Source: Methylobacter marinus A45 (GTDB lineage Bacteria > Pseudomonadota > Gammaproteobacteria > Methylococcales > Methylomonadaceae). From it: a stretch of DNA of 64,000 nucleotides. The stretch is from contig NZ_KB912877.1 in assembly GCF_000383855.1 (NCBI RefSeq), positions 3,948,728 to 4,012,727 of the forward strand. The letters run 5' to 3'. Below the pieces are notes generated by a model. The model saw nothing but the letters and a program-made list of their open reading frames with translations. It did no database searches and was not told the origin of the DNA. Position numbers and translations under genes: made by a program. Positions 1 through 64,000 of the stretch are shown here, one piece after another (position 1 is the first letter of the stretch; the number at the start of each line of letters is the position of its first letter).

Positions 1-168
1 CTGACGAAACGAGAGGATTTCATGGCGATGGCGGAAAAAATCCTGGACTACGCCAACAACGAAGGGCTGAGGCGGCGCCACGGGCAGCGCGCTTACGAAC
101 GCGTGCTGCGGGAGTTTTCGCTGAATGCCATGGTCAACCGATACCAAGCGGTCTACGATTCACTTTAA
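1..168 (+). CDS. Glycosyltransferase, C-terminal end only (partial)
   Basis: Frame 1 is open from the first base and stops with TAA at 166-168, giving the last 55 residues of a protein that starts outside the window. The tail has the pattern of a GT4 C-terminus: a helix with a run of arginines, then FSLNAMVNRYQAVY, the usual place where GT4 proteins end in a long amphipathic helix. It sits 14 bp before the amidotransferase on the same strand, so it is probably in the same operon. The family call rests only on this tail and on the context. Confidence 0.6.
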   Translation: MTKREDFMAMAEKILDYANNEGLRRRHGQRAYERVLREFSLNAMVNRYQAVYDSL

Positions 169-182
169 TACGGGAATGAGCT

Positions 183-2072
183 ATGTGCGGGATTGTCGGT
201 ATTTTCGATATCAATGGCAAACGGGAAATCAACCGCGAGTTGTTGTCGCGCATGAACGAAAGCCAGTTTCACCGCGGGCCGGACGAAGGCGGGATACATA
301 TCGAAAGCGGCCTGGGTTTCGGACACCGGCGCCTGTCGATTATCGACTTGTCCAGCGGACAGCAGCCCATGGTCAGCCGGGACGGCAGCGTCGTCCTGAC
401 CTATAACGGCGAGATATTCAATTTTCTTGACTTAAGAAAGGCGCTGGAAGGGCAGGGCTATCGCTTTCAGACCCATTGCGACACCGAAGTCATTCTGTAT
501 GCCTGGCAAGCCTGGGGCGAGGCCTGCGTGGAGCGGTTCCGCGGCATGTTCGCCTTCGCGCTGTGGGACAGAAACCGGCAAACGCTGTTTCTGGCGCGGG
601 ACCGGCTGGGCGTCAAGCCGCTGTTTTACGCGCCGCTGGCTGATGGCCAGTTCATTTTCGCTTCCGAACTGAAAGCCCTGAAAGCGCATCCGGAGTTTCC
701 GAAAACATTGGATGCCAGCGCCATCGAAGATTATTTCGGCTTCGGCTATGTGCCTGATCCCAAGACCATCTATAAAGAGGTTTATAAGCTCGAGCCTGGC
801 TATTGCTTAACGCTGAAACGGGGCGCCGGTCTGTGTCAGCCCCGGCAATACTGGGATGTCGACTTTACCGTTCGGCCGGGGCAGAACGAAAAAGCCGCCG
901 GCGATGAACTCATCGAGCGGCTGCGCGAAGCGGTCAATATCCGCATGATGGCCGACGTGCCGCTGGGCGCGTTTCTGTCGGGCGGCGTCGACTCAAGCGC
1001 CGTCGTGGCCATGATGGCCGGCTTGTCGGCCGACCCGGTCAACACCTGTTCCATCTCGTTCGGCGACCCGGCCTTCAACGAATCGCAGTTCGCGGCGGAA
1101 GTCGCCGAGCGCTACCGCACGGCGCACCGGGTTGAGCAGGTCGACCCGGACGATTTCAGTCTGATAGACCGATTGGCCGGCCTTTATGACGAACCCTACG
1201 CGGACAGTTCGGCCTTGCCGACCTACCGCGTCTGCGAACTGGCGAAAAAACAGGTGACCGTGGTGCTGTCGGGCGACGGCGGCGATGAAAACCTGGCCGG
1301 CTACCGGCGCTATCGCTGGCATACGTATGAAGACCGCATGCGCTCCTATTTGCCCGATGCGATCAGAAAGCCCGTATTCGGCCTGTTAGGGGCGGCTTAC
1401 CCGAAAGCCGACTGGGCGCCCAAGGTTTTCAGGGCCAAATCGACCCTGGAATCCATCGCCCGCGATTCGATGGAAGGCTATTTTCACAGCGTTTCCATTC
1501 TTTCCAACGCCCTGCGCGGGCAGCTGTTCAGCAAGCAATTGAAGCAGGATCTGCAGGGCTACCAGGCGGTCGATGTGTTCAGGCGCTATGTCGACAAGGC
1601 ACCGGCCGACAACCCGCTGTCGCTGGTGCAGTATCTGGATATCAAAACCTATCTGCCCGGCGATATCCTGACTAAAGTCGACCGGGCCAGCATGGCCCAT
1701 GCCCTGGAAGTCAGAGTGCCGTTGCTGGACCATCAATTGGTCGAATGGATGGCGGGGCTGCAGCCGGACATGAAACTCAACGGGCGCGACGGCAAATACA
1801 TTTTCAAGAAATCGTTGGAACATTATTTGTCCGACAATATTCTGTACCGGCCGAAAATGGGGTTTGCCGTGCCTTTATCGGCATGGTTCAAAGGCCCTTT
1901 GAAGCAGCGGGTGCGGGATGCCTTGCTGGGGCCGGCCATGACCGAAAGCGGTTATTTCAACCACGATGTCCTGCGCAAAATCGTGGACCAGCATCAGTCC
2001 GGGTTACGGGATTACAGCGCGCCGATCTGGAGTTTGCTGATGTTTGATGCCTTCCTGCGGCAGAATGCATGA
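183..2072 (+). CDS. XrtA/PEP-CTERM system amidotransferase (asparagine synthetase-like)
   Basis: This 629-residue protein is a class II glutamine amidotransferase fused to an asparagine synthetase domain. It begins MCGIVGIF, so Cys2 is in place as the glutaminase nucleophile after removal of Met1, and the PP-loop ATP-binding motif SGGVDSS lies near residue 265. The expected reaction is ATP-dependent transfer of ammonia from glutamine to a carboxylate. In exosortase A loci this family (TIGR03108-like) is thought to amidate a sugar acid or another cell-surface precursor; that role is inferred. Length and N-terminus match the family. It lies between the glycosyltransferase tail and the HPr-rel-A genes, all on the same strand. 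Confidence 0.9.
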   Translation: MCGIVGIFDINGKREINRELLSRMNESQFHRGPDEGGIHIESGLGFGHRRLSIIDLSSGQQPMVSRDGSVVLTYNGEIFNFLDLRKALEGQGYRFQTHCDTEVILYAWQAWGEACVERFRGMFAFALWDRNRQTLFLARDRLGVKPLFYAPLADGQFIFASELKALKAHPEFPKTLDASAIEDYFGFGYVPDPKTIYKEVYKLEPGYCLTLKRGAGLCQPRQYWDVDFTVRPGQNEKAAGDELIERLREAVNIRMMADVPLGAFLSGGVDSSAVVAMMAGLSADPVNTCSISFGDPAFNESQFAAEVAERYRTAHRVEQVDPDDFSLIDRLAGLYDEPYADSSALPTYRVCELAKKQVTVVLSGDGGDENLAGYRRYRWHTYEDRMRSYLPDAIRKPVFGLLGAAYPKADWAPKVFRAKSTLESIARDSMEGYFHSVSILSNALRGQLFSKQLKQDLQGYQAVDVFRRYVDKAPADNPLSLVQYLDIKTYLPGDILTKVDRASMAHALEVRVPLLDHQLVEWMAGLQPDMKLNGRDGKYIFKKSLEHYLSDNILYRPKMGFAVPLSAWFKGPLKQRVRDALLGPAMTESGYFNHDVLRKIVDQHQSGLRDYSAPIWSLLMFDAFLRQNA

Positions 2073-2133
2073 TGCGCATGCGGATGACGGGGAATTAATG
2101 GCTTGTTTGTTATTAACGCAATGAGGTTTTCCT

Positions 2134-2877
2134 ATGGATACTGAATCAAAGAATCAAACCCAGGATCGGCGGACGCCTCAGGGCAAAGCGAAACACGTTG
2201 ACAAGTCCCGGCGAGCTTTCACGCGGGCAGGCATGGCGGCGCCGGTGTTTTTAACGCTGGCAAGCCGGCCTGTCCTGGGGGCGCAGTGCCTGTCGCAGAT
2301 GATGTCGGGGAATGTCTCCCAGATTGGCGATGGCAGTTGTGAACCGGGATTTGGCATCGAAACCTGGTCCAATCCCAATGCGCCGCTGCTTGGCTCCGAT
2401 GTGGTTGCGCGCAAGGTTGGCCTCGGTAGAGGATTATTTCAATGGCATGAGGACACAGGCTTTTCCCTGGCGCGCGTATTCGGAACCGAACAAGGAAGAG
2501 AGGTATTTCAATGGGCCGGAAAACGACGCTTTATCTTCGGCAAATTCAAGGCGAAGCCAGACCAGTCGACGCCCGACAAACCCGACGATTATACCGGCGG
2601 CACGAAGTTCAATGAGGTGTTTCCGGCTTTCGGCCGCTTCGATGCAAATTATGGCCTGACCAGACGCTCGATTACAATGCGCGAAATTCTGCATGAAGAG
2701 CCGGCTTCCATAAAAGCCCATTTCGTGGCCGCCATGTTGAACGCGCAATACGTGCCCAATTATGTGCTGACCGCCAGGCAGGTGCTGGAGCTCTGGTCCG
2801 GCATGTCTCCGATGGCCGTAACCATTACTAATATTAATGAATTTCTTGAGTCCACCTGGCGCTGGCGGTTCGGGTGA
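2134..2877 (+). CDS. Hypothetical protein with Tat-like leader, HPr-rel-A module
   Basis: This 247-residue protein belongs to no enzyme family I can name. Residues 1-25 are polar and charged. They are followed by SRRAFTRAGMAAPVF, a twin-arginine-like start of a hydrophobic segment that runs to about ARPVLGA-type residues near 50. Just after it comes a Cys- and Ser-containing stretch (QCLSQMMSGN, then GDGSC). The remainder is soluble-looking, with a proline-rich middle and a helical C-terminus. The stop lies next to or inside the start of the PqqD-like gene, so the two are translationally linked. I infer that it may be the substrate or secreted partner of the kinase module; nothing in the sequence proves this. 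Confidence 0.6.
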   Translation: MDTESKNQTQDRRTPQGKAKHVDKSRRAFTRAGMAAPVFLTLASRPVLGAQCLSQMMSGNVSQIGDGSCEPGFGIETWSNPNAPLLGSDVVARKVGLGRGLFQWHEDTGFSLARVFGTEQGREVFQWAGKRRFIFGKFKAKPDQSTPDKPDDYTGGTKFNEVFPAFGRFDANYGLTRRSITMREILHEEPASIKAHFVAAMLNAQYVPNYVLTARQVLELWSGMSPMAVTITNINEFLESTWRWRFG

Positions 2878-2890
2878 TCAGCCCGGCGCC

Positions 2891-3181
2891 ATGCGGCAGG
2901 AGCCTGTAATCCGCATACCCGATAACGGCAGGCTGCTTTATCGGTGCTGGGGTGATGAATATGTCTTTTACCATCCGGCAACAGGTGATACGCATCTGTT
3001 CGACCAGGCGAGTGCGGACCTGATTCTGGCGGTATCGGCGCAGCCCCTTTCGCGGGCCGCATTACTGAAGAGGCTGGCGGCCTCGCTCAAGTCATTGACT
3101 GACCAGGAAATTGAACAGTTTCTCGATGAACTGCTCATGAAGTGCGGGCAGTCGGGTTTGCTGGAAGTCGGGGAAGGCTAA
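2891..3181 (+). CDS. PqqD-family peptide chaperone, HPr-rel-A system
   Basis: From ATG 2891 this encodes 96 residues. A longer form from ATG 2837 would overlap the previous gene by about 40 bp and add a Gly/Pro-rich tail unlike the family. The fold signature is that of PqqD-like proteins: short beta strands around RLLYRCWGDEYVFYHP, then THLFDQASADLIL, then helices ending QFLDELLMKCGQSGLLE. PqqD-like domains (RiPP recognition elements) bind leader peptides and present them to modifying enzymes. Only 4 bp separate it from the HprK-like kinase, the usual arrangement of the HPr-rel-A system (TIGR04353/TIGR04352-like). Confidence 0.8.
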   Translation: MRQEPVIRIPDNGRLLYRCWGDEYVFYHPATGDTHLFDQASADLILAVSAQPLSRAALLKRLAASLKSLTDQEIEQFLDELLMKCGQSGLLEVGEG

Positions 3182-3185
3182 TCAC

Positions 3186-4094
3186 TTGAAACTTTCATGC
3201 TTGTCTGAATCCGAATTAAGGCGGTGTTTATCTTCAGCCGGAGGGCTTAAGATAAAAATCGGGCGTTTCAACGTCTGTTTATCCTCATCAATCCGTGAAG
3301 TGAGTGAACATCTGCGCCGTTTGTACAAGGATTTTGAATTAATTTCAGACCCTGATTTCTGTGATTTTCATGTGGCATTGATGCCGCCTTTCGGCGTGCG
3401 GCGCTATGTGCGGCCGCAGGTCAATTTTTCATTCGATGGCGAATATCCCTTCAAACCGCTACCTTACGGGCAGGCCGGCGCCCTGTTCGAATGGGGGCTT
3501 AACTGGTGTATTGCCCGGCACGCCAACCAATACCTGATTATTCATGCCGCGGTCGTGGCGAAGGACAGCCGGGCCCTGGTATTGGCGGGCACGCCGGGAA
3601 GCGGAAAAAGCACGCTGTGCGCGGCGCTGGTCTGTGAAGGATGGCGGCTGCTTTCCGATGAAATGGCCTTGCTGTCGGTCGATGACGGCGGACTCTATCC
3701 GGTTCCCCGGCCGATCAGCCTGAAAAACCGGTCGCTGGAGGTCATCAGCGCTTTTTCTCCGGATTCGGTCATGGGGCCTGTGGTACGGGACACGGCAAAA
3801 GGCACCGTCGGTCATATGCGGCCGCCGCTACAGAGCGTTGAACTGGGTGAGCGGCCCGCAAGGCCCGCGCAGCTGGTTTTTCCACGCTACAAAGAGCGCT
3901 CAGGCACGAAGTTAACGAGCCTGAGCAAAGGCCGGGCCTTGCTTCGCGCGGCGGAAAACAGTTTCAACTACAGCGTCTTGGGCACTCATGGCTTTAATAG
4001 CCTGGCACGGTTGATCGATGACAGCGACTGCCATGAATTCCAGTATAGCCGACTGGACGAAGCGATAGCCGTCTTTACGGAGCTGGCGACTTGA
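3186..4094 (+). CDS. HprK-related kinase A
   Basis: This 302-residue protein is related to the kinase domain of HPr kinase/phosphorylase. The P-loop AGTPGSGKST ends around Lys141-Ser142 and is preceded by a conserved His near 120 (LIIHAAVV). A second acidic motif, LLSDEM, follows at about 156-160, the position used for metal and acceptor binding in HprK. No HPr or other PTS gene is nearby, so sugar-PTS regulation is unlikely. A Ser/Thr of a peptide or protein partner is the more likely acceptor. Translation starts at TTG 3186; no in-frame ATG is available close by. The stop overlaps the TTG start of the next gene. Confidence 0.85.
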   Translation: MKLSCLSESELRRCLSSAGGLKIKIGRFNVCLSSSIREVSEHLRRLYKDFELISDPDFCDFHVALMPPFGVRRYVRPQVNFSFDGEYPFKPLPYGQAGALFEWGLNWCIARHANQYLIIHAAVVAKDSRALVLAGTPGSGKSTLCAALVCEGWRLLSDEMALLSVDDGGLYPVPRPISLKNRSLEVISAFSPDSVMGPVVRDTAKGTVGHMRPPLQSVELGERPARPAQLVFPRYKERSGTKLTSLSKGRALLRAAENSFNYSVLGTHGFNSLARLIDDSDCHEFQYSRLDEAIAVFTELAT

Positions 4095-5164
4095 CGGCCG
4101 GGCCGCTGATCCGCCAGGCCTTCATTGAGCCTGAAAGCGTGCTCGGCTTCAGCCTGTCCGAGTGGGACCTGCTGATCCGGCAGGCGCGCCGGGCCAATGT
4201 GCTGGCCCGCTTGAGTCATTTACTGGATAGCCGGCGGTTGCTGGAGCGGGTGCCGGACAGGCCTGGCGCGCATTTGAGGGCTGCCCGCATCCATGCCGAA
4301 CGCTTCAGGCATTCCCTGCATTGGGAACTGGCTTGTATCGAGAGCGCGTTGCAGGCCCTCGATGTGCCTTTGATCCTGCTGAAGGGAACGGCTTACGCTC
4401 TGGCGGAAAACCAGGCGGCCAGGGGACGGCTGTTTTCCGATATTGACCTGATGGTGCCGGAAGCCCGCTTGCCGGAGGTCGAGCAGGCCTTGATCAGTGC
4501 CGGCTGGATGGCCGGCACGTTTGATGCCTACGATCAGAAATATTACCGCCAGTGGATGCATGAGATACCGCCGCTGCGCCATCTGAAACGCCAGACATCG
4601 CTTGACGTGCACCATAACATCTTGCCCAAGACCTGCAAGTCGTGTCCCGACGCCGATAAACTGTTCGAAAATTCGGTAGGGATTCCGGGCAAGAATTTCC
4701 GGGTTTTCGCGCCTGAAGACCGGGTATTGCACAGCGCCGCGCATTTGTTTCACGAAGGTGAGCTGAATCATGGTTTTCGGGATATATCCGATATAGATTT
4801 ATTGTTGAGGGAATTCTCGAAAACCGACGGTTTCTGGCAGAAACTGCTGCGGCGCTCGGTTGAGCTCAACCAGCAGCGGGCGTTGTTTTATGCCTGCCGC
4901 TATGCGGACAAAATACTGGCCACGCCGGTGCCGGCTGACGTGCAAACGGTACTGGAACGGCAAGCTCCCGCCAGGACCCGGCTGATGGATTTTCTGTTCG
5001 TCAGAGCCTTGATGCCGAACCATGCCAGCTGTAATGACCGATGGACGGGATTGGCGCGGTGGCTGCTGTTCGTCCGCTCCCATTGGCTGAGAATGCCTGT
5101 TTATTTACTGGTGCCGCACCTGCTGCGAAAGGGATATAAACGTTTGGCGGGAGAAAGGCTGTAG
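4091..5164 (+). CDS. Nucleotidyltransferase-family protein (HPr-rel-A module)
   Basis: This 357-residue protein matches the uncharacterised nucleotidyltransferase family (NTP_transf_5-like). The key features are LLKGTAYAL near residue 97 followed by FSDIDLMVPE, the GS-x-D-x-D type metal site of the pol-beta nucleotidyltransferase fold, and a helical C-terminal half with HLFHEGELNHGFRDISDIDLLL. It starts at TTG 4091, overlapping the kinase stop by 4 bp, so the two are coupled. In some lasso-peptide clusters a kinase and a protein of this family act one after the other on a peptide. That analogy, not direct evidence, suggests it modifies the kinase product. Confidence 0.8.
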   Translation: MTAGPLIRQAFIEPESVLGFSLSEWDLLIRQARRANVLARLSHLLDSRRLLERVPDRPGAHLRAARIHAERFRHSLHWELACIESALQALDVPLILLKGTAYALAENQAARGRLFSDIDLMVPEARLPEVEQALISAGWMAGTFDAYDQKYYRQWMHEIPPLRHLKRQTSLDVHHNILPKTCKSCPDADKLFENSVGIPGKNFRVFAPEDRVLHSAAHLFHEGELNHGFRDISDIDLLLREFSKTDGFWQKLLRRSVELNQQRALFYACRYADKILATPVPADVQTVLERQAPARTRLMDFLFVRALMPNHASCNDRWTGLARWLLFVRSHWLRMPVYLLVPHLLRKGYKRLAGERL

Positions 5165-5270
5165 ACCGGATTGTTAAAGCCGGCATTTCAAGCCGCCCAA
5201 GCGGGTTTCCGCCAAAGCTCCAGTCTGCCTGCACATGACTTTGAAATTTTCGTGGTGACTAAAAATTAAG

Positions 5271-6476
5271 ATGAGAATCCTGCATATCCTCGATCATTCG
5301 ATTCCACTGCACAGCGGCTATACGTTCCGCACCAAGGCCATATTGGAGCAGCAACGCAAACTGGGCTGGGAGACATTTCATCTTACCTCCGCCAAGCATC
5401 GCGTTGCCATCGCGCCGATCGAAGAGGTGGAGGGCCTCAGGTTTTACCGTTCCGGCCGGCCGGCCGAATGGCTCAAGAAAATGCCGGTCCTTGATCAATG
5501 GGCGATAATACGATCCCTGTCGCGAAGGCTTGAGGAAATCATCCCGCAAATCAAGCCCGACCTCCTGCACGTCCATTCGCCCGCCTTGAACGGCCTGGCC
5601 GCCCTGAACGCCGCGAAAACACACAAGCTCCCGTTGGTCTACGAATGCCGCGCCTTCTGGGAGGACGCAGCCGTCGACCATGGCACGACCCGCGAGGGCA
5701 GCGCCCGCTATCGCCTGACCAAAGCCCTGGAAACCCACGTGTTCAGGCAGGCCGATGCGATCACGACCATTTGCGAAGGCCTGCGTTCGGATATCGCCGG
5801 CCGCGGGATTGCCCCGGACAAAATCACCGTCATTCCCAATGCCGTCGACATAGAACGCTTCACCGCAGGCGTGGAGCCGGACCAGATTCTCAGAGCCCGC
5901 CTGGGTCTGCATAACAAAACCGTGCTCGGCTTTATCGGCTCATTCTATGCTTACGAAGGCTTGCCGTTATTGCTCGAGGCCTTGCCGATGATATTGGCCA
6001 GAGAGCCGGAAACCCGCTTGTTGCTGGTCGGCGGCGGGCCGCAGGAACAGCTGATCAGGCAGAAAACGCGCGACTTGGGGCTGGAGCAACAGGTGATCCT
6101 CACGGGCCGCGTGCCGCATGACCAGGTGGAAGACTATTACAATCAGGTCAGTATCTTTGTCTATCCGCGTTTATCGATGCGCCTGACCGATCTGGTGACG
6201 CCGCTGAAACCGCTGGAAGCCATGGCGCAGGGCAAGCTGGTCGTCGCTTCCGATGTCGGCGGGCATAAGGAATTGATACAGGACAAGAAAACGGGCTGGC
6301 TGTTTAAAGCCGGGGATGCCGCGGCGCTGGCGGCGTCCATAATCAATTTGCTGGACAATAAAGCGCAGTGGCAGGATCTTCGCCGGGAGGCGCGGCGGTT
6401 TGTCGAGCAGGAGCGGACCTGGGCGAAAAGCGTCGGCCATTATCAGGACGTATTTTCCCGATTAAGCCCGCCATGA
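5271..6476 (+). CDS. GT4 glycosyltransferase, exosortase A-associated (Daro_2409 type)
   Basis: This 401-residue GT-B fold transferase opens with MRILHILDHSIPLHSGYTFR, characteristic of the exosortase A-associated GT4 family (TIGR04063-like). The acceptor-binding N-terminal half is followed by VIPNAVDIERF at about 190, FIGSFYAYEGL at the hinge, and the nucleotide-sugar site LVTPLKPLEAMAQGKLVVASDVGG near 310. It probably adds a sugar to the lipid-linked exopolysaccharide repeat at the cytoplasmic membrane face. The TGA stop overlaps the next ATG (ATGA), so translation is coupled to the following glycosyltransferase. Donor sugar is unknown. Confidence 0.9.
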   Translation: MRILHILDHSIPLHSGYTFRTKAILEQQRKLGWETFHLTSAKHRVAIAPIEEVEGLRFYRSGRPAEWLKKMPVLDQWAIIRSLSRRLEEIIPQIKPDLLHVHSPALNGLAALNAAKTHKLPLVYECRAFWEDAAVDHGTTREGSARYRLTKALETHVFRQADAITTICEGLRSDIAGRGIAPDKITVIPNAVDIERFTAGVEPDQILRARLGLHNKTVLGFIGSFYAYEGLPLLLEALPMILAREPETRLLLVGGGPQEQLIRQKTRDLGLEQQVILTGRVPHDQVEDYYNQVSIFVYPRLSMRLTDLVTPLKPLEAMAQGKLVVASDVGGHKELIQDKKTGWLFKAGDAAALAASIINLLDNKAQWQDLRREARRFVEQERTWAKSVGHYQDVFSRLSPP

Positions 6477-7588
6477 TGCGCAAAGAGCATACGCTGCATG
6501 TCGGACTGGTCGGCCCCATGCCGCCGCCCTATGGCGGCATGGCCAATCAGACGCAGCAGCTGCACCGGCTGCTGTCGCGGGAAGGCCTGCAAGTGAGTCT
6601 GGTGCGGACCAACGCGCCTTATGGCGCGAAATGGATCGAAAAGCTCCGGGGCGTCAGGGCGCTGTTTCGCCTGCTGCCCTATCTGGTCAGGTTGTGGCGG
6701 CTGGCCGGCCAGGTCGACGTCATGCATGTGCTGGCGAATTCGGGCTGGTCCTGGCAACTGTTCGCGACGCCGGCCTTATGGATAGGCTGGCTCAGGAGCA
6801 CGCCGGTCATCATCAATTACCGCGGCGGAGAAGCCCGGCGCTATTTCAACCAGTCCATGCGCTGGGTCCGTCCCTCGATCAGGAAAGCCGCCGCGGTCGT
6901 CGTGCCCTCCGGTTACCTGAAGCAGGTGTTTGCCGATTTCGGCATAGAAGCGCGGGTGATCCCCAATATCATCGATTTGCAGCGTTTTGTTGCGGCGGAA
7001 AAAGACCGGCGCCTCAATGCCGACAGCCCGAAACTGGTCATAACGCGTAATCTCGAAGCCATCTACGGCATAGCGACGGCCATTGAAGCGCTGGCGCTGC
7101 TGCGCCGGACAGTGCCCGGCATCACTTTGACGATCGCCGGCAGCGGCCCTGAAAAAGCCGCGTTGCAGCAGCTGGTGGCAGCGGAAAACCTGGAGCGCAA
7201 CGTGGTGTTCACGGGCAAGCTGACGCCGGACGAAATCGCCCGGCTATACCGGCAGGCCGACATCATGCTCAATCCCACCACCGTCGACAACATGCCCAAT
7301 TCCGTGCTCGAAGCCATGGCCTGCGGCGTGGCCGTGGTGACGACCAGCGTCGGCGGCATCCCTTATGTTGTCGAGCATGACAGGACGGCGTTATTTGCCG
7401 AGGCCGGCAATGCCGGCTCGATGGCGGAACAGATCCGCCGGCTGCTGAATGAGCCCGGGCTTTATCAGGCGCTGATCGAAAACGGACAGCGGGAAGTCAG
7501 GCAATACGCCTGGCCGGAGGTTAAAAACCTGTGGCTGGATTTATACCAATCGTCGAGGAGAAGCGGATGGATTTTTATACGCGGCTGA
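6473..7588 (+). CDS. GT4 glycosyltransferase
   Basis: I place the start at ATG 6473 (MMRKEHTLHVGLVG), which overlaps the upstream stop as ATGA. A longer open frame back to 6368 only reads through the previous gene. The protein has 371 residues. The N-terminal Rossmann fold shows GPMPPPYGGMANQ, a typical GT4 glycine-rich loop, and the C-terminal half has VIPNIIDLQRF, IAGSGPEKAAL and NSVLEAMACGVAVVTT, the E-x7-E nucleotide-sugar site. It probably adds one sugar in the exopolysaccharide pathway. It overlaps the CapK-like gene by 22 bp. Confidence 0.85.
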   Translation: MMRKEHTLHVGLVGPMPPPYGGMANQTQQLHRLLSREGLQVSLVRTNAPYGAKWIEKLRGVRALFRLLPYLVRLWRLAGQVDVMHVLANSGWSWQLFATPALWIGWLRSTPVIINYRGGEARRYFNQSMRWVRPSIRKAAAVVVPSGYLKQVFADFGIEARVIPNIIDLQRFVAAEKDRRLNADSPKLVITRNLEAIYGIATAIEALALLRRTVPGITLTIAGSGPEKAALQQLVAAENLERNVVFTGKLTPDEIARLYRQADIMLNPTTVDNMPNSVLEAMACGVAVVTTSVGGIPYVVEHDRTALFAEAGNAGSMAEQIRRLLNEPGLYQALIENGQREVRQYAWPEVKNLWLDLYQSSRRSGWIFIRG

Positions 7589-8916
7589 CAGCCAATGTGA
7601 TTTTTCCCCTGCACGAGCGGCTCAAGCGGCACACGACCGTCGACGTGCACAGGGACATGGAGCGGACGCAGTGGCTGGCGCCGGAACCGCTCCGGGAACT
7701 GCGGCTACAGAATTTAAAACGCTTCCTGAGCGACGTCGAGCGGCATGTGCCTTATTACCGGCAGCTGTTTCGCAGACTCGGCTTCGTGCCGGCCGAGCTG
7801 GATTCGCTGGCCGATCTGCGCCGGCTGCCCCTGATGGGAAAGCCGGACATCCGCGCCCATACCGAGGCGTTAAAAGCCGACAACGCCGTGGGGCTGTCGC
7901 GGTTCAATACCGGCGGCTCCAGCGGCGAGCCGTTGATTTTCCATATCGGCAAACAAAGGGTCAGCCACGATGTCGCGGCAAAGTGGCGGGCCACGCGCTG
8001 GTGGGGGGTCGATATCGGCGATCCGGAAATGGTGATCTGGGGCTCGCCGATAGAGCTCGGGGCACAGGACAGGATCAAGCTGATCCGTGACCAGCTGTTG
8101 CGCACGCGTTTGTTGCCGGCCTTTGAAATGTCGCCGGCCAAGCTCGACGGTTTTATCCGCGACATCCGCACCCGGCGGCCGCGCATGCTGTTCGGCTATC
8201 CGTCGGCGCTGGCGCATATTGCCGACCATGCCGGCAAAACCGGTGAAAAACTCGACGATTTAGGGATTAAAGTGGCTTTCGTGACCTCCGAGCGGCTGTA
8301 CGACCATCAGCGCGAGAAAATCGAGACCGCGTTCGGCTGTCCCGTCGCCAACGGTTACGGCGGGCGCGATGCCGGCTTTATTGCCCATCAATGCCCGGCC
8401 GGCGGCATGCACATCACGGCCGAGGACATCATCGTGGAAATCATCGACAGGGATGGCCGGGTGTTGCCGAACGGGCAGGCCGGGGAAATCGTGGTCACGC
8501 ATCTGGCCACGCGCGATTTCCCGTTCATACGCTACCGGACCGGCGATGTCGGCGTGCTGGGCGATGAGCTTTGCCCGTGCGGAAGGGGCTTGCCGTTGCT
8601 GCGGGAAATCCAGGGGCGCGCGACCGATTTCGTGATCGCCCAGGATGGCACGGTGCTGCACGGATTGGCGCTGATTTACGTGCTGCGCGATTTGCCGGGG
8701 ATTGCCTCTTTCAAGATCATACAGAACAGCCCTGACAGCACGACGGTCCAGATCGTCCGGAACCGGGGTTACCGGCCCGATGCCGAAGCGATCATCGCGC
8801 GTGAATTCAAAAAACGCCTGGGCGCGGGAGTCAGCGTCGGCATAGAGTACCACGATGAAATTGCCAGGGAAAAATCCGGCAAGTACCGCTATGTCGTCAG
8901 CCATGTCGCGCCATGA
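7567..8916 (+). CDS. CapK/phenylacetate-CoA ligase-like adenylate-forming enzyme
   Basis: From ATG 7567, preceded by GAGGAG at the right distance, this encodes 449 residues. It belongs to the adenylate-forming superfamily, CapK/PaaK branch. The phosphate loop FNTGGSSGEPL is near 120, NGYGGRDAG near 262, and the hinge region with RYRTGDVG near 325. A cysteine pair around DELCPCGRGLP resembles the metal-binding knuckle seen in several PaaK-like proteins. Such enzymes activate a carboxylic acid as acyl-AMP and often acyl-CoA. Members in capsule and exopolysaccharide loci are thought to support polymer acylation or amidation. The substrate cannot be read from sequence. It ends 4 bp from the convergent gene. 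Confidence 0.8.
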   Translation: MDFYTRLTANVIFPLHERLKRHTTVDVHRDMERTQWLAPEPLRELRLQNLKRFLSDVERHVPYYRQLFRRLGFVPAELDSLADLRRLPLMGKPDIRAHTEALKADNAVGLSRFNTGGSSGEPLIFHIGKQRVSHDVAAKWRATRWWGVDIGDPEMVIWGSPIELGAQDRIKLIRDQLLRTRLLPAFEMSPAKLDGFIRDIRTRRPRMLFGYPSALAHIADHAGKTGEKLDDLGIKVAFVTSERLYDHQREKIETAFGCPVANGYGGRDAGFIAHQCPAGGMHITAEDIIVEIIDRDGRVLPNGQAGEIVVTHLATRDFPFIRYRTGDVGVLGDELCPCGRGLPLLREIQGRATDFVIAQDGTVLHGLALIYVLRDLPGIASFKIIQNSPDSTTVQIVRNRGYRPDAEAIIAREFKKRLGAGVSVGIEYHDEIAREKSGKYRYVVSHVAP

Positions 8917-8920
8917 GCCT

Positions 8921-10744
8921 TTACTGGTTATGTGAAATCAGCCACTGCTCCAGCATCATCAGGATCCAGATCATCACGCCGTAATAGGCGGCATGGCCTT
9001 GTTGCTGCGCCTTGATGATGGTCTTGATGTAGTCCGGATGGATGATGCCCCGGTTCGCCATGCCGCGCAGATTCACGTCGGCGAATTCCCGAAGTCCCGG
9101 ATCGGCGCTCATCCAGAGGCCGAACGGCAGGCCGAAGCCATGCTTGCTTTTGCTCAGGGTTTCCGGCGCCAGAAAGCCGGCCATCGATTTCCGGTAAAAA
9201 GAACGCAACTGAAAGCGCTGCATCAGCAAGCCGGAGGGGATGCTGGCGGCGAATTCCACCAGATTGTCCTGCAGCAGCGGATAGTGCACGCCGACGCCGG
9301 CCAGGTCGCACATGCGGTTCACCTTGCGCAGGTCGTTATCGGCCAAGGTGATTTTGGCGTCCAGAAACAGCATTTGCTTGACCAGGTCATCGGTGCCGGC
9401 GCGGTCGTAAGTCCGCTGCAGACTGGCCAGCGGCGCCGAGGCATCGACCTGGGCCAGGAAATCGGCGGTGAAAATATCGGCGAGCGGCGTCCGGTGCAGA
9501 AAATTATAGGTTTCCATGCGCGCGGGCATGGTGATTCCGGCCTGTTCGATATAGCTTCTGACCTTGCCAAGCAGCGGGGTGATTTGGGCGACCGGTTCGA
9601 TGAGGCCGCTTTTGAGCGCCAGCGGCACATGGCGGTACAGGTCGAACAGTTTTTGCTTGGCGTAGCGGGTGTTGCCGGCGAATATCTCGTCGCCGCCATC
9701 GCCGGCCAACAGTTGCCGCATGCCATGCTCGCGGGCGAATCGGGCGCAGTAATAGGCCGGGATCGCCGAGGCATTGCCGAACGGTTCATCATAGGTCCGC
9801 GCGATCAACGGAATCGCCTGGAGCACGTCCGCGGGCGTGACATAGTATTCGTGCAGGTTGACCTTGAAATGCCGGGCCGTGGCGCGGGCGTAGGCCATTT
9901 CATCGTAGCCTTCGGCATCGAAACCGATGGCAAACGCGTCGATCGGGTCGGACGATAATGTCTGGTACACGCCGGTCACGGTGCTGCTGTCCAGACCGCC
10001 GCTCAGGAAGGCGCCGGTGTGGCTATCCGGGGCGCAGGCTGAGACGGATCGGGTCAACTGGTCGTGCAGTTGCGCGCGCAGGTCCTTTTCCGGATCGGGG
10101 CTGTCGGCGTAGCTGATTTGCCAGTAAAAATCGCGCTGGATATGCCCGTCGTTGAATTCGACGAACTCGCCGGGCTGCAGTTTGGAAACGCCGGCATAGA
10201 TGCTGCCAGGGCTCGGAATCATGTGAAAATACAAATAATCGAAGATCGCCTGCGGATCGAGGCCGGTTTGAACGCCAGGGTGCGCGATGATGTGATCAAG
10301 CTGCGAACCGAATACCAGCAAGTCTTTCCGGGCATAAAAAGCCAGCGGCCGGATGCCGAACCGGTCATTCGCCAGCAAGGCGTAATGCCGTCCGGGCTCC
10401 GACACATAGCAGGCAAAGGCCCCGCGTATCCTGCCTAGCACCGCACGTCCGTGACGCTGGAAGCCCTCGGCCAGCGCCTGGGCCGGGCCATGGCGTTCGG
10501 CAATCCCGGCCAGCGCGCTGTCCTGCCAGCGCGGCGAGCCTTCGATCATTGCCAGTAATGACTCCGATTGGTAAATACATGGCGCCACGGTGGAGCCGTG
10601 GCCGGCGATCTCGGTAGCCGGCCGCAGGCAGGAAACCTGCTGGGCGTTTGCGGTTAAACAGGGGTCAGCCGCTCGCTGGGCGTTGATCGCGCGCGCCAAG
10701 CCGTTGGTGTTCGTTGTTGACAGCCAGCCGTAAATAGAGCTCAT
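8921..10744 (-). CDS. Asparagine synthetase-like protein lacking Cys2
   Basis: This 607-residue protein has the full asparagine synthetase architecture: an N-terminal Ntn-hydrolase-like domain, and a synthetase domain with PP-loop FLSGGLDSSTV near 250 and AGDGGDEIFAGN near 365. It begins MSSIYGW, so the catalytic Cys2 of glutaminases is replaced by Ser. It therefore may use free ammonia or another amine, or, like lasso cyclases and beta-lactam synthetase, activate a carboxylate for an intramolecular amide. It is clearly a paralogue of the amidotransferase at 183-2072 but much diverged. It is convergent with the CapK-like gene and heads no obvious tight operon. Confidence 0.85.
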   Translation of the reverse strand: MSSIYGWLSTTNTNGLARAINAQRAADPCLTANAQQVSCLRPATEIAGHGSTVAPCIYQSESLLAMIEGSPRWQDSALAGIAERHGPAQALAEGFQRHGRAVLGRIRGAFACYVSEPGRHYALLANDRFGIRPLAFYARKDLLVFGSQLDHIIAHPGVQTGLDPQAIFDYLYFHMIPSPGSIYAGVSKLQPGEFVEFNDGHIQRDFYWQISYADSPDPEKDLRAQLHDQLTRSVSACAPDSHTGAFLSGGLDSSTVTGVYQTLSSDPIDAFAIGFDAEGYDEMAYARATARHFKVNLHEYYVTPADVLQAIPLIARTYDEPFGNASAIPAYYCARFAREHGMRQLLAGDGGDEIFAGNTRYAKQKLFDLYRHVPLALKSGLIEPVAQITPLLGKVRSYIEQAGITMPARMETYNFLHRTPLADIFTADFLAQVDASAPLASLQRTYDRAGTDDLVKQMLFLDAKITLADNDLRKVNRMCDLAGVGVHYPLLQDNLVEFAASIPSGLLMQRFQLRSFYRKSMAGFLAPETLSKSKHGFGLPFGLWMSADPGLREFADVNLRGMANRGIIHPDYIKTIIKAQQQGHAAYYGVMIWILMMLEQWLISHNQ

Positions 10745-10793
10745 CGTAGGTCCCGCCGTGAATTTTAATGTTGGATTGAACTAAAGGTCTGTT

Positions 10794-11564
10794 TCAGGGC
10801 TGCCGAAGGATTCTTCTTAAAAAGGGAAAGAGTCTGGCGTCTTCTTCAGCAACGGGCTCATCGATTTTCAGGGCTTTTCTGAAAATTTTGGAAATCAGCT
10901 TGTTCGATGTGGTAAGCCGGCGGCTTTTCACGTGTTTCTGGATCAACGGGCCTATGGATTCATTGCAGAAATGAAAGATCACGGCATTGTGATCGATATT
11001 ATCCTCAAAGGACTCACGAGGGGACAGCAATTTGGCGATGGCATTGCCGGGGATTTCGTCCAGGGTCCATTTGGGCCATTGAAAATAATCGTAGTCTTTT
11101 CCGTATTTGGCCAGCAGCTCATTGCCGATGCCGTTCCATTGAAAATCGCTGCAATTTTCATCCAGGACCTGGTCTTGCGCTTCGATGACATTTTTTAACA
11201 ATGCGCAGCCGGGACGGGCGATAAAACAGCCGATGCTCTGGCCGATATCCTGGCAGGCATAATCATAGCAATCGGGAAAATCGAATAACGGCTCGATGCT
11301 GTCCAGGGCCGCCATGTCGCAATCGATCCACATGCCGCCATAGGCATAAACCAGCCGGGTTCTGACATAGTCGGCTTTGTGGGCGGCCTTTTTTAGCCGG
11401 TGCCATTCGGGGCGCAAATCGGGTATGTATTGATTGATGCTGTCCTGATCCAGTAAGTTGAGCCGCAGATTGCCTTTATGAGTCATGATGCTTTGTATGC
11501 ACAAATTGATATACTCCGGCCTGGTTTTGCCCATGTTTTCCCAATACATCCAGATATCTTTCAT
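10794..11564 (-). CDS. GT32-type glycosyltransferase (capsular polysaccharide synthesis)
   Basis: This 256-residue protein carries the DXD glycosyltransferase signature of the GT32/Caps_synth group: KADYVRTRLVYAYGGMWID followed by CDM, with the aspartates of WIDCD coordinating the metal-nucleotide sugar. The N-terminus MKDIWMYWENMG is typical of these small cytoplasmic enzymes. Near residue 190 there is an HN/VIFHF segment of the acceptor lobe. It likely adds a hexose to a surface glycan intermediate. It lies 50 bp upstream of the Cys-less asparagine synthetase gene on the same strand and may be cotranscribed with it. Confidence 0.85.
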   Translation of the reverse strand: MKDIWMYWENMGKTRPEYINLCIQSIMTHKGNLRLNLLDQDSINQYIPDLRPEWHRLKKAAHKADYVRTRLVYAYGGMWIDCDMAALDSIEPLFDFPDCYDYACQDIGQSIGCFIARPGCALLKNVIEAQDQVLDENCSDFQWNGIGNELLAKYGKDYDYFQWPKWTLDEIPGNAIAKLLSPRESFEDNIDHNAVIFHFCNESIGPLIQKHVKSRRLTTSNKLISKIFRKALKIDEPVAEEDARLFPFLRRILRQP

Positions 11565-11594
11565 AGTATCCCCTTGGTAAAAAAATCAGTGACC

Positions 11595-11815
11595 CTTAAC
11601 CTGAATATTTCACCACGAAGGACACGAACGCCTCCAGGGATGGAGGCGGTAGAATTGCGTCTGGAACGGCAATCGAGCACACGAAGGCTTTTCAATTCAA
11701 TTACTTGCAAATATTTCATAATGAGCTCATGAAGTTATCTGTGAGAAATGATAATGCCATGATTTTCTTCGTGTTCTTCGTGTTCTCTGTGGTTTCATGA
11801 AATATCCGGGTTAAC
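11595..11815. repeat. Small inverted-repeat element (about 220 bp)
   Basis: The left end (11595-11627) carries CTTAACCTGAATATTTCACC and then CACGAAGGACACGAA. The right end (11767-11815), read on the other strand, gives GTTAACCCGGATATTTCATG and then ACACGAAGAACACGAA. The ends are thus imperfect terminal inverted repeats about 35-45 bp long, and the short interior codes for nothing visible. This looks like a non-autonomous, MITE-like dispersed repeat filling the gap between two minus-strand genes. Copy number elsewhere in the genome is not visible here. Confidence 0.6.
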
Positions 11816-11856
11816 CATTGACAGACTTATTTGGCTTGCTAGTCAGACGTCGGTTT

Positions 11857-12708
11857 TTATCCCCGCAGCGGATGCCGGGGCTGTTCAGGCATCACCCGGG
11901 CGGAGCCGGGCGTATATGCCGGGACGGGCGTTTTCCTGCCGATCATTAACACCGGCATTAACAAGAGGCTGCCCGTCAACAACAGCATCAGGCTGATTAA
12001 CAGCTTGGGTTCGTCCAGAAAATGCGGCCTGCGGATATTCCTGGGTTCAATGCCGGCTTTTTTTAAGCCGTCGGCGATAAACCGTAAAAAACCATTTTTA
12101 TTCCAATTGATGGTCGTGGCGTACTGGTAGGATTCCTGTTCCCTTTTATAGAAAGCGATCTTGTTCGATGGCCCCCGTAATCGGATTAATTCATCCAGCC
12201 TGTCAGGTAAAATCGCCGGGTTGTCCCGTAAGTCTTGCAAGCCATAGAATCCGTTAGCCGGGTTCGGGAAAACAAGATCGAAAACAGGGTCGGCAACCGC
12301 TTTCAGTTGTTTGTTACGCACCTCAAGGGTAGTGTGAGTCGGCGTTTTATTGTCCGCGTCATATAACATGACCAGTGTGGAATCCACGTCGATCGAGTCG
12401 AGCATGGCCATCAGCAAGCGGGATTTATCGGAGCAATCGCCGCCCCGCTCCAGAACCTGGATGGGCGTGGGACCAAGCGACTTGAACAGGAAAAAGTCGT
12501 GATTTTTCCTGAAGCCCTGATTTTGATAAACCCAATGATTGATGGCGGCAAATAAATGCGGCGAATGCTCCTTACCAATTTGAGACTGTATGACTGATTT
12601 CAGGTATGCCAGATCGTTTTTATAGCTCAGGTAACAAACCGATGAACCAATGAAGCAAATCAACGATAAGCAAGCGAATGTGTTGAAACATAGGCGTCGA
12701 AAATTCAT
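11857..12708 (-). CDS. Membrane-anchored transglutaminase-like protein
   Basis: This 283-residue protein has an N-terminal transmembrane helix (about 9-30), a transglutaminase-like core and a second hydrophobic helix near 235-258 followed by a Pro/Arg-rich tail. The likely catalytic triad is visible: RGGDCSDKSRLL (Cys92), THTTLEV (His125) and VADPVFD (Asp140). Such proteins may be cysteine proteases or amide-transfer enzymes acting outside the cytoplasm. It stands between the inverted-repeat element and the O-ligase-like gene. Its substrate is unknown, though processing or cross-linking of a surface protein would fit the location. Confidence 0.75.
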   Translation of the reverse strand: MNFRRLCFNTFACLSLICFIGSSVCYLSYKNDLAYLKSVIQSQIGKEHSPHLFAAINHWVYQNQGFRKNHDFFLFKSLGPTPIQVLERGGDCSDKSRLLMAMLDSIDVDSTLVMLYDADNKTPTHTTLEVRNKQLKAVADPVFDLVFPNPANGFYGLQDLRDNPAILPDRLDELIRLRGPSNKIAFYKREQESYQYATTINWNKNGFLRFIADGLKKAGIEPRNIRRPHFLDEPKLLISLMLLLTGSLLLMPVLMIGRKTPVPAYTPGSARVMPEQPRHPLRG

Positions 12709-12833
12709 AGTAAACTCTAGGTCCGTTGATAACGCACTGTTTAAGAGAAAATCCTAAAACGTATTGTTCTACATGCCTTTTATTTACAGTTTATTGATAA
12801 TGACCATAAGCGGCGCAGACCGGTTATGGATAC

Positions 12834-14093
12834 TCACGTGCTCTGAGGCACGCCCAGGGGAAACCTGACGGTTTCTTCCTGCTTGCTTGCCAATTCCTCC
12901 AGGGCAAATTTTTTAACCAGCACGGTGATAAAGATCAGATGGTAGAGAAAATCGAAATAAGCGAGCCCTAAAAAAGCGCCGCCGACCATAAAACAGAGCA
13001 AGGATGCGCGTATCATGTAGCAGTAATTCGCTACCCATTCCATGCCTTCGACATGGCGCGTTTTGCGCGGCAGCAAGGTCAAGGTTATTAAAGTGCCCAG
13101 GATGAGCGCCAGCCAAAGGCCGAAAGCGATAAAGCCATGTTCGGAGAACATCTCGACATAGGAACTGTGCCAGTCGCGTTCGGTGAGATAGATCCAGCCA
13201 TCGAATCCAGTGCCGGTAAAAGGATGGTCGAGCGTATGATTCCAGCCATCCTTCCAGACAATGATTCTACCCATTGCCGAGGCATCCTGATTATAGGTTT
13301 CAAGGGTTTGCATGCGGCTGAACCACTCTTCAGGCAAATAATCCTTAACGAAAAAAGCCCCGATCATCATCATGGGAACCACAAGGTACTTGCGCCGGCT
13401 ATGCCAGATCAATATGAAGCCCAGGGCGACCAGGGACAGCAGGGCGCCGCGCGACCAGGAACTCAACGAAGCGGTATAGATGAAGGGAATTGCCATGTAG
13501 ATTCCCAGTTTAATCCAGCGGTTCGCCGTTTCTCTGCGCCAGATCAACAACAGCGGCACTGTCATCAGTACGGCCAGGGCAAATAAATTATTCTCTTCGA
13601 ACTGAGTGGAGGGCGGACCGTAAACGCGATAGGAAAAACGGGTCAAAATAGCGAAGATGCCGCCTTTGACCGCAACCAGGGCAATGGAAGCGCCGATAGT
13701 CACGATTAGGTAATACAACTTTTGGCGCGTATTGATAAGAATCAGGGTAAAAATGAACGGCAGGTAGATTTTCGTGATAACCCAGAATCGACTCCAGGCA
13801 ATATCGGGCAAGTAGGCCTGCCAGGAGCTGATAATGTAATAAAACCAGAGCATCAGGAATACGGGAATACGCCAGTCCCTGGGAAGGGGTTGCTTATCCT
13901 TGGTCAGAAAGGCGCTGACCGAGACCACCAAAAAAAGCACATAATAAACCGGCAGGCTTCTGACAAATCCCCAGGCATAAGCATGAGGATTTAAATAGCT
14001 GAAAATGGCAAGCGATAAAACGCCCCACCATGGCTTTTTCAGGGCGGCGACAATACAGCCGGTTAAGAATATGAGTACGACGATATCACGCAT
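12834..14093 (-). CDS. O-glycosylation ligase, exosortase A-associated (O-antigen ligase-like)
   Basis: This 419-residue polytopic membrane protein has about ten hydrophobic segments. It starts MRDIVVLIFLTGCIVAAL and then LSYLNPHAYAWGF-like residues, typical of the exosortase-associated probable O-glycosylation ligase (TIGR03097-like). A large periplasmic loop contains GRIIVWKDGWNHTLDHPFTG and SSYVEMFSEHGFIAFG, the WaaL/Wzy_C pattern with a conserved His. It should transfer lipid-linked glycan to a protein or lipid acceptor, or polymerise it, at the periplasmic side. It is transcribed upstream of the transglutaminase-like gene. Confidence 0.88.
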   Translation of the reverse strand: MRDIVVLIFLTGCIVAALKKPWWGVLSLAIFSYLNPHAYAWGFVRSLPVYYVLFLVVSVSAFLTKDKQPLPRDWRIPVFLMLWFYYIISSWQAYLPDIAWSRFWVITKIYLPFIFTLILINTRQKLYYLIVTIGASIALVAVKGGIFAILTRFSYRVYGPPSTQFEENNLFALAVLMTVPLLLIWRRETANRWIKLGIYMAIPFIYTASLSSWSRGALLSLVALGFILIWHSRRKYLVVPMMMIGAFFVKDYLPEEWFSRMQTLETYNQDASAMGRIIVWKDGWNHTLDHPFTGTGFDGWIYLTERDWHSSYVEMFSEHGFIAFGLWLALILGTLITLTLLPRKTRHVEGMEWVANYCYMIRASLLCFMVGGAFLGLAYFDFLYHLIFITVLVKKFALEELASKQEETVRFPLGVPQST

Positions 14094-14164
14094 AATCGTT
14101 ATAGGGTTTTAAATGTTACGGAGCATCGGATTCATAAAATGCCATCATCTAATAAAGTCATTCG

Positions 14165-15100
14165 TTATAGCTTTCTGGTCTGAAGCAGGCCGAAAATTTC
14201 CCCTAAAGTAGAGGCGCACCGCATCAGATAAAACCGGGTTCTGTTGAGGGATAAGGAAAAAACAGTCCCGATCATATGATTGAATAATTGGCGCCATAAA
14301 TATAAGGGCACGGCGCGGCGCATCGGGTTACAGGTCAGGGTGAAAGAGCGGTTGCGCTGGAAGCAGTTGGCCATTAAATAATTCAGCCGCAGGCGTTTTT
14401 TATCAACATAATGGTATTGAACGATATCGGGGATATAGTAGAAGGTTTCGCCTTTTCTTAACGCCCTGAGAAAGAAATCGGTGTCCTCGCTGCCTACCAG
14501 GTTGTGCCCCGTAGGCCCCAGCTTTTCGGAAAACAGTCCCACCCGCTTAAACACGTCTCTATGGATGACGACCCAGCCGCCGCCCGGCAGCGGCGCATGG
14601 GATTTTTCCGTTAATCGCAAGGGCTGCTGACCCAGATCGAAATACGGAATGGGCAAGGGGTATATTTTGTATTTGCTGGTGTCATGTATCCAATCGGGTT
14701 CATCGCCCTGCCAGTCGGGAAAGATAGGACCGCAAAACAGCGCGGTATCAGGAAAGTTATTTATAGCCTTGGCGATAGCGGCAAAATAGTTCAGGTCAAC
14801 CCGGTGGTCGTCATCGATAAAACACAGATAACCTTCCCGCACCTGGTTTACGGCACGGTTTAATGCATAGGATTTCCCTGCTTTCGGCTCTTCGGCAAAA
14901 GACAGCGGTAATAAATTGTATTCCGGTTGCAGCTCCCGGTACTGCTGAAGTTTGCTTACGGTTTCGTCCGTGCAGGCGTTTGCAATCACCAGAATATTGA
15001 TTTCGCAATGATCCGGTTTATGGGCCGCGTTAAGCGAATCAATTGCCGAGGCAAGCAGTTGAAAACGATTATGTGTACAGATAATGACGGTCAGTTTCAT
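14165..15100 (-). CDS. GT2 glycosyltransferase
   Basis: This 311-residue GT-A transferase starts MKLTVIICTHNR and holds the metal-binding motif CFIDDDHRVD near 95-100. GGGWVVIHRDVF and VGSEDTDFFLRA near 210 are the acceptor-site ED motif seen in GT2 enzymes. The C-terminal part has a hydrophobic helix but no clear membrane domain. It probably adds a sugar to the growing glycan at the cytoplasmic membrane face. It lies 71 bp upstream of the O-ligase-like gene on the same strand. Confidence 0.85.
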   Translation of the reverse strand: MKLTVIICTHNRFQLLASAIDSLNAAHKPDHCEINILVIANACTDETVSKLQQYRELQPEYNLLPLSFAEEPKAGKSYALNRAVNQVREGYLCFIDDDHRVDLNYFAAIAKAINNFPDTALFCGPIFPDWQGDEPDWIHDTSKYKIYPLPIPYFDLGQQPLRLTEKSHAPLPGGGWVVIHRDVFKRVGLFSEKLGPTGHNLVGSEDTDFFLRALRKGETFYYIPDIVQYHYVDKKRLRLNYLMANCFQRNRSFTLTCNPMRRAVPLYLWRQLFNHMIGTVFSLSLNRTRFYLMRCASTLGEIFGLLQTRKL

Positions 15101-15209
15101 TATTGCGCCAATCCTGGTCAGTCCTCGAGGGTTAATGACTCTAGTTAATGAGCTAAGCCGGCATGAAGTGTTGAAAAAGACAGGCCGGCTTATTGCCCGG
15201 GTTCTGGCT

Positions 15210-15797
15210 CTATTTTTTCGCCTGCAGTTTTTTCAAGCGCTTGTTCAATGCTCTCGAATGGGGCTTGATTTTCAGGGCTTGATTGACCACTTTCAGGGCC
15301 TCGTCGTTTTGTCCCCGCTCATAATAGATATCGGCTAATCGGGTATAAGCGGGTACAAATTTCGGATTCAGTTGAATCGCTTTATTGAGATACATCACTG
15401 CATGGGTAACGTTTTTCAATTCGAGGAAAATATCAGCCTTAGTCTTGAAGATATGGGGCAAGAGACGGAAATTGGGGTGTGAACTGTGCTCGACATAATC
15501 TATTTCACTCATGGCCGCGTTTAATTGTTCGGCAATATCCACTCTTTTGGTATAGCGATGCGCGTCGTTAAAGGTAAGCAGCGCCGCGCAGTAGTGATGG
15601 ACATGAATAAAGTCACCGCCCAGCCTTCTTTGCCAACTTTTATAAGTCGGATGTTTATCGGAGTATGATCTTGCCTTGCAAAAAGGCGGAAGCATGCTCC
15701 AGTCTTTGTCGCTCTTGGGCCAGATGGTAATGGCCATGCCTGGTTTAGAAAGTGTGATCGATGCTGCTATGATTAGGATAAAAAATATTTTAGTCAT
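15210..15797 (-). CDS. Exported TPR-repeat protein
   Basis: From ATG 15797 (a GTG three codons earlier is also possible) this gives about 195 residues. It has a signal peptide (MTKIFFILIIAASITLSKPGMA) with cleavage near residue 22, so it is periplasmic or anchored outside. Two tetratricopeptide repeats sit in the C-terminal half: AVMYLNKAIQLNPKFVPAYT and EALKVVNQALKIKPHSRALN. A mid-region HVHHYCAALLTFNDAHRY is conserved-looking but unassigned. TPR proteins of this kind scaffold envelope assemblies. The gene sits 12 bp downstream of a GT2 gene and is probably cotranscribed. Confidence 0.75.
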   Translation of the reverse strand: MTKIFFILIIAASITLSKPGMAITIWPKSDKDWSMLPPFCKARSYSDKHPTYKSWQRRLGGDFIHVHHYCAALLTFNDAHRYTKRVDIAEQLNAAMSEIDYVEHSSHPNFRLLPHIFKTKADIFLELKNVTHAVMYLNKAIQLNPKFVPAYTRLADIYYERGQNDEALKVVNQALKIKPHSRALNKRLKKLQAKK

Positions 15798-15809
15798 AAT
15801 AGCCACTTG

Positions 15810-16760
15810 TCAGGATTTGAGAGGTTGATTTTTCCAGCAAAGAAACTTGCCCCAGATGCTGCCTAACGCATGCGAGGCATTCATCGCCTGCCGCAGAGAT
15901 CCGGATTGCTCCTTGACGGCCATGTCGACAGCCAGCAGAAAATGCCGCATGAACTGAAGAATCATAAAAGGCGGAACGCCCAGGATGCTTCGATTGAAAT
16001 CGGGTATTTCATGCAGGCCTGCTTTTTTGCCGCTGAGATAATGCAGCTTCAAAAAATACGAGCGTCTGATTTTTTCCGCCGGGATCAGATGCAGAATTTC
16101 CATGTCCGGTTCGTATACCAGGCTGAAGCCGCGCGCCAGGCACATGTCGAGCATCCTGGCGTCCTCGCCGCCGCCGATGCCTTTTCCCCTGCGGTTATAG
16201 CGCGTATCAAAGCGTAATCCTTGCCGGAATACGCGCGTGTTATAGGCAATGTTGCCGCTCCAGATGGGGGTGGCGGCGTCGGTGATTCGAAATGCCCGGT
16301 CGCTGTGGTCGACTTCGCCATAGAACGGCAACAGATCATCGCTGAGCCAGGCGGGGCGATGGGGCAGGGCAATGGATATTTTGCCGCCGACGCAATCGAT
16401 GTCTTGATCGCCCAATTGTTTTAGCGCCGATTTCAGCCAGTTTGGCGCCGGCATCTCGTCCGAATCGATAAAGGCCAGATAGCGGCTGGACAGGCTTTCC
16501 TCGATCGCCCGGTTGCGGGCAAACGCGATGCCTTGCTCAGGCTCGTTGACATAACGGATCGGTATGCCGTTGGCTGGGGAGAAGCCAAGCACCAGCGCCT
16601 GGGTATGATCGGTGCTGTTGTTATCGACGATCAGGATTTCAAACGGCATGGGGCAGTCCTGAGCGATCAGCTTTTCGAGCAGATTCGGCAGATAGTGCGC
16701 GGCATTGTAACTGCATATCGCGACGGTAATCTGGTCTTTGACGGCGGCCGGAGCATTCAT
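15810..16760 (-). CDS. GT2 glycosyltransferase
   Basis: I take ATG 16760 as the start (MNAPAAVKDQITVAICSYN), giving 316 residues. It forms an ATGA-type overlap with the stop of the upstream gene, while a longer frame up to 16910 merely reads through that gene. GT-A features are SYNAAHYLPNLLEKL, IVDNNSTD and the metal site AFIDSDEMP. The acceptor-side GGGEDARMLDMCL lies near 210. A hydrophobic stretch near 250-290 may bind the membrane. Likely role: sugar addition in the same glycan pathway. Confidence 0.85.
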   Translation of the reverse strand: MNAPAAVKDQITVAICSYNAAHYLPNLLEKLIAQDCPMPFEILIVDNNSTDHTQALVLGFSPANGIPIRYVNEPEQGIAFARNRAIEESLSSRYLAFIDSDEMPAPNWLKSALKQLGDQDIDCVGGKISIALPHRPAWLSDDLLPFYGEVDHSDRAFRITDAATPIWSGNIAYNTRVFRQGLRFDTRYNRRGKGIGGGEDARMLDMCLARGFSLVYEPDMEILHLIPAEKIRRSYFLKLHYLSGKKAGLHEIPDFNRSILGVPPFMILQFMRHFLLAVDMAVKEQSGSLRQAMNASHALGSIWGKFLCWKNQPLKS

Positions 16761-17689
16761 TGGCTGAATTTTTGCAGCAGGGTTTGATGAAGGGGCAATG
16801 GCAGCAGCGACGGCAGCATGTATTTCCAGTCCCGTATCGAACCATAGCCATGGCGCATGACTTTCCTGAAAATGATGCGGGCCGAGCGGATGTCGCGTTT
16901 CCAGTAACATTCAAAACCGCGGCGCAGCAGCTCGCCATGCATCAAGCGCCTGATCCTTCGGGCGCCCAGCTTATCGGCGGCCAGGGGGTGCCGATCGAGG
17001 AAAACCCGTTGCGCGTTCCAGTGGTTGAGAGCGGCTCTTTCCTTGTTGCGCGTGGCTTGCAGGCCGTCATGGAAGTGATAGAACGCCAGCACTTCCGGCA
17101 CCCGCTGGATAGGGTAGCGGGTGCCGATTTTCAGCCATAACAGAAAATCCTCCGACGTGACCAGGCTTTCATCGAACAGGCCGGCCTCGAAAATCAATGC
17201 TTTTTTGCTTAGGCAGGCATGAATGGGCCAGCAGCAATTTTCGAACAATAACGCCAGCTTGTCGGCTGTTTCATAGTCGGGCGGCACGTAGGGTTCGCCC
17301 TGTCCGCCGGGCAGTCCGATATTCTGCCAGCCGCAATAGGCCAGCGCCGCCGACGGAGCCGCGCATAAAGCCTGATACAGTTTCTCGAGACATTCGGCAT
17401 GCCAGGTGTCGTCGGCATCCAGAAACGCGATCAGCTCGCCTTTCGCCGCCTTGATGCCCTGATTGCGCGCCCTGCAGACGCCCGCGTTGGCTTGATCCAG
17501 AACACGAAGCCGGGGATCGCCAATGCTTTGAAGCAGGCTCCAACTGCCATCCGTGGAGCCGTCGTTGACAACGATCAATTCCAGATTGTCGTAAGACTGG
17601 CGAAACACGCTCGCGAGACTGGCGGCCAGATGCTTTTCTGCGTTGAAGCAGGGCATAACGACGGAAATCAGTGGTCTGGCGTCCATCAT
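16757..17689 (-). CDS. GT2 glycosyltransferase
   Basis: This 310-residue protein is a canonical GT2 enzyme: ISVVMPCFNAEKHLAASL at the start, VVNDGSTDGSW near 40, and the DXD motif AFLDADDTWH near 90. Residues 150-200 hold PIHACLSKKALIFEAGLFDE and TSEDFLLWLKIG, the acceptor-binding ED element. Its ATG overlaps the stop of the polysaccharide deacetylase gene (ATGA) and its stop overlaps the next GT2 start, so three genes are translationally coupled. Donor and acceptor are not predictable. Confidence 0.88.
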   Translation of the reverse strand: MMDARPLISVVMPCFNAEKHLAASLASVFRQSYDNLELIVVNDGSTDGSWSLLQSIGDPRLRVLDQANAGVCRARNQGIKAAKGELIAFLDADDTWHAECLEKLYQALCAAPSAALAYCGWQNIGLPGGQGEPYVPPDYETADKLALLFENCCWPIHACLSKKALIFEAGLFDESLVTSEDFLLWLKIGTRYPIQRVPEVLAFYHFHDGLQATRNKERAALNHWNAQRVFLDRHPLAADKLGARRIRRLMHGELLRRGFECYWKRDIRSARIIFRKVMRHGYGSIRDWKYMLPSLLPLPLHQTLLQKFSQ

Positions 17690-18492
17690 GCCCCTCCCAG
17701 GCGCGCCTTGAGGCGATCGGCAACGTAGGACTTCATTTTGGGCCAGCTCACATCATTATCGGCAAAGGTCAGCTTGCGGGCGAAAACCGACAAGGAATCG
17801 CCGGCCATGACGGCAACGCGCCGGATTTCCAACAGGTTGTCATTGACCACGCCGAAACCGGAGCGCGTGGCGAAGGCAGTCTGATAACCGGCGGATTTTG
17901 TCGCGGATAAAACCTGCCGGTCATACAAGCCATAGGGATAAGCAAAGCTAGTGACGGGCCCATTCAACAGTTGGGACAGATAGTCTTTCGAGCGGTTTAA
18001 TTCCTCATCGATTTGCTTGGCAGCCAGTTCGGGAAGCCGGCAGTGAGTATGCGTGTGCGAGCCTATTTCCATGCCGGACGCATGCATTTCCGCCAGTTGC
18101 GAGGCAGTGAGTAACTGACAGGAGGGAGCGTCGTCGTCAATCCAGGAAGACATCTGCCCCAAGTCTTTAGTGACCACAAACCAGGTGGCGGTCATGCGGC
18201 GTCTGGCCAGTTCCTCAAAGGCGGGAAAGTTATCGGCGTAACCGTCGTCAAAAGTTAGCAGAACCGTTTTGGCGGGCAGTTTCCCGTTACCGGCTGCCAG
18301 CTGCCTGGCGCTGACCGTTGTCCAGCCGTTGTCCTGCAATACATCGAGTTGCTCGCAAAAGCTTTGAAAAGACAAGGCCCACTGCCAGTCCGGCCGGGTC
18401 TTGCCCGGCGTGATCGAATGGTACATCAGCGATATGATGCCGTTTCGCCCGGCGCCGCTTAATAGCTTTGTTGACAAGGGATCAATATACAT
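17686..18492 (-). CDS. Polysaccharide deacetylase (NodB domain)
   Basis: This 268-residue protein has the carbohydrate esterase 4 motifs in order: TFDDGYADN near 110 (the catalytic base and metal Asp pair), SHTHTHCRL near 165 (metal histidines), FAYPYGLYDR near 195, and RRVAVMAGD at the end. It should remove N-acetyl groups from hexosamines of a surface glycan. No signal peptide is evident at the N-terminus, so it may act on a lipid-linked intermediate inside, or reach the periplasm another way. It heads the coupled block with two GT2 genes. Confidence 0.88.
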   Translation of the reverse strand: MYIDPLSTKLLSGAGRNGIISLMYHSITPGKTRPDWQWALSFQSFCEQLDVLQDNGWTTVSARQLAAGNGKLPAKTVLLTFDDGYADNFPAFEELARRRMTATWFVVTKDLGQMSSWIDDDAPSCQLLTASQLAEMHASGMEIGSHTHTHCRLPELAAKQIDEELNRSKDYLSQLLNGPVTSFAYPYGLYDRQVLSATKSAGYQTAFATRSGFGVVNDNLLEIRRVAVMAGDSLSVFARKLTFADNDVSWPKMKSYVADRLKARLGGA

Positions 18493-18701
18493 AACAGGTC
18501 ACTTTGCCGTATATCAAATCGTAAGGAATGCACCCATATCGAATGGGGCCGTTTTTTACTAAAAAAAACAAGCAGGCAACTTAAAGCCGCATCCGGCCCG
18601 TCGCCTTAAAGGCATCGGTGTCGTACAAAAGCAATTGACCAGTTGACCCTGGGACTGGCCAAGCGTTCAAATTATTTCATGCCGGCTGCCCGCGCAGTCG
18701 C

Positions 18702-20024
18702 CTAACGAGTTTTAAAGGGTTGTAAGCTATACCATATCAACAGCTTGAACCGCTGCTTTATCGATTGTTGTTCAAATTCCAGTAATTTATGGTGAGCGGT
18801 GTTGATTTCGCCCAGCAGTCCTCTGAGCATTTCCAGCTCGTGTCCGGAAATGGGCGGCGGTCCTAACTGTCTGGCGGTTTCGGCGATCATGAGAAACTGC
18901 TGGGCATATTCAAGGCTGGAGAATTTGGTTAACACTGATTTTTTTCCCATGGCGCCGAGTTTCGCGGAAAAAACGGGGTCATTCAATAGGCGAACGACGG
19001 CATCCGCCGCGGCATTTTCATCGGCCGGAGGAACCAGCAGTCCGTCATGCTCATGCATGATGCACTCCCGCAGTCCCTGGCACGCCATGGCTACGACCGG
19101 TTTTTCCAGGGCCATGGCCTCCAGCGCGGCAAGACCCTGGCCTTCGAATACAGCGGTTGACAGAAAAATATCGCTTTGCGCGATCAGACCGGGCACATCA
19201 CTTCTAGGTCCCAGTACAACTAACCGGTCCGCCAGATTTAAACGTTCAACTTCAAGTTCGAGCTGCTTTACCGCATCGGACTCTTCCTTGGGGCCGACGA
19301 TAATGAAAAACGTATCGGGGCGATGCTGGCAAACACGATGAGCAACACGTGCAAAACCGGCAAAGTCTTTTTGCGCGGAAATCCGGCCTATGCCCATGAC
19401 CAGCGTCGCCTTGTCCGGCAGCCCCAGGTCCGAACGGATATCCGTTGAGGAAAGCCGCGCAAGGGATCTGAGACCGTCTACATCTATGCCGTTGTATAAA
19501 GTGGTAATGCGGGCATTGGGCAGGTTTTCCAGCAGCGAGCGATTGACATCGTCTGAAACGCCGATAAGCAGCGTGCTTAATTGCTCAAGCAGTCCGGCGT
19601 AGCCGCTGGAACCGATTGAGTCGGCATATCGCTTGAGATCGAAATCGAAAGGGCTGTGGATATGCCAAATAGCCGGCACTTTGCATCGGGCGGCGGCTAA
19701 TCCGGCATGCAGCAAATGTCCGGTATTGATATGAACGACATCAGGCGCTTCTTGCCTGATGAGTTTCAGTAATTCTTCGCTTTGGCTGAAAGACTCGGCA
19801 AAAAACCTGAATCCGGCCCGCCAGGCTTCGCTGGAACAACAGGAAAACGGGATTATCCGGTACGGAATCCGGTTTTCCGCAAGAAAGTCCGAGACATCGC
19901 CCGTTTCAGGAATAACGGCAATAGGATCGCCGCCGATTTTTTTTAGGGTGGATAATAAAGTACAAGTGGTTTTATCGACACCGTTTTTTAAATTGCTGTG
20001 ATGAAAAATATGCAGTGTTTTCAT
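18702..20024 (-). CDS. GT4 glycosyltransferase
   Basis: From ATG 20024 (MKTLHIFHHSNLKNGVDK) this gives 440 residues; the open frame extends 12 codons further with no support. The GT-B fold shows DVVHINTGHLLHAGLAAAR in the N-terminal half, TTLYNGIDVDGLRSL near the hinge, VMGIGRISAQKDFAGF, and VFEGQGLAALEAMALEKPVVAM as the nucleotide-sugar site. A C-terminal extension of about 40 residues rich in Gln and Leu (KLLEFEQQSIKQRF) may associate with the membrane. It lies alone between two gaps. Confidence 0.85.
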   Translation of the reverse strand: MKTLHIFHHSNLKNGVDKTTCTLLSTLKKIGGDPIAVIPETGDVSDFLAENRIPYRIIPFSCCSSEAWRAGFRFFAESFSQSEELLKLIRQEAPDVVHINTGHLLHAGLAAARCKVPAIWHIHSPFDFDLKRYADSIGSSGYAGLLEQLSTLLIGVSDDVNRSLLENLPNARITTLYNGIDVDGLRSLARLSSTDIRSDLGLPDKATLVMGIGRISAQKDFAGFARVAHRVCQHRPDTFFIIVGPKEESDAVKQLELEVERLNLADRLVVLGPRSDVPGLIAQSDIFLSTAVFEGQGLAALEAMALEKPVVAMACQGLRECIMHEHDGLLVPPADENAAADAVVRLLNDPVFSAKLGAMGKKSVLTKFSSLEYAQQFLMIAETARQLGPPPISGHELEMLRGLLGEINTAHHKLLEFEQQSIKQRFKLLIWYSLQPFKTR

Positions 20025-20384
20025 AGGCCAAACCGGTTTTCTCAAGTTCACGGTGGGCAAATGGCCTGAACGACAGCCATTCGTGAGTCATTATGCGCCA
20101 TATCCTGCCTATGTTCGGAACTGCAAAATGACCGATAAGGGCGCTGTTGGAAATAACGATCGAACGGGGATGACGCAGAGGAACCGTCTGTTCCATGCTT
20201 CCAGCGATACACAGGCATGAGCCCTCGAGCGCAGGCCGCTGTTTCCGATTCCAGGCAATAAAGTGAGGCGTCGCTGTTTAAAGGAAGAAAAAGGAAGGGC
20301 AATGAAACCAGTTCGCACGGTATTTCTCCTCGTCAGATCAATATTCTTAAAGAGTGAAACGGCTAACTTGTTGAAGCGGCTTGA
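20025..20384. other. Gene-free stretch upstream of a GT4 gene
   Basis: These 360 bp between two minus-strand glycosyltransferase genes carry several short open frames on the minus strand. None has a start signal or recognisable protein. It presumably holds the promoter of the GT4 gene; I cannot place it exactly. Confidence 0.4.
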
Positions 20385-22424
20385 TTATTTGAGCCGGAAT
20401 TGATGCGTGAGCCTGATTATCACAGAATAGGCCGAGCAAAGCAATGGTTCTCCGCTTCGCCCTGCTCTGGCCAGCGCGTCGTTTATCTCTGGTCCATAGC
20501 GCTCAATCAGCTGCCTGAATAATGCAAAACGAATGGGTGAAGGCACTTTTTTCACGAAAAAATCCCGGAAATCCGTTCTGTTTTTCCAGTGAGGGTAAAA
20601 AGCGCCGGCGCGCGCGATGGCATCCAGCTTTCTCGCAATCACTTCGGCCTCGGACGCATTCAGTTTTCCCCAAACGGCTTTATCCGGAAGCGTGCCTAGC
20701 GCCGAATCGAAATACCAGATGAGCATATGCTGTTTGAAATGGTGCGTCACACGGTTTTTCAGGGAGAGGCAGGGTATGTATTGCCGATAGTAGCCATCGG
20801 CCAGAACCAGTTCGTTGCGATGCGCGAGTCCCATGGCCAGGGCGGTTGAAAAAGCGCTGCCGCATTCGCTTGCCGGAAGCTGTAGTTTTTCAAGCAGGCT
20901 GCGCTGATGGCAGAAGCCGCTTAAAATAATCCGATTTTGGCCTAACAGTGTCTCTTGCGTCCATTTCGGATGCGGCGCAGGGTCCTTATAAGGCAGGCCG
21001 TGTTCATCCAGCGCCTCCAGATAATATCTGTTCGACGGGACGTAAACCAGGGGGAATCCCAGCTGCAGTTTTTTCAGGGCGTTCAGGGCACTGACAGCAT
21101 CAAAGCGGCAGTTGGGTTCCAGATAGGCGATATAACGGCCCGATGCGGCTTTCAAAGCGGCTTCCCAGGGCGAGGTTTTGAGGATCGCTTTTGTTGATAT
21201 CAGGATTACGCCGCGAGGCGCTGGAATATTATCGTCCACGGCGCCCGGTTCGGTCGGAAAAACCACGATTTCAGCACCGGGGATGCATTCATGGATATTG
21301 GCGATGCGCTCAAGCAGATCGCTGTCGGCCGTTGAATAGGGGAGCAATACGCTGAGTTGATTGGATCGGGCTTTGGCCGGCTTGAAATCCGCGGGCGGCG
21401 AATCGTCGGCGGAGGCTAATCCGTATCGGGCTTCAAGCTGATGGGCGAACCAGGGCAGGCCGCTGTTTCGCAGTTCCGCCGCCAATGCGTCGGCAGCCGG
21501 TAACCGGCCCTCGAACCACTCCAGAATCCGATATTCAAGCGCTGAAAAATAAGCCTCCGGCTGGGGTGTCGATTTGAGTGCCTGAAGCAAATACGAACGG
21601 TCTTCACCCGGCAAGGTCTGCCGCAGTTTTTCGTCGAACCAGGTGCCTTCGGGAAAGCTCATCAGCAGATTGCGGGCCGATTGCAAGGCCTGGTCCGGAT
21701 CAGTGTGCGATAGCCGCGTAAAACCTTCAGTACGTGTTTTTACCACAAATTCGGTTTGACGCCTGGCCTTGCCATGAGTAATTCCGTCAGGGTTCAGCCG
21801 CCACTTGAAAAGGACAAAAGGCAGGTTTGAGAATTTGCCGCCCTGCATTTGCATGCGCATAAACAAATCATAATCGACGCAAAGACGGCCTGCCTCCTCA
21901 CCGTATCCGCCGACCGCCTCCATCGATCTGCGCCGGATCATGGTAGTTGGATGATGCAAGGCATAGTAACCATACATTAGCGCCTGAATCATGGCGGGTT
22001 CGGTTGCATGGGTGTCAATGCCCGCTTCGTCCCCGTTCGGTTTGATCATTAACCATTGGCTGCCTACCGCATCGATTTCGGCATGCGTGTCGAGAAAATC
22101 CTTTTGCAGGGCGAATCGCCCCGGCAGTGATATATCGTCCGCATCCATAACGGCAATGTATCGTCCCCGGCTGTTTTTTAACGCCAGATTCCGGGCCGCG
22201 CCGACTCCGCTGTTGGCCTGTCTGAATAATTTAATTCGGGGGTCTTGCTGGGCGAACTTGTCCAGAATTTCCAGACCGCCGTCGGTGCTGCCATCATCAA
22301 CGACAATCAATTCAAAATTCTGAAAAGATTGGGACAAAATACTGTTAATTGACTCAGCCAGGAACGGTTCCGTATTAAAAACCGTAAGGTTGACGCTGAT
22401 ATCAGGTGCGGAAACGGTCGGCAT
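20385..22424 (-). CDS. Large GT2 glycosyltransferase with a degenerate second GT-A domain
   Basis: From ATG 22424 (MPTVSAPDISVNLTVFN) this encodes 679 residues, about twice the normal GT2 length. A TTG-initiated longer form would overlap the upstream gene. The N-terminal domain is complete, with IVVDDGSTDGG and the metal site AVMDADDISLPGR. The C-terminal domain restarts the fold (QLSVLLPYSTADSD, then GRYIAYLEPNCRFD), but NCR replaces the DXD-type motif, so this half may bind rather than catalyse. A helical linker of about 150 residues joins them. It is probably one active transferase with an acceptor-binding or inactive partner domain. Confidence 0.8.
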   Translation of the reverse strand: MPTVSAPDISVNLTVFNTEPFLAESINSILSQSFQNFELIVVDDGSTDGGLEILDKFAQQDPRIKLFRQANSGVGAARNLALKNSRGRYIAVMDADDISLPGRFALQKDFLDTHAEIDAVGSQWLMIKPNGDEAGIDTHATEPAMIQALMYGYYALHHPTTMIRRRSMEAVGGYGEEAGRLCVDYDLFMRMQMQGGKFSNLPFVLFKWRLNPDGITHGKARRQTEFVVKTRTEGFTRLSHTDPDQALQSARNLLMSFPEGTWFDEKLRQTLPGEDRSYLLQALKSTPQPEAYFSALEYRILEWFEGRLPAADALAAELRNSGLPWFAHQLEARYGLASADDSPPADFKPAKARSNQLSVLLPYSTADSDLLERIANIHECIPGAEIVVFPTEPGAVDDNIPAPRGVILISTKAILKTSPWEAALKAASGRYIAYLEPNCRFDAVSALNALKKLQLGFPLVYVPSNRYYLEALDEHGLPYKDPAPHPKWTQETLLGQNRIILSGFCHQRSLLEKLQLPASECGSAFSTALAMGLAHRNELVLADGYYRQYIPCLSLKNRVTHHFKQHMLIWYFDSALGTLPDKAVWGKLNASEAEVIARKLDAIARAGAFYPHWKNRTDFRDFFVKKVPSPIRFALFRQLIERYGPEINDALARAGRSGEPLLCSAYSVIIRLTHQFRLK

Positions 22425-22429
22425 AAAAA

Positions 22430-23443
22430 TCAATTTGTTTTTTGAGTTAACCGCGCTTTTAATTTGGGCGGACAATCACCATAAGTTCCTGAGAAATAAT
22501 GAAGTAAACCATACAGCAAAGCGAGATAATAGGGCTGTTCAAACCGGTTAAAGAATTGTCTTTGCCATGTGTTAATTCCCCAATAGATAGTTTTTAAGTT
22601 GATTTCTCCGGTTTCTTTAGATATGGATAGAAGGGGAAAGAATTCTTTAATAAATCTTTTTAGAACAAAAGAATATTCCTTTAGTGATAAATGGCGCTTG
22701 GCCCACAAAAGCTGATTTCTGGTTATAAAATACTTCCACAGAGGGGATTGGCCTCCAAATGAAGATGAAATTTTGTGCCAAATTTTAGCATCAGGAACAG
22801 AGTAAATTTTGTACCCATTTTTCCTTGCCCTCCGGCACCAATCATTTTCTTCACAATTTAAAAAAAATAAAGGGTCCATGCCTCCTATCCTGTTAATTAA
22901 CTCTTTATGGACAAATAGCGCGCATCCCAAAACATATTCCACTTCATAAGATTTGGTATCAGGTAAGCTTGATTCACGGAGTCCAAGACACACAAACTTT
23001 TGCCGGTGATTTTTAAAATCCCAATTAGCGCCCGCTGCCCAAATCACATCAGGCTGGTCATAATAAAAAATGGTTGCGCCTAAAATACCAGCATCAGGTA
23101 AAGAAGCATACGCATCATTAAAAGCTTGCAAAAGATTGGGATCAACTATCGTATCGTTATTCAAAATAATGACCGCATCCGCACCATGAGCCAAAGCATA
23201 TAGCATGGCGCGGTTATTGCCTTCCGCAAAGCCCAGATTAGCGCCATTTTCTAAAATATGAATGTCAGGATAGGCTTGTCGTATAACTTCGACAGAATCG
23301 TCGGTCGAGCCGTTATCGGCGACAATGATATTGAAAGAAGGATAAGTGACAGCCTGGAGAGAAGTCAGGCATTCCAGTGTATCTTCCTTGCCGTTCCAGT
23401 TTAAAACGATAATTGAAATATGAGGCTGTGATTTTTTTTTCAT
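22430..23443 (-). CDS. GT2 glycosyltransferase (rhamnosyltransferase-like)
   Basis: This 337-residue enzyme begins with the KKSQPHISIIVLNWNG pattern of the GT2 group that includes rhamnosyltransferases. VADNGSTDDSVEV and VIILNNDTIVDPNL (the DXD equivalent is NND) follow, then FFLNCEENDWCRRARKNGYK near 200. The C-terminal third is helical and basic. The codon usage is markedly more AT-rich than in the genes to its left and at the start of the window. It ends 5 bp before the large GT2 gene. Confidence 0.85.
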   Translation of the reverse strand: MKKKSQPHISIIVLNWNGKEDTLECLTSLQAVTYPSFNIIVADNGSTDDSVEVIRQAYPDIHILENGANLGFAEGNNRAMLYALAHGADAVIILNNDTIVDPNLLQAFNDAYASLPDAGILGATIFYYDQPDVIWAAGANWDFKNHRQKFVCLGLRESSLPDTKSYEVEYVLGCALFVHKELINRIGGMDPLFFLNCEENDWCRRARKNGYKIYSVPDAKIWHKISSSFGGQSPLWKYFITRNQLLWAKRHLSLKEYSFVLKRFIKEFFPLLSISKETGEINLKTIYWGINTWQRQFFNRFEQPYYLALLYGLLHYFSGTYGDCPPKLKARLTQKTN

Positions 23444-23770
23444 GGTTTTGTTGTCCTGTTGACATATTTATCTCAACCAGAGCAGAAATTAAGCCTGGAC
23501 AGAATTATTTCGAGTAATCTCGAATAGGTAAAAGCACTAACATTTAATATATGTTTCTATCGCTGACAGGCAGCGCTGTAATGTTTAGCCTAAAGAGACT
23601 GTGAAAGAATTAGTGAAAACATTATAAAAACCTTATTCATCACGAAGATGAAAATTAAGTTAATCCATGGCTTAAACTTCGTGCTTTTAATTGCAGTTCC
23701 AGGCGCAATTTCATCGCCTCCACCCTGTAAGGCGTTCGCGTCCTCGGCAATAGCTTCTGCGTTGCTGATT
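23444..23770. other. AT-rich gene-free stretch
   Basis: These 327 bp separate two minus-strand glycosyltransferase genes. The sequence is AT-rich with no plausible open frame. I see no clear terminator or promoter, but the upstream end should hold the start signals of the rhamnosyltransferase-like gene. Confidence 0.4.
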
Positions 23771-24913
23771 TCAGTCCAGTTCCATTAACTTGTTTACCAT
23801 GTGATCAACTCGATTGTTCCAATTTTCGGCTTTTACGGCTTCAATTCTCATAGCGCTTTTTTCCAGGTTATCTGTTTCAAATGTCATATCAATATTGCGG
23901 ACAAAGGTATCGTAAGATTCTGACAGCATGACAAGCTCTCCCCATCTTTCAGTGCCGGCAACCCTGGTTGAAACGATAGGCCTTCCAGAGGCCAAATATT
24001 GAAACAGCTTTAACGGACTCATGGAGCGGCTGTATTCGTTATCCTTGTGGGGTATCAGGCAAATATCCAGATTCCGGAGAAAGCAAGGCGCCTGTATATG
24101 AGGAACAGGGCCGATGTATTTTACATTCGATAGCTCAGTGATGCCTGAAGGTTCAACTAGTCCCTCGTCAGGTCCCGCGATAAGCAACAAACAATCGGGC
24201 CTCATAAGAGCAACATGTCGTATTAGTTCGATATCGGTACGTTGAGAAATAAACCCTAAATAGCCCAGCCTGGGCTGGACGTTGTTTTTTCTAAACGGAA
24301 AATCGGAGGGAGCGGATATAAACCTTTCACTGACGCCATTTTCAATAAACAAACAATTATTACTAAGCTTAGAGAATATAGAATAGTTAACCGCCGAGGA
24401 AGTAATAACCAAATTAGCCGATTGGCTCAATTCGCTATATTGCAATTTGGCGAACGCTATCGTCTGGCTGGACTCATCTCTAAAACTTTTATTATCAACT
24501 ATCTGGGTTACCAGTGTTTTATGAGGAATACTATTGATTAATTCGGGAATAAACGGGTGCGGAGGGTAGAGCCATAACACGGTATTATCTTTACGGTATC
24601 CCTTGAAATAAAGGTACAAACGTATCAGCCTGAGCGGCGGATATTTATTGTTAAACCATGTCCTCAAACGGTATCCGATGCCGATTCTGTTAATGGACTG
24701 CCAAAATGGCGTAATAACCGTCAGGTTTTCAGTATGTTTGTGAATGGCCGCCATGAATTGTTGGTTGTCGGTTTTGACAGGCGGGAGCACGCAGGTAACT
24801 TGGCAGGTATTGGGATGCCTGGAAAGCGCTAAGGCAATTTCTTCGTAGGCTCTTCCATATTTGCCCCAGTCATTCATGAACCAGAACAGAACAATATTTT
24901 TTTTCGCCGTCAT
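23771..24913 (-). CDS. GT4-like glycosyltransferase
   Basis: Start ATG 24913 (MTAKKNIVLFWFMNDWGKYGR) gives 380 residues. The fold is GT-B, with weak but visible motifs: LVTQIVDNKSFRDE in the N-terminal half, FIENGVSERFISAP at the hinge, RLGYLGFISQRTD, and the nucleotide-sugar site YSRSMSPLKLFQYLASGRPIVST. It resembles glycosyltransferases that use a family-1-like C-terminal lobe. The gene is AT-rich, like its neighbour at 22430-23443, and stands between two long gaps, suggesting it arrived separately from the GC-rich part of the locus. Confidence 0.78.
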   Translation of the reverse strand: MTAKKNIVLFWFMNDWGKYGRAYEEIALALSRHPNTCQVTCVLPPVKTDNQQFMAAIHKHTENLTVITPFWQSINRIGIGYRLRTWFNNKYPPLRLIRLYLYFKGYRKDNTVLWLYPPHPFIPELINSIPHKTLVTQIVDNKSFRDESSQTIAFAKLQYSELSQSANLVITSSAVNYSIFSKLSNNCLFIENGVSERFISAPSDFPFRKNNVQPRLGYLGFISQRTDIELIRHVALMRPDCLLLIAGPDEGLVEPSGITELSNVKYIGPVPHIQAPCFLRNLDICLIPHKDNEYSRSMSPLKLFQYLASGRPIVSTRVAGTERWGELVMLSESYDTFVRNIDMTFETDNLEKSAMRIEAVKAENWNNRVDHMVNKLMELD

Positions 24914-25574
24914 TTTTTTGCCCAAAGTTAATCTGTGTTTATGCGGATAACTACAAAAAACCAACTTTTTCAGGCTTCCTTGTCAATAGCAGGCCAATAG
25001 ACCTCTTACTAACACCTACAGGTTGAAAAAATGTCATGCTTATGCGGCATTTTCATGCCAGTCGTTAGTTATCTCTACAATGGGGGCAACTCTGTTGCTC
25101 AGTTATATTGTTCCGCCGGACATCTGGCAGCCCGATTTCTAGCCTCTGCCGAAATCGATAGGCATTCCCGAATATTTTCAGCGAATGCCGATACATTTAC
25201 CGACGACGCTCCCTGTCTCCGCTTTTTCTCTTGTCGATAATTTTGAGGTAGGGCAGCAGCGCATCGCTTATTGGAACATGATCCGCGAACTCTTGTCCGG
25301 ACAGGAAACGCAACAGTAAAACGGCATAAGGCCTTGATTGATTTGATGCCGAAAGGCATCAAATCAAAACTGGAATGCGGCGGTCCGGCGCAAAGAAACT
25401 GTACTTCGCCATTTAATGCGGCGATTGCCTCGCAGGCTATGTCCAGGCAACTGTTTAATAAACTCCGGCTATTTGATTCTTTAAACAACAAATGGTTCGT
25501 TGTATTTATTTTCATGGCACAAGTGGCAGGGTCGGGCAATATAACTGAACCAACGAAATCCATGGGTAAAACAG
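24914..25574. other. Long gene-free stretch with a perfect hairpin
   Basis: This 661-bp gap contains open frames of 154 and 104 codons on opposite strands, but neither resembles a protein I know or has convincing start signals. At 25338-25367 there is a perfect 13-bp inverted repeat closed by a GAAA tetraloop. The stretch could be a decayed gene or insertion remnant. Confidence 0.4.
25338..25367. other. 13-bp perfect hairpin with GAAA loop
   Basis: Arms 25338-25350 and 25355-25367 are exact reverse complements (TTGATTTGATGCC and its complement) around GAAA. There is no T run on either side, so it is not a standard intrinsic terminator. It could be an RNA structure or a palindromic repeat unit. 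Confidence 0.6.
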
Positions 25575-26771
25575 TTAGCGCTTAAAACGCCAATTAATAT
25601 AACGATCCATATAATATTTCAGAAATAGCAGCGGCCGCGTGTAAGGCGGCGATTCCCTTATAATGGACAAATGAGTTGTGTTTCTTTCAGATGTTTTAAG
25701 CACATTAACTGTTTCCTCCAGATAGGCACGTCCCCAGCGATTATCAGGCTCCAGATGATTGCCTTCTGCCCATTCGTTCCATGCATTGATAAAAATTATT
25801 TTTTCATCCCCGCTGAATATCCTGTTGGTATTTTCCACTGCTTCATTAAGCCAGTAACCATATTTTTCCGGAGTGGAATTAATGAATGTTACTCCGCCTT
25901 CCTTACGTCTGGCGCTGTTGTCCCAATTCGGGGTTACACAACGGAACTTTTTATAATCAGGATTTGGACGTCTGATCATGGCTTTTACAACTTCGTCATA
26001 GTCAAAAACTTTTCTATTGATTAAGCCTTTTGGAAATAGATTTAACCGGCCGAAAAATTGATATATTTGGGTATCAAATGGTTCTATTCCAGCGTAACTT
26101 CGATTGGGTACAAATTCAACGGAAGCATCGAATCCGATAGAATTGGGGGCAGTTTCATCGCTAAATGATTCTACGCGGGCGAGGTAAATATCACCAATGC
26201 CTTCTTTTAAAGCCACTTCCCGCCATATTTCAGCCGTATGTTGAGGATCGGGTAATAATCCGGTGCGGTAAACCAGAAACAGAGGTCTGTTATTAATCCT
26301 GATGTAACGGTCATCTTGAAAGGCTGGCAACAAGTTCCTGATATGGATCAGGTCGTCTTCATGGCTATATTGTTGTCGAAGCAGAACATGGTTTTCGCCA
26401 CCATTCCAGGCACGAGTCCAGTTTTCATTGGCCCAGCAAAGGCAGAACGGAAAATCAGGCTTGCGGCTTTCCAATACCTTATTGAATGGCTGTTCAAGAA
26501 TTCTTCGACCATTGAACCAATAGTGGTAATAACAAAAACCATGGATACCATATTGACGCGCGAGCTCGGCTTGTGCTTCACGCGCTTCGGGCAACCTTAG
26601 GTCGTAAAAACCGAGATCGGCGGGCAAGTGCGGCTGATAGTGCCCGGGAAAAGCAGGTCTGGCTTTGGTGACATTGTGCCATTCGGTAAAACCGGGCCCC
26701 CACCATTCATCGTTTTCAGGTATTGGATGGAATTGAGGCAGGTAGAAAGCAATAGCGCGAATATCTGGCAT
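25575..26771 (-). CDS. WbsX-family glycan protein (GH99-like)
   Basis: This 398-residue protein matches the WbsX-like family (Glyco_tran_WbsX): PDIRAIAFYLPQFHPIPEND at the start, then WWGPGFTEWHNVTKARP, GFCYYHYWFNGRRILE, CWANENWTRAWNG and, near the end, IFINAWNEWAEGNHLEPD. These tryptophan-rich motifs are found in proteins from O-antigen and capsule loci. The fold is that of glycoside hydrolase family 99-like TIM barrels, although a transferase name is often used. The Glu residues in NENWTR and NEWAEG are the likely active-site acids. Which reaction it performs is open. Confidence 0.88.
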   Translation of the reverse strand: MPDIRAIAFYLPQFHPIPENDEWWGPGFTEWHNVTKARPAFPGHYQPHLPADLGFYDLRLPEAREAQAELARQYGIHGFCYYHYWFNGRRILEQPFNKVLESRKPDFPFCLCWANENWTRAWNGGENHVLLRQQYSHEDDLIHIRNLLPAFQDDRYIRINNRPLFLVYRTGLLPDPQHTAEIWREVALKEGIGDIYLARVESFSDETAPNSIGFDASVEFVPNRSYAGIEPFDTQIYQFFGRLNLFPKGLINRKVFDYDEVVKAMIRRPNPDYKKFRCVTPNWDNSARRKEGGVTFINSTPEKYGYWLNEAVENTNRIFSGDEKIIFINAWNEWAEGNHLEPDNRWGRAYLEETVNVLKTSERNTTHLSIIRESPPYTRPLLFLKYYMDRYINWRFKR

Positions 26772-26782
26772 TATTTCTCTCT

Positions 26783-27991
26783 CTAAATCTTGTCTGCTGA
26801 GCCGTAGTAACGGTTCACGGATTCCAACTGAGACTGCACATTGTCGGCATATGCTTGTAGTGTGAATTTTTGATTAACGCGGTCTCTGCCCGCGGCAGCC
26901 AAGCTTGTGGAATGCTCTGGGTCGCTTAGTATGCGCTTAATGGCTTGCGCCATTTGAGAAGGGCCGCCTAAGGGGACGAGCAAACCGGTTACCCCGTCAA
27001 TAATGATTTCTTCGGGTCCTCCGCATTTTGTCGATACGACTGGAACGCCGGCTGCCATTGCTTCTATAACGGTGCGACCGAAAGGTTCCTCATCCGCTGC
27101 AGTGACGGCTAAGTTCACGCCCGCCAGAATTCGGGGAATATCGGAGCGACAACCGACAAAACGAAAATTCCTTTCCAACCCATGCTCTCGCACGCGATTT
27201 TGAACAAGCCGAACATAGTCGGAAGGGCCATCGCCGACCACAAGAAAAGTGACATCGGATAGGGAGACGACCAAGTATGAGGCCGCGTCAGCAAACAAAA
27301 ACAGGCCCTTTCTCGGAATGATCGAACCGATGATGGCGACGATTTTGTGGTCCTTTGGGATATCAAGTTCAGATCGCAATGCGTAAGAGGCGCTCTCGCG
27401 ATCAATGTCGAATTTCTCGGTGTCGATGCCGTTATATATAATGGCAAGTTTATTGCGCAAGGGATAATACGCATAGGCTCGGTAAAGGTGACGAGAATTG
27501 ACCAGTACCCGCCATGATAGGGCATGTATAAGCCCCAAAATCATAAATGATGGCAAAAGGGCGCGTAACTGACTGTTTCCTTTGACCTGCTCGCGCAGGT
27601 GCCATACATGAGGGCGATGGGTCATTTTCGCGGCTATAGCGCCTTCGATACAAGTGATCGTATTCGTGTAAACAATATCAATGTTATGCCGTTCAATCAG
27701 ATGGGCAAGCGCCCAGGCACGGCCTCGTAGTCCTCGCGTGAACGTTTTGGCTCGATGAAACCATGGTTTTTCAATGGCTTTTCCCGCCGCTATCCAATGA
27801 ACTATTGGGAGCAGGATCACAGGGATATTTAAATTCCGTATCGCCACCGTTAATGGGCCTTCATGATGCGCAACCACCCATGGTTTAAAACGGTTGCGAT
27901 CTAATTTTTGCAGTAAGCCGAGCAATGAAAGTTGGGCGCCGTACAGACTGGAATCATGTGAGATAAATAAAACATGAACCGGCTTTTTCAT
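26783..27991 (-). CDS. GT4 glycosyltransferase
   Basis: This 402-residue GT-B enzyme starts KKPVHVLFISHDSSLYGAQL, a loop pattern common in GT4. Hinge and donor motifs are IIYNGIDTEKFDI, VAIIGSIIPRKGLFLF, LVVGDGPSDYV and EEPFGRTVIEAMAAGVPVVSTKCGGPEEI (E-x7-E site). It should add a sugar from a nucleotide donor on the cytoplasmic side. It is spaced 11 bp from the WbsX-like gene and 6 bp from the methyltransferase gene, so these are one transcription unit. Confidence 0.88.
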   Translation of the reverse strand: MKKPVHVLFISHDSSLYGAQLSLLGLLQKLDRNRFKPWVVAHHEGPLTVAIRNLNIPVILLPIVHWIAAGKAIEKPWFHRAKTFTRGLRGRAWALAHLIERHNIDIVYTNTITCIEGAIAAKMTHRPHVWHLREQVKGNSQLRALLPSFMILGLIHALSWRVLVNSRHLYRAYAYYPLRNKLAIIYNGIDTEKFDIDRESASYALRSELDIPKDHKIVAIIGSIIPRKGLFLFADAASYLVVSLSDVTFLVVGDGPSDYVRLVQNRVREHGLERNFRFVGCRSDIPRILAGVNLAVTAADEEPFGRTVIEAMAAGVPVVSTKCGGPEEIIIDGVTGLLVPLGGPSQMAQAIKRILSDPEHSTSLAAAGRDRVNQKFTLQAYADNVQSQLESVNRYYGSADKI

Positions 27992-27997
27992 GGACAG

Positions 27998-28819
27998 TCA
28001 AGGCTGCAGTGTTAAAACGGCTATGCCTTTTCCCTGCGGTATATGGAGACGACGCAATTCCGGATATTGTTTAAGCCAGTTGGTCACGATAGTTTGTTCG
28101 CCGGGGCGATTGGCATCATCAAGCACAACAACAGCATTATCGCTAAGGAAAGACCGCAGTACGGGCAGCGCCGGCTCTCGTGCATAGTCCATATTTTCAG
28201 CAAAAGCAGGCGGTCCATCTATCACTACTAAATCCAGCTTCGTATCGGCCACAATTTCAGGAATACCCGAATACCAGGGTAAATCAAAGCCTGCCAGTGG
28301 CTGCAAGGGGCAATGCTTAAAAGTTACCAGTTGCTCGACTCCATTTTGACGAGCTAAATCTTGTGTGTTTTTTAAGAATCTGGACTCGTGATCCACGGAG
28401 ATATGCAACTTGGGCGGGGCGTCCATTAGCTGAAGAGCGCGGGCAATGATGATAGTGGAGCTGCCGGACCCGAGTTCGAGGATTGTACGCGGTTTATATT
28501 CTTGCAGTATGAAAAGCAGGTGCCTGGCATGCCATGCGTCTATGCTGGGGCCGCCTAAAAACACCGGAAATTGAAATCCAAGGGCGGATAAGCCTGTTGC
28601 ATTCACGGCTTCTTCTTTTGCGATGTTGATCGAATTTTTAGTCTGCTGAAGCATATGTTCCATTTGTGTCTCTGCCTGGCTGAGCTTTATATATGCTTTT
28701 TGCATTTGTTCATGCATATCCCACAAAGACTGCCGCAATTTGAAGGCCAGCAATGCAATAATGAGCAGAACGAGACTAAACCCAATTATAAGTATTGTGG
28801 AAACTACGGTATTGTTCAT
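27998..28819 (-). CDS. Membrane-anchored coiled-coil methyltransferase
   Basis: This 273-residue protein has an N-terminal transmembrane helix (about 5-26), a coiled-coil stretch (30-70, rich in Gln, Glu and Lys), then a class I SAM-dependent methyltransferase fold. The SAM loop ILELGSGSSTIIIARAL is near 113 and the following acidic SVDHE near 140. Its 5' end overlaps the 3' end of wzt by 44 bp. Methyltransferases next to Wzt can cap glycan chains and set their length, with a coiled coil as spacer. I infer such a role here, but the substrate is not shown by the sequence. Confidence 0.78.
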   Translation of the reverse strand: MNNTVVSTILIIGFSLVLLIIALLAFKLRQSLWDMHEQMQKAYIKLSQAETQMEHMLQQTKNSINIAKEEAVNATGLSALGFQFPVFLGGPSIDAWHARHLLFILQEYKPRTILELGSGSSTIIIARALQLMDAPPKLHISVDHESRFLKNTQDLARQNGVEQLVTFKHCPLQPLAGFDLPWYSGIPEIVADTKLDLVVIDGPPAFAENMDYAREPALPVLRSFLSDNAVVVLDDANRPGEQTIVTNWLKQYPELRRLHIPQGKGIAVLTLQP

Positions 28820-30056
28820 GCTTTTCCCTAGTGGCGAAATTCCAGGTTACGGGCAGATAGGTCAGTGTGCCTTCCGGTAACTGTGGAAGATGTTCAGGTT
28901 TGACGTCGATGGAAAGGGTAATTAAATTGGTGCCCCCGCCCAAGGGGCGGCGCGACCAGTCATAAACTCCGATACCCAGGCCATAGGGGCCGGGCGAAAG
29001 CGAGATGCCGGGGATGGTTACTTCAATGATATTCTCGCCAGCGGCAAGATCGACGGGATCAGCCTGCATGAGAGAGCTGGCCTTGGCGACAAAGATCATT
29101 TCGGCGTTGTGCAGGCCGATATTGATCTCGGCATTTTTGATGGCATGGCGGCAATAGAGCTTGATGCGGAAATTGAGATCGGAAAACAAGGGAACGCTCT
29201 TGACGCCATTGATTTCTTGGCAGGAGGCCAATTCGATCTCGCGCACTTCAACTTCCTCGGGGCCCTTGCGGGATTTGGTTTGGGCTTGTTGCTGAAGCTG
29301 AGATTGACTTTTAGCGGTGCTTTCATCGAAAAACAGTTTGGACACCTGTCCCGGCGTGCCATCCAGTTCCACCTGACCCTGCCGGAGCAATATCATCCTG
29401 GAGCACATGCGCTCCAGTTGCCTGACATTGTGCCCGACAATCAAAACAGTTCGGCCTTCATTCTTGATGAGCGTTTCCATCCGGTTTATGCACTTGCGCT
29501 GGAAGGCAATGTCGCCTACCGCCAGAACCTCGTCCACAATCAGGATGTCGGCTTCGATGCTGGTGGCAATGGAAAATCCGAGTTTAACGGCCATCCCCGA
29601 GCTATAACGTTTAACCGGGGTGTCGATAAACTGTTCCAGCTCGGAAAAGGCAATAATCTCGTCCAGTTTCTGCTGAATGACTTTTTTAGGCATGCCGAGT
29701 ATGGAGCCGTTGAGAAAAATATTTTCCCGTCCCGTCAGTTCCGGATTGACGCCGGCGCCCACTTCGATTAACGGGGCAACGCTGCCGCGTACGATGACGT
29801 TGCCTTTGGTAGGCTTGGAGATGTTCGCCAGGTGTTTAAGCAACGTGCTCTTGCCGGCGCCGTTATGGCCGATGATGCCGACCACTTCGCCTTCCTCGAC
29901 ATGGAAGGTGACATCGTCCAGCGCCTTGAATTTTTCCCGTTCATGGATAGGCCTCCGGCTCAGCCGCCTTAAGACGTTAAGCGCATTTTCCTTCAGACTG
30001 GTGATATGACCGAGCTGGTATTCTTTGGTTAGGTGATTGACTTCTATAATAGGCAT
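28776..30056 (-). CDS. wzt: ABC transporter ATP-binding protein for polysaccharide export
   Basis: From ATG 30056 (MPIIEVNHLTKEYQLGH) this gives 426 residues. The ATPase domain shows Walker A IIGHNGAGKSTLLK near 70, the signature VKRYSSGMAVKLGF near 155, Walker B ADILIVDEVLAVGD and the switch His in VGHNVRQLE. After residue 240 comes an extra domain of about 170 residues built of beta strands, like the carbohydrate-binding C-terminus of Wzt. That domain recognises the end of the finished chain before export. It pairs with the permease gene upstream, although an unusually long gap of 319 bp separates them. Confidence 0.92.
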   Translation of the reverse strand: MPIIEVNHLTKEYQLGHITSLKENALNVLRRLSRRPIHEREKFKALDDVTFHVEEGEVVGIIGHNGAGKSTLLKHLANISKPTKGNVIVRGSVAPLIEVGAGVNPELTGRENIFLNGSILGMPKKVIQQKLDEIIAFSELEQFIDTPVKRYSSGMAVKLGFSIATSIEADILIVDEVLAVGDIAFQRKCINRMETLIKNEGRTVLIVGHNVRQLERMCSRMILLRQGQVELDGTPGQVSKLFFDESTAKSQSQLQQQAQTKSRKGPEEVEVREIELASCQEINGVKSVPLFSDLNFRIKLYCRHAIKNAEINIGLHNAEMIFVAKASSLMQADPVDLAAGENIIEVTIPGISLSPGPYGLGIGVYDWSRRPLGGGTNLITLSIDVKPEHLPQLPEGTLTYLPVTWNFATREKHEQYRSFHNTYNWV

Positions 30057-30375
30057 GATGTTTTTCAAGTCTCGTTATGTTCAGCCAGTTGAGTATCAAA
30101 TATTCAATGTTTATGACAGCACCTAATTCAAGTGGAGCGGCACTCCGCGCATTTCCTAGTTCCTGAGTTACGCCTTTCTTTGTCAAATCTGATGACGCTT
30201 GGTTCCCAAGTTAGATTCATTTTGGCCGTCGTTGATGAAAGGCCGGTATTTTTTGAAGATTTTTGTAGATACGGTACGGTTTGATTTTCTACGAGGATAG
30301 CCCGTCCAACACCGTATATCGCTGTAAACAGGGCTATTTTACACATAGTCACCGGTTTCAGGTCCAGTCAGGCGT
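30057..30375. other. Gap between wzm and wzt
   Basis: These 319 bp separate two genes that are normally adjacent. The sequence has short open frames only and no clear hairpin with a T tract. It may contain a separate promoter for wzt, or be a remnant of a lost gene. Confidence 0.4.
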
Positions 30376-31194
30376 TCATATGATATCCGCAAACCAGTTT
30401 TCGGCACGCTTAAAATAAAGGTAACTGAGCGGCAGGATAAGCATTGTCAGGATTAATCCGGGCAGGAGTGAATCAAAGTCCGGCGGCAGTCCTTTCAGCA
30501 GCACCCGCTGGCAGCTGTCGATAATACCCGCCAGGGGATTGAGCGTATATAGCGTGTAAAGTCTTTCCGACCATTCGCCCGCAGCCTGTTCCTCGAGTAG
30601 TTTTTTCTGTACCAGGCTCAGCGGGTATATGACCGGCGAGCCGTACATTAGCAGGGACAGGGCGACCGGCAGGGCTTGGGACATATCGCGGTAATAGACA
30701 TTGATGGCGGCCCCGAAGAAACTGATGGTGAGCGCGACGACCATGGTGTAGAGGACAATGACCGGCGTCCACAATGCATGGATCGTTGGCATCACCTGAT
30801 AGTACATCATCATGCCGGCGAGTATGAAAAAGCTGATGGTCAGTTCCACCAGTTTGGTGACCATGGCAGTCAGCGGAAATACCTCGCGCGGAAAGTATAT
30901 TTTTTTGATCAGTGCGGCATTGGAAGTAACGCTGTTTACCCCTTCCGAGGCTGATTCCTGAAAGAATACCCAAGGCAGCAGGGCTGCAAAAGTGAGTATG
31001 GGGTAGGGTATGTCCCCGGTCTCTATGCCGACAAAACTTCTGACCAGGGTGAAAATCAGCATCAGCATGACCGGTTTCAGCACCGCCCATAAAATGCCCA
31101 GATAGGCCTGCTTATAGCGGATCGCTATATTTTTCCAGGCCAGGGCGGTAATGAGTTCCCGGTATTGGTAGAGGTTTCTGGCGATCGTAATCAT
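30376..31194 (-). CDS. wzm: ABC transporter permease for polysaccharide export
   Basis: This 272-residue protein has about six transmembrane helices and the ABC2-membrane pattern of Wzm-type permeases: RELITALAWKNIAIRYKQAY at the N-terminal interface helix, then LGILWAVLKPVMLMLIFTLV, and YGSPVIYPLSLV plus LNPLAGIIDSCQRVLL near the C-terminal end. With Wzt it would flip undecaprenyl- or phosphate-linked polysaccharide across the inner membrane. It starts 10 bp downstream of a GT4 gene, so they share a transcript. Confidence 0.92.
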   Translation of the reverse strand: MITIARNLYQYRELITALAWKNIAIRYKQAYLGILWAVLKPVMLMLIFTLVRSFVGIETGDIPYPILTFAALLPWVFFQESASEGVNSVTSNAALIKKIYFPREVFPLTAMVTKLVELTISFFILAGMMMYYQVMPTIHALWTPVIVLYTMVVALTISFFGAAINVYYRDMSQALPVALSLLMYGSPVIYPLSLVQKKLLEEQAAGEWSERLYTLYTLNPLAGIIDSCQRVLLKGLPPDFDSLLPGLILTMLILPLSYLYFKRAENWFADII

Positions 31195-31204
31195 AGGTAT
31201 GGGC

Positions 31205-32425
31205 TCAAATCAGCGTATCGTATAGGTTCTGGATAAGCTCAACGTGTCGCTCCACGGCGAAAGTATCGAGCGCTTTCTGTCTGGCGGCCGTGCCAAGTTG
31301 AATCCTTAACTGCGGATTGCCGTAAAATTTGCAAATAGCCTGAGCAAGACTGTGCGCGTCTTTCCGGGCGAACAGCAGCCCGGTTTCGTTATCGTCGATC
31401 ATTTCCGCCGCGCCGCCATGATCGGGGCCGATCAGCGGACGGCCCATGGCCATCGATTCGATCACCATCGTGCCCAGCGGCTCAGGACTGGTGGAGGCCG
31501 AGACGGCGATATCCAGACCATTATAGGCGGTCGCCATGTCGGCTATATGGCCGGTGAAGGTCACCAGGTCCTGCAAGTTTTCCCTGTCGACGCGCTGACG
31601 CAACATCTTCTCGTAAGCCAGGCAATCATCCGGTGTGCCGCCCACTATCAGCATTTTCAGATTGGGGATTTTGTCTTTTAGTAGATGGGCGGCGTCAAGG
31701 AAGAGTTCCTGACCTTTCCAGGGAATCAGCAAGCCCACCAATCCGACGGCGAAACTGTCCGCGGGTATCTTGTACTGTGCCCGGAATTGCCGGCCGTTCG
31801 CCTGCGCGTTTAATTTTTCGAGTTCGATGCCGTCGTAAACAACGCGCATTTTTTCGGCGGGAACACCGAGTTGGTTTTGCATGTTATCGGCGACCCAATG
31901 CGAGACGGGGATGAAGTAATCCGGCAGGCTGAACGCCCAGTTCATTAAACGGGAGCCTGTCTGATTGCCGCGCACATGGCAAACCACGGGCCGCTTTAGC
32001 ACTTTTCCGACCAGTAATGCGGCTCTGTTGCATAAAGGTTCGTTGTTGGCATGAATCAAATCGGCTTTAAAGCGCCAGGCTGTCCAGAGCAGTTGCACAA
32101 AGAAGGGCAGAAAGTTGGCAATATCATCGGTTCTGGCTAATAGCTGGTTGATGACAAAGCGCAGGCCGGGGATTTTGTCGGGCCAGTCTTGCGAGTCCAG
32201 CTTCAGATGCGCGCCGGCAATGTCAATGTGCCGGTCGGGTAAATGTCGCCATTCCGCTTCAGCGGCGATTTCCTGGTACTGAAGCCCCGTGCGGCCCGTG
32301 ATTACCATGGGTACGAACCGGCCGCGGTCCAGGTTTCTGACCAGATGCCGCAAACAGATAATAGCGCCGCCATAGCCTATGCCGTTTTCAACGAAGAGAA
32401 TACGTTTTCTAGCGTTTAAGCTCAT
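31205..32425 (-). CDS. GT4 glycosyltransferase
   Basis: Start ATG 32425 (MSLNARKRILFVENG) gives 406 residues; codons upstream to 32500 lack support. The N-terminal loop FVENGIGYGGAIICLRHLV and LIHANNEPLCNRAALL are GT4-like. The second half has RVVYDGIELEKLNAQ, VGLLIPWKGQELFLDAAH, MLIVGGTPDDCLAYE and EPLGTMVIESMAMGRPLIGPDHGG. It is the first gene of the leftward operon with wzm and wzt; the promoter must lie between 32425 and 32693, shared divergently with the GT2 gene on the other strand. Confidence 0.88.
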   Translation of the reverse strand: MSLNARKRILFVENGIGYGGAIICLRHLVRNLDRGRFVPMVITGRTGLQYQEIAAEAEWRHLPDRHIDIAGAHLKLDSQDWPDKIPGLRFVINQLLARTDDIANFLPFFVQLLWTAWRFKADLIHANNEPLCNRAALLVGKVLKRPVVCHVRGNQTGSRLMNWAFSLPDYFIPVSHWVADNMQNQLGVPAEKMRVVYDGIELEKLNAQANGRQFRAQYKIPADSFAVGLVGLLIPWKGQELFLDAAHLLKDKIPNLKMLIVGGTPDDCLAYEKMLRQRVDRENLQDLVTFTGHIADMATAYNGLDIAVSASTSPEPLGTMVIESMAMGRPLIGPDHGGAAEMIDDNETGLLFARKDAHSLAQAICKFYGNPQLRIQLGTAARQKALDTFAVERHVELIQNLYDTLI

Positions 32426-32692
32426 GATCAGGCGTCCCGGCGTGAGGTTTTGTGCGTCTGGAAACGTTGCTCCGCTAAAAATCAGCGGCAATCCGTCCAA
32501 GCGTTCCGACTCTTTTAATAACCAGTCGGCTAGGATTATAGAGAGTTATCCGCTTGTGAAACATAAAAATTCCCTTAAAAAAAGTGGGTTGCGACGGAGT
32601 TGCGTATAAGATCTGTTTCTTTACCAGCACGCTTGATCTGCCGGCATCCGCCTGACCGGGCGCCGGGTTTTTATTCTGACTGGAGAAAAAGT

Positions 32693-33634
32693 ATGCCGAT
32701 GTCCTCAACTCATCCGACATTTTCAGTCATTATCGCCACCTATAATGGCGCGGCTACGCTTTCTCGCGCCGTTGACTCGGTGCTGGCGCAGTCCTATAAA
32801 AATTTCGAAATCATTGTTGTCGACGATGGCTCAACCGATGATACGCCGGCCGTTATCCGTCGGTACGGCGCTAAAGTGCGCTATCACCATCAGTCTAACT
32901 CGGGCGTTTCAAATGCCCGCAATACAGGAGCAAAACTGGCGCGGGGCGAGTGGCTGGCTTTTCTTGATGTCGATGACTGGTACTATCCGCACCGTTTGGC
33001 CTGGCACGCACGGTTGCTGCAAAGACAGCCCGATCTGGACTTTCTGATTGGCGATTATGATTACGGGCGGGCCAATGGCGAGGTGATGCGCCGCGCGATC
33101 GATAGCAGCGGTTTTGGCGCCATGGTTTTGGCATCGGCCGATGAGCATGACACGGCTATCGTCGATCTTGATGACATGGCGCAATTCATTCCGTCTTATT
33201 TTGGCCATACATCGACCTTCTCCGTGCCGCGCCGGACGTTCCTGCGGTTGGGCGGTTATGCGGAATCGTTTAGCATCGGCGAGGATCTGCACCTGCTGAT
33301 TCGCGCCTGTGCCCGCAGCCGGTCAGTCGGTATCGTTTGCAAACCGATGGCGTTTTATTGCGTGCATGATGCGGGCCTGATGCGTTCAGATACCGTTTCC
33401 GCCCAGATCAGGAACGTGGAAACCTTGTTATCGCTGAAGCATGAGTTGGAGCAGGCGCCCGCGCCGGTGAAACGGGGGTTTTTAAAGGCGTTGATGAATG
33501 CGAGGTTTGATCTGGCGGTGGCTTTGATACGAAACAGGAAGCGCTTGAGAGCAATTGCGTCTTTTTTGCCGGCCCTGGCCGATAATGCTTCCTTGCACAG
33601 CTTCAGAATGCTGCTGTCGGTCATGAAAGGTTAG
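32693..33634 (+). CDS. GT2 glycosyltransferase
   Basis: From ATG 32693, preceded by TGGAGAAAAAG as ribosome binding site, this encodes 313 residues. GT-A signatures are SVIIATYNGAATLSRAV, IVVDDGSTDDTPAVI and the metal site AFLDVDDWYYPHR. GEDLHLLIRAC near 195 is the acceptor ED motif. It is the first plus-strand gene after the divergent promoter region and probably adds a sugar in the same pathway as the leftward genes. The C-terminal helix is basic. Confidence 0.88.
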   Translation: MPMSSTHPTFSVIIATYNGAATLSRAVDSVLAQSYKNFEIIVVDDGSTDDTPAVIRRYGAKVRYHHQSNSGVSNARNTGAKLARGEWLAFLDVDDWYYPHRLAWHARLLQRQPDLDFLIGDYDYGRANGEVMRRAIDSSGFGAMVLASADEHDTAIVDLDDMAQFIPSYFGHTSTFSVPRRTFLRLGGYAESFSIGEDLHLLIRACARSRSVGIVCKPMAFYCVHDAGLMRSDTVSAQIRNVETLLSLKHELEQAPAPVKRGFLKALMNARFDLAVALIRNRKRLRAIASFLPALADNASLHSFRMLLSVMKG

Positions 33635-33662
33635 GGACGATGATTCGGCTATCGCATTCATC

Positions 33663-35045
33663 ATGATGTATTCTAAAAAAATCCTGCTTGTTTCCGGCAT
33701 GGTTTATCTGGCTTTTGTAATTTATGGCAGCCTGGTGCCGCTTGATTACAGGCCGATTCCCAGCGATGTGGCCTGGGCGCGAATCCGTCAGATCCGTTAC
33801 CTGCCGCTCGGCATTGCCTCCCGTGCCGATTGGGTGGCCAATATTCTGCTTTTTATTCCGCTGACATTTTGCTGGACGGGTATTGTATGGCACCGGTCCA
33901 ACCTGATCCTGAAAATCATCGGCTCTGCGATTGTCTGGCTGGTCAGTGTTGCGTTGTGCCTGGCCATCGAATTCACCCAGTTGTACTTTCCCCCGCGCAC
34001 AGTCTCGGTCAATGATATTCTGGCCGAAAGCTTAGGGGGCGTGATAGGCATAATGCTGTGGTGGATGGCCGGAGAGCGCCTGATGAACTGGTTGAACCAA
34101 TGGCATCTGGCCCGGGATGAAAGCAGCCGGCTTAAGCGTATTCTTCAGGCCTATGTCGTGCTGCTTTTCATTTATAACGTCATGCCCCTGGACCTGACCA
34201 TCAGTCCCGTAGAGCTTTATCATAAATGGCGTGAAGGTCGGGTTGTGTTGATTCCGTTCGGGTTTCAGGTCGCCGACGCCTTTCAGCTGACATACAACCT
34301 GTTGACCGATGTGCTGATCTGGGTGCCTGTCGCCCTGTTGTTCGTATTGGACGAGCCCAATCGCAGGCTGCAGGCGTTCGTCTGGACGCTGCTGTGCGCC
34401 TTGCTGATCGAATTGGCGCAGCTGTTCGTCTACAGCCGGATCACCGACATCACGGATCTGATTACCGCCTCGGTCGGAGCGGGCGCGGGCATATGGCTGG
34501 GCACACGGCTGAATAAAATGTTCAAACCTGAAAAGATGGCGCATACACGGGTTTACGCGCAGCCGGTGCCGTATCTGTTCTATGGCTGCGCCGGATTTAT
34601 AGTCTGGAGCATTTTATTGACCGTCATGTTCTGGTATCCGTTTGATTTTCGGATCGAGCGTGATTATGTGTCTGTGCGCCTGGCGCGTTTTTGGGACGTT
34701 CCTTTTACCGCCTATTATTACAGCACCGAGTTTCGAGCCCTTACCGAACTGTGTAAAAAAATTGTTTTTTTTATGCCGTTGGGCGGGATGGTTTCGGTTA
34801 TCGCTCAGGCGGCACGCCATGAGCGGGTGGGGCTATTGCTTAAATGGGTGGGGTTTGTGTCGATTGCGGCTGTTGCGACCGGAATCGAACTGGGACAAAT
34901 AGCGTTGCCGGGCAGGTCGCCGAACAATACCGATATTGTCATAGAAATCATTGGCGCTTTGTTGGGTTATCGGCTTTGGGAATTCGTCCGCGGCCGTATC
35001 AGGCGGCCCGCTGGCTGGCAAGCGCCGGGCAGGTCGTTCAGGTAG
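33663..35045 (+). CDS. Double VanZ-like membrane protein
   Basis: This 460-residue protein has roughly ten membrane helices. It contains the VanZ-like pattern twice: near residues 20-125 (VLADWVANILLFIPLTF, then FTQLYFPPRTVSVNDILAE) and again around 190-285 (LTDVLIWVPVALLFV, then ELAQLFVYSRITDITDLITA). A third, weaker version follows near 380-450 (ELGQIALPGRSPNNTDIVIE). The family name comes from the teicoplanin-resistance protein VanZ, but members in glycan loci have no known reaction. The likely location is the inner membrane. The gene follows a GT2 gene by 28 bp and precedes the serine protease. Confidence 0.8.
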   Translation: MMYSKKILLVSGMVYLAFVIYGSLVPLDYRPIPSDVAWARIRQIRYLPLGIASRADWVANILLFIPLTFCWTGIVWHRSNLILKIIGSAIVWLVSVALCLAIEFTQLYFPPRTVSVNDILAESLGGVIGIMLWWMAGERLMNWLNQWHLARDESSRLKRILQAYVVLLFIYNVMPLDLTISPVELYHKWREGRVVLIPFGFQVADAFQLTYNLLTDVLIWVPVALLFVLDEPNRRLQAFVWTLLCALLIELAQLFVYSRITDITDLITASVGAGAGIWLGTRLNKMFKPEKMAHTRVYAQPVPYLFYGCAGFIVWSILLTVMFWYPFDFRIERDYVSVRLARFWDVPFTAYYYSTEFRALTELCKKIVFFMPLGGMVSVIAQAARHERVGLLLKWVGFVSIAAVATGIELGQIALPGRSPNNTDIVIEIIGALLGYRLWEFVRGRIRRPAGWQAPGRSFR

Positions 35046-35134
35046 TTTATCGGCATTTTTCATGATGACTTGTGTGATGGTTGCGGAAAACGCCGAATAA
35101 TCGATTGTTATGTATTAACCATGGAGCCGTTGTT

Positions 35135-35929
35135 ATGAAAGTATTAATGCATGGTTTATTGAGAAATTTAAATTTTAAATGGCTTTTAGTGCTACTGCCT
35201 TTCATGGCGGATATCGGCCGTGCCGATCAGGTATTGGCCAATACCCTGGAAAAGATAAAACCGGGAATCGTGGCAGTGGGCACATACATGCCCAAACGCA
35301 ATCCCAGGGCGGTTTTTTTTGGGACAGGGTTCGCCGTGGGCGACGGTAGCGTGATTGTGACTAATGCCCATGTGATACCGCCGAAACTGGATGCCGAGCA
35401 CCTGGAACAGTTAGCGGTTTTTTTCCGCCGGGGCGGTGCCAGTAAAGCGGTGCTTGCCAGAGAACTGGCGTTAGATAAGGACCATGACCTGGCCATTTTA
35501 AAATTATCCGAAGGTCAGCTGCCGCCGGTCAAATTAGGTGACGTTTCATCGGTGCGGGAAGGGCAGCTTTATGCGTTTACCGGCTATCCCATCGGTATGA
35601 TCCTGGGGCTTTATCCCGTGACGCATCGCGGCATCATTTCCGCCATCAGTCCGGTCGTTATTCCGATGCTGAAGTCGGAACAGTTGAATGCCAAGCTGCT
35701 CAAGCGGTTAAAGGAGCCGTATGATGTATTTCAATTGGATGCGACGGCTTATCCCGGAAACAGCGGCAGCCCGCTATACGATATTGATACGGGAGAGGTT
35801 ATCGGCGTCATCAATAAAGTCTTTGTCCAGGAGAGCAAAGAAAATGTCTTGTCGAAGCCTAGCGGCATTACGTACGCCATTCCCGTGAATTATGTTGAAA
35901 TTCTTATGAAAAGCAAAGTAATGAATTGA
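35135..35929 (+). CDS. Trypsin-like serine protease (S1C type), exported
   Basis: I choose ATG 35135, with GGAG 12 bp before it; the frame extends upstream to 35081 without a start signal. The 264-residue protein starts with a hydrophobic signal-like segment (about 14-29, ending IGRADQ). The catalytic triad is visible as TNAHV (His79), DKDHDLAIL (Asp118) and PGNSGSPLYD (Ser210), with no PDZ domain. Proteases of this type act in the periplasm. Its place beside VanZ-like and EpsB genes suggests a role in surface-protein or exopolysaccharide-complex processing, but no substrate is evident. Confidence 0.85.
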   Translation: MKVLMHGLLRNLNFKWLLVLLPFMADIGRADQVLANTLEKIKPGIVAVGTYMPKRNPRAVFFGTGFAVGDGSVIVTNAHVIPPKLDAEHLEQLAVFFRRGGASKAVLARELALDKDHDLAILKLSEGQLPPVKLGDVSSVREGQLYAFTGYPIGMILGLYPVTHRGIISAISPVVIPMLKSEQLNAKLLKRLKEPYDVFQLDATAYPGNSGSPLYDIDTGEVIGVINKVFVQESKENVLSKPSGITYAIPVNYVEILMKSKVMN

Positions 35930-36482
35930 GTTATGGCTGGCTTTGTGTATGTGATTGAAATATTTAAATTTTCTTTCACGTCCTCAAAAGCGGAATCTTT
36001 TAAAAGTTCTTCCATCTAAATTTTTGCAGAGTAAAAGTTTTACTTTAAAAGCTTATGCTAATTTTCATGATGCAAGCCTGTGGAAACCGCTAAATACCGT
36101 TAGCCGCTCGCTTGGCTTTAGATAATCATGAAAACGATTTCTCAGGATTAATGAATTTGCGCCAGGCTGTGCCAGCCATCCGGTTAAGCCGACAGTCGAT
36201 CCGGATGCGCGATGGGCTGGAGGCGGCGCTTTTTCATGCAGCACTTTTTATAACGCTGAGCAGATGGTTCGCGAAGTGGTTAACATCAATAAAAAACGAC
36301 AATTCATCATAAGGCATTGGGATTGTGCGAAACATCAGTGTTTATCACAGCCGATTAATTATGATTGAAATACTTCCAGGACATTGTCGCCAAATTTCCA
36401 CCAGAACTTGCTTAACATTGATAGGTAACTTGCAACATGTAACAGTGAAACAAACTTTAAATAGAAAAAACAAGGGGACAAT
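35930..36482. other. Gene-free stretch upstream of epsB-type gene
   Basis: This 553-bp gap contains a 66-codon frame at 36112-36312 that has no start signal and no recognisable product. It probably carries the promoter of the sugar transferase gene; no motif stood out. A small palindrome of AGTAAAA/TTTTACT lies around 36031-36045. Confidence 0.4.
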
Positions 36483-37871
36483 ATGATTCGCATTTTTCAT
36501 CATCATATATCCAGAGCGTATCTCTCGCTGCTTGTGATTGAAGTATGTGTATTTTTTACCTCAATGTATTTCGGAAGTAATGTTCATTTTTTAAATACTG
36601 AATCCTGGGATACGGAACAGGATCTTACCGAGGCCAGTATTATCTTTTCGGGCTTGTTGACCCTGTCTTGCTCGGGCCTTGGCTTATATAGAAGAAGCTT
36701 AAGCTGGGATGACTACAATTTGATGGCTCGTACATGCATCAGTTTTATTATTGCGATTTTTGCAGTGGTTACGCTTTATTTTTTGGTGCCTGAGATTTTG
36801 ACGTCACGAAATATACTGATATATGCCTTGGTTTTTGCCTTTACCGGCATGATGATTACGCGGTTTTTATTTTACCGGTTCGCAAATATTGAACGGCTTC
36901 AAAAAAGGGTGCTGGTTATCGGCAGCGGTAAAAAAGCCCATAGCTTGATATCGCTTAATGAATCCTTTATCCATAAAGGTTTTATTATCGTCGGATTTAT
37001 CGCACTGGATGACGAAGTGCCGGCCGTGGATCAGTCGATGATAATCTCTCCGGACAAAGGCATTAATCAGGTGGCCGAGGAGTTTAGAGTGGATGAAATT
37101 GTCATCGCATTGGATGACAAACGCCGGGTCATGCCGGTTGACGATCTTCTGGATTGTAAAATGTCCGGTTTGACCATTATGGATATGATGGCTTTTTATG
37201 AACGTGAGAAAGGCATAATTTCCCTGGAGGACGTCTACCCAAGTTGGCTGGTGTTTTCAGACGGCTTTGCAAAAAGCGGTTTAAGGGCGTTAGGGAAGAG
37301 GTGCTTTGACCTGTCGGCAAGCTTGTTATTATTGGTGGTGTCCTGGCCTATTATGGTGCTGACGGCTTTGGCGATAATGCTGGAGAGCGGCTTTCGGGCG
37401 CCCGTGCTTTATCGACAGGTTCGGGTCGGGGAAAAAAACAAAAATTTCAATGTGCTCAAATTCAGGAGCATGAGCGTTGACGCGGAAAAAAACGGCGCGC
37501 AATGGGCGCGGCAACAGGATAGTCGGGTAACGCGGGTCGGTGGTTTCATCAGAAAATACCGGATAGATGAATTACCGCAGATATTCAACGTACTAAAAGG
37601 CCAGATGAGTTTTGTCGGTCCAAGGCCCGAACGGCCAGAGTTCGTTAAGGATTTTAACGAAAGGATCCCTTATTACCGGGAGCGACACCGCGTAAAGCCC
37701 GGAATCACCGGTTGGGCGCAATTGTGCTATCCCTATGGCGCGGATGAATACGATACAATTCAGAAACTGCAATACGACCTGTACTACGTTAAAAACTACA
37801 GCTTGTTTTTGGATATATCCATTATGATAAACACAGTCGAAGTGGTTTTATGGGGCAAAGGCGCAAGATAG
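36483..37871 (+). CDS. epsB: Undecaprenyl-phosphate sugar-1-phosphate transferase, EpsB type (XrtA system)
   Basis: This 462-residue protein is a polyprenyl-phosphate sugar transferase of the exosortase-associated EpsB group (TIGR03013-like). Four N-terminal membrane helices (to about 130) precede a Rossmann-like domain (VLVIGSGKKAHSL). The C-terminal bacterial sugar transferase domain has KRCFDLSASLLLLVV, VLKFRSMSVDAEK, RKYRIDELPQIFNVLKGQMS and FVGPRPERPEFV. It puts the first sugar phosphate onto undecaprenyl phosphate, starting the repeat unit. It is preceded by AAGGGGAC before its ATG. The gene sits apart from the glycosyltransferases, following a gap of more than 500 bp. Confidence 0.92.
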   Translation: MIRIFHHHISRAYLSLLVIEVCVFFTSMYFGSNVHFLNTESWDTEQDLTEASIIFSGLLTLSCSGLGLYRRSLSWDDYNLMARTCISFIIAIFAVVTLYFLVPEILTSRNILIYALVFAFTGMMITRFLFYRFANIERLQKRVLVIGSGKKAHSLISLNESFIHKGFIIVGFIALDDEVPAVDQSMIISPDKGINQVAEEFRVDEIVIALDDKRRVMPVDDLLDCKMSGLTIMDMMAFYEREKGIISLEDVYPSWLVFSDGFAKSGLRALGKRCFDLSASLLLLVVSWPIMVLTALAIMLESGFRAPVLYRQVRVGEKNKNFNVLKFRSMSVDAEKNGAQWARQQDSRVTRVGGFIRKYRIDELPQIFNVLKGQMSFVGPRPERPEFVKDFNERIPYYRERHRVKPGITGWAQLCYPYGADEYDTIQKLQYDLYYVKNYSLFLDISIMINTVEVVLWGKGAR

Positions 37872-38144
37872 GCCGATACAACAGAAACTGGCAAAACCTG
37901 CCGCCCCCTTGGCCAGCCCTTTAATTATTGCGCTCATCGAAAGCTATTACCGCTATTAATAATGCCGATTTAAGGCATGGATCATTCATGGATTTTTTAT
38001 CCGTGCGGGAGCATTTTATTGAATTAGGACAGTTCGCAATCTGTCTTTTATGGAAAATAAAGCCGCTTAGATGATAGGTTAGTTTCATTTAACCGGATGA
38101 CACCGATGCCGAGCATTGACAAAGTAATTGGAAAGGCAGATATC

Positions 38145-40130
38145 ATGCTTGAAACAAGAAAAAATATAATGAGATATAGCCAGTTAATAGCGATATTTGT
38201 AGTTATCATCATTATTAATTTTTTCGAGTTAACGCTGCTGAATTATAAATATGATTTGTTTACAGGGGGCTTTCTACAACCTTATTCATATAAAACGTTT
38301 TCCGACCGTTTAGTATTTATTACCACCGCTCTGTGGTTTGATTTTGCCTTGTTTGGGCTCGCGGCGGGATTATGGTTTTATATAGCCAATAAGCTAAAAA
38401 AAAATAAATTACTGATCGCCTATAATTTTATTATTACCAGTTTATTACTGATGGGAATCTGGCTTAATTTTAAGTTTAAGGTTCTTTCCTATTTTAACGA
38501 TACTTTAAACCTCACCTTAATCAGGCATTTGGGCGGAGGCAGCATAACGAAGGCGGTGTTTTATGCCAGTGATGAACTGGCCTTGTATATAGGAATAATC
38601 ACCGTTGTCATAGCCGCGTTTATTTTTAGCATGAAAATGCTAAATAAAAGCAGTTTTATGATCGAATTGCCCAGCCAACATACCTCGCAAGCTGATAATC
38701 GCGCACTGCTGGCTTTGATTGCCGTGCTGACCCCTCTGCTGACTTTCATTGTGTCCAATGCCGATGCGTTAAGGTATGGATTGAGCAAAAAAACCTCTTA
38801 TGCGCTCATTAGCCAAGGGTTGGATAAACTATCGGATATCGATTTCGACGGCTTCGGTATTTTTTCCTATCCGAAGGACAATGCGGTGTTTAATGCCGAT
38901 ATTTATCCCGGGGCGCTGGATATTCCGGGCAATGGGATTGATGAAGACGGTTTTCTGGGGGATGCGGTGCAGGCTGTCCGGCAGCAGGATGGATTAGCCG
39001 AAATAGCACCGCAAAAAGGCAAGCACATTGTTCTGATCGTATTGGAGAGCGCGCGGGCCGATTTGCTGGAAAAGAAAATTGACGGTGATTACATAGCCCC
39101 CACGTTAAGGACTATAGCCGACCGTGGCTCGGCCATAAAATACGCCTATAGCCATACAGGCTATACCACGACTTCCATAAGAGCGATTTTTAACAGAAGC
39201 TTGGTTAGGGATCACGCCAGAATAACATTGATTGATTTTCTTCAGTCCGCAGGCTACCAGCTCTCGATTATATCCGGACAGGATGAGTCTTTTGGCAATG
39301 TAGCGTCAGACGTGGGCATGAAAAACGAAGGGATTTATTACTTTGATGCCCGGACCGCAATCGATGATCGGGTTTTCCCCAGCAAGGAACAGGGGAGTTT
39401 GCGTCTTAGCGAGGAGCGCGTTATAGAACAGTTTCAGTCACACATGAATGAGCTGGATTTTAGCCAGCCCCAATTCATCTATCTGAATATACAGGCGGCG
39501 CATTTCCCTTATACGCATCCCAAAATGAAAAAACGGCTTACCGACAAGTTAATCCCACGATCTGAAATCAATATAGAAAACAGGGACTGGCTTGCAATCA
39601 CTTACTGGAATGCGATAGCCAGTGCCGATTGGGCGGTCAAACAGGTCCTGGATGCGTTTAAGGACAGAAAGCTGCTTGATAATGTCACTTTCATGATCCT
39701 GGGCGATCATGGCGAATCCTTGTTTGAGGATGAGTTTCTCGGGCACGGCCATGCGATCAATGATTCGCAGACAAAAATACCATTAATAATCAATGATTCC
39801 CATGTTTTCGCCGATCAGGCAATAGGACAAGTGGATGTCGCGGAAATCGTAATCCGCTCCGCGCTCGGGTTAACGAATGCATGGGCCGATAACGGCAAGC
39901 CGGTCTTTCAAATAGTCGGAACGTTATCCCAGCCTTTGTTGATCGCGCATATAAAACAGGGCGGAGTGCGCACGGTATTTGATTTCCGTTCCGAGCAGGT
40001 TTTCCTGAGCGATTTACAATTATGGAAACCATATAAGGAAGCCTTGTTGGAGCCTGTCCATAAGTCAAGAGTGGAGTCTCTGATCAGGGAGTGGGAGGCG
40101 TTGCGCTGGCAGGAGGCGGAAAGTTTATAA
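38145..40130 (+). CDS. Sulfatase-fold membrane transferase/hydrolase
   Basis: I prefer ATG 38145, 7 bp after GGAAAGG, over the upstream ATG 38097 that has no binding site. The 661-residue protein has about five membrane helices (to about residue 205) followed by an extracytoplasmic sulfatase-like domain. Motifs are VLIVLESARADLLEKK, HTGYTTTSIRAIFN (a Thr in the nucleophile position, as in phosphoethanolamine and lipoteichoic acid transferases rather than Cys/Ser sulfatases), and MILGDHGESLFEDEFLGHGH (metal site). It probably transfers a phospho-group to surface glycan or lipid. Confidence 0.8.
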   Translation: MLETRKNIMRYSQLIAIFVVIIIINFFELTLLNYKYDLFTGGFLQPYSYKTFSDRLVFITTALWFDFALFGLAAGLWFYIANKLKKNKLLIAYNFIITSLLLMGIWLNFKFKVLSYFNDTLNLTLIRHLGGGSITKAVFYASDELALYIGIITVVIAAFIFSMKMLNKSSFMIELPSQHTSQADNRALLALIAVLTPLLTFIVSNADALRYGLSKKTSYALISQGLDKLSDIDFDGFGIFSYPKDNAVFNADIYPGALDIPGNGIDEDGFLGDAVQAVRQQDGLAEIAPQKGKHIVLIVLESARADLLEKKIDGDYIAPTLRTIADRGSAIKYAYSHTGYTTTSIRAIFNRSLVRDHARITLIDFLQSAGYQLSIISGQDESFGNVASDVGMKNEGIYYFDARTAIDDRVFPSKEQGSLRLSEERVIEQFQSHMNELDFSQPQFIYLNIQAAHFPYTHPKMKKRLTDKLIPRSEINIENRDWLAITYWNAIASADWAVKQVLDAFKDRKLLDNVTFMILGDHGESLFEDEFLGHGHAINDSQTKIPLIINDSHVFADQAIGQVDVAEIVIRSALGLTNAWADNGKPVFQIVGTLSQPLLIAHIKQGGVRTVFDFRSEQVFLSDLQLWKPYKEALLEPVHKSRVESLIREWEALRWQEAESL

Positions 40131-40178
40131 ACCTCGGCCTGGTGAATAGCGCGCGAAAATGAGGTTAATTATTCGCGA

Positions 40179-40198
40179 ATTTTTCATGAGTGAAAAAT
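40179..40198. terminator. Possible bidirectional hairpin between convergent genes
   Basis: ATTTTTCA at 40179-40186 and its reverse complement at 40191-40198 flank a TGAG loop, in the gap between the sulfatase-fold gene and the convergent acyltransferase gene. The T- and A-rich arms could act as a weak terminator in both directions. The stem is short and overlaps the acyltransferase stop codon. Confidence 0.35.
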
Positions 40199-41359
40199 CA
40201 GGCGCAGTCTTCGATCGATCCGGCTGAGAATAAAGGCAAAGAGCGTGGAAAAGAACAGACTGGCCAGGGCGGTCAGATTATCTATCCACCAGACGTTATA
40301 CGTTTCGGCAAAGCTATGAAAGGGCGTTCTCAAAAAGCCATTGACCATGAATAAATGGAAGGAAAGATCGCCAAAGAAAATCAGCAGGGCAACCATGGCC
40401 GACTGTTGTAACCGGGAGTTGAATGCGGCTATGAAGACTATCAGGATTAAAACGGTGAAAGTCAGGTCGGAAATCAGCCAGGCATAGCTATTGACCATGG
40501 CCATCGCAAACAGAGCAAAAGACAGCACGACGTATATGGCGGGGATCTTTATGCTTTCCCGCGCGCCTACGTACACCCCCAGGCATATGACGGGGACATG
40601 GCCGAATATCATATAGTTTATATTCATGTCGTTGGCAATAAGGAACGGATTGAGAAGCCGCTCCAGACAGATGAAGGCGATACCGGTAAGAATAAGAAAT
40701 TTAACGCGGAATTTTTGAAACAGTTTTAAAAAAAGCGGATAAAACAGATAAAACTGGAAAATAAAAGGTAAAAACCACCAGGGACCGACAGGCATCAAGG
40801 CCTGCCTGGGTATGAAATTCGATATCAATAACGCTTTCCAGAGCAGACTGTTCCAGTAAAACACTTTTTCATCCGACATGAATGCCGCCTTCACCAGGCC
40901 CAGGAGTATATAAATACTGAGGCAGAGCAAAAAAGACAGGTAAATCTTGAACAGCCTGCCTTTGAAGAAATCGCCAAAAACCAGCGGTTCTTTATTGTAT
41001 TTCCTGGTCAAGCCGTAAGCGCTGAAAAAAATGAATATCTGGACGCCATAATGGCCAAAATAAGTGAATGTCGCCCGCAATAACTCAGCCGGATGGCTCT
41101 GAACGGTTTGATAAAATCTCCAGGAAGTCTGAGCCTGAAAGCTGAATTCATTTTCTCCGATAATGGGCGTCAGATTATGAAAAAAATTATGCAAGACGAT
41201 TAAAAGAATGCCCACGCCCTTGAGTATCAGCGTCTGTTCCTTGGTAAAGTGGGGCGATTGTATTGTCCATTTATCTTCCAATAGGGCTTTCATACCGGTT
41301 TTAATGTCCGAAGTAAAAAACAATGCCAGCTCTATGTCATGTACTGGTTCAGTCTTCAA
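40184..41359 (-). CDS. Acyltransferase family 3 membrane protein
   Basis: This 391-residue protein has the multi-helix pattern of acyltransferase family 3 (OafA/NodX type). After a cytoplasmic N-terminus, helix 1 carries LIVLHNFFHN, where the conserved His lies, and later FFSAYGLTRKYNK, MPVGPWWFLPFIFQFY and VICLGVYVGARE. It may O-acetylate a surface glycan or other molecule using acyl-CoA or a related donor. Met23 (MKALLEDKW) is an alternative start. Its first codons overlap the end of epsI by 11 bp, so it is coupled to the exosortase genes. Confidence 0.82.
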   Translation of the reverse strand: MKTEPVHDIELALFFTSDIKTGMKALLEDKWTIQSPHFTKEQTLILKGVGILLIVLHNFFHNLTPIIGENEFSFQAQTSWRFYQTVQSHPAELLRATFTYFGHYGVQIFIFFSAYGLTRKYNKEPLVFGDFFKGRLFKIYLSFLLCLSIYILLGLVKAAFMSDEKVFYWNSLLWKALLISNFIPRQALMPVGPWWFLPFIFQFYLFYPLFLKLFQKFRVKFLILTGIAFICLERLLNPFLIANDMNINYMIFGHVPVICLGVYVGARESIKIPAIYVVLSFALFAMAMVNSYAWLISDLTFTVLILIVFIAAFNSRLQQSAMVALLIFFGDLSFHLFMVNGFLRTPFHSFAETYNVWWIDNLTALASLFFSTLFAFILSRIDRRLRLIFHS

Positions 41360-41984
41360 GCTTCGATGAAGAATTGTTTTCGAAGCTATCGATCGCCTCC
41401 GAGAGGATCATTGCCGCGTTGGTGCTGTTGAATGAGGCGCTCGGAGCGGTATCGGTGTCCGATACATAAAACAGCGTGATGGGGTTTCTGGCGCTAACGA
41501 GCAGGTTAAGTGAATCCATGAGCTGATGAGCAATGGGATCGTCAATAAACTTGCCATCGTATAAAAAAGCATAGGCAACAAAACCATAACCATTGCTGTT
41601 TCGTAGCAGGTTGACAGGTATGTCTCGTGTGCCTGTCAACACAACGCTTTTTTCCCTTCTGAGATCGCGGCCATATGACACCGCAAGCTCAGGATGGTGA
41701 TAAAGACGTTTATGATCGTAAGAACGCGCCGCGAATAGCTGGACTTTATGCCCTTGTTTATCGGTATAAACACGCTCAATCCAGTCCTCGGTGCCAAAAA
41801 CATCCATCCCCCAGCCGGGATTGCGAGTAGTTGGTTGCGAGGTAAAGTCATTAAGGACAAGGTCTATTTGAGCTACCGACTTGCCATCGTCCGTTTTCAA
41901 TTCCAGATAGCTGTGAATAATGGTTGGAATAAGCGGCAGCACCAGAAGCAGCGCGACAATCGGGGCATAGCGTGAGGAAATCAT
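41349..41984 (-). CDS. epsI: Exosortase-associated protein EpsI
   Basis: This 211-residue protein has one N-terminal membrane helix (about 8-26) and an extracytoplasmic EpsI/DUF3485 domain, with the pattern TTRNPGWGMDVFGTEDWIERV, LFAARSYDHKRLYHHPELA and TGTRDIPVNLLRN. EpsI-like domains are found either fused to exosortase or as separate proteins, as here; the function is assumed to support exosortase. Its start overlaps the exosortase stop by 4 bp (ATGA). Confidence 0.88.
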   Translation of the reverse strand: MISSRYAPIVALLLVLPLIPTIIHSYLELKTDDGKSVAQIDLVLNDFTSQPTTRNPGWGMDVFGTEDWIERVYTDKQGHKVQLFAARSYDHKRLYHHPELAVSYGRDLRREKSVVLTGTRDIPVNLLRNSNGYGFVAYAFLYDGKFIDDPIAHQLMDSLNLLVSARNPITLFYVSDTDTAPSASFNSTNAAMILSEAIDSFENNSSSKLED

Positions 41985-42856
41985 TGCGGAGCCTCGGCAG
42001 AAATCGGGGGCTGTCCCAGCCAGAAAATAACGGGGAGCGCTATGGCAAATGTCAATAATCCTGACATTTCGTGCGCCGATGTTTCCAGAATATCAAGGCC
42101 AAACGCGTTAACGAGCAGGGTCAGCGCCAGAACTCTAACGACATTGACGCCAATGGCGAGCGGAACGGCAATCAGCAGCACCAGTATTTTTCTGAGCATG
42201 TCATGACAATAATAAGCGGTCATTATGGCAACCGTAACGGTGGCGTAGAGCGTGGAAAACCCGCTGCATGCATCCGCAACCTGCAGCGTGCCATGCTCCA
42301 ATTCGATTAAGGTTTCCCTGGAATAAGCCGGTATTCCGAGTATATGCAACAGCCAGGTGGCGCTGTCAGTGGCGATATAACGGAGTATCAGGTGCAAGGA
42401 TTCGGTGAAAACCAGGGGAATGGGCAAAGTCAGGAACAGCATTCCCAAAGGGAATAATATGGCGGCTGTTCTTTTGGTGCCTAAAAATAACAAGGAGAAG
42501 CCGGGCAGCGACAAAAAAAAGGCAACCGCCGACAGCAGTTGTGAATGAATGCCTGTATCCAGCATATGCAGGGTCAGCGTGGGGAATAGAACAGCGAATC
42601 CCCACGGGTTTGAACTACGTGGCAGATGGCTGCATTTCTGCAGTTCCCTATGGACGAGATAAAGCACAACCGCCGCAATAAGAAGGCTATGGCCATTATG
42701 CCAGACGCCCATTGTCCAGCGTTCCCAAAGCCATGCCAGTGTCGGGGCGTATAAAACAATCAATTGTAGGGAGACCAGCCAGAGTATCCATGAGTGCCTG
42801 GATTCCAAAGCGATATCACAATTGGCGCGGTGGGTGTTTAGAGTGTGACTGTTCAT
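41981..42856 (-). CDS. Exosortase (PEP-CTERM sorting transpeptidase)
   Basis: This 291-residue membrane protein has about eight hydrophobic helices and the exosortase active-site residues: Cys197 in VADACSGFSTLYA, Arg241 in IGVNVVRVLAL and His262 in SAHEMSG. It would cleave the C-terminal PEP-CTERM signal of exported proteins in the inner membrane. Unlike many exosortase A proteins it has no fused EpsI domain; EpsI is the next gene. I do not assign the subtype, because a canonical XrtA gene may sit just left of the window with the amidotransferase. Confidence 0.9.
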   Translation of the reverse strand: MNSHTLNTHRANCDIALESRHSWILWLVSLQLIVLYAPTLAWLWERWTMGVWHNGHSLLIAAVVLYLVHRELQKCSHLPRSSNPWGFAVLFPTLTLHMLDTGIHSQLLSAVAFFLSLPGFSLLFLGTKRTAAILFPLGMLFLTLPIPLVFTESLHLILRYIATDSATWLLHILGIPAYSRETLIELEHGTLQVADACSGFSTLYATVTVAIMTAYYCHDMLRKILVLLIAVPLAIGVNVVRVLALTLLVNAFGLDILETSAHEMSGLLTFAIALPVIFWLGQPPISAEAPQ

Positions 42857-43315
42857 TGCTATTCTACCTGCTTTAAAGAGTTATCTAAAACCGGAAACCA
42901 TCCGTATGGCGCATAGCGTTGGCAAGTCTTAATGCTTTATTTGGCAGGTATTCAGGAACGTAAATTTTATGATTCCCGTAACCGGCTTGCCTTTCCGTCC
43001 CTCTTCGGCGTTGCCTACAGGAATATAGGCAAGGGGCGTGAACACGACTGCATGGACAGGAGCAGAAAGCCAGCCTCAATCGCGGGTCCTGTTTCATTCC
43101 CTTTTCTTTTTTATTTTATGTCGCCTGATTTGACCAGTATTTTGAGCAAAAAATCAGCATTCGATAATTCCCAGGTTCAGCCTTCGCTGCCGCGTATCCC
43201 TTTGAATGTTGGTTATCAGTGTAAAATCATGACATTAGCTTTTAAATAAAAAGTATCGAGAAATGCTCGTTTACTGACTTGGATCAAGAAGAGTTCGGAT
43301 ACGTTTACCCCTGGC
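42857..43315. other. Gap between prsR and exosortase gene, with repeat copy
   Basis: This 459-bp interval lies between two genes on the same strand and holds one copy of an approximate interspersed repeat (42954-43101). It should also carry the exosortase promoter. No sigma-54-like site was found on the minus strand here. Confidence 0.4.
42954..43101. repeat. Interspersed repeat, copy A
   Basis: Starting with AGGAACGTAAATTTTATGAT, this block shares about 80 percent of its first 48 bases with 44884-44932. It also shares the closing segment CAATCGCGGGT with CATTCCC shortly after. It contains a TTGCCTA/TAGGCAA inverted repeat near its middle. The two copies flank prsR. Confidence 0.55.
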
Positions 43316-44671
43316 TTATTCATTAATCTGAATGTCGTATTTATCGAATAACGTGTACAGTGTCGGGCGCGTTACGCCGAGCAATTTGGCGGCATTTGAG
43401 ATATTGTTATTGGCATAGGTTAGCGCTCTTTTGATCGCTGTCGTTTCCGCGGTTTCCCGCACCTCTCTTAAATTAAGCGGTATTAAATTGTCGCTATCCT
43501 GCTCCATTTCGAGATCTTCAAGCGTTACCGCTGGTCCATCCGCCATGATGACGGCCCGTTTGACCTTGTTTTCAAGTTCGCGGATATTTCCCGGCCATGG
43601 GTAAGATTCAATCGCATGGACAGCTTCCTTGCTGAAGCCTTTTAATTTCTTGCCGTTTAATTGGCTGTAACGGTTCAATAATGCGGTGGCGATTGTGATG
43701 GCATCGCCCTCACGTTCTCGCAGGGGCGGGATATTGATTGATATTTCACTGATTCGATAATATAAATCACTGCGGAATCTGCCTTCATCTATCAATGCTT
43801 GCAGGTTCTGATGCGTCGCGCAGATAATGCGCACATCGACCGGAATCTCTTTCCTTCCTCCAATGCGCTCTATAGTTCTTTCCTGCAGGAAGCGCAATAA
43901 CTTGGCCTGTAATGAAAAAGGCAAATCGCCTATCTCATCAAGCAGGAAAGTGCCCTTATCGGCATATTCGATTTTGCCTTTTGTTTGCGTGACCGCGCCG
44001 GTGAACGCGCCTTTTTCGTAGCCAAAAAGTTCGCTTTCAAGCAGGTTTTCGGGAATGGCCGCGCAGTTTATCGCAATAAAAGGCTGATCGGCGCGGCTGC
44101 TTAAGCCATGGATGGCCTTGGCCAGTATTTCCTTGCCCGTACCGCTTTCGCCCAGTAATAAAATACTGGCACTGGTAGGCGCGGTCTTTTCTACTACCCG
44201 GGAAAGTTCCTGCATTTTGCGGCTGGAGGCGATGATGCCGGCCAAAGGTTCTTGTGTTTTTTGCCGCAGTTTTATGTATTCCTGCTCCAGTTGATTTAGA
44301 TGGCAGGCCCTGTCGATGATCATGCGCAGCACGTCAATATCGATCGGTTTTTGGTAAAAATCATAAGCCCCCATTGCGACCGCGCGAACAGCATTCTCCC
44401 GGTCGTCGTTGCCGGTGACGACGATGACCTTGGTGGCGGGCGCGATGCTCAGTATTTCGTCAAGCGTGGCAAGCCCCGCGCTGGCGTTGGCCGGATCAGG
44501 GGGCAGACCCAGGTCAAGCGTTACTACACCCGGGTTATACCGCCGGATGGCTGCAATCGCTTCGTTCTGGTCACTGGCGATAACAGTCTGGTAGTTTTCA
44601 AAGCACCATTTCAGCTGTTTTTGCAATCCGGGATCATCTTCTACAATGAGTAAAACGTTATTGTTGTCCAA
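43316..44671 (-). CDS. prsR: PEP-CTERM-associated response regulator PrsR
   Basis: I start at TTG 44671, preceded by GAGAGGGTG, giving 451 residues, the usual length of PrsR. A longer frame to 44848 reads into a repeat. The receiver domain has acidic EDD at 11-13 and the phospho-acceptor Asp53 (VTLDLGLP). The sigma-54 interaction AAA domain shows Walker A LLLGESGTGKE, GAFTGA-type EKGAFTGAVTQTKG, and LLDEIGDLP. The C-terminal Fis-type helix-turn-helix is NISNAAKLLGVTRPTLY. It should bind near PEP-CTERM gene promoters and open sigma-54 RNA polymerase complexes; PrsK is the likely partner. Confidence 0.92.
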   Translation of the reverse strand: MDNNNVLLIVEDDPGLQKQLKWCFENYQTVIASDQNEAIAAIRRYNPGVVTLDLGLPPDPANASAGLATLDEILSIAPATKVIVVTGNDDRENAVRAVAMGAYDFYQKPIDIDVLRMIIDRACHLNQLEQEYIKLRQKTQEPLAGIIASSRKMQELSRVVEKTAPTSASILLLGESGTGKEILAKAIHGLSSRADQPFIAINCAAIPENLLESELFGYEKGAFTGAVTQTKGKIEYADKGTFLLDEIGDLPFSLQAKLLRFLQERTIERIGGRKEIPVDVRIICATHQNLQALIDEGRFRSDLYYRISEISINIPPLREREGDAITIATALLNRYSQLNGKKLKGFSKEAVHAIESYPWPGNIRELENKVKRAVIMADGPAVTLEDLEMEQDSDNLIPLNLREVRETAETTAIKRALTYANNNISNAAKLLGVTRPTLYTLFDKYDIQINE

Positions 44672-45042
44672 CTTATCACCCTCTCTATTGGTATTAAGCA
44701 ATCGCGAAATGCAGATCCAGGAATAATCAAAAAATAATTTCCGCCTCTTGCTCCTTTTCCAGCCCGGATGCCGAGCAGGAAGCAGGCAATGCAGGAGCGG
44801 TAAGCCATGCCTGGTGCGCGCCCTCCAGACGCAATGCATGTTCTGCATTGATTAACGCAGTGATCGCCGACAGGGCCGGGGAGAGGAACGTGAATTTTAC
44901 AGTTCCCGCAACCGGCCTGGCTTTCCGTCCTATGTGTTGCGCAAACAGTTACCTCACCTTCCATGCGTCGTGAGCATGAACATAAATCCTGCCCCAATCG
45001 CGGGTTTTATTGCATTCCCGCTCCTACAATGCTCGGGTTATT
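44672..45042. other. Gap between prsK and prsR, with repeat copy
   Basis: Two-component partners are usually tightly linked, but 371 bp lie between the prsK stop and the prsR start. The gap is largely taken by a copy of the interspersed repeat (44884-45019) also found beyond prsR. The arrangement suggests a later insertion. Confidence 0.45.
44884..45019. repeat. Interspersed repeat, copy B
   Basis: It begins AGGAACGTGAATTTTACAGT and ends CGGGTTTTATTGCATTCCC, aligning with copy A at 42954-43101. The middle differs in length and sequence. The stem GCGGGAATG with its partner CCCGC near its end suggests a structured unit. Confidence 0.55.
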
Positions 45043-47139
45043 TCATGCATGCTCCTCCGCATCAGCTTTTGAGTTCGCAAGGGGCAGCTTTATGGTGAAG
45101 GTTGTCCCCTTGCCGGGGGTACTGTCAACCAGGATTTGGCCGAAGTACTTTAAAATATAATCCCGCGCTTCATAGACGCCGATTCCCATGCCGGCATTGC
45201 CTTTTGTAGTGTCGAAAGGTTTAAACAATCGTTCGGCAATAAACTTTTTGTCCATTCCGATGCCATTGTCGATCACTTGCACAATAGCATGCCGCTCGTC
45301 GCTGGATAAATGCATTTTGACGTGTCCTTCGTCATCGGTCGCTTCCTGTGCATTTTGCACCAAATGCCCGAGAATCGCGGTCATTTTTTCTCTTTCTCCG
45401 AAGATACGACAGTCATGCACATCGGTCAATATTTCCAGGGCCGGTTTATTGCCGGCCTGCTGCAAGGCGACATCTTCCATGACTTCCGACAGATTAATTA
45501 TGGTTTCCTGAGAGGGCGTTATAGGTCCTTTCCTGAATTGCCCAACCAAATGCTGCATTTTATTGACGACGTTTTCCAGCGTTTCTATGGAATCGTCGAT
45601 AAACTCCGGATTGTGCTTATGCTTTTCAGCATTTTTGACAATCAGGGAAATTTGCGCCACCAAGTTCTTAAGGTCGTGAACGATATAGGCCGAAAGCCGG
45701 TTATAAGCTTCAAATTGCCTGGAGCGGGACAATTCGTCGCTGGCACGGTTTAGCGCCAAGGCATTGGTTAATTGCATGCCTACCGTTTTTAATAAATCGT
45801 GATCCTCCCAATTAAGCTGCCTGGGTACTCTGGCCTGAGTGAGCACCACAAAAGCCATCATTTCATTTTGGTGAAATAGCGGGATGATCAACCAGACATT
45901 TTTTTCTTCGGCATACCATTGAGACAGATCGACTTGGTCATACATTTCAGGATCATTGTCAAACTCAACAAAGTCGATGACCCATTGCTTGTTAATCAGG
46001 AATTGGATTAACGAATCGTCCCCAGCCAGTTGTTGTTGGGGTTCAAACCCCAGGTTTCTGTTTTCCGCCAGATAAAAATCGCCCTGCTGGTTTTTAAGCC
46101 ATAAGCCGCCGCCGGAACTTTCCACCAGATTGGACATGGTATGGATAACAAATCCCGAGAATTCCTCGATAGACGTCAATCGAGCAATCGACTTACTCAT
46201 TTTGATCCATTCATCCCGATAGTCGTAGCGATAGTGAAAAAAATGTTTATTAAAATAAATTTTGGCCAGGGCACGGGTTTTCCCCGAAACGAATAAAATC
46301 AATAGCAGCAGCACGGCTAAAAAAATGAAAACAATCTGGGCGAGTTCTCCCCAGCTACTACCGTAATCGCGGATATAAAAGCCTGCCTGGGCCATTAATA
46401 TTAAATAGATTCCCGTCCCGAACAGCACGGTGGTATGAAACACGACTTTCCTGGGCGCGGTAATAGGGCTGACATTCCGGCTCAGCCGGGAAGTCGAAAC
46501 AGCCAGCAGAGGGATTACCATGGCGTTAAGCATGCCTCTGGCATCCCAGAGCGAAGCATCCAGTCTTGCGAACAACAAAGACTTGCTGTAAATGAAAAAA
46601 TCGATAGTAAATAACGAACCCAGGCCCAGACATAGAAATTTAACAGTCCAGCGCTGATCCTGAGTGGCATTTCGATAAAGCTGTTCAATCAGGATCAGGC
46701 CAATAATCGCAAATACGACATGCGCTAAAAGACGGGGGTCCATGTCCAGCACCGCGTTAACCTGATAGCGAAAATCCGCGGATGTTTCATGAATAAAAAT
46801 AAATACAATCAGAAACAATATCGCATAGACCGGCCTGGACTTGGCAAACATTAAGTAATTTGCATTAACTCTTTGATTCAAAATAAGGATTGTTAAAAAA
46901 ATGAACCAGGATACATTGCGCACGGTTTCAAATGACAACGTATCCGAAATAAATAATTGATCGTCTTGAATGCTGATCACGGTATAACCGCTCCATACCA
47001 ATGAGCAGAAAACAGCGATGAGAAAAGGCAGGGCAAAAGGAATTTTTTTAATTCTAACAAGCGTTAAAAGCAATAAAAGAAAATAAGCCGCTGTCGCCGT
47101 CAAGTAACTGTAGAAACTGAAATTCTCAATTAGATTCAT
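45043..47139 (-). CDS. prsK: PEP-CTERM-associated histidine kinase PrsK
   Basis: From ATG 47139 (MNLIENFSFYSYL) this gives 698 residues; the frame continues upstream without support. Residues 1-330 hold about eight membrane helices. A GAF-like domain follows (about 360-500). The kinase core has the H-box AYIVHDLKNLVAQ and the ATPase motifs NAQEATDDEG (N-box), VIDNGIGMD (G1), FDTTKGNAGMGIGVYEARDY (F and G2). It senses an unknown envelope or cytoplasmic cue and phosphorylates PrsR. It faces the acyltransferase gene at 47521 across a divergent promoter region. Confidence 0.92.
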   Translation of the reverse strand: MNLIENFSFYSYLTATAAYFLLLLLTLVRIKKIPFALPFLIAVFCSLVWSGYTVISIQDDQLFISDTLSFETVRNVSWFIFLTILILNQRVNANYLMFAKSRPVYAILFLIVFIFIHETSADFRYQVNAVLDMDPRLLAHVVFAIIGLILIEQLYRNATQDQRWTVKFLCLGLGSLFTIDFFIYSKSLLFARLDASLWDARGMLNAMVIPLLAVSTSRLSRNVSPITAPRKVVFHTTVLFGTGIYLILMAQAGFYIRDYGSSWGELAQIVFIFLAVLLLLILFVSGKTRALAKIYFNKHFFHYRYDYRDEWIKMSKSIARLTSIEEFSGFVIHTMSNLVESSGGGLWLKNQQGDFYLAENRNLGFEPQQQLAGDDSLIQFLINKQWVIDFVEFDNDPEMYDQVDLSQWYAEEKNVWLIIPLFHQNEMMAFVVLTQARVPRQLNWEDHDLLKTVGMQLTNALALNRASDELSRSRQFEAYNRLSAYIVHDLKNLVAQISLIVKNAEKHKHNPEFIDDSIETLENVVNKMQHLVGQFRKGPITPSQETIINLSEVMEDVALQQAGNKPALEILTDVHDCRIFGEREKMTAILGHLVQNAQEATDDEGHVKMHLSSDERHAIVQVIDNGIGMDKKFIAERLFKPFDTTKGNAGMGIGVYEARDYILKYFGQILVDSTPGKGTTFTIKLPLANSKADAEEHA

Positions 47140-47520
47140 AGAGTTGTCTTCTTTAATTGAGCTGGCGCATTGGCTATGTCTTGTGCCTTTCGGATCGACT
47201 TTGCCGCCGGATACCATAGATAACACCGATGAGAAAAACAGGAAACAAGCCCCGCTTTATCCCGTCAGGCGCTGCCGTTGAGGCTGTTCCATCTTCATCA
47301 CTAAGCGTTTTTACCTATTGACCTGACTATTGAAATCGGCGTTTTTAAGTTCTACTTAACATTAGTCGAATAAGCTTCAGTCCGCATGAACACTATAAAT
47401 CAAAATCTAACTGCTTGGCTATCCGTTAAATGCATTGAACAATTATCCGGTTTTACCCAGCGCTTAACGGTTGGGTTTATTTGATTTAAAACATAAACTA
47501 CCTCAAGAGAGAGATAAATC
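47140..47520. promoter_or_regulatory. Divergent intergenic region, prsK / acyltransferase
   Basis: These 381 bp separate the two divergent starts and must hold promoters in both directions. I saw no sigma-54 consensus, so housekeeping promoters are likely. GAGAGAG lies about 8 bp before the acyltransferase ATG as ribosome binding site. Confidence 0.45.
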
Positions 47521-48264
47521 ATGTTTGATGAACATTTTGAAGTTTTTTTGGCCGATACCCAGAAAAGCAAGGAAAAGCATTACGGAATCCGATACCAGGT
47601 TTATTGCGAGGAAATGGGCTTTGAAAGCAAGGATAATTTTGTCGCAGAGCAAGAGTATGATAAATGGGACGGGCATTCCGCTCATTTTATCGTCCGAGCT
47701 AAACATACGGGTCAATGGATTGCCGCCATGAGGATGGTTTTCAAGAACGAACAACCATTGCCCTTGGAAGAGCATTGTCTTATTAACAAACCGATCCACC
47801 ATAACGTCTTTAATCATTCGGTTGAAATATCCAGATTATGTCTGATTAAGGAAATTAGAAGACGCAATACCGACTATGATCCGCCAATAGGCTTGGAAGA
47901 TGAGCATAACGGCATTAAAAGAGCCGATAATGTCATTCCGTTTCAAAGTCGTAAAAATATCGAACGTCGCATAATTTGGGGATTATTTCGTGCAGCGGCA
48001 GAGTACAGCGCTGAAAATAATATCAAGAAATGGTATTTTTTATGCACTAACGCGCTAGCACGGGTTATTGCCAAAGAAGGTTTCAGCATGGAGCGTATAG
48101 GCGAACCCTGCAGTCTTAATGGAGAGCGCATACCGTTTGAAATAGGTTTAAGCGAAATACTTTCAAACTCAATCTGGCTCAATGATTTCAAGAAAGGCTA
48201 CAGCCTTTATTCGGATATGGAAATATCAAAAACCAACAATAAACGAGTCAGATATCAGGTTTAG
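47521..48264 (+). CDS. PEP-CTERM/exosortase-associated acyltransferase (LuxI-like), copy 1
   Basis: This 247-residue protein is a GNAT-fold relative of acyl-homoserine-lactone synthases (TIGR03694-like). The conserved N-terminal block YGIRYQVYCEEMGFES and the later VEISRLCLIKE (E-x-x-R) match the second copy at 54788-55537 (YAIRYHVYCDEFHYES and CEISRLAVD). It probably joins a fatty-acyl group to an amino acid or amine. Its exact product is unknown; PEP-CTERM genomes usually have one or more copies. It is divergent from prsK, so one regulatory region may control both. Confidence 0.85.
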   Translation: MFDEHFEVFLADTQKSKEKHYGIRYQVYCEEMGFESKDNFVAEQEYDKWDGHSAHFIVRAKHTGQWIAAMRMVFKNEQPLPLEEHCLINKPIHHNVFNHSVEISRLCLIKEIRRRNTDYDPPIGLEDEHNGIKRADNVIPFQSRKNIERRIIWGLFRAAAEYSAENNIKKWYFLCTNALARVIAKEGFSMERIGEPCSLNGERIPFEIGLSEILSNSIWLNDFKKGYSLYSDMEISKTNNKRVRYQV

Positions 48265-48295
48265 ATAAATAATAAATTGACGTTATTATTTATCT
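48263..48295 (+). terminator. AT-rich hairpin overlapping the stop codon
   Basis: AGATAAATAATAA at 48263-48275 pairs perfectly with TTATTATTTATCT at 48283-48295 around a 7-base loop. The stem overlaps the stop codon of the acyltransferase and is followed by AATTCTTTT. A weak intrinsic terminator is the simplest reading. Confidence 0.5.
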
Positions 48296-49506
48296 AATTC
48301 TTTTGGCTACGCGCATGGTTTATATGCAAGCATGAATATAGACGTGTCGGATAGCATTCTATTGGAGGCTGAACCGGATAGCTCATCATAACTTTCAGCT
48401 CGCCGAAAGTTTTCTTTGCATGGGGCACTAAGCAGAGAGTCAGCTATTTATTGCAAGAAAGACTGATTTGCTTTTTACAAATCCGGATTTTTTTCAGAGT
48501 TAAAAATGATACTGTTGTACTTGATCAACCACATATTTCGTTAAGTTGGAGCAGGCAATACCATAATGCTGCGTAGCCAAAATTAACAAAGGGTATTTTT
48601 TGCAATCTGAAAACAGGCCATAGCCAATCATCTATTAAAATCAGTGACAGGTTCACTTTTTACGAAAATTGTACTGATATGTCGGACCAGGAAGTCCATG
48701 TCGGAATGATTGAAAGTTTTCGGAAAGGCATATTGTCAGTGACTCTAACACTATAATTTTTAGGGTTTTTTTAATACAAAGTGAAATTCCAGACACTTTG
48801 TGAACAAGTTTGTGCCTTTCCGGCGATTTTGACAGCATTGCTGTTATAGTCCCCGAGAGATATTGCAAATCTACTGATCTTTTCCCTTGTCCGCTCATTA
48901 TTTTTACTAGAGTTTGCTGTCAACGTGAGGCCGTGCCTGTCTAATCCGCTTATATGGGTCAGGAATCCGAAAGAATGCTTAAATTTTTGAAGAAATTATC
49001 GAGTTGAATGTGAATTCTGATAAATATCCCGTCAATATTTTTGGGTATTCTTTGAGATTTTTTAAGCACGCGGTCTTGCATGATTTTTTGCAATGATGGC
49101 GATAAAGAGCCGAACCTAAGTATCAATCAGTTTCCGCGTAATCTATTTTAATCAATGTGTTATCGAAAGCATTCGAACATTTTCCCGGCAATGAGCCCCG
49201 AATAAGCTAAGGCTGGCTTTCAGCAATTCATGCCGAGTGATTTGCAATACGGCTTCGATAAATTATCCCTCATCTGTTGCTCCGCCATCACAGGCTTTAT
49301 ACGGAAACACTTCATCAATGATCATTTCAAAAACCGCACGATTTCATATTCTCAATCTAAATAAACGCTAAAAACGCGATCACTGTGGTGAATTAAATAG
49401 CGTTTACCGCAGTCTCTTGTGAGATTGGCGGACATCGAACTGGATGGCTGAGGTTTCTTTGAATCATGGCGCTATTTCTAACCATTGATGATGTTTACTT
49501 AACTCT
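48265..49506. other. 1.24-kb gene-free region
   Basis: No open frame here has a convincing start or family. It holds several hairpins: AACTTTC/GAAAGTT at 48390-48411, a TCAGTG-7 bases-CACT arrangement at 48736-48752, and the perfect ACAAAGTG/CACTTTGT repeat at 48776-48801 after a T-rich run. It could be a decayed region, a small-RNA locus or long regulatory DNA upstream of the ThiF-like gene. Confidence 0.5.
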
Positions 49507-50388
49507 ATGAATAAACCATTCGATTACAATTTGGCATTCTCTAGAAACATCGGTTGGGTCACGGAAGCCGAGCAGGCGATTCTTCGCGCCAAGAGGATCG
49601 CTATCGCGGGCCTCGGCGGCGTTGGCGGCAGTCATCTGCTCACCTTGACGCGCTTGGGTGTTGGAAAATTTAACATTGCGGATTTCGATCGCTTTGAATT
49701 GGCCAATTTCAACCGGCAGGCAGGCGCGACCCTGTCTCATCTGGGGCAGCCTAAAGTTGATGTGCTGGCAGAAATGGCGCTGGACATCAATCCTACGCTC
49801 GATATCAAAAAATTCTCCGAGGGCGTCAATCAGGATAATGTGTCAGAGTTTTTAACGGATGCTGATGTGTATGTGGATGGCCTGGATTTTTTTGCCTTTG
49901 CCGCTCGTGAAAGGCTTTTTGCAGCCTGCGCGGAACTGGGTGTGCCGGCGGTCACTGCCGCGCCGTTGGGCATGGGGGCCGCTTTATTAAACTTTATGCC
50001 CGGAGATATGACTTTTGAAGAATACTTTCAACTAGAGGGCAAATCGGAAGCGGATAAAATTTTACATTTTCTGCTCGGTTTGTCGCCCGCCATGCTGCAA
50101 GTCGGCTATCTTGCCGATCGGAGCGGCGTGGATTTGATTAATCATAAAGGTCCTTCCACACCAATGGCTTGCGAGATCTGTGCCGGTTTTGCCGCAACTC
50201 AGGCGCTAAGGATTTTATTGCAACGGGGTAAAATTGTGGCGGCGCCATGGGGATTGCATTTTGATGCCTACCGGAACAAGCTGGCGAAAACCTGGCGTCC
50301 CTGGGGAAATCGAAACCCGCTGCAACGCCTGGGTTTAATGATAGCTAGGCAACAGCTTATGAAAATATCGAAAGAGACTAGTGCTTAG
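49507..50388 (+). CDS. ThiF/E1-like adenylyltransferase
   Basis: This 293-residue protein is an E1-like enzyme with the ATP-binding glycine motif GLGGVGGSHLL near 37, the arginine finger FNRQAG near 75, and DGLDFFAFAARE near 127. Near the C-terminus is CEICAGFA, only one of the usual two CXXC zinc pairs. Such enzymes adenylate a carboxylate, often the C-terminus of a protein or small molecule. No ubiquitin-like or thiamine gene is nearby. Its last five codons lie inside a 139-bp inverted-repeat element that supplies the stop codon. Confidence 0.82.
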   Translation: MNKPFDYNLAFSRNIGWVTEAEQAILRAKRIAIAGLGGVGGSHLLTLTRLGVGKFNIADFDRFELANFNRQAGATLSHLGQPKVDVLAEMALDINPTLDIKKFSEGVNQDNVSEFLTDADVYVDGLDFFAFAARERLFAACAELGVPAVTAAPLGMGAALLNFMPGDMTFEEYFQLEGKSEADKILHFLLGLSPAMLQVGYLADRSGVDLINHKGPSTPMACEICAGFAATQALRILLQRGKIVAAPWGLHFDAYRNKLAKTWRPWGNRNPLQRLGLMIARQQLMKISKETSA

Positions 50389-50516
50389 TCAGTCTTGTTA
50401 TGACGAGTAAATTGCAGGTGCGAATTCTCTTGTGCCCTTTGAGGTATTCGTACTATTCGCATGGCATGAATGCTGTACGAATTTTACTCGTCATAAATAC
50501 ATTGACTGATTACTAG
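50378..50516. repeat. 139-bp inverted-repeat element, copy 1
   Basis: Ends are CTAGTGCTTAGTCAGTC and, on the other strand, CTAGTAATCAGTCAATG, each followed by TTATGACGAGTAAAT- or -AAATT-type sequence, making terminal inverted repeats of about 35 bp. Copy 2 at 60553-60691 is exactly the same length and matches at about 109 of 139 positions in an ungapped comparison. No coding frame inside. The right CTAG is shared with the next element. Confidence 0.75.
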
Positions 50517-50662
50517 GAACCTGTCGGATTTAAAAAGCAAAAAAACGTAAGACATTGATTTTGAAAAATAAATTTTTTAACAGCTTTTTGTTAGGAAAAT
50601 ATTTTTCAAATTATTTCAATGTCTTACTAATCCTGATGAATCATAATCCGACAGTCTCCTAG
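50513..50662. repeat. Second inverted-repeat element, abutting the 139-bp copy
   Basis: The left arm CTAGGAACCTGTCGGATTT and the right arm, read in reverse complement, CTAGGAGACTGTCGGATTA agree at 16 of 19 positions. A second inner pair, GTAAGACATTGA and its exact reverse complement, lies inside. Length 150 bp, no coding frame. It shares CTAG with the preceding element, as if inserted at the same target. Confidence 0.6.
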
Positions 50663-50849
50663 GCTTTAATCCGGGCGGCTGCGTCATATTTGCCGATAAG
50701 CGCTCTCTGTAATTCCCCATATCCGCACAGGGCAGGGCATTAAGCGGTCATGCAACCCTCCAGAGTCATATAGATCCGAGACGGCAGGAACCTCATGGTT
50801 TGAATCAATAAGGTTCGCCGCTCTTGCCGTTGTCGTCTGTTTTCCTGCT

Positions 50850-51524
50850 TTATTTTTGACACAGAACAAGATAACAATTGCCGGAAACCGATTCGGACAG
50901 AATCTCAAAACCCGCATCAACAATTTTCTGACGAATATTTTCTTGCTCATAAGGCGTATACAGAATTCCCTTGCGGATACCCCAGGCATTGATGCGTTCC
51001 GCGATACGGTTCAATGGCCATGGTGTGCGCGGATAAAGCAATACGTTTGCCGCCAGCGTGCCTTTGGGCTTAAGTGTTCGATGTATATCGCGCAGTGCGC
51101 CATCGACATTGGGAAAGCAATGTACGGCATTGGCGATATTGGCCGTATCAAATGAATTGTCGGGGAAGGGAAGTTCCGCGGCATCCGCGTGCTCCAGGTT
51201 AATTGATGGATTACCGGAGAATCTTTTTCTGGCTCCCGCGAGCATGGATTCGGCATAGTCGATACCCGTAATATCGGAAGCGGGCATACGCTTCCATTTT
51301 CGCCAGCGCAGCAAAAGTTCAAGTAATGTGCCGGTGCCGCATGCGACTTCAAGATGTCGGGCGCCAAAGTTAGGTCCAAAAAATCGTAATTGAGAGCCCA
51401 GTGTACTGTTATAAGCGAAGGTAAGAATAAAAAAACCGCGGAGATCGTACCACCAGGGTTCGGATGAGTAAGCCGTCGCGATTTCATCGCGTGTTTTACC
51501 CGAGGATTGTTGCTGCTGTGTCAT
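50850..51524 (-). CDS. Class I SAM-dependent methyltransferase (UbiE-like)
   Basis: This 224-residue protein has the SAM-binding LEVACGTGTLLELLL near 57, the acidic GIDYAESMLAGARKR near 87, the adenine-contact DAAELPFPDNSFD near 112, and a following RTLKPKGTLA. This is the pattern of the UbiE/COQ5 group of small-molecule methyltransferases. Orientation is opposite to the ThiF gene, with two repeat elements between their ends. Its substrate might be the product of the neighbouring acyltransferase or ThiF-like enzyme, but that is a guess. Confidence 0.8.
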   Translation of the reverse strand: MTQQQQSSGKTRDEIATAYSSEPWWYDLRGFFILTFAYNSTLGSQLRFFGPNFGARHLEVACGTGTLLELLLRWRKWKRMPASDITGIDYAESMLAGARKRFSGNPSINLEHADAAELPFPDNSFDTANIANAVHCFPNVDGALRDIHRTLKPKGTLAANVLLYPRTPWPLNRIAERINAWGIRKGILYTPYEQENIRQKIVDAGFEILSESVSGNCYLVLCQK

Positions 51525-51596
51525 GAAAACTCCCGGACAGATGCATAAGATTTTGGGCTGAAATTATTAGCGCCATTCTAGGTAGGTTGGCTCTAT

Positions 51597-51626
51597 TTTA
51601 CAACGCTATCGATTTACAACGCTATC
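51597..51626 (+). promoter_or_regulatory. 14-bp direct repeat upstream of the PEP-CTERM gene
   Basis: TTTACAACGCTATC occurs at 51597-51610 and again at 51613-51626, 16 bp apart, about 105 bp upstream of the -24 element. This spacing is suitable for an enhancer-binding protein such as PrsR. No other pair was found in the window. Confidence 0.45.
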
Positions 51627-51640
51627 AATCCATTGCTCTG

Positions 51641-51659
51641 TCAGTGTTTTTTACACTGA
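51641..51659 (+). promoter_or_regulatory. Inverted repeat upstream of the PEP-CTERM gene
   Basis: TCAGTGT and ACACTGA flank TTTTT, giving a perfect 7-bp palindrome centred about 68 bp before the -24 element. This is a likely activator site for a sigma-54 promoter. A partial form (TCAGTG, seven bases, CACT) appears at 48736-48752. Confidence 0.45.
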
Positions 51660-51717
51660 AACGCTTTGGCGTCATGTGTTGATTTGTAATGCTTTGAAAT
51701 TAAAAAGGAAATTATTG

Positions 51718-51732
51718 TGGCACATGAGTTGC
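51718..51732 (+). promoter_or_regulatory. Sigma-54 promoter of the PEP-CTERM gene
   Basis: TGGCAC, five bases, then TTGC matches the -24/-12 consensus of RpoN promoters exactly, with GG at 51719-51720 and GC at 51731-51732. Transcription should start near 51744, leaving a leader of about 38 bases before ATG 51782. The nearby PrsR gene encodes a sigma-54 activator, which fits. Confidence 0.8.
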
Positions 51733-51781
51733 TTTATGGTTCATGCAACCTAATGCGTTATAAACTTTTTAGGAGATTACA

Positions 51782-52564
51782 ATGAAACTTTACAAAAATA
51801 TGCTTGGCGCAGCTTTTTCACTGGGTGTGGCTATTGCTCCTGGTTTAGCAAACGCTCAGTTTGGTGACTTTGTTGTCGATGAAGGCAGTGTGCCTGATAC
51901 GTCACCTAACACGTTCACTGCTGATAAAGTAAACGGTTCTTATCTGGAACAGTTGACGATTAATGCTGATAGCACTTTTTCCGCCGTGGGATATGCTACT
52001 TTTTCGGCGTTCCTGAGTAACGAAGGTTCACTTGTCGTGCCTTCACAAATTAATAATCTTGAACCTGCCGGGTATTTACTCCGTGCATCTTTCGAATCGA
52101 CTGGAAGCTTCGATCCCGTCGCCGGTACATTTACAGGTGGTGAAGCCACTTTTAATTTATTCGCTGATCCCAATCAGGATTCGGATATCACGTTTGGCGC
52201 GACAGCCGCTGATGCTTTCTCTATAAGTAATACAGGCGACAATTATGGTATAGGCTTCGCAACGAATGCTATCACCCTGGAAGGGATTCCCGGCGTACCA
52301 GGCGCGTTTAACTTTATATGGGACGATTTCACGCTGACTGCCGATGGTCAAAATTATTTCATTTCTCCTGATCCTTTCTATGTACAGTTACAGGCAAATG
52401 GCGATTTTGATGTGGACAATTTCGGACCGGGCACTTTCGAAGTAACCGGCGATGTCAGTGCCGTGTTTGATGTTGAACCTATACCTGAACCTGCTTCCAT
52501 GGCGATGCTTGGATTAGGCCTGCTGGGCTTTAGAGCAACTCGTCGCCGGGCTGTACGGGCCTGA
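51782..52564 (+). CDS. pepA: PEP-CTERM protein, flocculation-associated PepA type
   Basis: This 260-residue exported protein has a signal peptide ending ANA at about residue 25. The middle is beta-rich and low in Cys, with FTADKVNGSYLEQLT near 42 resembling the flocculation-associated PepA proteins of floc-forming bacteria. The C-terminal sorting signal is complete: IPEPAS at 234-239, a hydrophobic helix MAMLGLGLLGF and basic RATRRRAVRA. Exosortase should cleave this signal, after which the protein is released or anchored to the exopolysaccharide. AGGAG lies 6 bp before the ATG, and the sigma-54 promoter lies 50-64 bp upstream. Confidence 0.88.
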   Translation: MKLYKNMLGAAFSLGVAIAPGLANAQFGDFVVDEGSVPDTSPNTFTADKVNGSYLEQLTINADSTFSAVGYATFSAFLSNEGSLVVPSQINNLEPAGYLLRASFESTGSFDPVAGTFTGGEATFNLFADPNQDSDITFGATAADAFSISNTGDNYGIGFATNAITLEGIPGVPGAFNFIWDDFTLTADGQNYFISPDPFYVQLQANGDFDVDNFGPGTFEVTGDVSAVFDVEPIPEPASMAMLGLGLLGFRATRRRAVRA

Positions 52565-52601
52565 ACACCGTTGTTTGACAAGCTGATTTTATAGTGTATG
52601 G

Positions 52602-52636
52602 AAACCTTGCTTGGACGCATTCAAGCAAGGTTTTTT
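52602..52636 (+). terminator. Intrinsic terminator of the PEP-CTERM gene
   Basis: AAACCTTGCTTG at 52602-52613 and CAAGCAAGGTTT at 52622-52633 form a perfect 12-bp stem with an 8-base loop, ending in six T residues. It lies 38 bp after the stop codon and is the clearest rho-independent terminator in the window. Confidence 0.9.
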
Positions 52637-52950
52637 GATATTGAAATCGAAGAAAAACGACTCTTTGAAGTATCCGCACCTTCAGCGCATGTTGAAGGTC
52701 CCTCTATCTATACCGTCGTATCAGTAGAAGTCGCGGATCATGTGTTTTTAACAGGCTTTGATATCGCCTCATCCTGCGACGGCAATTGTTCCTGCCACGC
52801 CATGATCAAGTCCTCAGGCCTGTTCTTTAATGCTTCCTGTTTCTGGCTGTATAGCCTATCCGATAATCACTTTTAACAGCTTTGCCTGGTTTTAAGCGCT
52901 CCAGTGCTATGGCGGGCGCACATCAGCAGTTTTCCGTAACCGGTTTTTTT
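52637..52950. other. Gap between terminator and convergent TPR gene
   Basis: A minus-strand open segment at 52738-52866 has protein-like composition but no start codon near its beginning and no family match; it could be the end of a lost gene. Otherwise the stretch holds nothing I can identify. Confidence 0.35.
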
Positions 52951-54648
52951 TCAATTGGTTTTTAATTGATTCAACAAATTAACAGCGGCTTCTTTCTCCG
53001 GAAATGGTTGCTCGGACTTTTTAATGTTTTCCAGTATTTCAATGGCCTGTTTATTATTGCCGTTAACAGAATATGCTTCAGCCAGATGAAATTGGATATC
53101 ATTAGCCTGAGGCGCTGATGCGGCCGCTTTTTCAAGCAGGGCTAGTCCTTCCTGGTGCTGTCCCTGTTTAATCAAGATATAGCCATAAGTATCGGCAACC
53201 ATCGCTGAACCGGGCGCCTTGTTGTAAGCGCTTTTGGCTAATTCCAGGGCTTGGGGCTTATGTTGCAGGGAATAGATACCGGCCAGATTGTTTAACGCAA
53301 GGGCATTATCGGGTTGATCAAGCAGTATCGCTTGATAATGCGTTTCAGCTTGTTCATAGTTTTGCCGCTGTAAATGGATAGCGGCCAGCTTAAAATGGAT
53401 TGCATTATTCTCAGGATTTTTTTCCAATTCGCTGTTGAGAAATTGGAGAGCTCCGGCCGGATTATCCTGGACATTCATCAGATCGGCTATGATAAATAAA
53501 ATCTTATTGTTCGGTGCGACTTGATAGACTTGCTGATAGGCGGCAAGGGCTTTATCAAGTTTTTTCTCCGCCAGATACACATCACCCTGCAACATTTTAC
53601 CAATGGCCATGGCTGGGAACTGTCTGTTTATTCTGTCCACATTTTCCAAAGCTTCCCGGTAGCGTTTGAGTTTGGTTAAATAAGCGGTTCTAAAAATAAG
53701 GGCCTGCGGCTTGCTGGGATCTATCTCTGATGCCTCGTCCAATAATTTAAAGACTTCCTTTTCTTTATCAGGATGCTCGATAAATAACCGTGCAAGCAAC
53801 AGCCGGTGGTTAATATCCTGTTTATCCAGGTTAACGAGTTGAAGCAGTGTCTGTTCGGCCGACTGTCTCTGTCCATTAATAAGCTGCGCGCCGGCCAGTG
53901 TGGAAAGCGCCATACTGTTATTTGGATAACGTCCCGCTATCTCCTGACCTAACGATAAAATTTTATCGGGTTGTTTATTGGCTGCATAAAATTTACTTAA
54001 ATGCTTGATTACTTCTATTTCGGCCGCGACATTTCCTTTGGTCTTGTTAAGTGCGGTCAATAATATATTTTCTACTTCCCGGGGATTTTTCTCCTTATGG
54101 GCGATATCAGCCAGCACCAGATAAGCCTTGATTGATTTATTATTAATAGCTAAAGCTTTGTTTGAATACTCTTTGGCTTTGTTCAGATCGTCCGCATCTA
54201 AAGTCAGTTTGGCCAACCCAAGATAAGCGGTCAGATTGTCTGGATCCAGTTGGATTGCTTTTTGAAAGCTCTGTCGGGCTGAAGTGGTGTCTTTTTCCAG
54301 GATTTCCAGCAGGGCTTGTAAATTATAGAACTCCGGTTCGCGCGGGTTTTGTGCTAACAGCGCGGTGATTTCAGTCCTGGCATCCGCAAGCTTATTTTGT
54401 TTGAGCAGATCAAAGATCTCAAGATAGCTTTTTTTCTTGTTGCTGTTTTCATTCTGTTGCAAAGTTTCCAGAAATGAAGAAGAACTTTCCAATTCATCCG
54501 GCTGCACTCCAATTTGATCTAAATCATTAAAATTGCTTTGCTGATTTTCCGGAAGATCATAGATTGCAGCCATGGTGGAACTCGAAGTCAAAATGCTAAT
54601 GGCTATTGCAATAAGACGGCGTTTTACTCTCAGGGTATTATTTTTCAT
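52951..54648 (-). CDS. Exported TPR-repeat protein (PEP-CTERM locus)
   Basis: This 565-residue protein has an N-terminal signal-like segment (ending TMAAIYDLP near 28) and then at least ten tetratricopeptide repeats. Examples are EFYNLQALLEILEKDTTSAR, LTAYLGLAKLTLDADDLNKA and ALALNNLAGIYSLQHKPQAL. It is shorter than the about 900-residue PrsT family of PEP-CTERM loci but similar in style. A periplasmic or outer-membrane scaffold for exopolysaccharide or protein export is likely. It is convergent with the PEP-CTERM gene and transcribed after the second acyltransferase. Confidence 0.78.
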   Translation of the reverse strand: MKNNTLRVKRRLIAIAISILTSSSTMAAIYDLPENQQSNFNDLDQIGVQPDELESSSSFLETLQQNENSNKKKSYLEIFDLLKQNKLADARTEITALLAQNPREPEFYNLQALLEILEKDTTSARQSFQKAIQLDPDNLTAYLGLAKLTLDADDLNKAKEYSNKALAINNKSIKAYLVLADIAHKEKNPREVENILLTALNKTKGNVAAEIEVIKHLSKFYAANKQPDKILSLGQEIAGRYPNNSMALSTLAGAQLINGQRQSAEQTLLQLVNLDKQDINHRLLLARLFIEHPDKEKEVFKLLDEASEIDPSKPQALIFRTAYLTKLKRYREALENVDRINRQFPAMAIGKMLQGDVYLAEKKLDKALAAYQQVYQVAPNNKILFIIADLMNVQDNPAGALQFLNSELEKNPENNAIHFKLAAIHLQRQNYEQAETHYQAILLDQPDNALALNNLAGIYSLQHKPQALELAKSAYNKAPGSAMVADTYGYILIKQGQHQEGLALLEKAAASAPQANDIQFHLAEAYSVNGNNKQAIEILENIKKSEQPFPEKEAAVNLLNQLKTN

Positions 54649-54787
54649 GGGATAACCTTATTCATTGTAAATAATATTATCAACGTGTGGATTTGCCAGA
54701 GCATAATCCGGCCTATATGCGATTTGTTAAGCAATACAATACTAACGTCAAATATTGTCTGCCTAAAGCATTAATTACATTTTGATT

Positions 54788-55537
54788 TTATATTGAGGTC
54801 CAATACGTCTCTTCGATTTGCTCATAGATCCATTGGTATAAAATTTTCAATTCAGGATCCATCTTATTCATGGCGGACTGTGTTTTTTTAATGTAATAGG
54901 GGGCTCGAATCCCATGGTAGTCAATGGTTTTTCCTGCCTGCTGAAAAATGATGCCTGATCTTTTCAGCAATCTCGGAAGGAACGGCTCCATCATTGCAAA
55001 TATGTTAGAGCGCCCGGTCATATCCGTCAGTGCCGTTGCTGCCAGAAAGCAGGAAACCGCGATCAGCGAAAATGTCCGTTTCTCATGATCAGAAAAATTC
55101 ATAGCATCACCGAAACGGGTCAACGCTTCTCCCGAACGTCTGCGGAAAGTGCTGTCAACTGCCAGACGCGATATTTCGCAAATTGTTTCGCGATCTAAAT
55201 TTAAGCTTTTAATAAATTCATGATCGAGGCTTTCAGAACAATATTTTTCAAATGGCAGCAAGGCTTCGCCTTTATTGCCGGTAGTCGGAACCAAGCGCAC
55301 GCAACCGGCAGGGAGTCCGGTCATTTTATGGGTGATTAAACAGTGCAGAGACAGATCGTCAAATTCATCGTATTCCTGTTTATCCGGAAACCGGTCAGGG
55401 GACTCGTAGTGAAATTCATCACAATAAACATGGTATCTTATCGCGTAAACTTTACTTTTTATTAGAGGCGTATGAGCAAAATCCACAGTAAAGTATTTTT
55501 TAAAGCTTTCAACCAGTGTTTGATTTTTTTCCGACAT
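54788..55537 (-). CDS. PEP-CTERM/exosortase-associated acyltransferase (LuxI-like), copy 2
   Basis: This 249-residue protein is a paralogue of the acyltransferase at 47521-48264, sharing YAIRYHVYCDEFHYES, GCVRLVPTTG and ICEISRLAVDSTFRRR. The conserved Arg and acidic residues match the LuxI-like active site. It most likely attaches an acyl chain to an amino-acid-like amine. It lies 139 bp upstream of the TPR gene on the same strand; the two acyltransferases bracket the PEP-CTERM gene region. Confidence 0.85.
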   Translation of the reverse strand: MSEKNQTLVESFKKYFTVDFAHTPLIKSKVYAIRYHVYCDEFHYESPDRFPDKQEYDEFDDLSLHCLITHKMTGLPAGCVRLVPTTGNKGEALLPFEKYCSESLDHEFIKSLNLDRETICEISRLAVDSTFRRRSGEALTRFGDAMNFSDHEKRTFSLIAVSCFLAATALTDMTGRSNIFAMMEPFLPRLLKRSGIIFQQAGKTIDYHGIRAPYYIKKTQSAMNKMDPELKILYQWIYEQIEETYWTSI

Positions 55538-56583
55538 AACACCGCCTATATCTCAAGTTATGTTTTTTTAGTGCCCCCCCGATGTGTTTCAGTACCATGG
55601 ATCTTGGTCTTCATGCCAAGCGCCTGCTAGTTTGCCCAAACCAATCACGATTTCGATTATTTTTTTAAAACAAAAGCTTATTAGCACTTATTCAATCAAA
55701 GTCTGATTGGTTTTTTCTCAAATATCAGGATTATGTCCGCGGTAGCAGAGCGGAAATAATTTATCTGTAGTTCATACAGACAAGCGGCAATAAAAAAATA
55801 TCCTTTTTCTTATATTTAACCGACATTCCGCAGCCAATTCAGCCACTACCGGAATAATATGAAACATGGAAATCACCTAATAATTTGCGAGGCGGCTCAT
55901 ACAAATCAAAGGGGGCGCCTGTATCGTGCGGATGCATTGTAGGGGCGGACCTACGTGTCCGCCCTGTTTCGGGTGCACAACAGGCTATCGGGGAACCGCA
56001 GGTCAAAGGCGAACCGTTGAGCAAGAGCGGACACACAGGTTCGCCCCTGCGTATTACGGTATCAGGGCAGCAATCCGTAGGAATTGCCAGATTAAAACGC
56101 CTGGGAATCAAGGAAAATGAACAGGCCGATTAACAATCGATACGGAAATAATTCTGAATGGATCAAATTTTGCCGCGGAATGTAGGATTTAATATCCGCT
56201 TTGTCTGGCTTGATGTAACTGTGGATGTTGTAGTTGTTATAGCGTTTTTATGGCATGAATTGTTCCATACGCTTATTGCCAGGCTGTCCATCAGTCTGTT
56301 ATTAGCCGGAAATTGCCGATATTAAATGTCAGGAAATTAATTCAATGGCATCCGTGCCAATGCGAAGCAGACCCTATAAATAGAAAGTTTCAGGTTTTTT
56401 GAAAAATTAATCCGCATATTTGACGCTGATCCTTGTCTCTAGATCATCAATCAACTAGTATCCCTTTCTGTAAGTTAATTGATAACTTGACTCCTTATCC
56501 ATGTCGCGACAAAAAAGCCAATGGAAAAAAGGGGGGAAGTGAAGGCGGATTGTTATAGTCAATATAATTTTAAGGATATAACT
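55538..56583. other. 1-kb gene-free region with an inverted-repeat element
   Basis: Apart from the repeat at 55939-56050, the stretch shows no supported gene. A short TGGCA/TGCCA palindrome lies near 56350. It probably also holds promoters of the divergent genes at its two ends. Confidence 0.45.
55939..56050. repeat. GC-rich inverted-repeat element (about 112 bp)
   Basis: The left arm GTAGGGGCGGACCTACGTG and the right arm, read in reverse complement, GCAGGGGCGAACCTGTGTG agree at about 21 of 26 positions over the full arm. The interior has no coding frame. Composition is far more GC-rich than the flanks. This type of unit is commonly dispersed in proteobacterial genomes. Confidence 0.6.
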
Positions 56584-57198
56584 ATGCTAAAAAATATGTC
56601 ACTTTTTATCATCATCATGCTTACTTTTAATGGTTGCTCCCTGAATCGCTATAAGGAAGTCAAGGATACCGATTGGGTTGGGGTCAGTTATGATGCGGCA
56701 AATACGCTGCAGCAACAAATGAGCAGACCCTTACCGAAGAACTCTTTGATTGTTGTCAGCACATTGCTTAATGTAGATGACTTGAAACAGACTTCTTCCT
56801 TCGGCCGGATTGTCGCCAATCAGATTGCTTCAGCTTTTCATAACGCCGGCTATCGAATTATCGGTATGGAAATGCCGATAGACCTTTTCACCATGGAGGA
56901 AGGCGGTGCATTACATCTTACCGATGAAGTCAAAGCCATGCTGAGACAATATAATCCAGCTGCCTTAGTGGGAGGGGTATACGCCCCAGGCAAGAGAACC
57001 GGCTATGTTTCCCTGCGCATAGTCGACCTGAACGACAGAACCATTATATCGTCCACGGATCTGTCTATACCGATGGGTCCGGATGCCAAGCTTCTACTGG
57101 AGTCCAAGGAAGTCGGTTCCAATGACATAAAGACCAAGCAATCAGGAGAAGCGGGATCGGTAAATGAAACCGATATTGATCCGCAGGGAGGATTCTAG
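56584..57198 (+). CDS. FlgO-like outer-membrane lipoprotein
   Basis: I use ATG 56584, after AAGGATAT, rather than the open frame starting 56521. The 204-residue protein has a lipoprotein signal with the lipobox FNGCSL (Cys18). The following domain resembles FlgO/FlgT-type lipoproteins: NTLQQQMSRPLPKNSLIVVS, then SSFGRIVANQIASAFHNAGYR and GTYSLR-like GYVSLRIVDLNDRTIIS. No flagellar genes are close, so a more general envelope role is likely. It is not visibly part of an operon. Confidence 0.75.
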   Translation: MLKNMSLFIIIMLTFNGCSLNRYKEVKDTDWVGVSYDAANTLQQQMSRPLPKNSLIVVSTLLNVDDLKQTSSFGRIVANQIASAFHNAGYRIIGMEMPIDLFTMEEGGALHLTDEVKAMLRQYNPAALVGGVYAPGKRTGYVSLRIVDLNDRTIISSTDLSIPMGPDAKLLLESKEVGSNDIKTKQSGEAGSVNETDIDPQGGF

Positions 57199-57663
57199 AG
57201 TCATAAGGGATTAATAAGTCCAGGTTAAATAGCCTGGATGTCGGCCAGTAATCGGGGCGGCGGGTGTGAGGCTGTCACAATAGTAAAATCGCCCCGGTAA
57301 AGCGTGGATTGGCCAATACCCATATCGGCGGACCAGCTTATTCAGGGTTTATACGCAGTTTATGACCATGGCGATTTTAGCCAGAAATTGTCGACTATGT
57401 GCCTGATTTCAAAAAACAAGGAAACTTTTCGAAGCATCAATATCTAAGGAACATGGACGTGTTTCAGTTTTTATAGATTATGTAACGACTCTTATCAGAT
57501 GACACAAGGACATGGATTCATATGTGTGTCACCGTACAGACCAATTCCGGTCCTGTAGCTACAGTATTTTTAAGTTTACGGCGAAAGCGGTATTGTTCGC
57601 CTCTAAGCTGAGTCCCTGTTACGGGGAATTTCATTCTTTTTATTAACTATCAGGAGAATAGAG
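57199..57663. other. Gene-free stretch upstream of csbD-like gene
   Basis: These 465 bp hold a short CCAGG/CCTGG hairpin right after the lipoprotein gene (57214-57235) and otherwise no supported gene. The 3' end must contain the promoter of the CsbD gene; a strong AGGAGA binding site lies just before it. Confidence 0.4.
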
Positions 57664-57864
57664 ATGGCTTGGGATCAAATAGAAGGCAACTGGAAACAGT
57701 TTAAAGGAAAGGTGAAAGAAACCTGGGGTGAATTGACCGATGACGAACTCGATCAAGTCGCAGGCAAGCGGGATGTATTGCTAGGAAAGATCCAGGAGCG
57801 CTATGGCATTGAAAAAGACGAAGCGGAACGGCGACTCCGGGATTTTGAAGATCGCATCCATTAA
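57664..57864 (+). CDS. CsbD-family stress protein
   Basis: This 66-residue protein matches CsbD throughout: DQIEGNWKQFKGKVKETWGE at the start, then LTDDELDQVAGKRDVLLGKI and a C-terminal KDEAERRLRDFEDR. CsbD proteins are small, hydrophilic, general-stress proteins of unknown action. AGGAGA precedes the ATG. It stands alone between two long gaps, as is common for this family. Confidence 0.92.
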   Translation: MAWDQIEGNWKQFKGKVKETWGELTDDELDQVAGKRDVLLGKIQERYGIEKDEAERRLRDFEDRIH

Positions 57865-58368
57865 TCGTTGCATTTGTTTTCTCAGGAGAAAAGGCGCGGC
57901 TCGTCGAAATGAATTAGACACTTTGATAATAATGCTGATCCAGGTCTAGCGTTTTATCAAAAAGAGCCCCCTTTTCAGGGACATTATGGTCAAACTCATC
58001 CTGTAGCAGAAGCGCAGTCTCGCCCGAAGCTAACAGGGTGAGTTTAAGTTTGGCGTTTTTTTAATGTCTCGTCGCAATAGAGGCTGGAAGCTAGGGTCGG
58101 CAATGGCTTGCGCAGAAACAAGAAAGCCCGCGCATGGCTGCACAATTTTCAAGAATCCCTGCCTGCATGTATAGCCGGCTGCCGGATTATGTTCGGACCT
58201 GTTCGGTTGCCGCGGGTTGAGACCGATCATTGCATTGATCCTGATCTTTGTCAGCAGAATCCAGCCATGATTAGGAACTTGGGAATTAGGAGTGACCTTG
58301 ACCAATTGGCAATTCATCAGTTGCAAATAGCCAAGACTTTTAACCACCACTTATTTAAGGAATACCCC
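57865..58368. other. Gene-free stretch before the BON lipoprotein gene
   Basis: The 504-bp interval contains an open frame continuous with the BON gene from 58108, but the lipoprotein signal starts at 58369 and the upstream residues look random. No other feature was identified. Confidence 0.4.
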
Positions 58369-58836
58369 ATGAATATAAAAAACGACCAACGAACGATCCT
58401 TTCACATAGCGTATTTGTTGCTCTCTTATTATCTGCCTTCATCAGTTTAACCGGCTGCAAGGAAGAGGGGCCTGCTGAAGAGGCCGGCAGAAGGACTGAT
58501 GAAGCCGCTGAAAGAACCAACGAAAGACTTGAGGAAATGACTGAACAAAGACAGGAAGCGATTGAGGAGAGGGAAGAATCCATGGGGAGCGAATCCGGGT
58601 CGGTTGAACAATACCTGGACGATTCAGCCATTACCGCCAAGGTTAAAGCGGAAATGGTAGCCGATCCCATACTCAGCGCCACCAAGATCGATGTCATCAC
58701 CGAGAAAGGCGTGGTCAAACTGAGCGGCGTCGTTGATTCACAGCAAAGTGTTGACAGGGCGCTGGAAATTACCCGTGGGATTAACGGTGTGCAATCGGTG
58801 GAAAACAATCTGGTGGTTACACCGGTTCCGGAATAA
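58369..58836 (+). CDS. BON-domain lipoprotein
   Basis: From ATG 58369, after TAAGGA, this encodes 155 residues. The lipobox ISLTGCKE places the acylated Cys at 30. An Arg/Glu-rich helix (about 35-70, with AERTNERLEEMTEQRQE) follows, then a BON domain (SAITAKVKAEMVADP and VVKLSGVVDSQQSVDRAL). BON domains bind phospholipid and help keep the envelope intact under stress. It ends 13 bp before the BON-DUF1207 gene, so the two are cotranscribed. Confidence 0.85.
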   Translation: MNIKNDQRTILSHSVFVALLLSAFISLTGCKEEGPAEEAGRRTDEAAERTNERLEEMTEQRQEAIEEREESMGSESGSVEQYLDDSAITAKVKAEMVADPILSATKIDVITEKGVVKLSGVVDSQQSVDRALEITRGINGVQSVENNLVVTPVPE

Positions 58837-58849
58837 AACGAGGTATTTC

Positions 58850-59968
58850 ATGCGCTGTCTGATCAGTGTTTTTATTACCTTGCTTTGCCTTTCCGGCGCT
58901 GGCGCGGCGCCGGTAGAGGATGCCTATATTGCCGGATATGCCGCCAGCATACTTCAGCGGGAGTTCAAGCTGGGCAGCCAGTCATTAAGCGTCAAGAACG
59001 GCATCATCACGATTCATGCGGATGATTTAAAAAATACCGGCCGGGGCAAAGTCATGGATGCCTTGTCGAGTATTCCGGGCGTAGCCGGAGTTGAGATGGT
59101 TGAAGGAGGCGAGCGGCTGGCGTCAACTCCTGCCGAAACAGGCGTTCATGGTACGGTACGGACGGGCGGGGAGCTAGCGTTGCAGACCGGATTCTTGCCG
59201 ACAGGCCATCTGTTTGAGCGGTTACTGGCCGACCCCCGCTGGCCCCACTTTTCAGCGTCATATCGTTATACGAGTGTCAGCGGCGATTTTGAGGACACTG
59301 TCAATATAGGATCAGTCAGCTTCGGTGAAACCATACCGTTTTATCGCGGAAACTTAAGCTTCGGACGGCGATTCGCGGGACAGTGGGAGGTCGGACTTCA
59401 AGGGGGCGTCTTCAGTGATTTCAACCTCGATGCGCCTTCATCGGATTTAATCAATAGCGATTTTTACGGAGCTTTGTATTCAAGCCTGCGTATCGGCAAT
59501 TTCTCGGCTTTCAGCCGGCTCTTTCATCAAAGTTCCCATCTCGGCGACGAGTTTTTGCTACGGACCCGCATACAACGGGTAAATTTGAGTTTCGAAGGGA
59601 TAGACTTGAAACTCTCTTATGAATTTCCTTACGGTATTCGCCTGTATGGCGGAGGCGGCGGCTTGGTTCATAAGGAGCCACGCTCGCTCAAGCCCTGGTC
59701 GGTGCAATACGGGATTGAGTTCAGGAGTCCATGGCACATGGATTTTGCCGCCTTGCGGCCGATTGCGGCGGTGGATCTTAAAAACTACGAAGAGAACGAT
59801 TGGCAAACCGATGTATCGGCACGTGCCGGCGTTCAATTTGAAAACTTGCAAGTGATGGGACGGCATTTTCAGGTGCTTGTGGAGTATTTCAACGGACACT
59901 CTCCGAGTGGCCAGTTCTACAACGATAAAATCGAATACATCGGACTGGGTGCCCATTTTCACTTTTAA
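58850..59968 (+). CDS. Exported BON-DUF1207 outer-membrane protein
   Basis: ATG 58850 with a preceding GAGG gives 372 residues. A signal peptide ends near residue 20 (GAGAAP), a BON-like domain covers about 25-85, and the rest matches DUF1207: ERLLADPRWPHFSASYRY, WEVGLQGGVFSDFNLDAPSS, INSDFYGALYSSLRIGN and a C-terminal beta-barrel-like ending with aromatic FHF. Alternating hydrophobic strands suggest an outer-membrane beta structure. The fusion of BON and DUF1207 in one protein is noteworthy. It follows the BON lipoprotein gene. Confidence 0.8.
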   Translation: MRCLISVFITLLCLSGAGAAPVEDAYIAGYAASILQREFKLGSQSLSVKNGIITIHADDLKNTGRGKVMDALSSIPGVAGVEMVEGGERLASTPAETGVHGTVRTGGELALQTGFLPTGHLFERLLADPRWPHFSASYRYTSVSGDFEDTVNIGSVSFGETIPFYRGNLSFGRRFAGQWEVGLQGGVFSDFNLDAPSSDLINSDFYGALYSSLRIGNFSAFSRLFHQSSHLGDEFLLRTRIQRVNLSFEGIDLKLSYEFPYGIRLYGGGGGLVHKEPRSLKPWSVQYGIEFRSPWHMDFAALRPIAAVDLKNYEENDWQTDVSARAGVQFENLQVMGRHFQVLVEYFNGHSPSGQFYNDKIEYIGLGAHFHF

Positions 59969-60157
59969 ACGATAAGCGTTCAAAGAATTGCGCCTGATGC
60001 AGTGCGCTTTGTCCTTAAAATGTATTATTGGTTATACCAAGGAATTTATTCGGATCCGAATTCCAATATGCCTGGCCGGTTTCTTCATGGATGGCAATCA
60101 TCCTGCTCATCCATAATGTAATCGTCATCAATTGACGGCCTTTTAGGAGAAATGGAA

Positions 60158-60307
60158 ATGCTTGAAACTTTAGCGGTTGTCTTGATTATCCTTTGGTTGC
60201 TTGGCCTGGTGTCTTCATACACACTGGGCGGATTTATTCATATCCTTTTGGTTATCGCACTGATAGTGATCGTGGTTCGTATTATTCAAGGTCGAAGACC
60301 GATTTAG
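60158..60307 (+). CDS. Small membrane protein, lmo0937 family
   Basis: This 49-residue protein (too short for usual gene lists) reads MLETLAVVLIILWLLGL followed by SSYTLGGFIHILLVIALIV and a basic RIIQGRRPI tail. It has two membrane helices and the family-typical TLGGFIHILLVIA. AGGAGA lies 7 bp before ATG 60158, while ATG 60152 would be too close. Function unknown; the family is often stress-linked, and CsbD and BON neighbours agree with that. Confidence 0.85.
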   Translation: MLETLAVVLIILWLLGLVSSYTLGGFIHILLVIALIVIVVRIIQGRRPI

Positions 60308-60829
60308 ATACGGCAATATTTTTTAGCTTTGCCGGATAAGTTTTAATCTTGCTTCGATTCCGCTGATATTTTAGTGCGCTCACCACATTCCCCGGTATTT
60401 AAGTTCAAGGAGTTGGAGAAAATATTAAAGTTAATGAGTCTCAGAAGATAAATCGGCGAAACACCCAGGTAAGAAACAATCTCGAAGCGACTTGGATATT
60501 CCTCGACTCAGAATAAAGCATTACAGGGTATGTCATATCCTATGAAACAGCTCTAGTAGTCAGTCAATTTAATTATGGCGGGTAAATTGTAGGTGCGAAT
60601 TCATTTATGCCCTTCAGGGTATTCGCACTATTCGCAAGCTATGAATGCTCTGCAAATTTTACTCGTCAGAACAAGGCTGACTGAGTACTAGTTTGTCTTA
60701 CCGCTGCGCAAGAGTCAGGAGGCTGCCAGAGAATCAATAATGATATCAAAATCGTGCGCGGTATCGTTTTAAGGGACTGTAGGGTGACAGAATCAATCGG
60801 TGTCGAACTCGGGCGAGGAGAACAGCAGC
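60308..60829. other. Gap before the glucan synthase, with a repeat element
   Basis: The 522-bp stretch contains copy 2 of the 139-bp element (60553-60691). Only a short CGGCAA/TTGCCG pairing near 60311-60334 was seen otherwise. The promoter of the glucan synthase should lie between the element and 60830. Confidence 0.45.
60553..60691. repeat. 139-bp inverted-repeat element, copy 2
   Basis: It begins CTAGTAGTCAGTCAATTTAA and ends GACTGAGTACTAG, whose reverse complement matches the left end. Same length as copy 1 at 50378-50516 and about 78 percent identical without gaps. It lies about 140 bp upstream of the glucan synthase start. Confidence 0.75.
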
Positions 60830-63800
60830 GTGATCAGAAGGTTTGGGTTTTTCATACATACACGGCATGGTCATCATACCGGCCGGGATACCGATCTGCT
60901 GCGTTCGGAACTGTTCAGCATCGAGCAACTGAAGCGTTATGCCGTCACGCTGGCCGGCCAGCATCGGATAAATCCGCGCCCCGGGCCGGACCGCTTGTTG
61001 CCGAGGTTGGACGATAATGAGCGCGTGCTGCTGGAAGCCTATGATGTGGTCACCGCGGCCGTCAATCAGGAACAGCATATTTCAGCGGCAGAGGCCTGGC
61101 TGCTCGATAATTTCTATCTTATCGAACAGCAGATCAACCTGGCGCGCCGCCACTTGCCCCGGCGATATAGCCGAGAACTGCCGCAGCTGGCGAATGGTCA
61201 AGCCGCCGGTTTTCCCCGCATTTACGAACTAGCCCTGGAGTTGATTTCTCATCAGGACGGTCGGGTTGACAGCGAAAACGCTACCAATTTCATCGCCGCC
61301 TACCAGACGGTCGAGCCGCTGAAGCTGGGTGAATTGTGGGCATTTCCGATTATGCTGCGTCTGGCATTGCTGGAGAATCTCCGCCGTGTCGGGCTGCGCA
61401 TAGCGCGCGGGCGCGAGGAATACAACGCGGCCGTCATGTGGTCGGACCGCATGCTGGAGACGGCCGAAAGGAACCCGAAACAGCTGGTCCAATTGCTCGC
61501 CGAGTTTGCGAGTGCCGATGTGCCATTAACGGCATCGTTTGTGGAAGAATTCAATTCAAGGCTTCAGGTTCAGGGTTCAGCGCTGGCCTTCGTGCAGACC
61601 TGGATCGACAACCAGTTGCTCGAGCAAGGCCTCAATGCGTCGCAATTAATGCAGGATGCCAGCCACATGGCGGCGGCTAACCAGATCTCCATCGCCAACA
61701 GTGTGGGCAGCCTGCGGTTTATCAGTGCCATGGACTGGCGGGATTTTGTCGAAGCTCTCAGCGCCGTGGAACAAACCCTGCGGGCAGATCCGGCCGGTGT
61801 ATACGGTAATCAGGATTTCGCCACGCGTGACCGGTATCGACATATCATTGAAAAAATAGCCAAGGGCAGCGCGCATGGCGAACCGGACGTGGCCCGCGAG
61901 GCGGTGGCCTGCGCGCGGGCCGCGGCCGAGCGCATGTCGGCGGCGGACCGCGCCGCCCATGTCGGCTATTATCTGATCGATAAAGGCCGGCAAGAGCTTG
62001 AGCGCAAGGTCGATTATCACATGCCCCGGATTGCGCGTGCTATCCGGTCATGCCGGCCGTATCGCCTGAGTATTTACCTGGGTTCCATTTTTCTGCTTAC
62101 CGCCCTGGTGGCAGCGAATGTGCTGCTGTCACTGGAGGGCACGGGCCCCGATAACTGGCGGTTCTGGTTTTTTGCCGTCAGCAGCCTGATAGGCGGCATG
62201 GCGCTGGCTGTGCCGCTGGTCAATCAGTTCGTGACCATGGTCGTTCCGCCCCGGGTATTGCCGCGCCTGGATTTTTCAGAGGGCATTCCGTCCGATCATC
62301 GGACGATGGTTGTAGTGCCGACCTTGCTGAGCAAGCCGCAAGACATTGCCGATCTGGCGGAGGCCCTGGAAATACGCTATCTCGGCAATCGGGACGCCAA
62401 CCTGTTTTTTGCCTTGCTGACGGATTTTAACGACGCGCCCGAGCAAACGCAGCCGGGCGACGAGGACTTGCTCTCGCTTGCCCGTACGGCCATCGAAGGA
62501 CTTAACGCGGCTTATCGGGATGACAGACCGTGCATTTTTTATTTGTTTCACCGCTCGCGGATATGGAATCCGTATGAACGCGTGTGGATGGGCTATGAGC
62601 GCAAGCGCGGCAAACTGGAACAGTTCAATGCGCTGCTGAGAGGCGATAGCGGAACGGCGTTTTCCGAGCGGGTCGGCGACCCGTCCATCTTCGTCTCGAT
62701 CAAATATGTCATTACCCTGGATACCGATACGCAACTGCCCCGGGACGCGGCGCGGGCGCTGGTCGGCAACATCGCCCATCCCTTAAACCGGCCAATCTAC
62801 GATGCCGACAAGCGGCGCATCACCGACGGTTATGCCATCCTGCAGCCGCGCGCATCCATCAGCCTGTTCAGCGCCAGCCAATCCCGTTTTACGCGCTTGT
62901 TCGCCGGCGAGGCCGGCATCGATCCCTATACGCGCGAAGTGTCGGATGTCTACCAGGATATTTTCGGCGAAGGTTCGTTTATCGGCAAAGGCATCTATGA
63001 TGTGGACGCCTTCCGTCAGGCGGTCGACGGGCGCTTTCCGGAAAACCTGATTCTCAGCCATGACTTGCTGGAGAGCGGGCATGCGCGTTCCGGTCTGATC
63101 AGCGATGTCGATCTGATTGAGGAGCATCCGGCCAGTTACGCGATCGAAGCCAGCAGAAGGCACCGCTGGATACGCGGCGACTGGCAACTGGCCGGATGGC
63201 TGTTGCCGAATGTGCCCGGGCCGGACGGCAAGCGGCGACCGAACCCGCTCTCGCCCTTATCGATCTGGAAAATTTTCGACAACCTGCGGCGCAGCCTGGT
63301 GCCGCCCGCGCTGCTTGTCCTGCTGGCCGGCGGCTGGCTGTTCGGCCCGGCGCCCGCATGGTTCTGGACCGTGCTGGTGATGGCCATCCTGTTGTTTCAG
63401 CCTTTGCTGGAGGGCGTGATCGAATTGATTCGCAAGCCGGTCGACCGCGAATGGCTTGAGCATGTTATTTTGGCCAATAAAACCGCCACCCGCCCGGTCT
63501 TGCTTGCTTTGCTGGCGCTGGTTCTTTTGCCTTACGATACCCTGATTTGCCTGGATGCGATCCGGGCTTCGGCGGCGCGCATGCCGTTTACGCGGCGCGG
63601 ACTAATGCTCTGGCATACGAAGGCCTATGCGCGCCGCAATGCCCGCAAAACACTGGCCGATTTTTTTCTGGAAATGTGGATAGCGCCTGTCGTCGCGGCA
63701 GGGTCGGCCGTGGCGCTATATATGGCATGGGACAGCGCCCGATGGATGGACTGGCTTGTTTCGGCCCCTGTGTTACTGGTTTGGCTGGTTTCGCCGGTCA

Positions 63801-64000
63801 TAGGCTGGTGGATCAGTAAGCCGCTGGCGCCGCCTGCCGCGGACTTGACCGCCGATGACCGGGCTTTTTTGCGTACGCTGGCGCGGCGGACCTGGCGCTA
63901 CTTCGCGCAATTCGTCGCGCCGCTCGATAACTGGCTGCCGCCCGATAACTTTCAGGAATACCCGACACCGGTTATTGCCTCGCGCACGTCGCCAACGAAC
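60830..64000 (+). CDS. Cyclic beta-1,2-glucan synthase, N-terminal part (partial)
   Basis: GTG 60830 is preceded by GAGGAG at about 10 bp; an in-frame stop lies just upstream of 60788. The frame stays open for 1057 codons and leaves the window. The first 400 residues are the helical N-terminal domain (RHGHHTGRDTDLLRSE, then DNFYLIEQQINLARRHLPR). Membrane helices follow near 415-470. The glucosyltransferase domain (GT84-like) shows VITLDTDTQLPRDAARALVG, IFGEGSFIGKGIYDVDAF and SHDLLESGHARSGL. More helices and the start of the C-terminal GH94-like region (PLDNWLPPDNFQEYPTP) end the visible part. It makes osmoregulated periplasmic cyclic glucan. Confidence 0.92.
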   Translation, partial: MIRRFGFFIHTRHGHHTGRDTDLLRSELFSIEQLKRYAVTLAGQHRINPRPGPDRLLPRLDDNERVLLEAYDVVTAAVNQEQHISAAEAWLLDNFYLIEQQINLARRHLPRRYSRELPQLANGQAAGFPRIYELALELISHQDGRVDSENATNFIAAYQTVEPLKLGELWAFPIMLRLALLENLRRVGLRIARGREEYNAAVMWSDRMLETAERNPKQLVQLLAEFASADVPLTASFVEEFNSRLQVQGSALAFVQTWIDNQLLEQGLNASQLMQDASHMAAANQISIANSVGSLRFISAMDWRDFVEALSAVEQTLRADPAGVYGNQDFATRDRYRHIIEKIAKGSAHGEPDVAREAVACARAAAERMSAADRAAHVGYYLIDKGRQELERKVDYHMPRIARAIRSCRPYRLSIYLGSIFLLTALVAANVLLSLEGTGPDNWRFWFFAVSSLIGGMALAVPLVNQFVTMVVPPRVLPRLDFSEGIPSDHRTMVVVPTLLSKPQDIADLAEALEIRYLGNRDANLFFALLTDFNDAPEQTQPGDEDLLSLARTAIEGLNAAYRDDRPCIFYLFHRSRIWNPYERVWMGYERKRGKLEQFNALLRGDSGTAFSERVGDPSIFVSIKYVITLDTDTQLPRDAARALVGNIAHPLNRPIYDADKRRITDGYAILQPRASISLFSASQSRFTRLFAGEAGIDPYTREVSDVYQDIFGEGSFIGKGIYDVDAFRQAVDGRFPENLILSHDLLESGHARSGLISDVDLIEEHPASYAIEASRRHRWIRGDWQLAGWLLPNVPGPDGKRRPNPLSPLSIWKIFDNLRRSLVPPALLVLLAGGWLFGPAPAWFWTVLVMAILLFQPLLEGVIELIRKPVDREWLEHVILANKTATRPVLLALLALVLLPYDTLICLDAIRASAARMPFTRRGLMLWHTKAYARRNARKTLADFFLEMWIAPVVAAGSAVALYMAWDSARWMDWLVSAPVLLVWLVSPVIGWWISKPLAPPAADLTADDRAFLRTLARRTWRYFAQFVAPLDNWLPPDNFQEYPTPVIASRTSPTN

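Follow-up and report, generated by a model that had tools for sequence, protein, structure and literature searches.

The window, a stretch of 64,000 nucleotides from Methylobacter marinus A45, contains a compact four-gene module which probably encodes a tailoring pathway of the type seen in linear polyphosphorylated peptides (LPP) and paeninodin, guided by a RiPP recognition element (RRE) and acting on a cargo whose leader would double as a twin-arginine export signal. The analysis puts names to a leader-bearing substrate, to the serines conserved in it and to a probable fifth gene, which makes the function testable. The features are the following:

2134..2877, + strand: cargo (precursor) gene, class A, 247 aa, no family match; alignment of 60 and AF2 model
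2209..2283, + strand: conserved leader, Arg26 to Ala50 (RRxFxKxGxxxxPVxxTLxSRPxxGA), proposed PqqD docking site and Tat-type export signal
2293..2295, + strand: Ser54, putative first-choice phospho-acceptor, invariant in the alignment
2305..2307, + strand: Ser58, in the SGNxS motif, candidate acceptor of second choice, conserved in the alignments
2891..3181 (longest reading frame from 2837), + strand: PqqD_rel_X, discrete RRE, TIGR04353 over cut-off and fold match
3186..4094, + strand: HprK-related kinase A, TIGR04352, conserved residues
4091..5164, + strand: PF14907 nucleotidyltransferase-family protein, Pfam match, acidic residues kept
35081..35929, + strand: trypsin-like serine protease whose N-terminus includes a hydrophobic stretch, proposed accessory; co-occurs with the kinase and adjoins the module in some genomes

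All four reading frames of the module were found back to back on the + strand, as the first-pass annotation had described. Of the overlapping starts that it had reported, the one between the kinase and nucleotidyltransferase genes was real (4 nt, 4091–4094), whereas the one between the leader and PqqD genes was probably a start-codon artefact: this overlap of 41 nt existed only with the PqqD reading frame starting at 2837. The ATG at 2891 was favoured because PqqD relatives are mostly 80–105 aa long (lengths taken from reading frames of 75–135 aa); it gives a protein of 96 aa and lies 13 nt past the stop of the cargo gene. The gap between the leader gene and the PqqD reading frame ranged from -60 to +100 nt in 140 of 161 loci. 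Among 188 distinct kinase loci (L121–L148, duplicates of L149 onward, were excluded from every locus count), a leader-bearing gene was present at the module in 176, a contig end cut five and seven had none, six of these seven being also devoid of a PqqD gene. The association of the 247-residue protein with the kinase, on which the earlier reading depended, held in most loci, a homologue of the window protein being present in 118 of the 165 that could be assigned to a cargo class. The kinase was in turn found at the locus in all 25 cases examined (the window, L088, L101–L120 and L206–L208) of the 36 genomes matched by the cargo. Among the genomes sampled, 41 of 369 at the class level and 61 of 398 at the phylum level had a kinase scoring above the cut-off, with four positives common to both samples; yet the scans made gave no library model for its substrate. 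In three genomes of the same genus the nearest XrtA amidotransferase was only 33–41% identical to that of the window, so these genomes offered no matching flank for an empty-site comparison.

The kinase reached 397.4 bits with TIGR04352 (cut-off 200). His120, the P-loop residues Gly138, Gly140, Lys141 and Thr143, Asp158 and Glu159 were invariant among 48 kinase sequences. The His-Lys-Asp-Asp set of lasso kinases would correspond here to His120, Lys141 and Asp158, followed by Glu159 in 48 of 48 sequences, positional equivalence being assumed. The PqqD protein scored 47.2 bits with TIGR04353 (cut-off 35), and its model (pLDDT 92.6) matched TbiB1 with a Z of 12.2 (rmsd 2.5, 88 residues), the lasso B1 protein 6jx3 with a Z of 10.6 and the PqqD structure 5sxy with a Z of 8.8. 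It is therefore predicted to adopt the winged-helix RRE fold, like the leader-binding proteins of lasso peptides. The nucleotidyltransferase scored 192 bits with PF14907 (cut-off 31.2), and Gly99, Asp117, Asp119 and Asp172 were kept in 100% of the ungapped rows of an alignment of 170. The fetched DNA of 17 of the 188 loci, some ending at contig ends, contained no nucleotidyltransferase. PDB sequence searches with the PqqD protein and the nucleotidyltransferase returned nothing credible.

The 247-residue cargo is composed of an N-terminal twin-arginine leader, a Cys-Ser-Ser-Gly-Asn-x-Ser junction and a domain of unknown fold. It matched no NCBIfam family at E up to 0.1 and no Pfam family at E up to 1; the 60 class A relatives hit only weak or unrelated NCBIfam models, with few members matched, and scans of nine reference cargoes likewise yielded no library model of the substrate. 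Ser54 was the sole invariant column of the 60-member alignment and corresponds to alignment position S30, kept in 99% of 118 sequences; Ser58 (S34) was kept in 90% or more of the 60 and in 100% of the 118. The AF2 model had a mean pLDDT of 71.2, with a low-scoring leader and 10-residue block averages of 66–95 at 71–80 and from 121 on. Foldseek gave a best E of 6.5 and no PDB match, and no VIA match with a Z of 2 or more was found among 37 chains compared, an absence which does not amount to a new fold. We take class A cargoes to be GYWKNH-like in look. A role as exosortase (PEP-CTERM) substrate was considered and rejected: the window cargo has no C-terminal PEP motif, and a PEP-like motif was seen within the last 40 residues in 2 of 118 class A, 0 of 38 class B and 0 of 9 class C members.

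These three cargo classes, with 118 (A), 38 (B) and 9 (C) loci, have the twin-arginine leader in common and are otherwise unrelated. For the assignment, weak leader hits scoring less than 12 bits were discarded, the nine class C loci were recognised by pattern, six loci were moved to A and four to B by eye, and L192 was left unplaced. Between A and B the leader identity was 0.355 (0.222 after shuffling), whereas that of the cargo was 0.228 (0.227 after shuffling). Inside the classes the leader and cargo identities were 0.442 and 0.270 in A, 0.552 and 0.288 in B, and 0.747 and 0.661 in C; leader conservation clearly exceeds that of the cargo in classes A and B. A rough control with the Tat protein CopA showed the opposite trend (leader 0.44, remainder 0.517), in a small set in which a Tat-like start was found in 15 of 30 loci, at least three of them apparently wrong. 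Searched with the leader profile, 15 of 20 kinase-bearing genomes gave a single hit below E 1e-4, which was the module gene, and the other five gave no strong hit; in six genomes without an over-cut-off kinase or without a cargo match nothing fell below 0.0027. The first-pass annotation had proposed a larger exported protein as the substrate. The leader protein is indeed a consistent partner of the kinase, but the cargo was unrelated to that of the window in 47 of 165 loci and only the leader was common, so the leader rather than the protein appears to define the substrate.

All class B (38) and class C (9) leaders carried the twin arginine, as did 114 of the 118 in class A. Read from this motif rather than with a dedicated predictor, the leader would be a Tat-type export signal; the Tat signal models of NCBIfam and Pfam matched two and one of 60 class A members, respectively, and weakly. 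A proline in the h-region was found in every class B leader (38), in 72 of the 118 class A leaders and in none of the nine of class C. The [Y/W]xxP motif occurred in none of the 165 leaders and in three of the 165 stretches ahead of them. The cargo beyond the leader mostly measured 88 to 270 residues. No single position is an acceptor candidate common to all classes.

The kinase tree followed the cargo. In a tree of 87 rows (taken from 163 kinases, class A being thinned to 40), class A lay on one side of a branch (100/99), as did class C (100/98), and cargo class required two changes, the minimum, compared to 34.7 when shuffled. Kinase and cargo class are thus co-inherited; they may co-vary by descent alone, because the classes partly follow taxonomy.

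We infer from these data every chemical step of the pathway described below, as well as the phospho-site, export through Tat and the final role. The PqqD-type protein would bind the nascent cargo by its leader (RR...PVxxTLxSRP) and keep it in the cytoplasm. The HprK-related kinase would then phosphorylate, perhaps repeatedly, a conserved serine just past the leader before export: Ser54 or else Ser58 in the window protein, and possibly the C-terminal CxxS[FLI] serine in classes B and C. The PF14907 enzyme would add a sugar or a nucleotide to the phosphate, and the modified, folded protein would be exported via Tat, the leader being cut off by signal peptidase. The trypsin-like protease, which is probably secreted, may trim the exported product. 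The final role would probably lie on the cell surface, in bacteria that carry an exosortase. We further propose, giving it somewhat less than an even chance, that the module represents an undescribed RiPP class of Pseudomonadota in which the RRE reads a Tat signal serving both as enzyme docking site and as a gate releasing only phosphorylated (or phosphoglycosylated), folded protein, with cargoes of three unrelated classes following one kind of leader. In that case exported proteins of exosortase-bearing bacteria would carry a decoration linked through phosphate.

The closest known system is that of the LPP of Bacillota (LppA, K, B, N, S and D), published in 2026, in which four like kinds of protein occur and phosphorylation of the core Ser3 was demonstrated (PMC13381572). 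Both have a discrete RRE, an HprK-type kinase, an NTP transferase, a precursor with a conserved N-terminus and a variable C-terminus, and surface-polysaccharide surroundings; the phospho-serine of LPP lies right behind the leader, and the invariant serine is similarly placed here. The present module differs in its occurrence in Pseudomonadota, in its cargo, often longer than 100 residues, and in the linked trypsin-like protease. The RREs of lasso peptides and LPP grip a [Y/W]xxP leader motif (YxxPxV in LPP), whereas the leader here is a twin-arginine one without it. Neither a SipW-like leader peptidase nor an MsbA-like exporter of the LPP type was found when the 11 proteins encoded from 183 to 12708 of the window were scanned with NCBIfam, Pfam or both. 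The first-pass annotation had considered the product undescribed; this no longer applies to the closely similar LPP logic, and a literature search, in which lasso-peptide papers were covered in part, found no paper on the proteobacterial system. If our reading is true, the phosphopeptide RiPP logic would reach beyond Bacillota into Pseudomonadota and beyond peptides to larger exported proteins. A Tat signal would also be used as a RiPP leader, of which the same search found no case. We know of no kinase in bufferin or oxazolin systems. In these MNIO-modified products an export signal peptide likewise replaces the usual RiPP leader, but the signal is Sec rather than Tat and iron oxidases carry out a cysteine chemistry, according to PMC12452194. 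NCBIfam release 20.0 names the HPr-rel-A pair; by its curated cut-offs the kinase and the PqqD protein both belong to this system, and the window leader protein was matched by no model.

The earlier assignment of the kinase, the PqqD protein and the nucleotidyltransferase to lasso tailoring families agrees with a review, in which a kinase, a leader-binding B1 protein and a nucleotidyltransferase tailor phosphorylated lasso peptides (PMC9266682); paeninodin and pseudomycoidin are of this type. The module differs in having no macrolactam cyclase and, in class A, no lasso-sized core; no B2 protease was recognised among the window genes scanned. It is extremely improbable that this is a lasso-peptide cluster whose macrolactam step went unrecognised. 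Asparagine-synthase homologues, members of the superfamily of lasso cyclases, do lie at 183–2072 and 8921–10744, and a relative of the former was near the module in 22 of the 57 loci of the phylum-level set and 9 of the 23 of the family-level set, compared to 1 of the 40 class-level and 4 of the 80 GTDB loci. The product of the former is, however, an XrtA amidotransferase (1077 bits, cut-off 817) falling far under the cut-off of the lasso cyclase model (259 against 525), and the cargoes mostly exceed a lasso core in length; this reading was rejected. It is unlikely that the C-terminal serine is the acceptor in B and C, with class A having switched site or chemistry and no single modification existing. 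A C..S[FLIVM] end was found in 34 of 38 B members (mean of shuffles 0.5, maximum 3) and in all nine C members, the class B precursors L084 and L174 are barely more than leader and CxxS tail, and the site recalls that of paeninodin, whose kinase acts on a C-terminal serine (PMC9266682). The motif is nevertheless absent from all 118 class A members, and most class B and all class C members have a serine three to five residues past the guessed cleavage site, like Ser3 of LPP: at position 3 in 28 of the 38 B members and at position 5 in all nine of C. Very improbable is a regulator resembling the true HPr kinase, acting on HPr or another carrier with incidental gene neighbours: the family is named for HPr kinase and HPr kinase structures were the best PDB sequence matches, but the match (E 0.0013) spanned residues 117–170 only and the kinase loci repeatedly contain a compact operon that includes the RRE and leader genes.

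There is also a small chance that the kinase and nucleotidyltransferase make a sugar phosphate, then an NDP-sugar, for the neighbouring exopolysaccharide, the leader protein being an ordinary Tat-exported surface protein. The window module sits between the XrtA amidotransferase and an XrtA glycosyltransferase, and an XrtA marker was near the module in 27 of the 57 loci of the phylum-level set and 13 of the 23 of the family-level set. Such a marker was present in no more than 5 of the 40 class-level and 14 of the 80 GTDB neighbourhoods fetched; on the counts of these four sets a fixed place of the module in the XrtA polysaccharide locus was rejected. Sugar activation leaves no evident part for an RRE that binds peptides or for a leader specific to this system, and the kinase tree is tracked by cargo type, both of which speak against the sugar reading. 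An exosortase was encoded in 38 of 41 kinase-bearing genomes compared to 89 of 328 others, an association consistent with the sugar-activating role, and the trypsin-like protease in 35 of 41 and 18 of 328, respectively, the Fisher tests of these co-occurrences ignoring shared descent. The kinase-bearing sample covered 27 families, and the protease was found in 22 of them.

The first-pass annotation had claimed a four-gene module made of lasso-peptide tailoring families, and it is present as stated, with four consecutive genes on the plus strand matched, behind the leader gene, by NCBIfam or Pfam models:

2134-2877, plus strand, leader-bearing protein of 247 residues, no Pfam or NCBIfam match
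2837-3181 (ORF; probable start 2891), plus strand, PqqD-type protein (NCBIfam)
3186-4094, plus strand, HprK-related kinase A (NCBIfam)
4091-5164, plus strand, PF14907 nucleotidyltransferase-family protein (Pfam)

None of the Pfam and NCBIfam models matched the 247-residue protein. When 60 of its relatives were scanned singly, weak scattered matches only were obtained; these include a Tat signal model, matched by two (NCBIfam) and one (Pfam) of the 60. The module is flanked by an XrtA/PEP-CTERM amidotransferase on the left and an XrtA glycosyltransferase on the right.

Kinase A was found above cut-off in 41 of 369 class-level and 61 of 398 phylum-level genomes. With the window, 201 kinase loci were fetched (40 class-level, 57 phylum-level, 23 same-family loci chosen via the leader protein, 80 GTDB loci chosen via the kinase), corresponding to 188 distinct kinases. 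With a leader profile built from these data, 163 of the 188 kinases were seen to have a leader gene upstream in the same orientation. For class assignment, five matches below 12 bits were removed and eight class C loci (the ninth was already among the profile matches) were added by pattern, giving 166 assigned loci. Ten of the remaining 22 have a leader gene on inspection, which brings the total to 176 of 188: in eight it lies upstream of the kinase or overlaps a kinase ORF that is over-long, in L164 it is on the opposite strand, and in L281 it is downstream (two profile matches lie 3' of the kinase at 7071-8600). Five of the last 12 stop at a contig edge; in the other seven (L166, L167, L173, L180, L190, L204 and L234) no leader gene was found, and six of these seven also have no detected PqqD gene. 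PqqD and nucleotidyltransferase genes were detected in 172 and 171 of the 188 loci, respectively, the latter in reverse orientation at six class B loci. From these counts, the module has a core of cargo, RRE and kinase, and the nucleotidyltransferase is nearly constant. Locus L104 carries two class A cargo genes (8981-9568 and 10710-11273), with the PqqD match between them and not beside the kinase. In L120, the kinase and nucleotidyltransferase matches are each divided over two ORFs (10521-12088, 12085-14610), the nucleotidyltransferase parts being separated by about 1.4 kb, and the module is broken or interrupted.

The leader protein had been proposed as the partner of the enzymes. The leader gene is indeed there, but the constant element is the leader and not the protein. 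The twin arginine is present in 114/118 leaders of class A, the window's kind, 38/38 of class B and 9/9 of class C. Mean pairwise identity was higher in the leader than in the cargo for class A (0.442 vs 0.270) and class B (0.552 vs 0.288), with a smaller excess in the close-knit class C (0.747 vs 0.661); the Tat protein CopA, a rough control, went in the opposite direction (leader 0.44, rest 0.517). Between classes A and B the leaders remain alike (0.355, shuffled 0.222), whereas cargo identity is at the shuffled level (0.228 vs 0.227). The leader profile is system-specific across whole genomes: of 20 kinase-bearing genomes searched with its 28 positions, 15 had a single match with E <1e-4, located at the module; the leaders of the other five belong to class C, are divergent or match weakly. 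No match below 0.0027 was seen in six genomes (three without a cargo match, three without a kinase above cut-off), and none below 0.0015 in 18 genomes possessing the protease described below and no kinase above cut-off, the best there (E 0.00159) being the start of a CopA gene.

The predicted structure of the PqqD protein is an RRE fold (pLDDT 92.6) whose best structural matches are leader-bound lasso B1 proteins (TbiB1, Z 12.2, rmsd 2.5 over 88 residues; 6jx3, Z 10.6, rmsd 2.3 over 85 residues); PqqD itself (5sxy) scores Z 8.8. In the kinase, His120, the P-loop (including Lys141), Asp158 and Glu159 are retained in 48/48 sequences, and HPr kinases were its best PDB sequence matches (E 0.0013). 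Gly99, Asp117, Asp119 and Asp172 of the nucleotidyltransferase are kept in 100% of gap-free rows in an alignment of 170. In the 87-row kinase tree, classes A and C each form one side of a branch (100/99 and 100/98), and the three class labels require two changes, the minimum possible, compared to 34.7 in shuffles. Kinase and cargo class are co-inherited.

The closest described system is the linear polyphosphorylated peptides (LPP) of Bacillota, a 2026 precedent for the module logic from another phylum. PMC13381572 describes an RRE (LppB), an HprK kinase (LppK) and an NTP transferase (LppN) in capsular loci, a precursor with a conserved N-terminus and variable C-terminus, one to four phosphates added to core Ser3, and no visible change upon LppN deletion. 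In phosphorylated lasso peptides, the kinase targets the Ser at the C-terminus of the precursor, and hexoses are added to the phosphorylated Ser by PsmN, a nucleotidyltransferase homologue (PMC9266682). By analogy with these two systems, we propose that the cargo would be phosphorylated by the kinase ahead of export and the phosphate then decorated. The main idea of the first-pass annotation, tailoring of a larger exported protein, stands, with the chemistry itself proposed from analogy.

The acceptor may be Ser54 or Ser58, as judged from conservation: Ser54 is the sole invariant column of the 60-member alignment, and behind the class A leader (118 loci) come a Cys (94%), a Ser (99%) and Ser-Gly-Asn-x-Ser (first Ser 100%, last 92%), the cargo continuing for 120-272 residues, with no credible structural match for the window's member (Foldseek best E 6.5). 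Alternatively, classes B and C may be modified at their C-terminal Ser, the position used in phosphorylated lasso peptides. The class B cargo (38 loci), unlike class A and mostly shorter, carries C-x-x-S-[FLIVM] within the last 22 residues in 34/38 (shuffled mean 0.5, maximum 3), and class C, a third cargo type, has a similar tail in 9/9; the tail was found in 0/118 class A proteins. The most peptide-like members are two class B precursors, one in L084 (9032-9256) and one in L174 (5' of the PqqD gene there), whose cargo of just 10-20 residues or so closes with C-x-x-S-[FL] followed by a few residues.

Tat export fits a cargo that needs modification, and in class A probably folding too, inside the cytoplasm. 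The new element of the proteobacterial module is its leader, which differs from that of LPP in being a probable twin-arginine signal and in lacking the [Y/W]xxP grip (0/165 leaders); a dedicated exporter or leader peptidase would thus be unnecessary. In bufferins, it is Sec signal peptides that act as RiPP leaders, termed highly unusual in PMC12452194.

A fifth gene likely belongs to the module:

35081-35929, plus strand, trypsin-like serine protease (PF13365 match)

Relatives were found near the module in 16/40 class-level, 6/57 phylum-level, 0/23 family-level and 10/80 GTDB loci. Of these 32, 20 share the kinase's strand and lie upstream; a few of the loci represent one genome counted twice. 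Among the 369 class-level genomes, the protease is present in 35/41 with the kinase and 18/328 without (Fisher p 1.6e-29, shared descent ignored). Exosortase occurs in 38/41 versus 89/328, and in exosortase-bearing genomes only, the protease in 33/38 versus 13/89, both again ignoring shared descent.

The polysaccharide region of the window also contains a second asparagine-synthase-like gene (8921-10744), under every curated NCBIfam cut-off, and a weak transglutaminase-like match (11857-12708; PF01841, under cut-off). Two further genes are an exosortase (41981-42856) which passes the general cut-off (126 vs 106 bits) and misses the XrtA-specific one (141 vs 208 bits), and a protein with a C-terminal PEP-CTERM-like tail, judged by eye (51782-52564).
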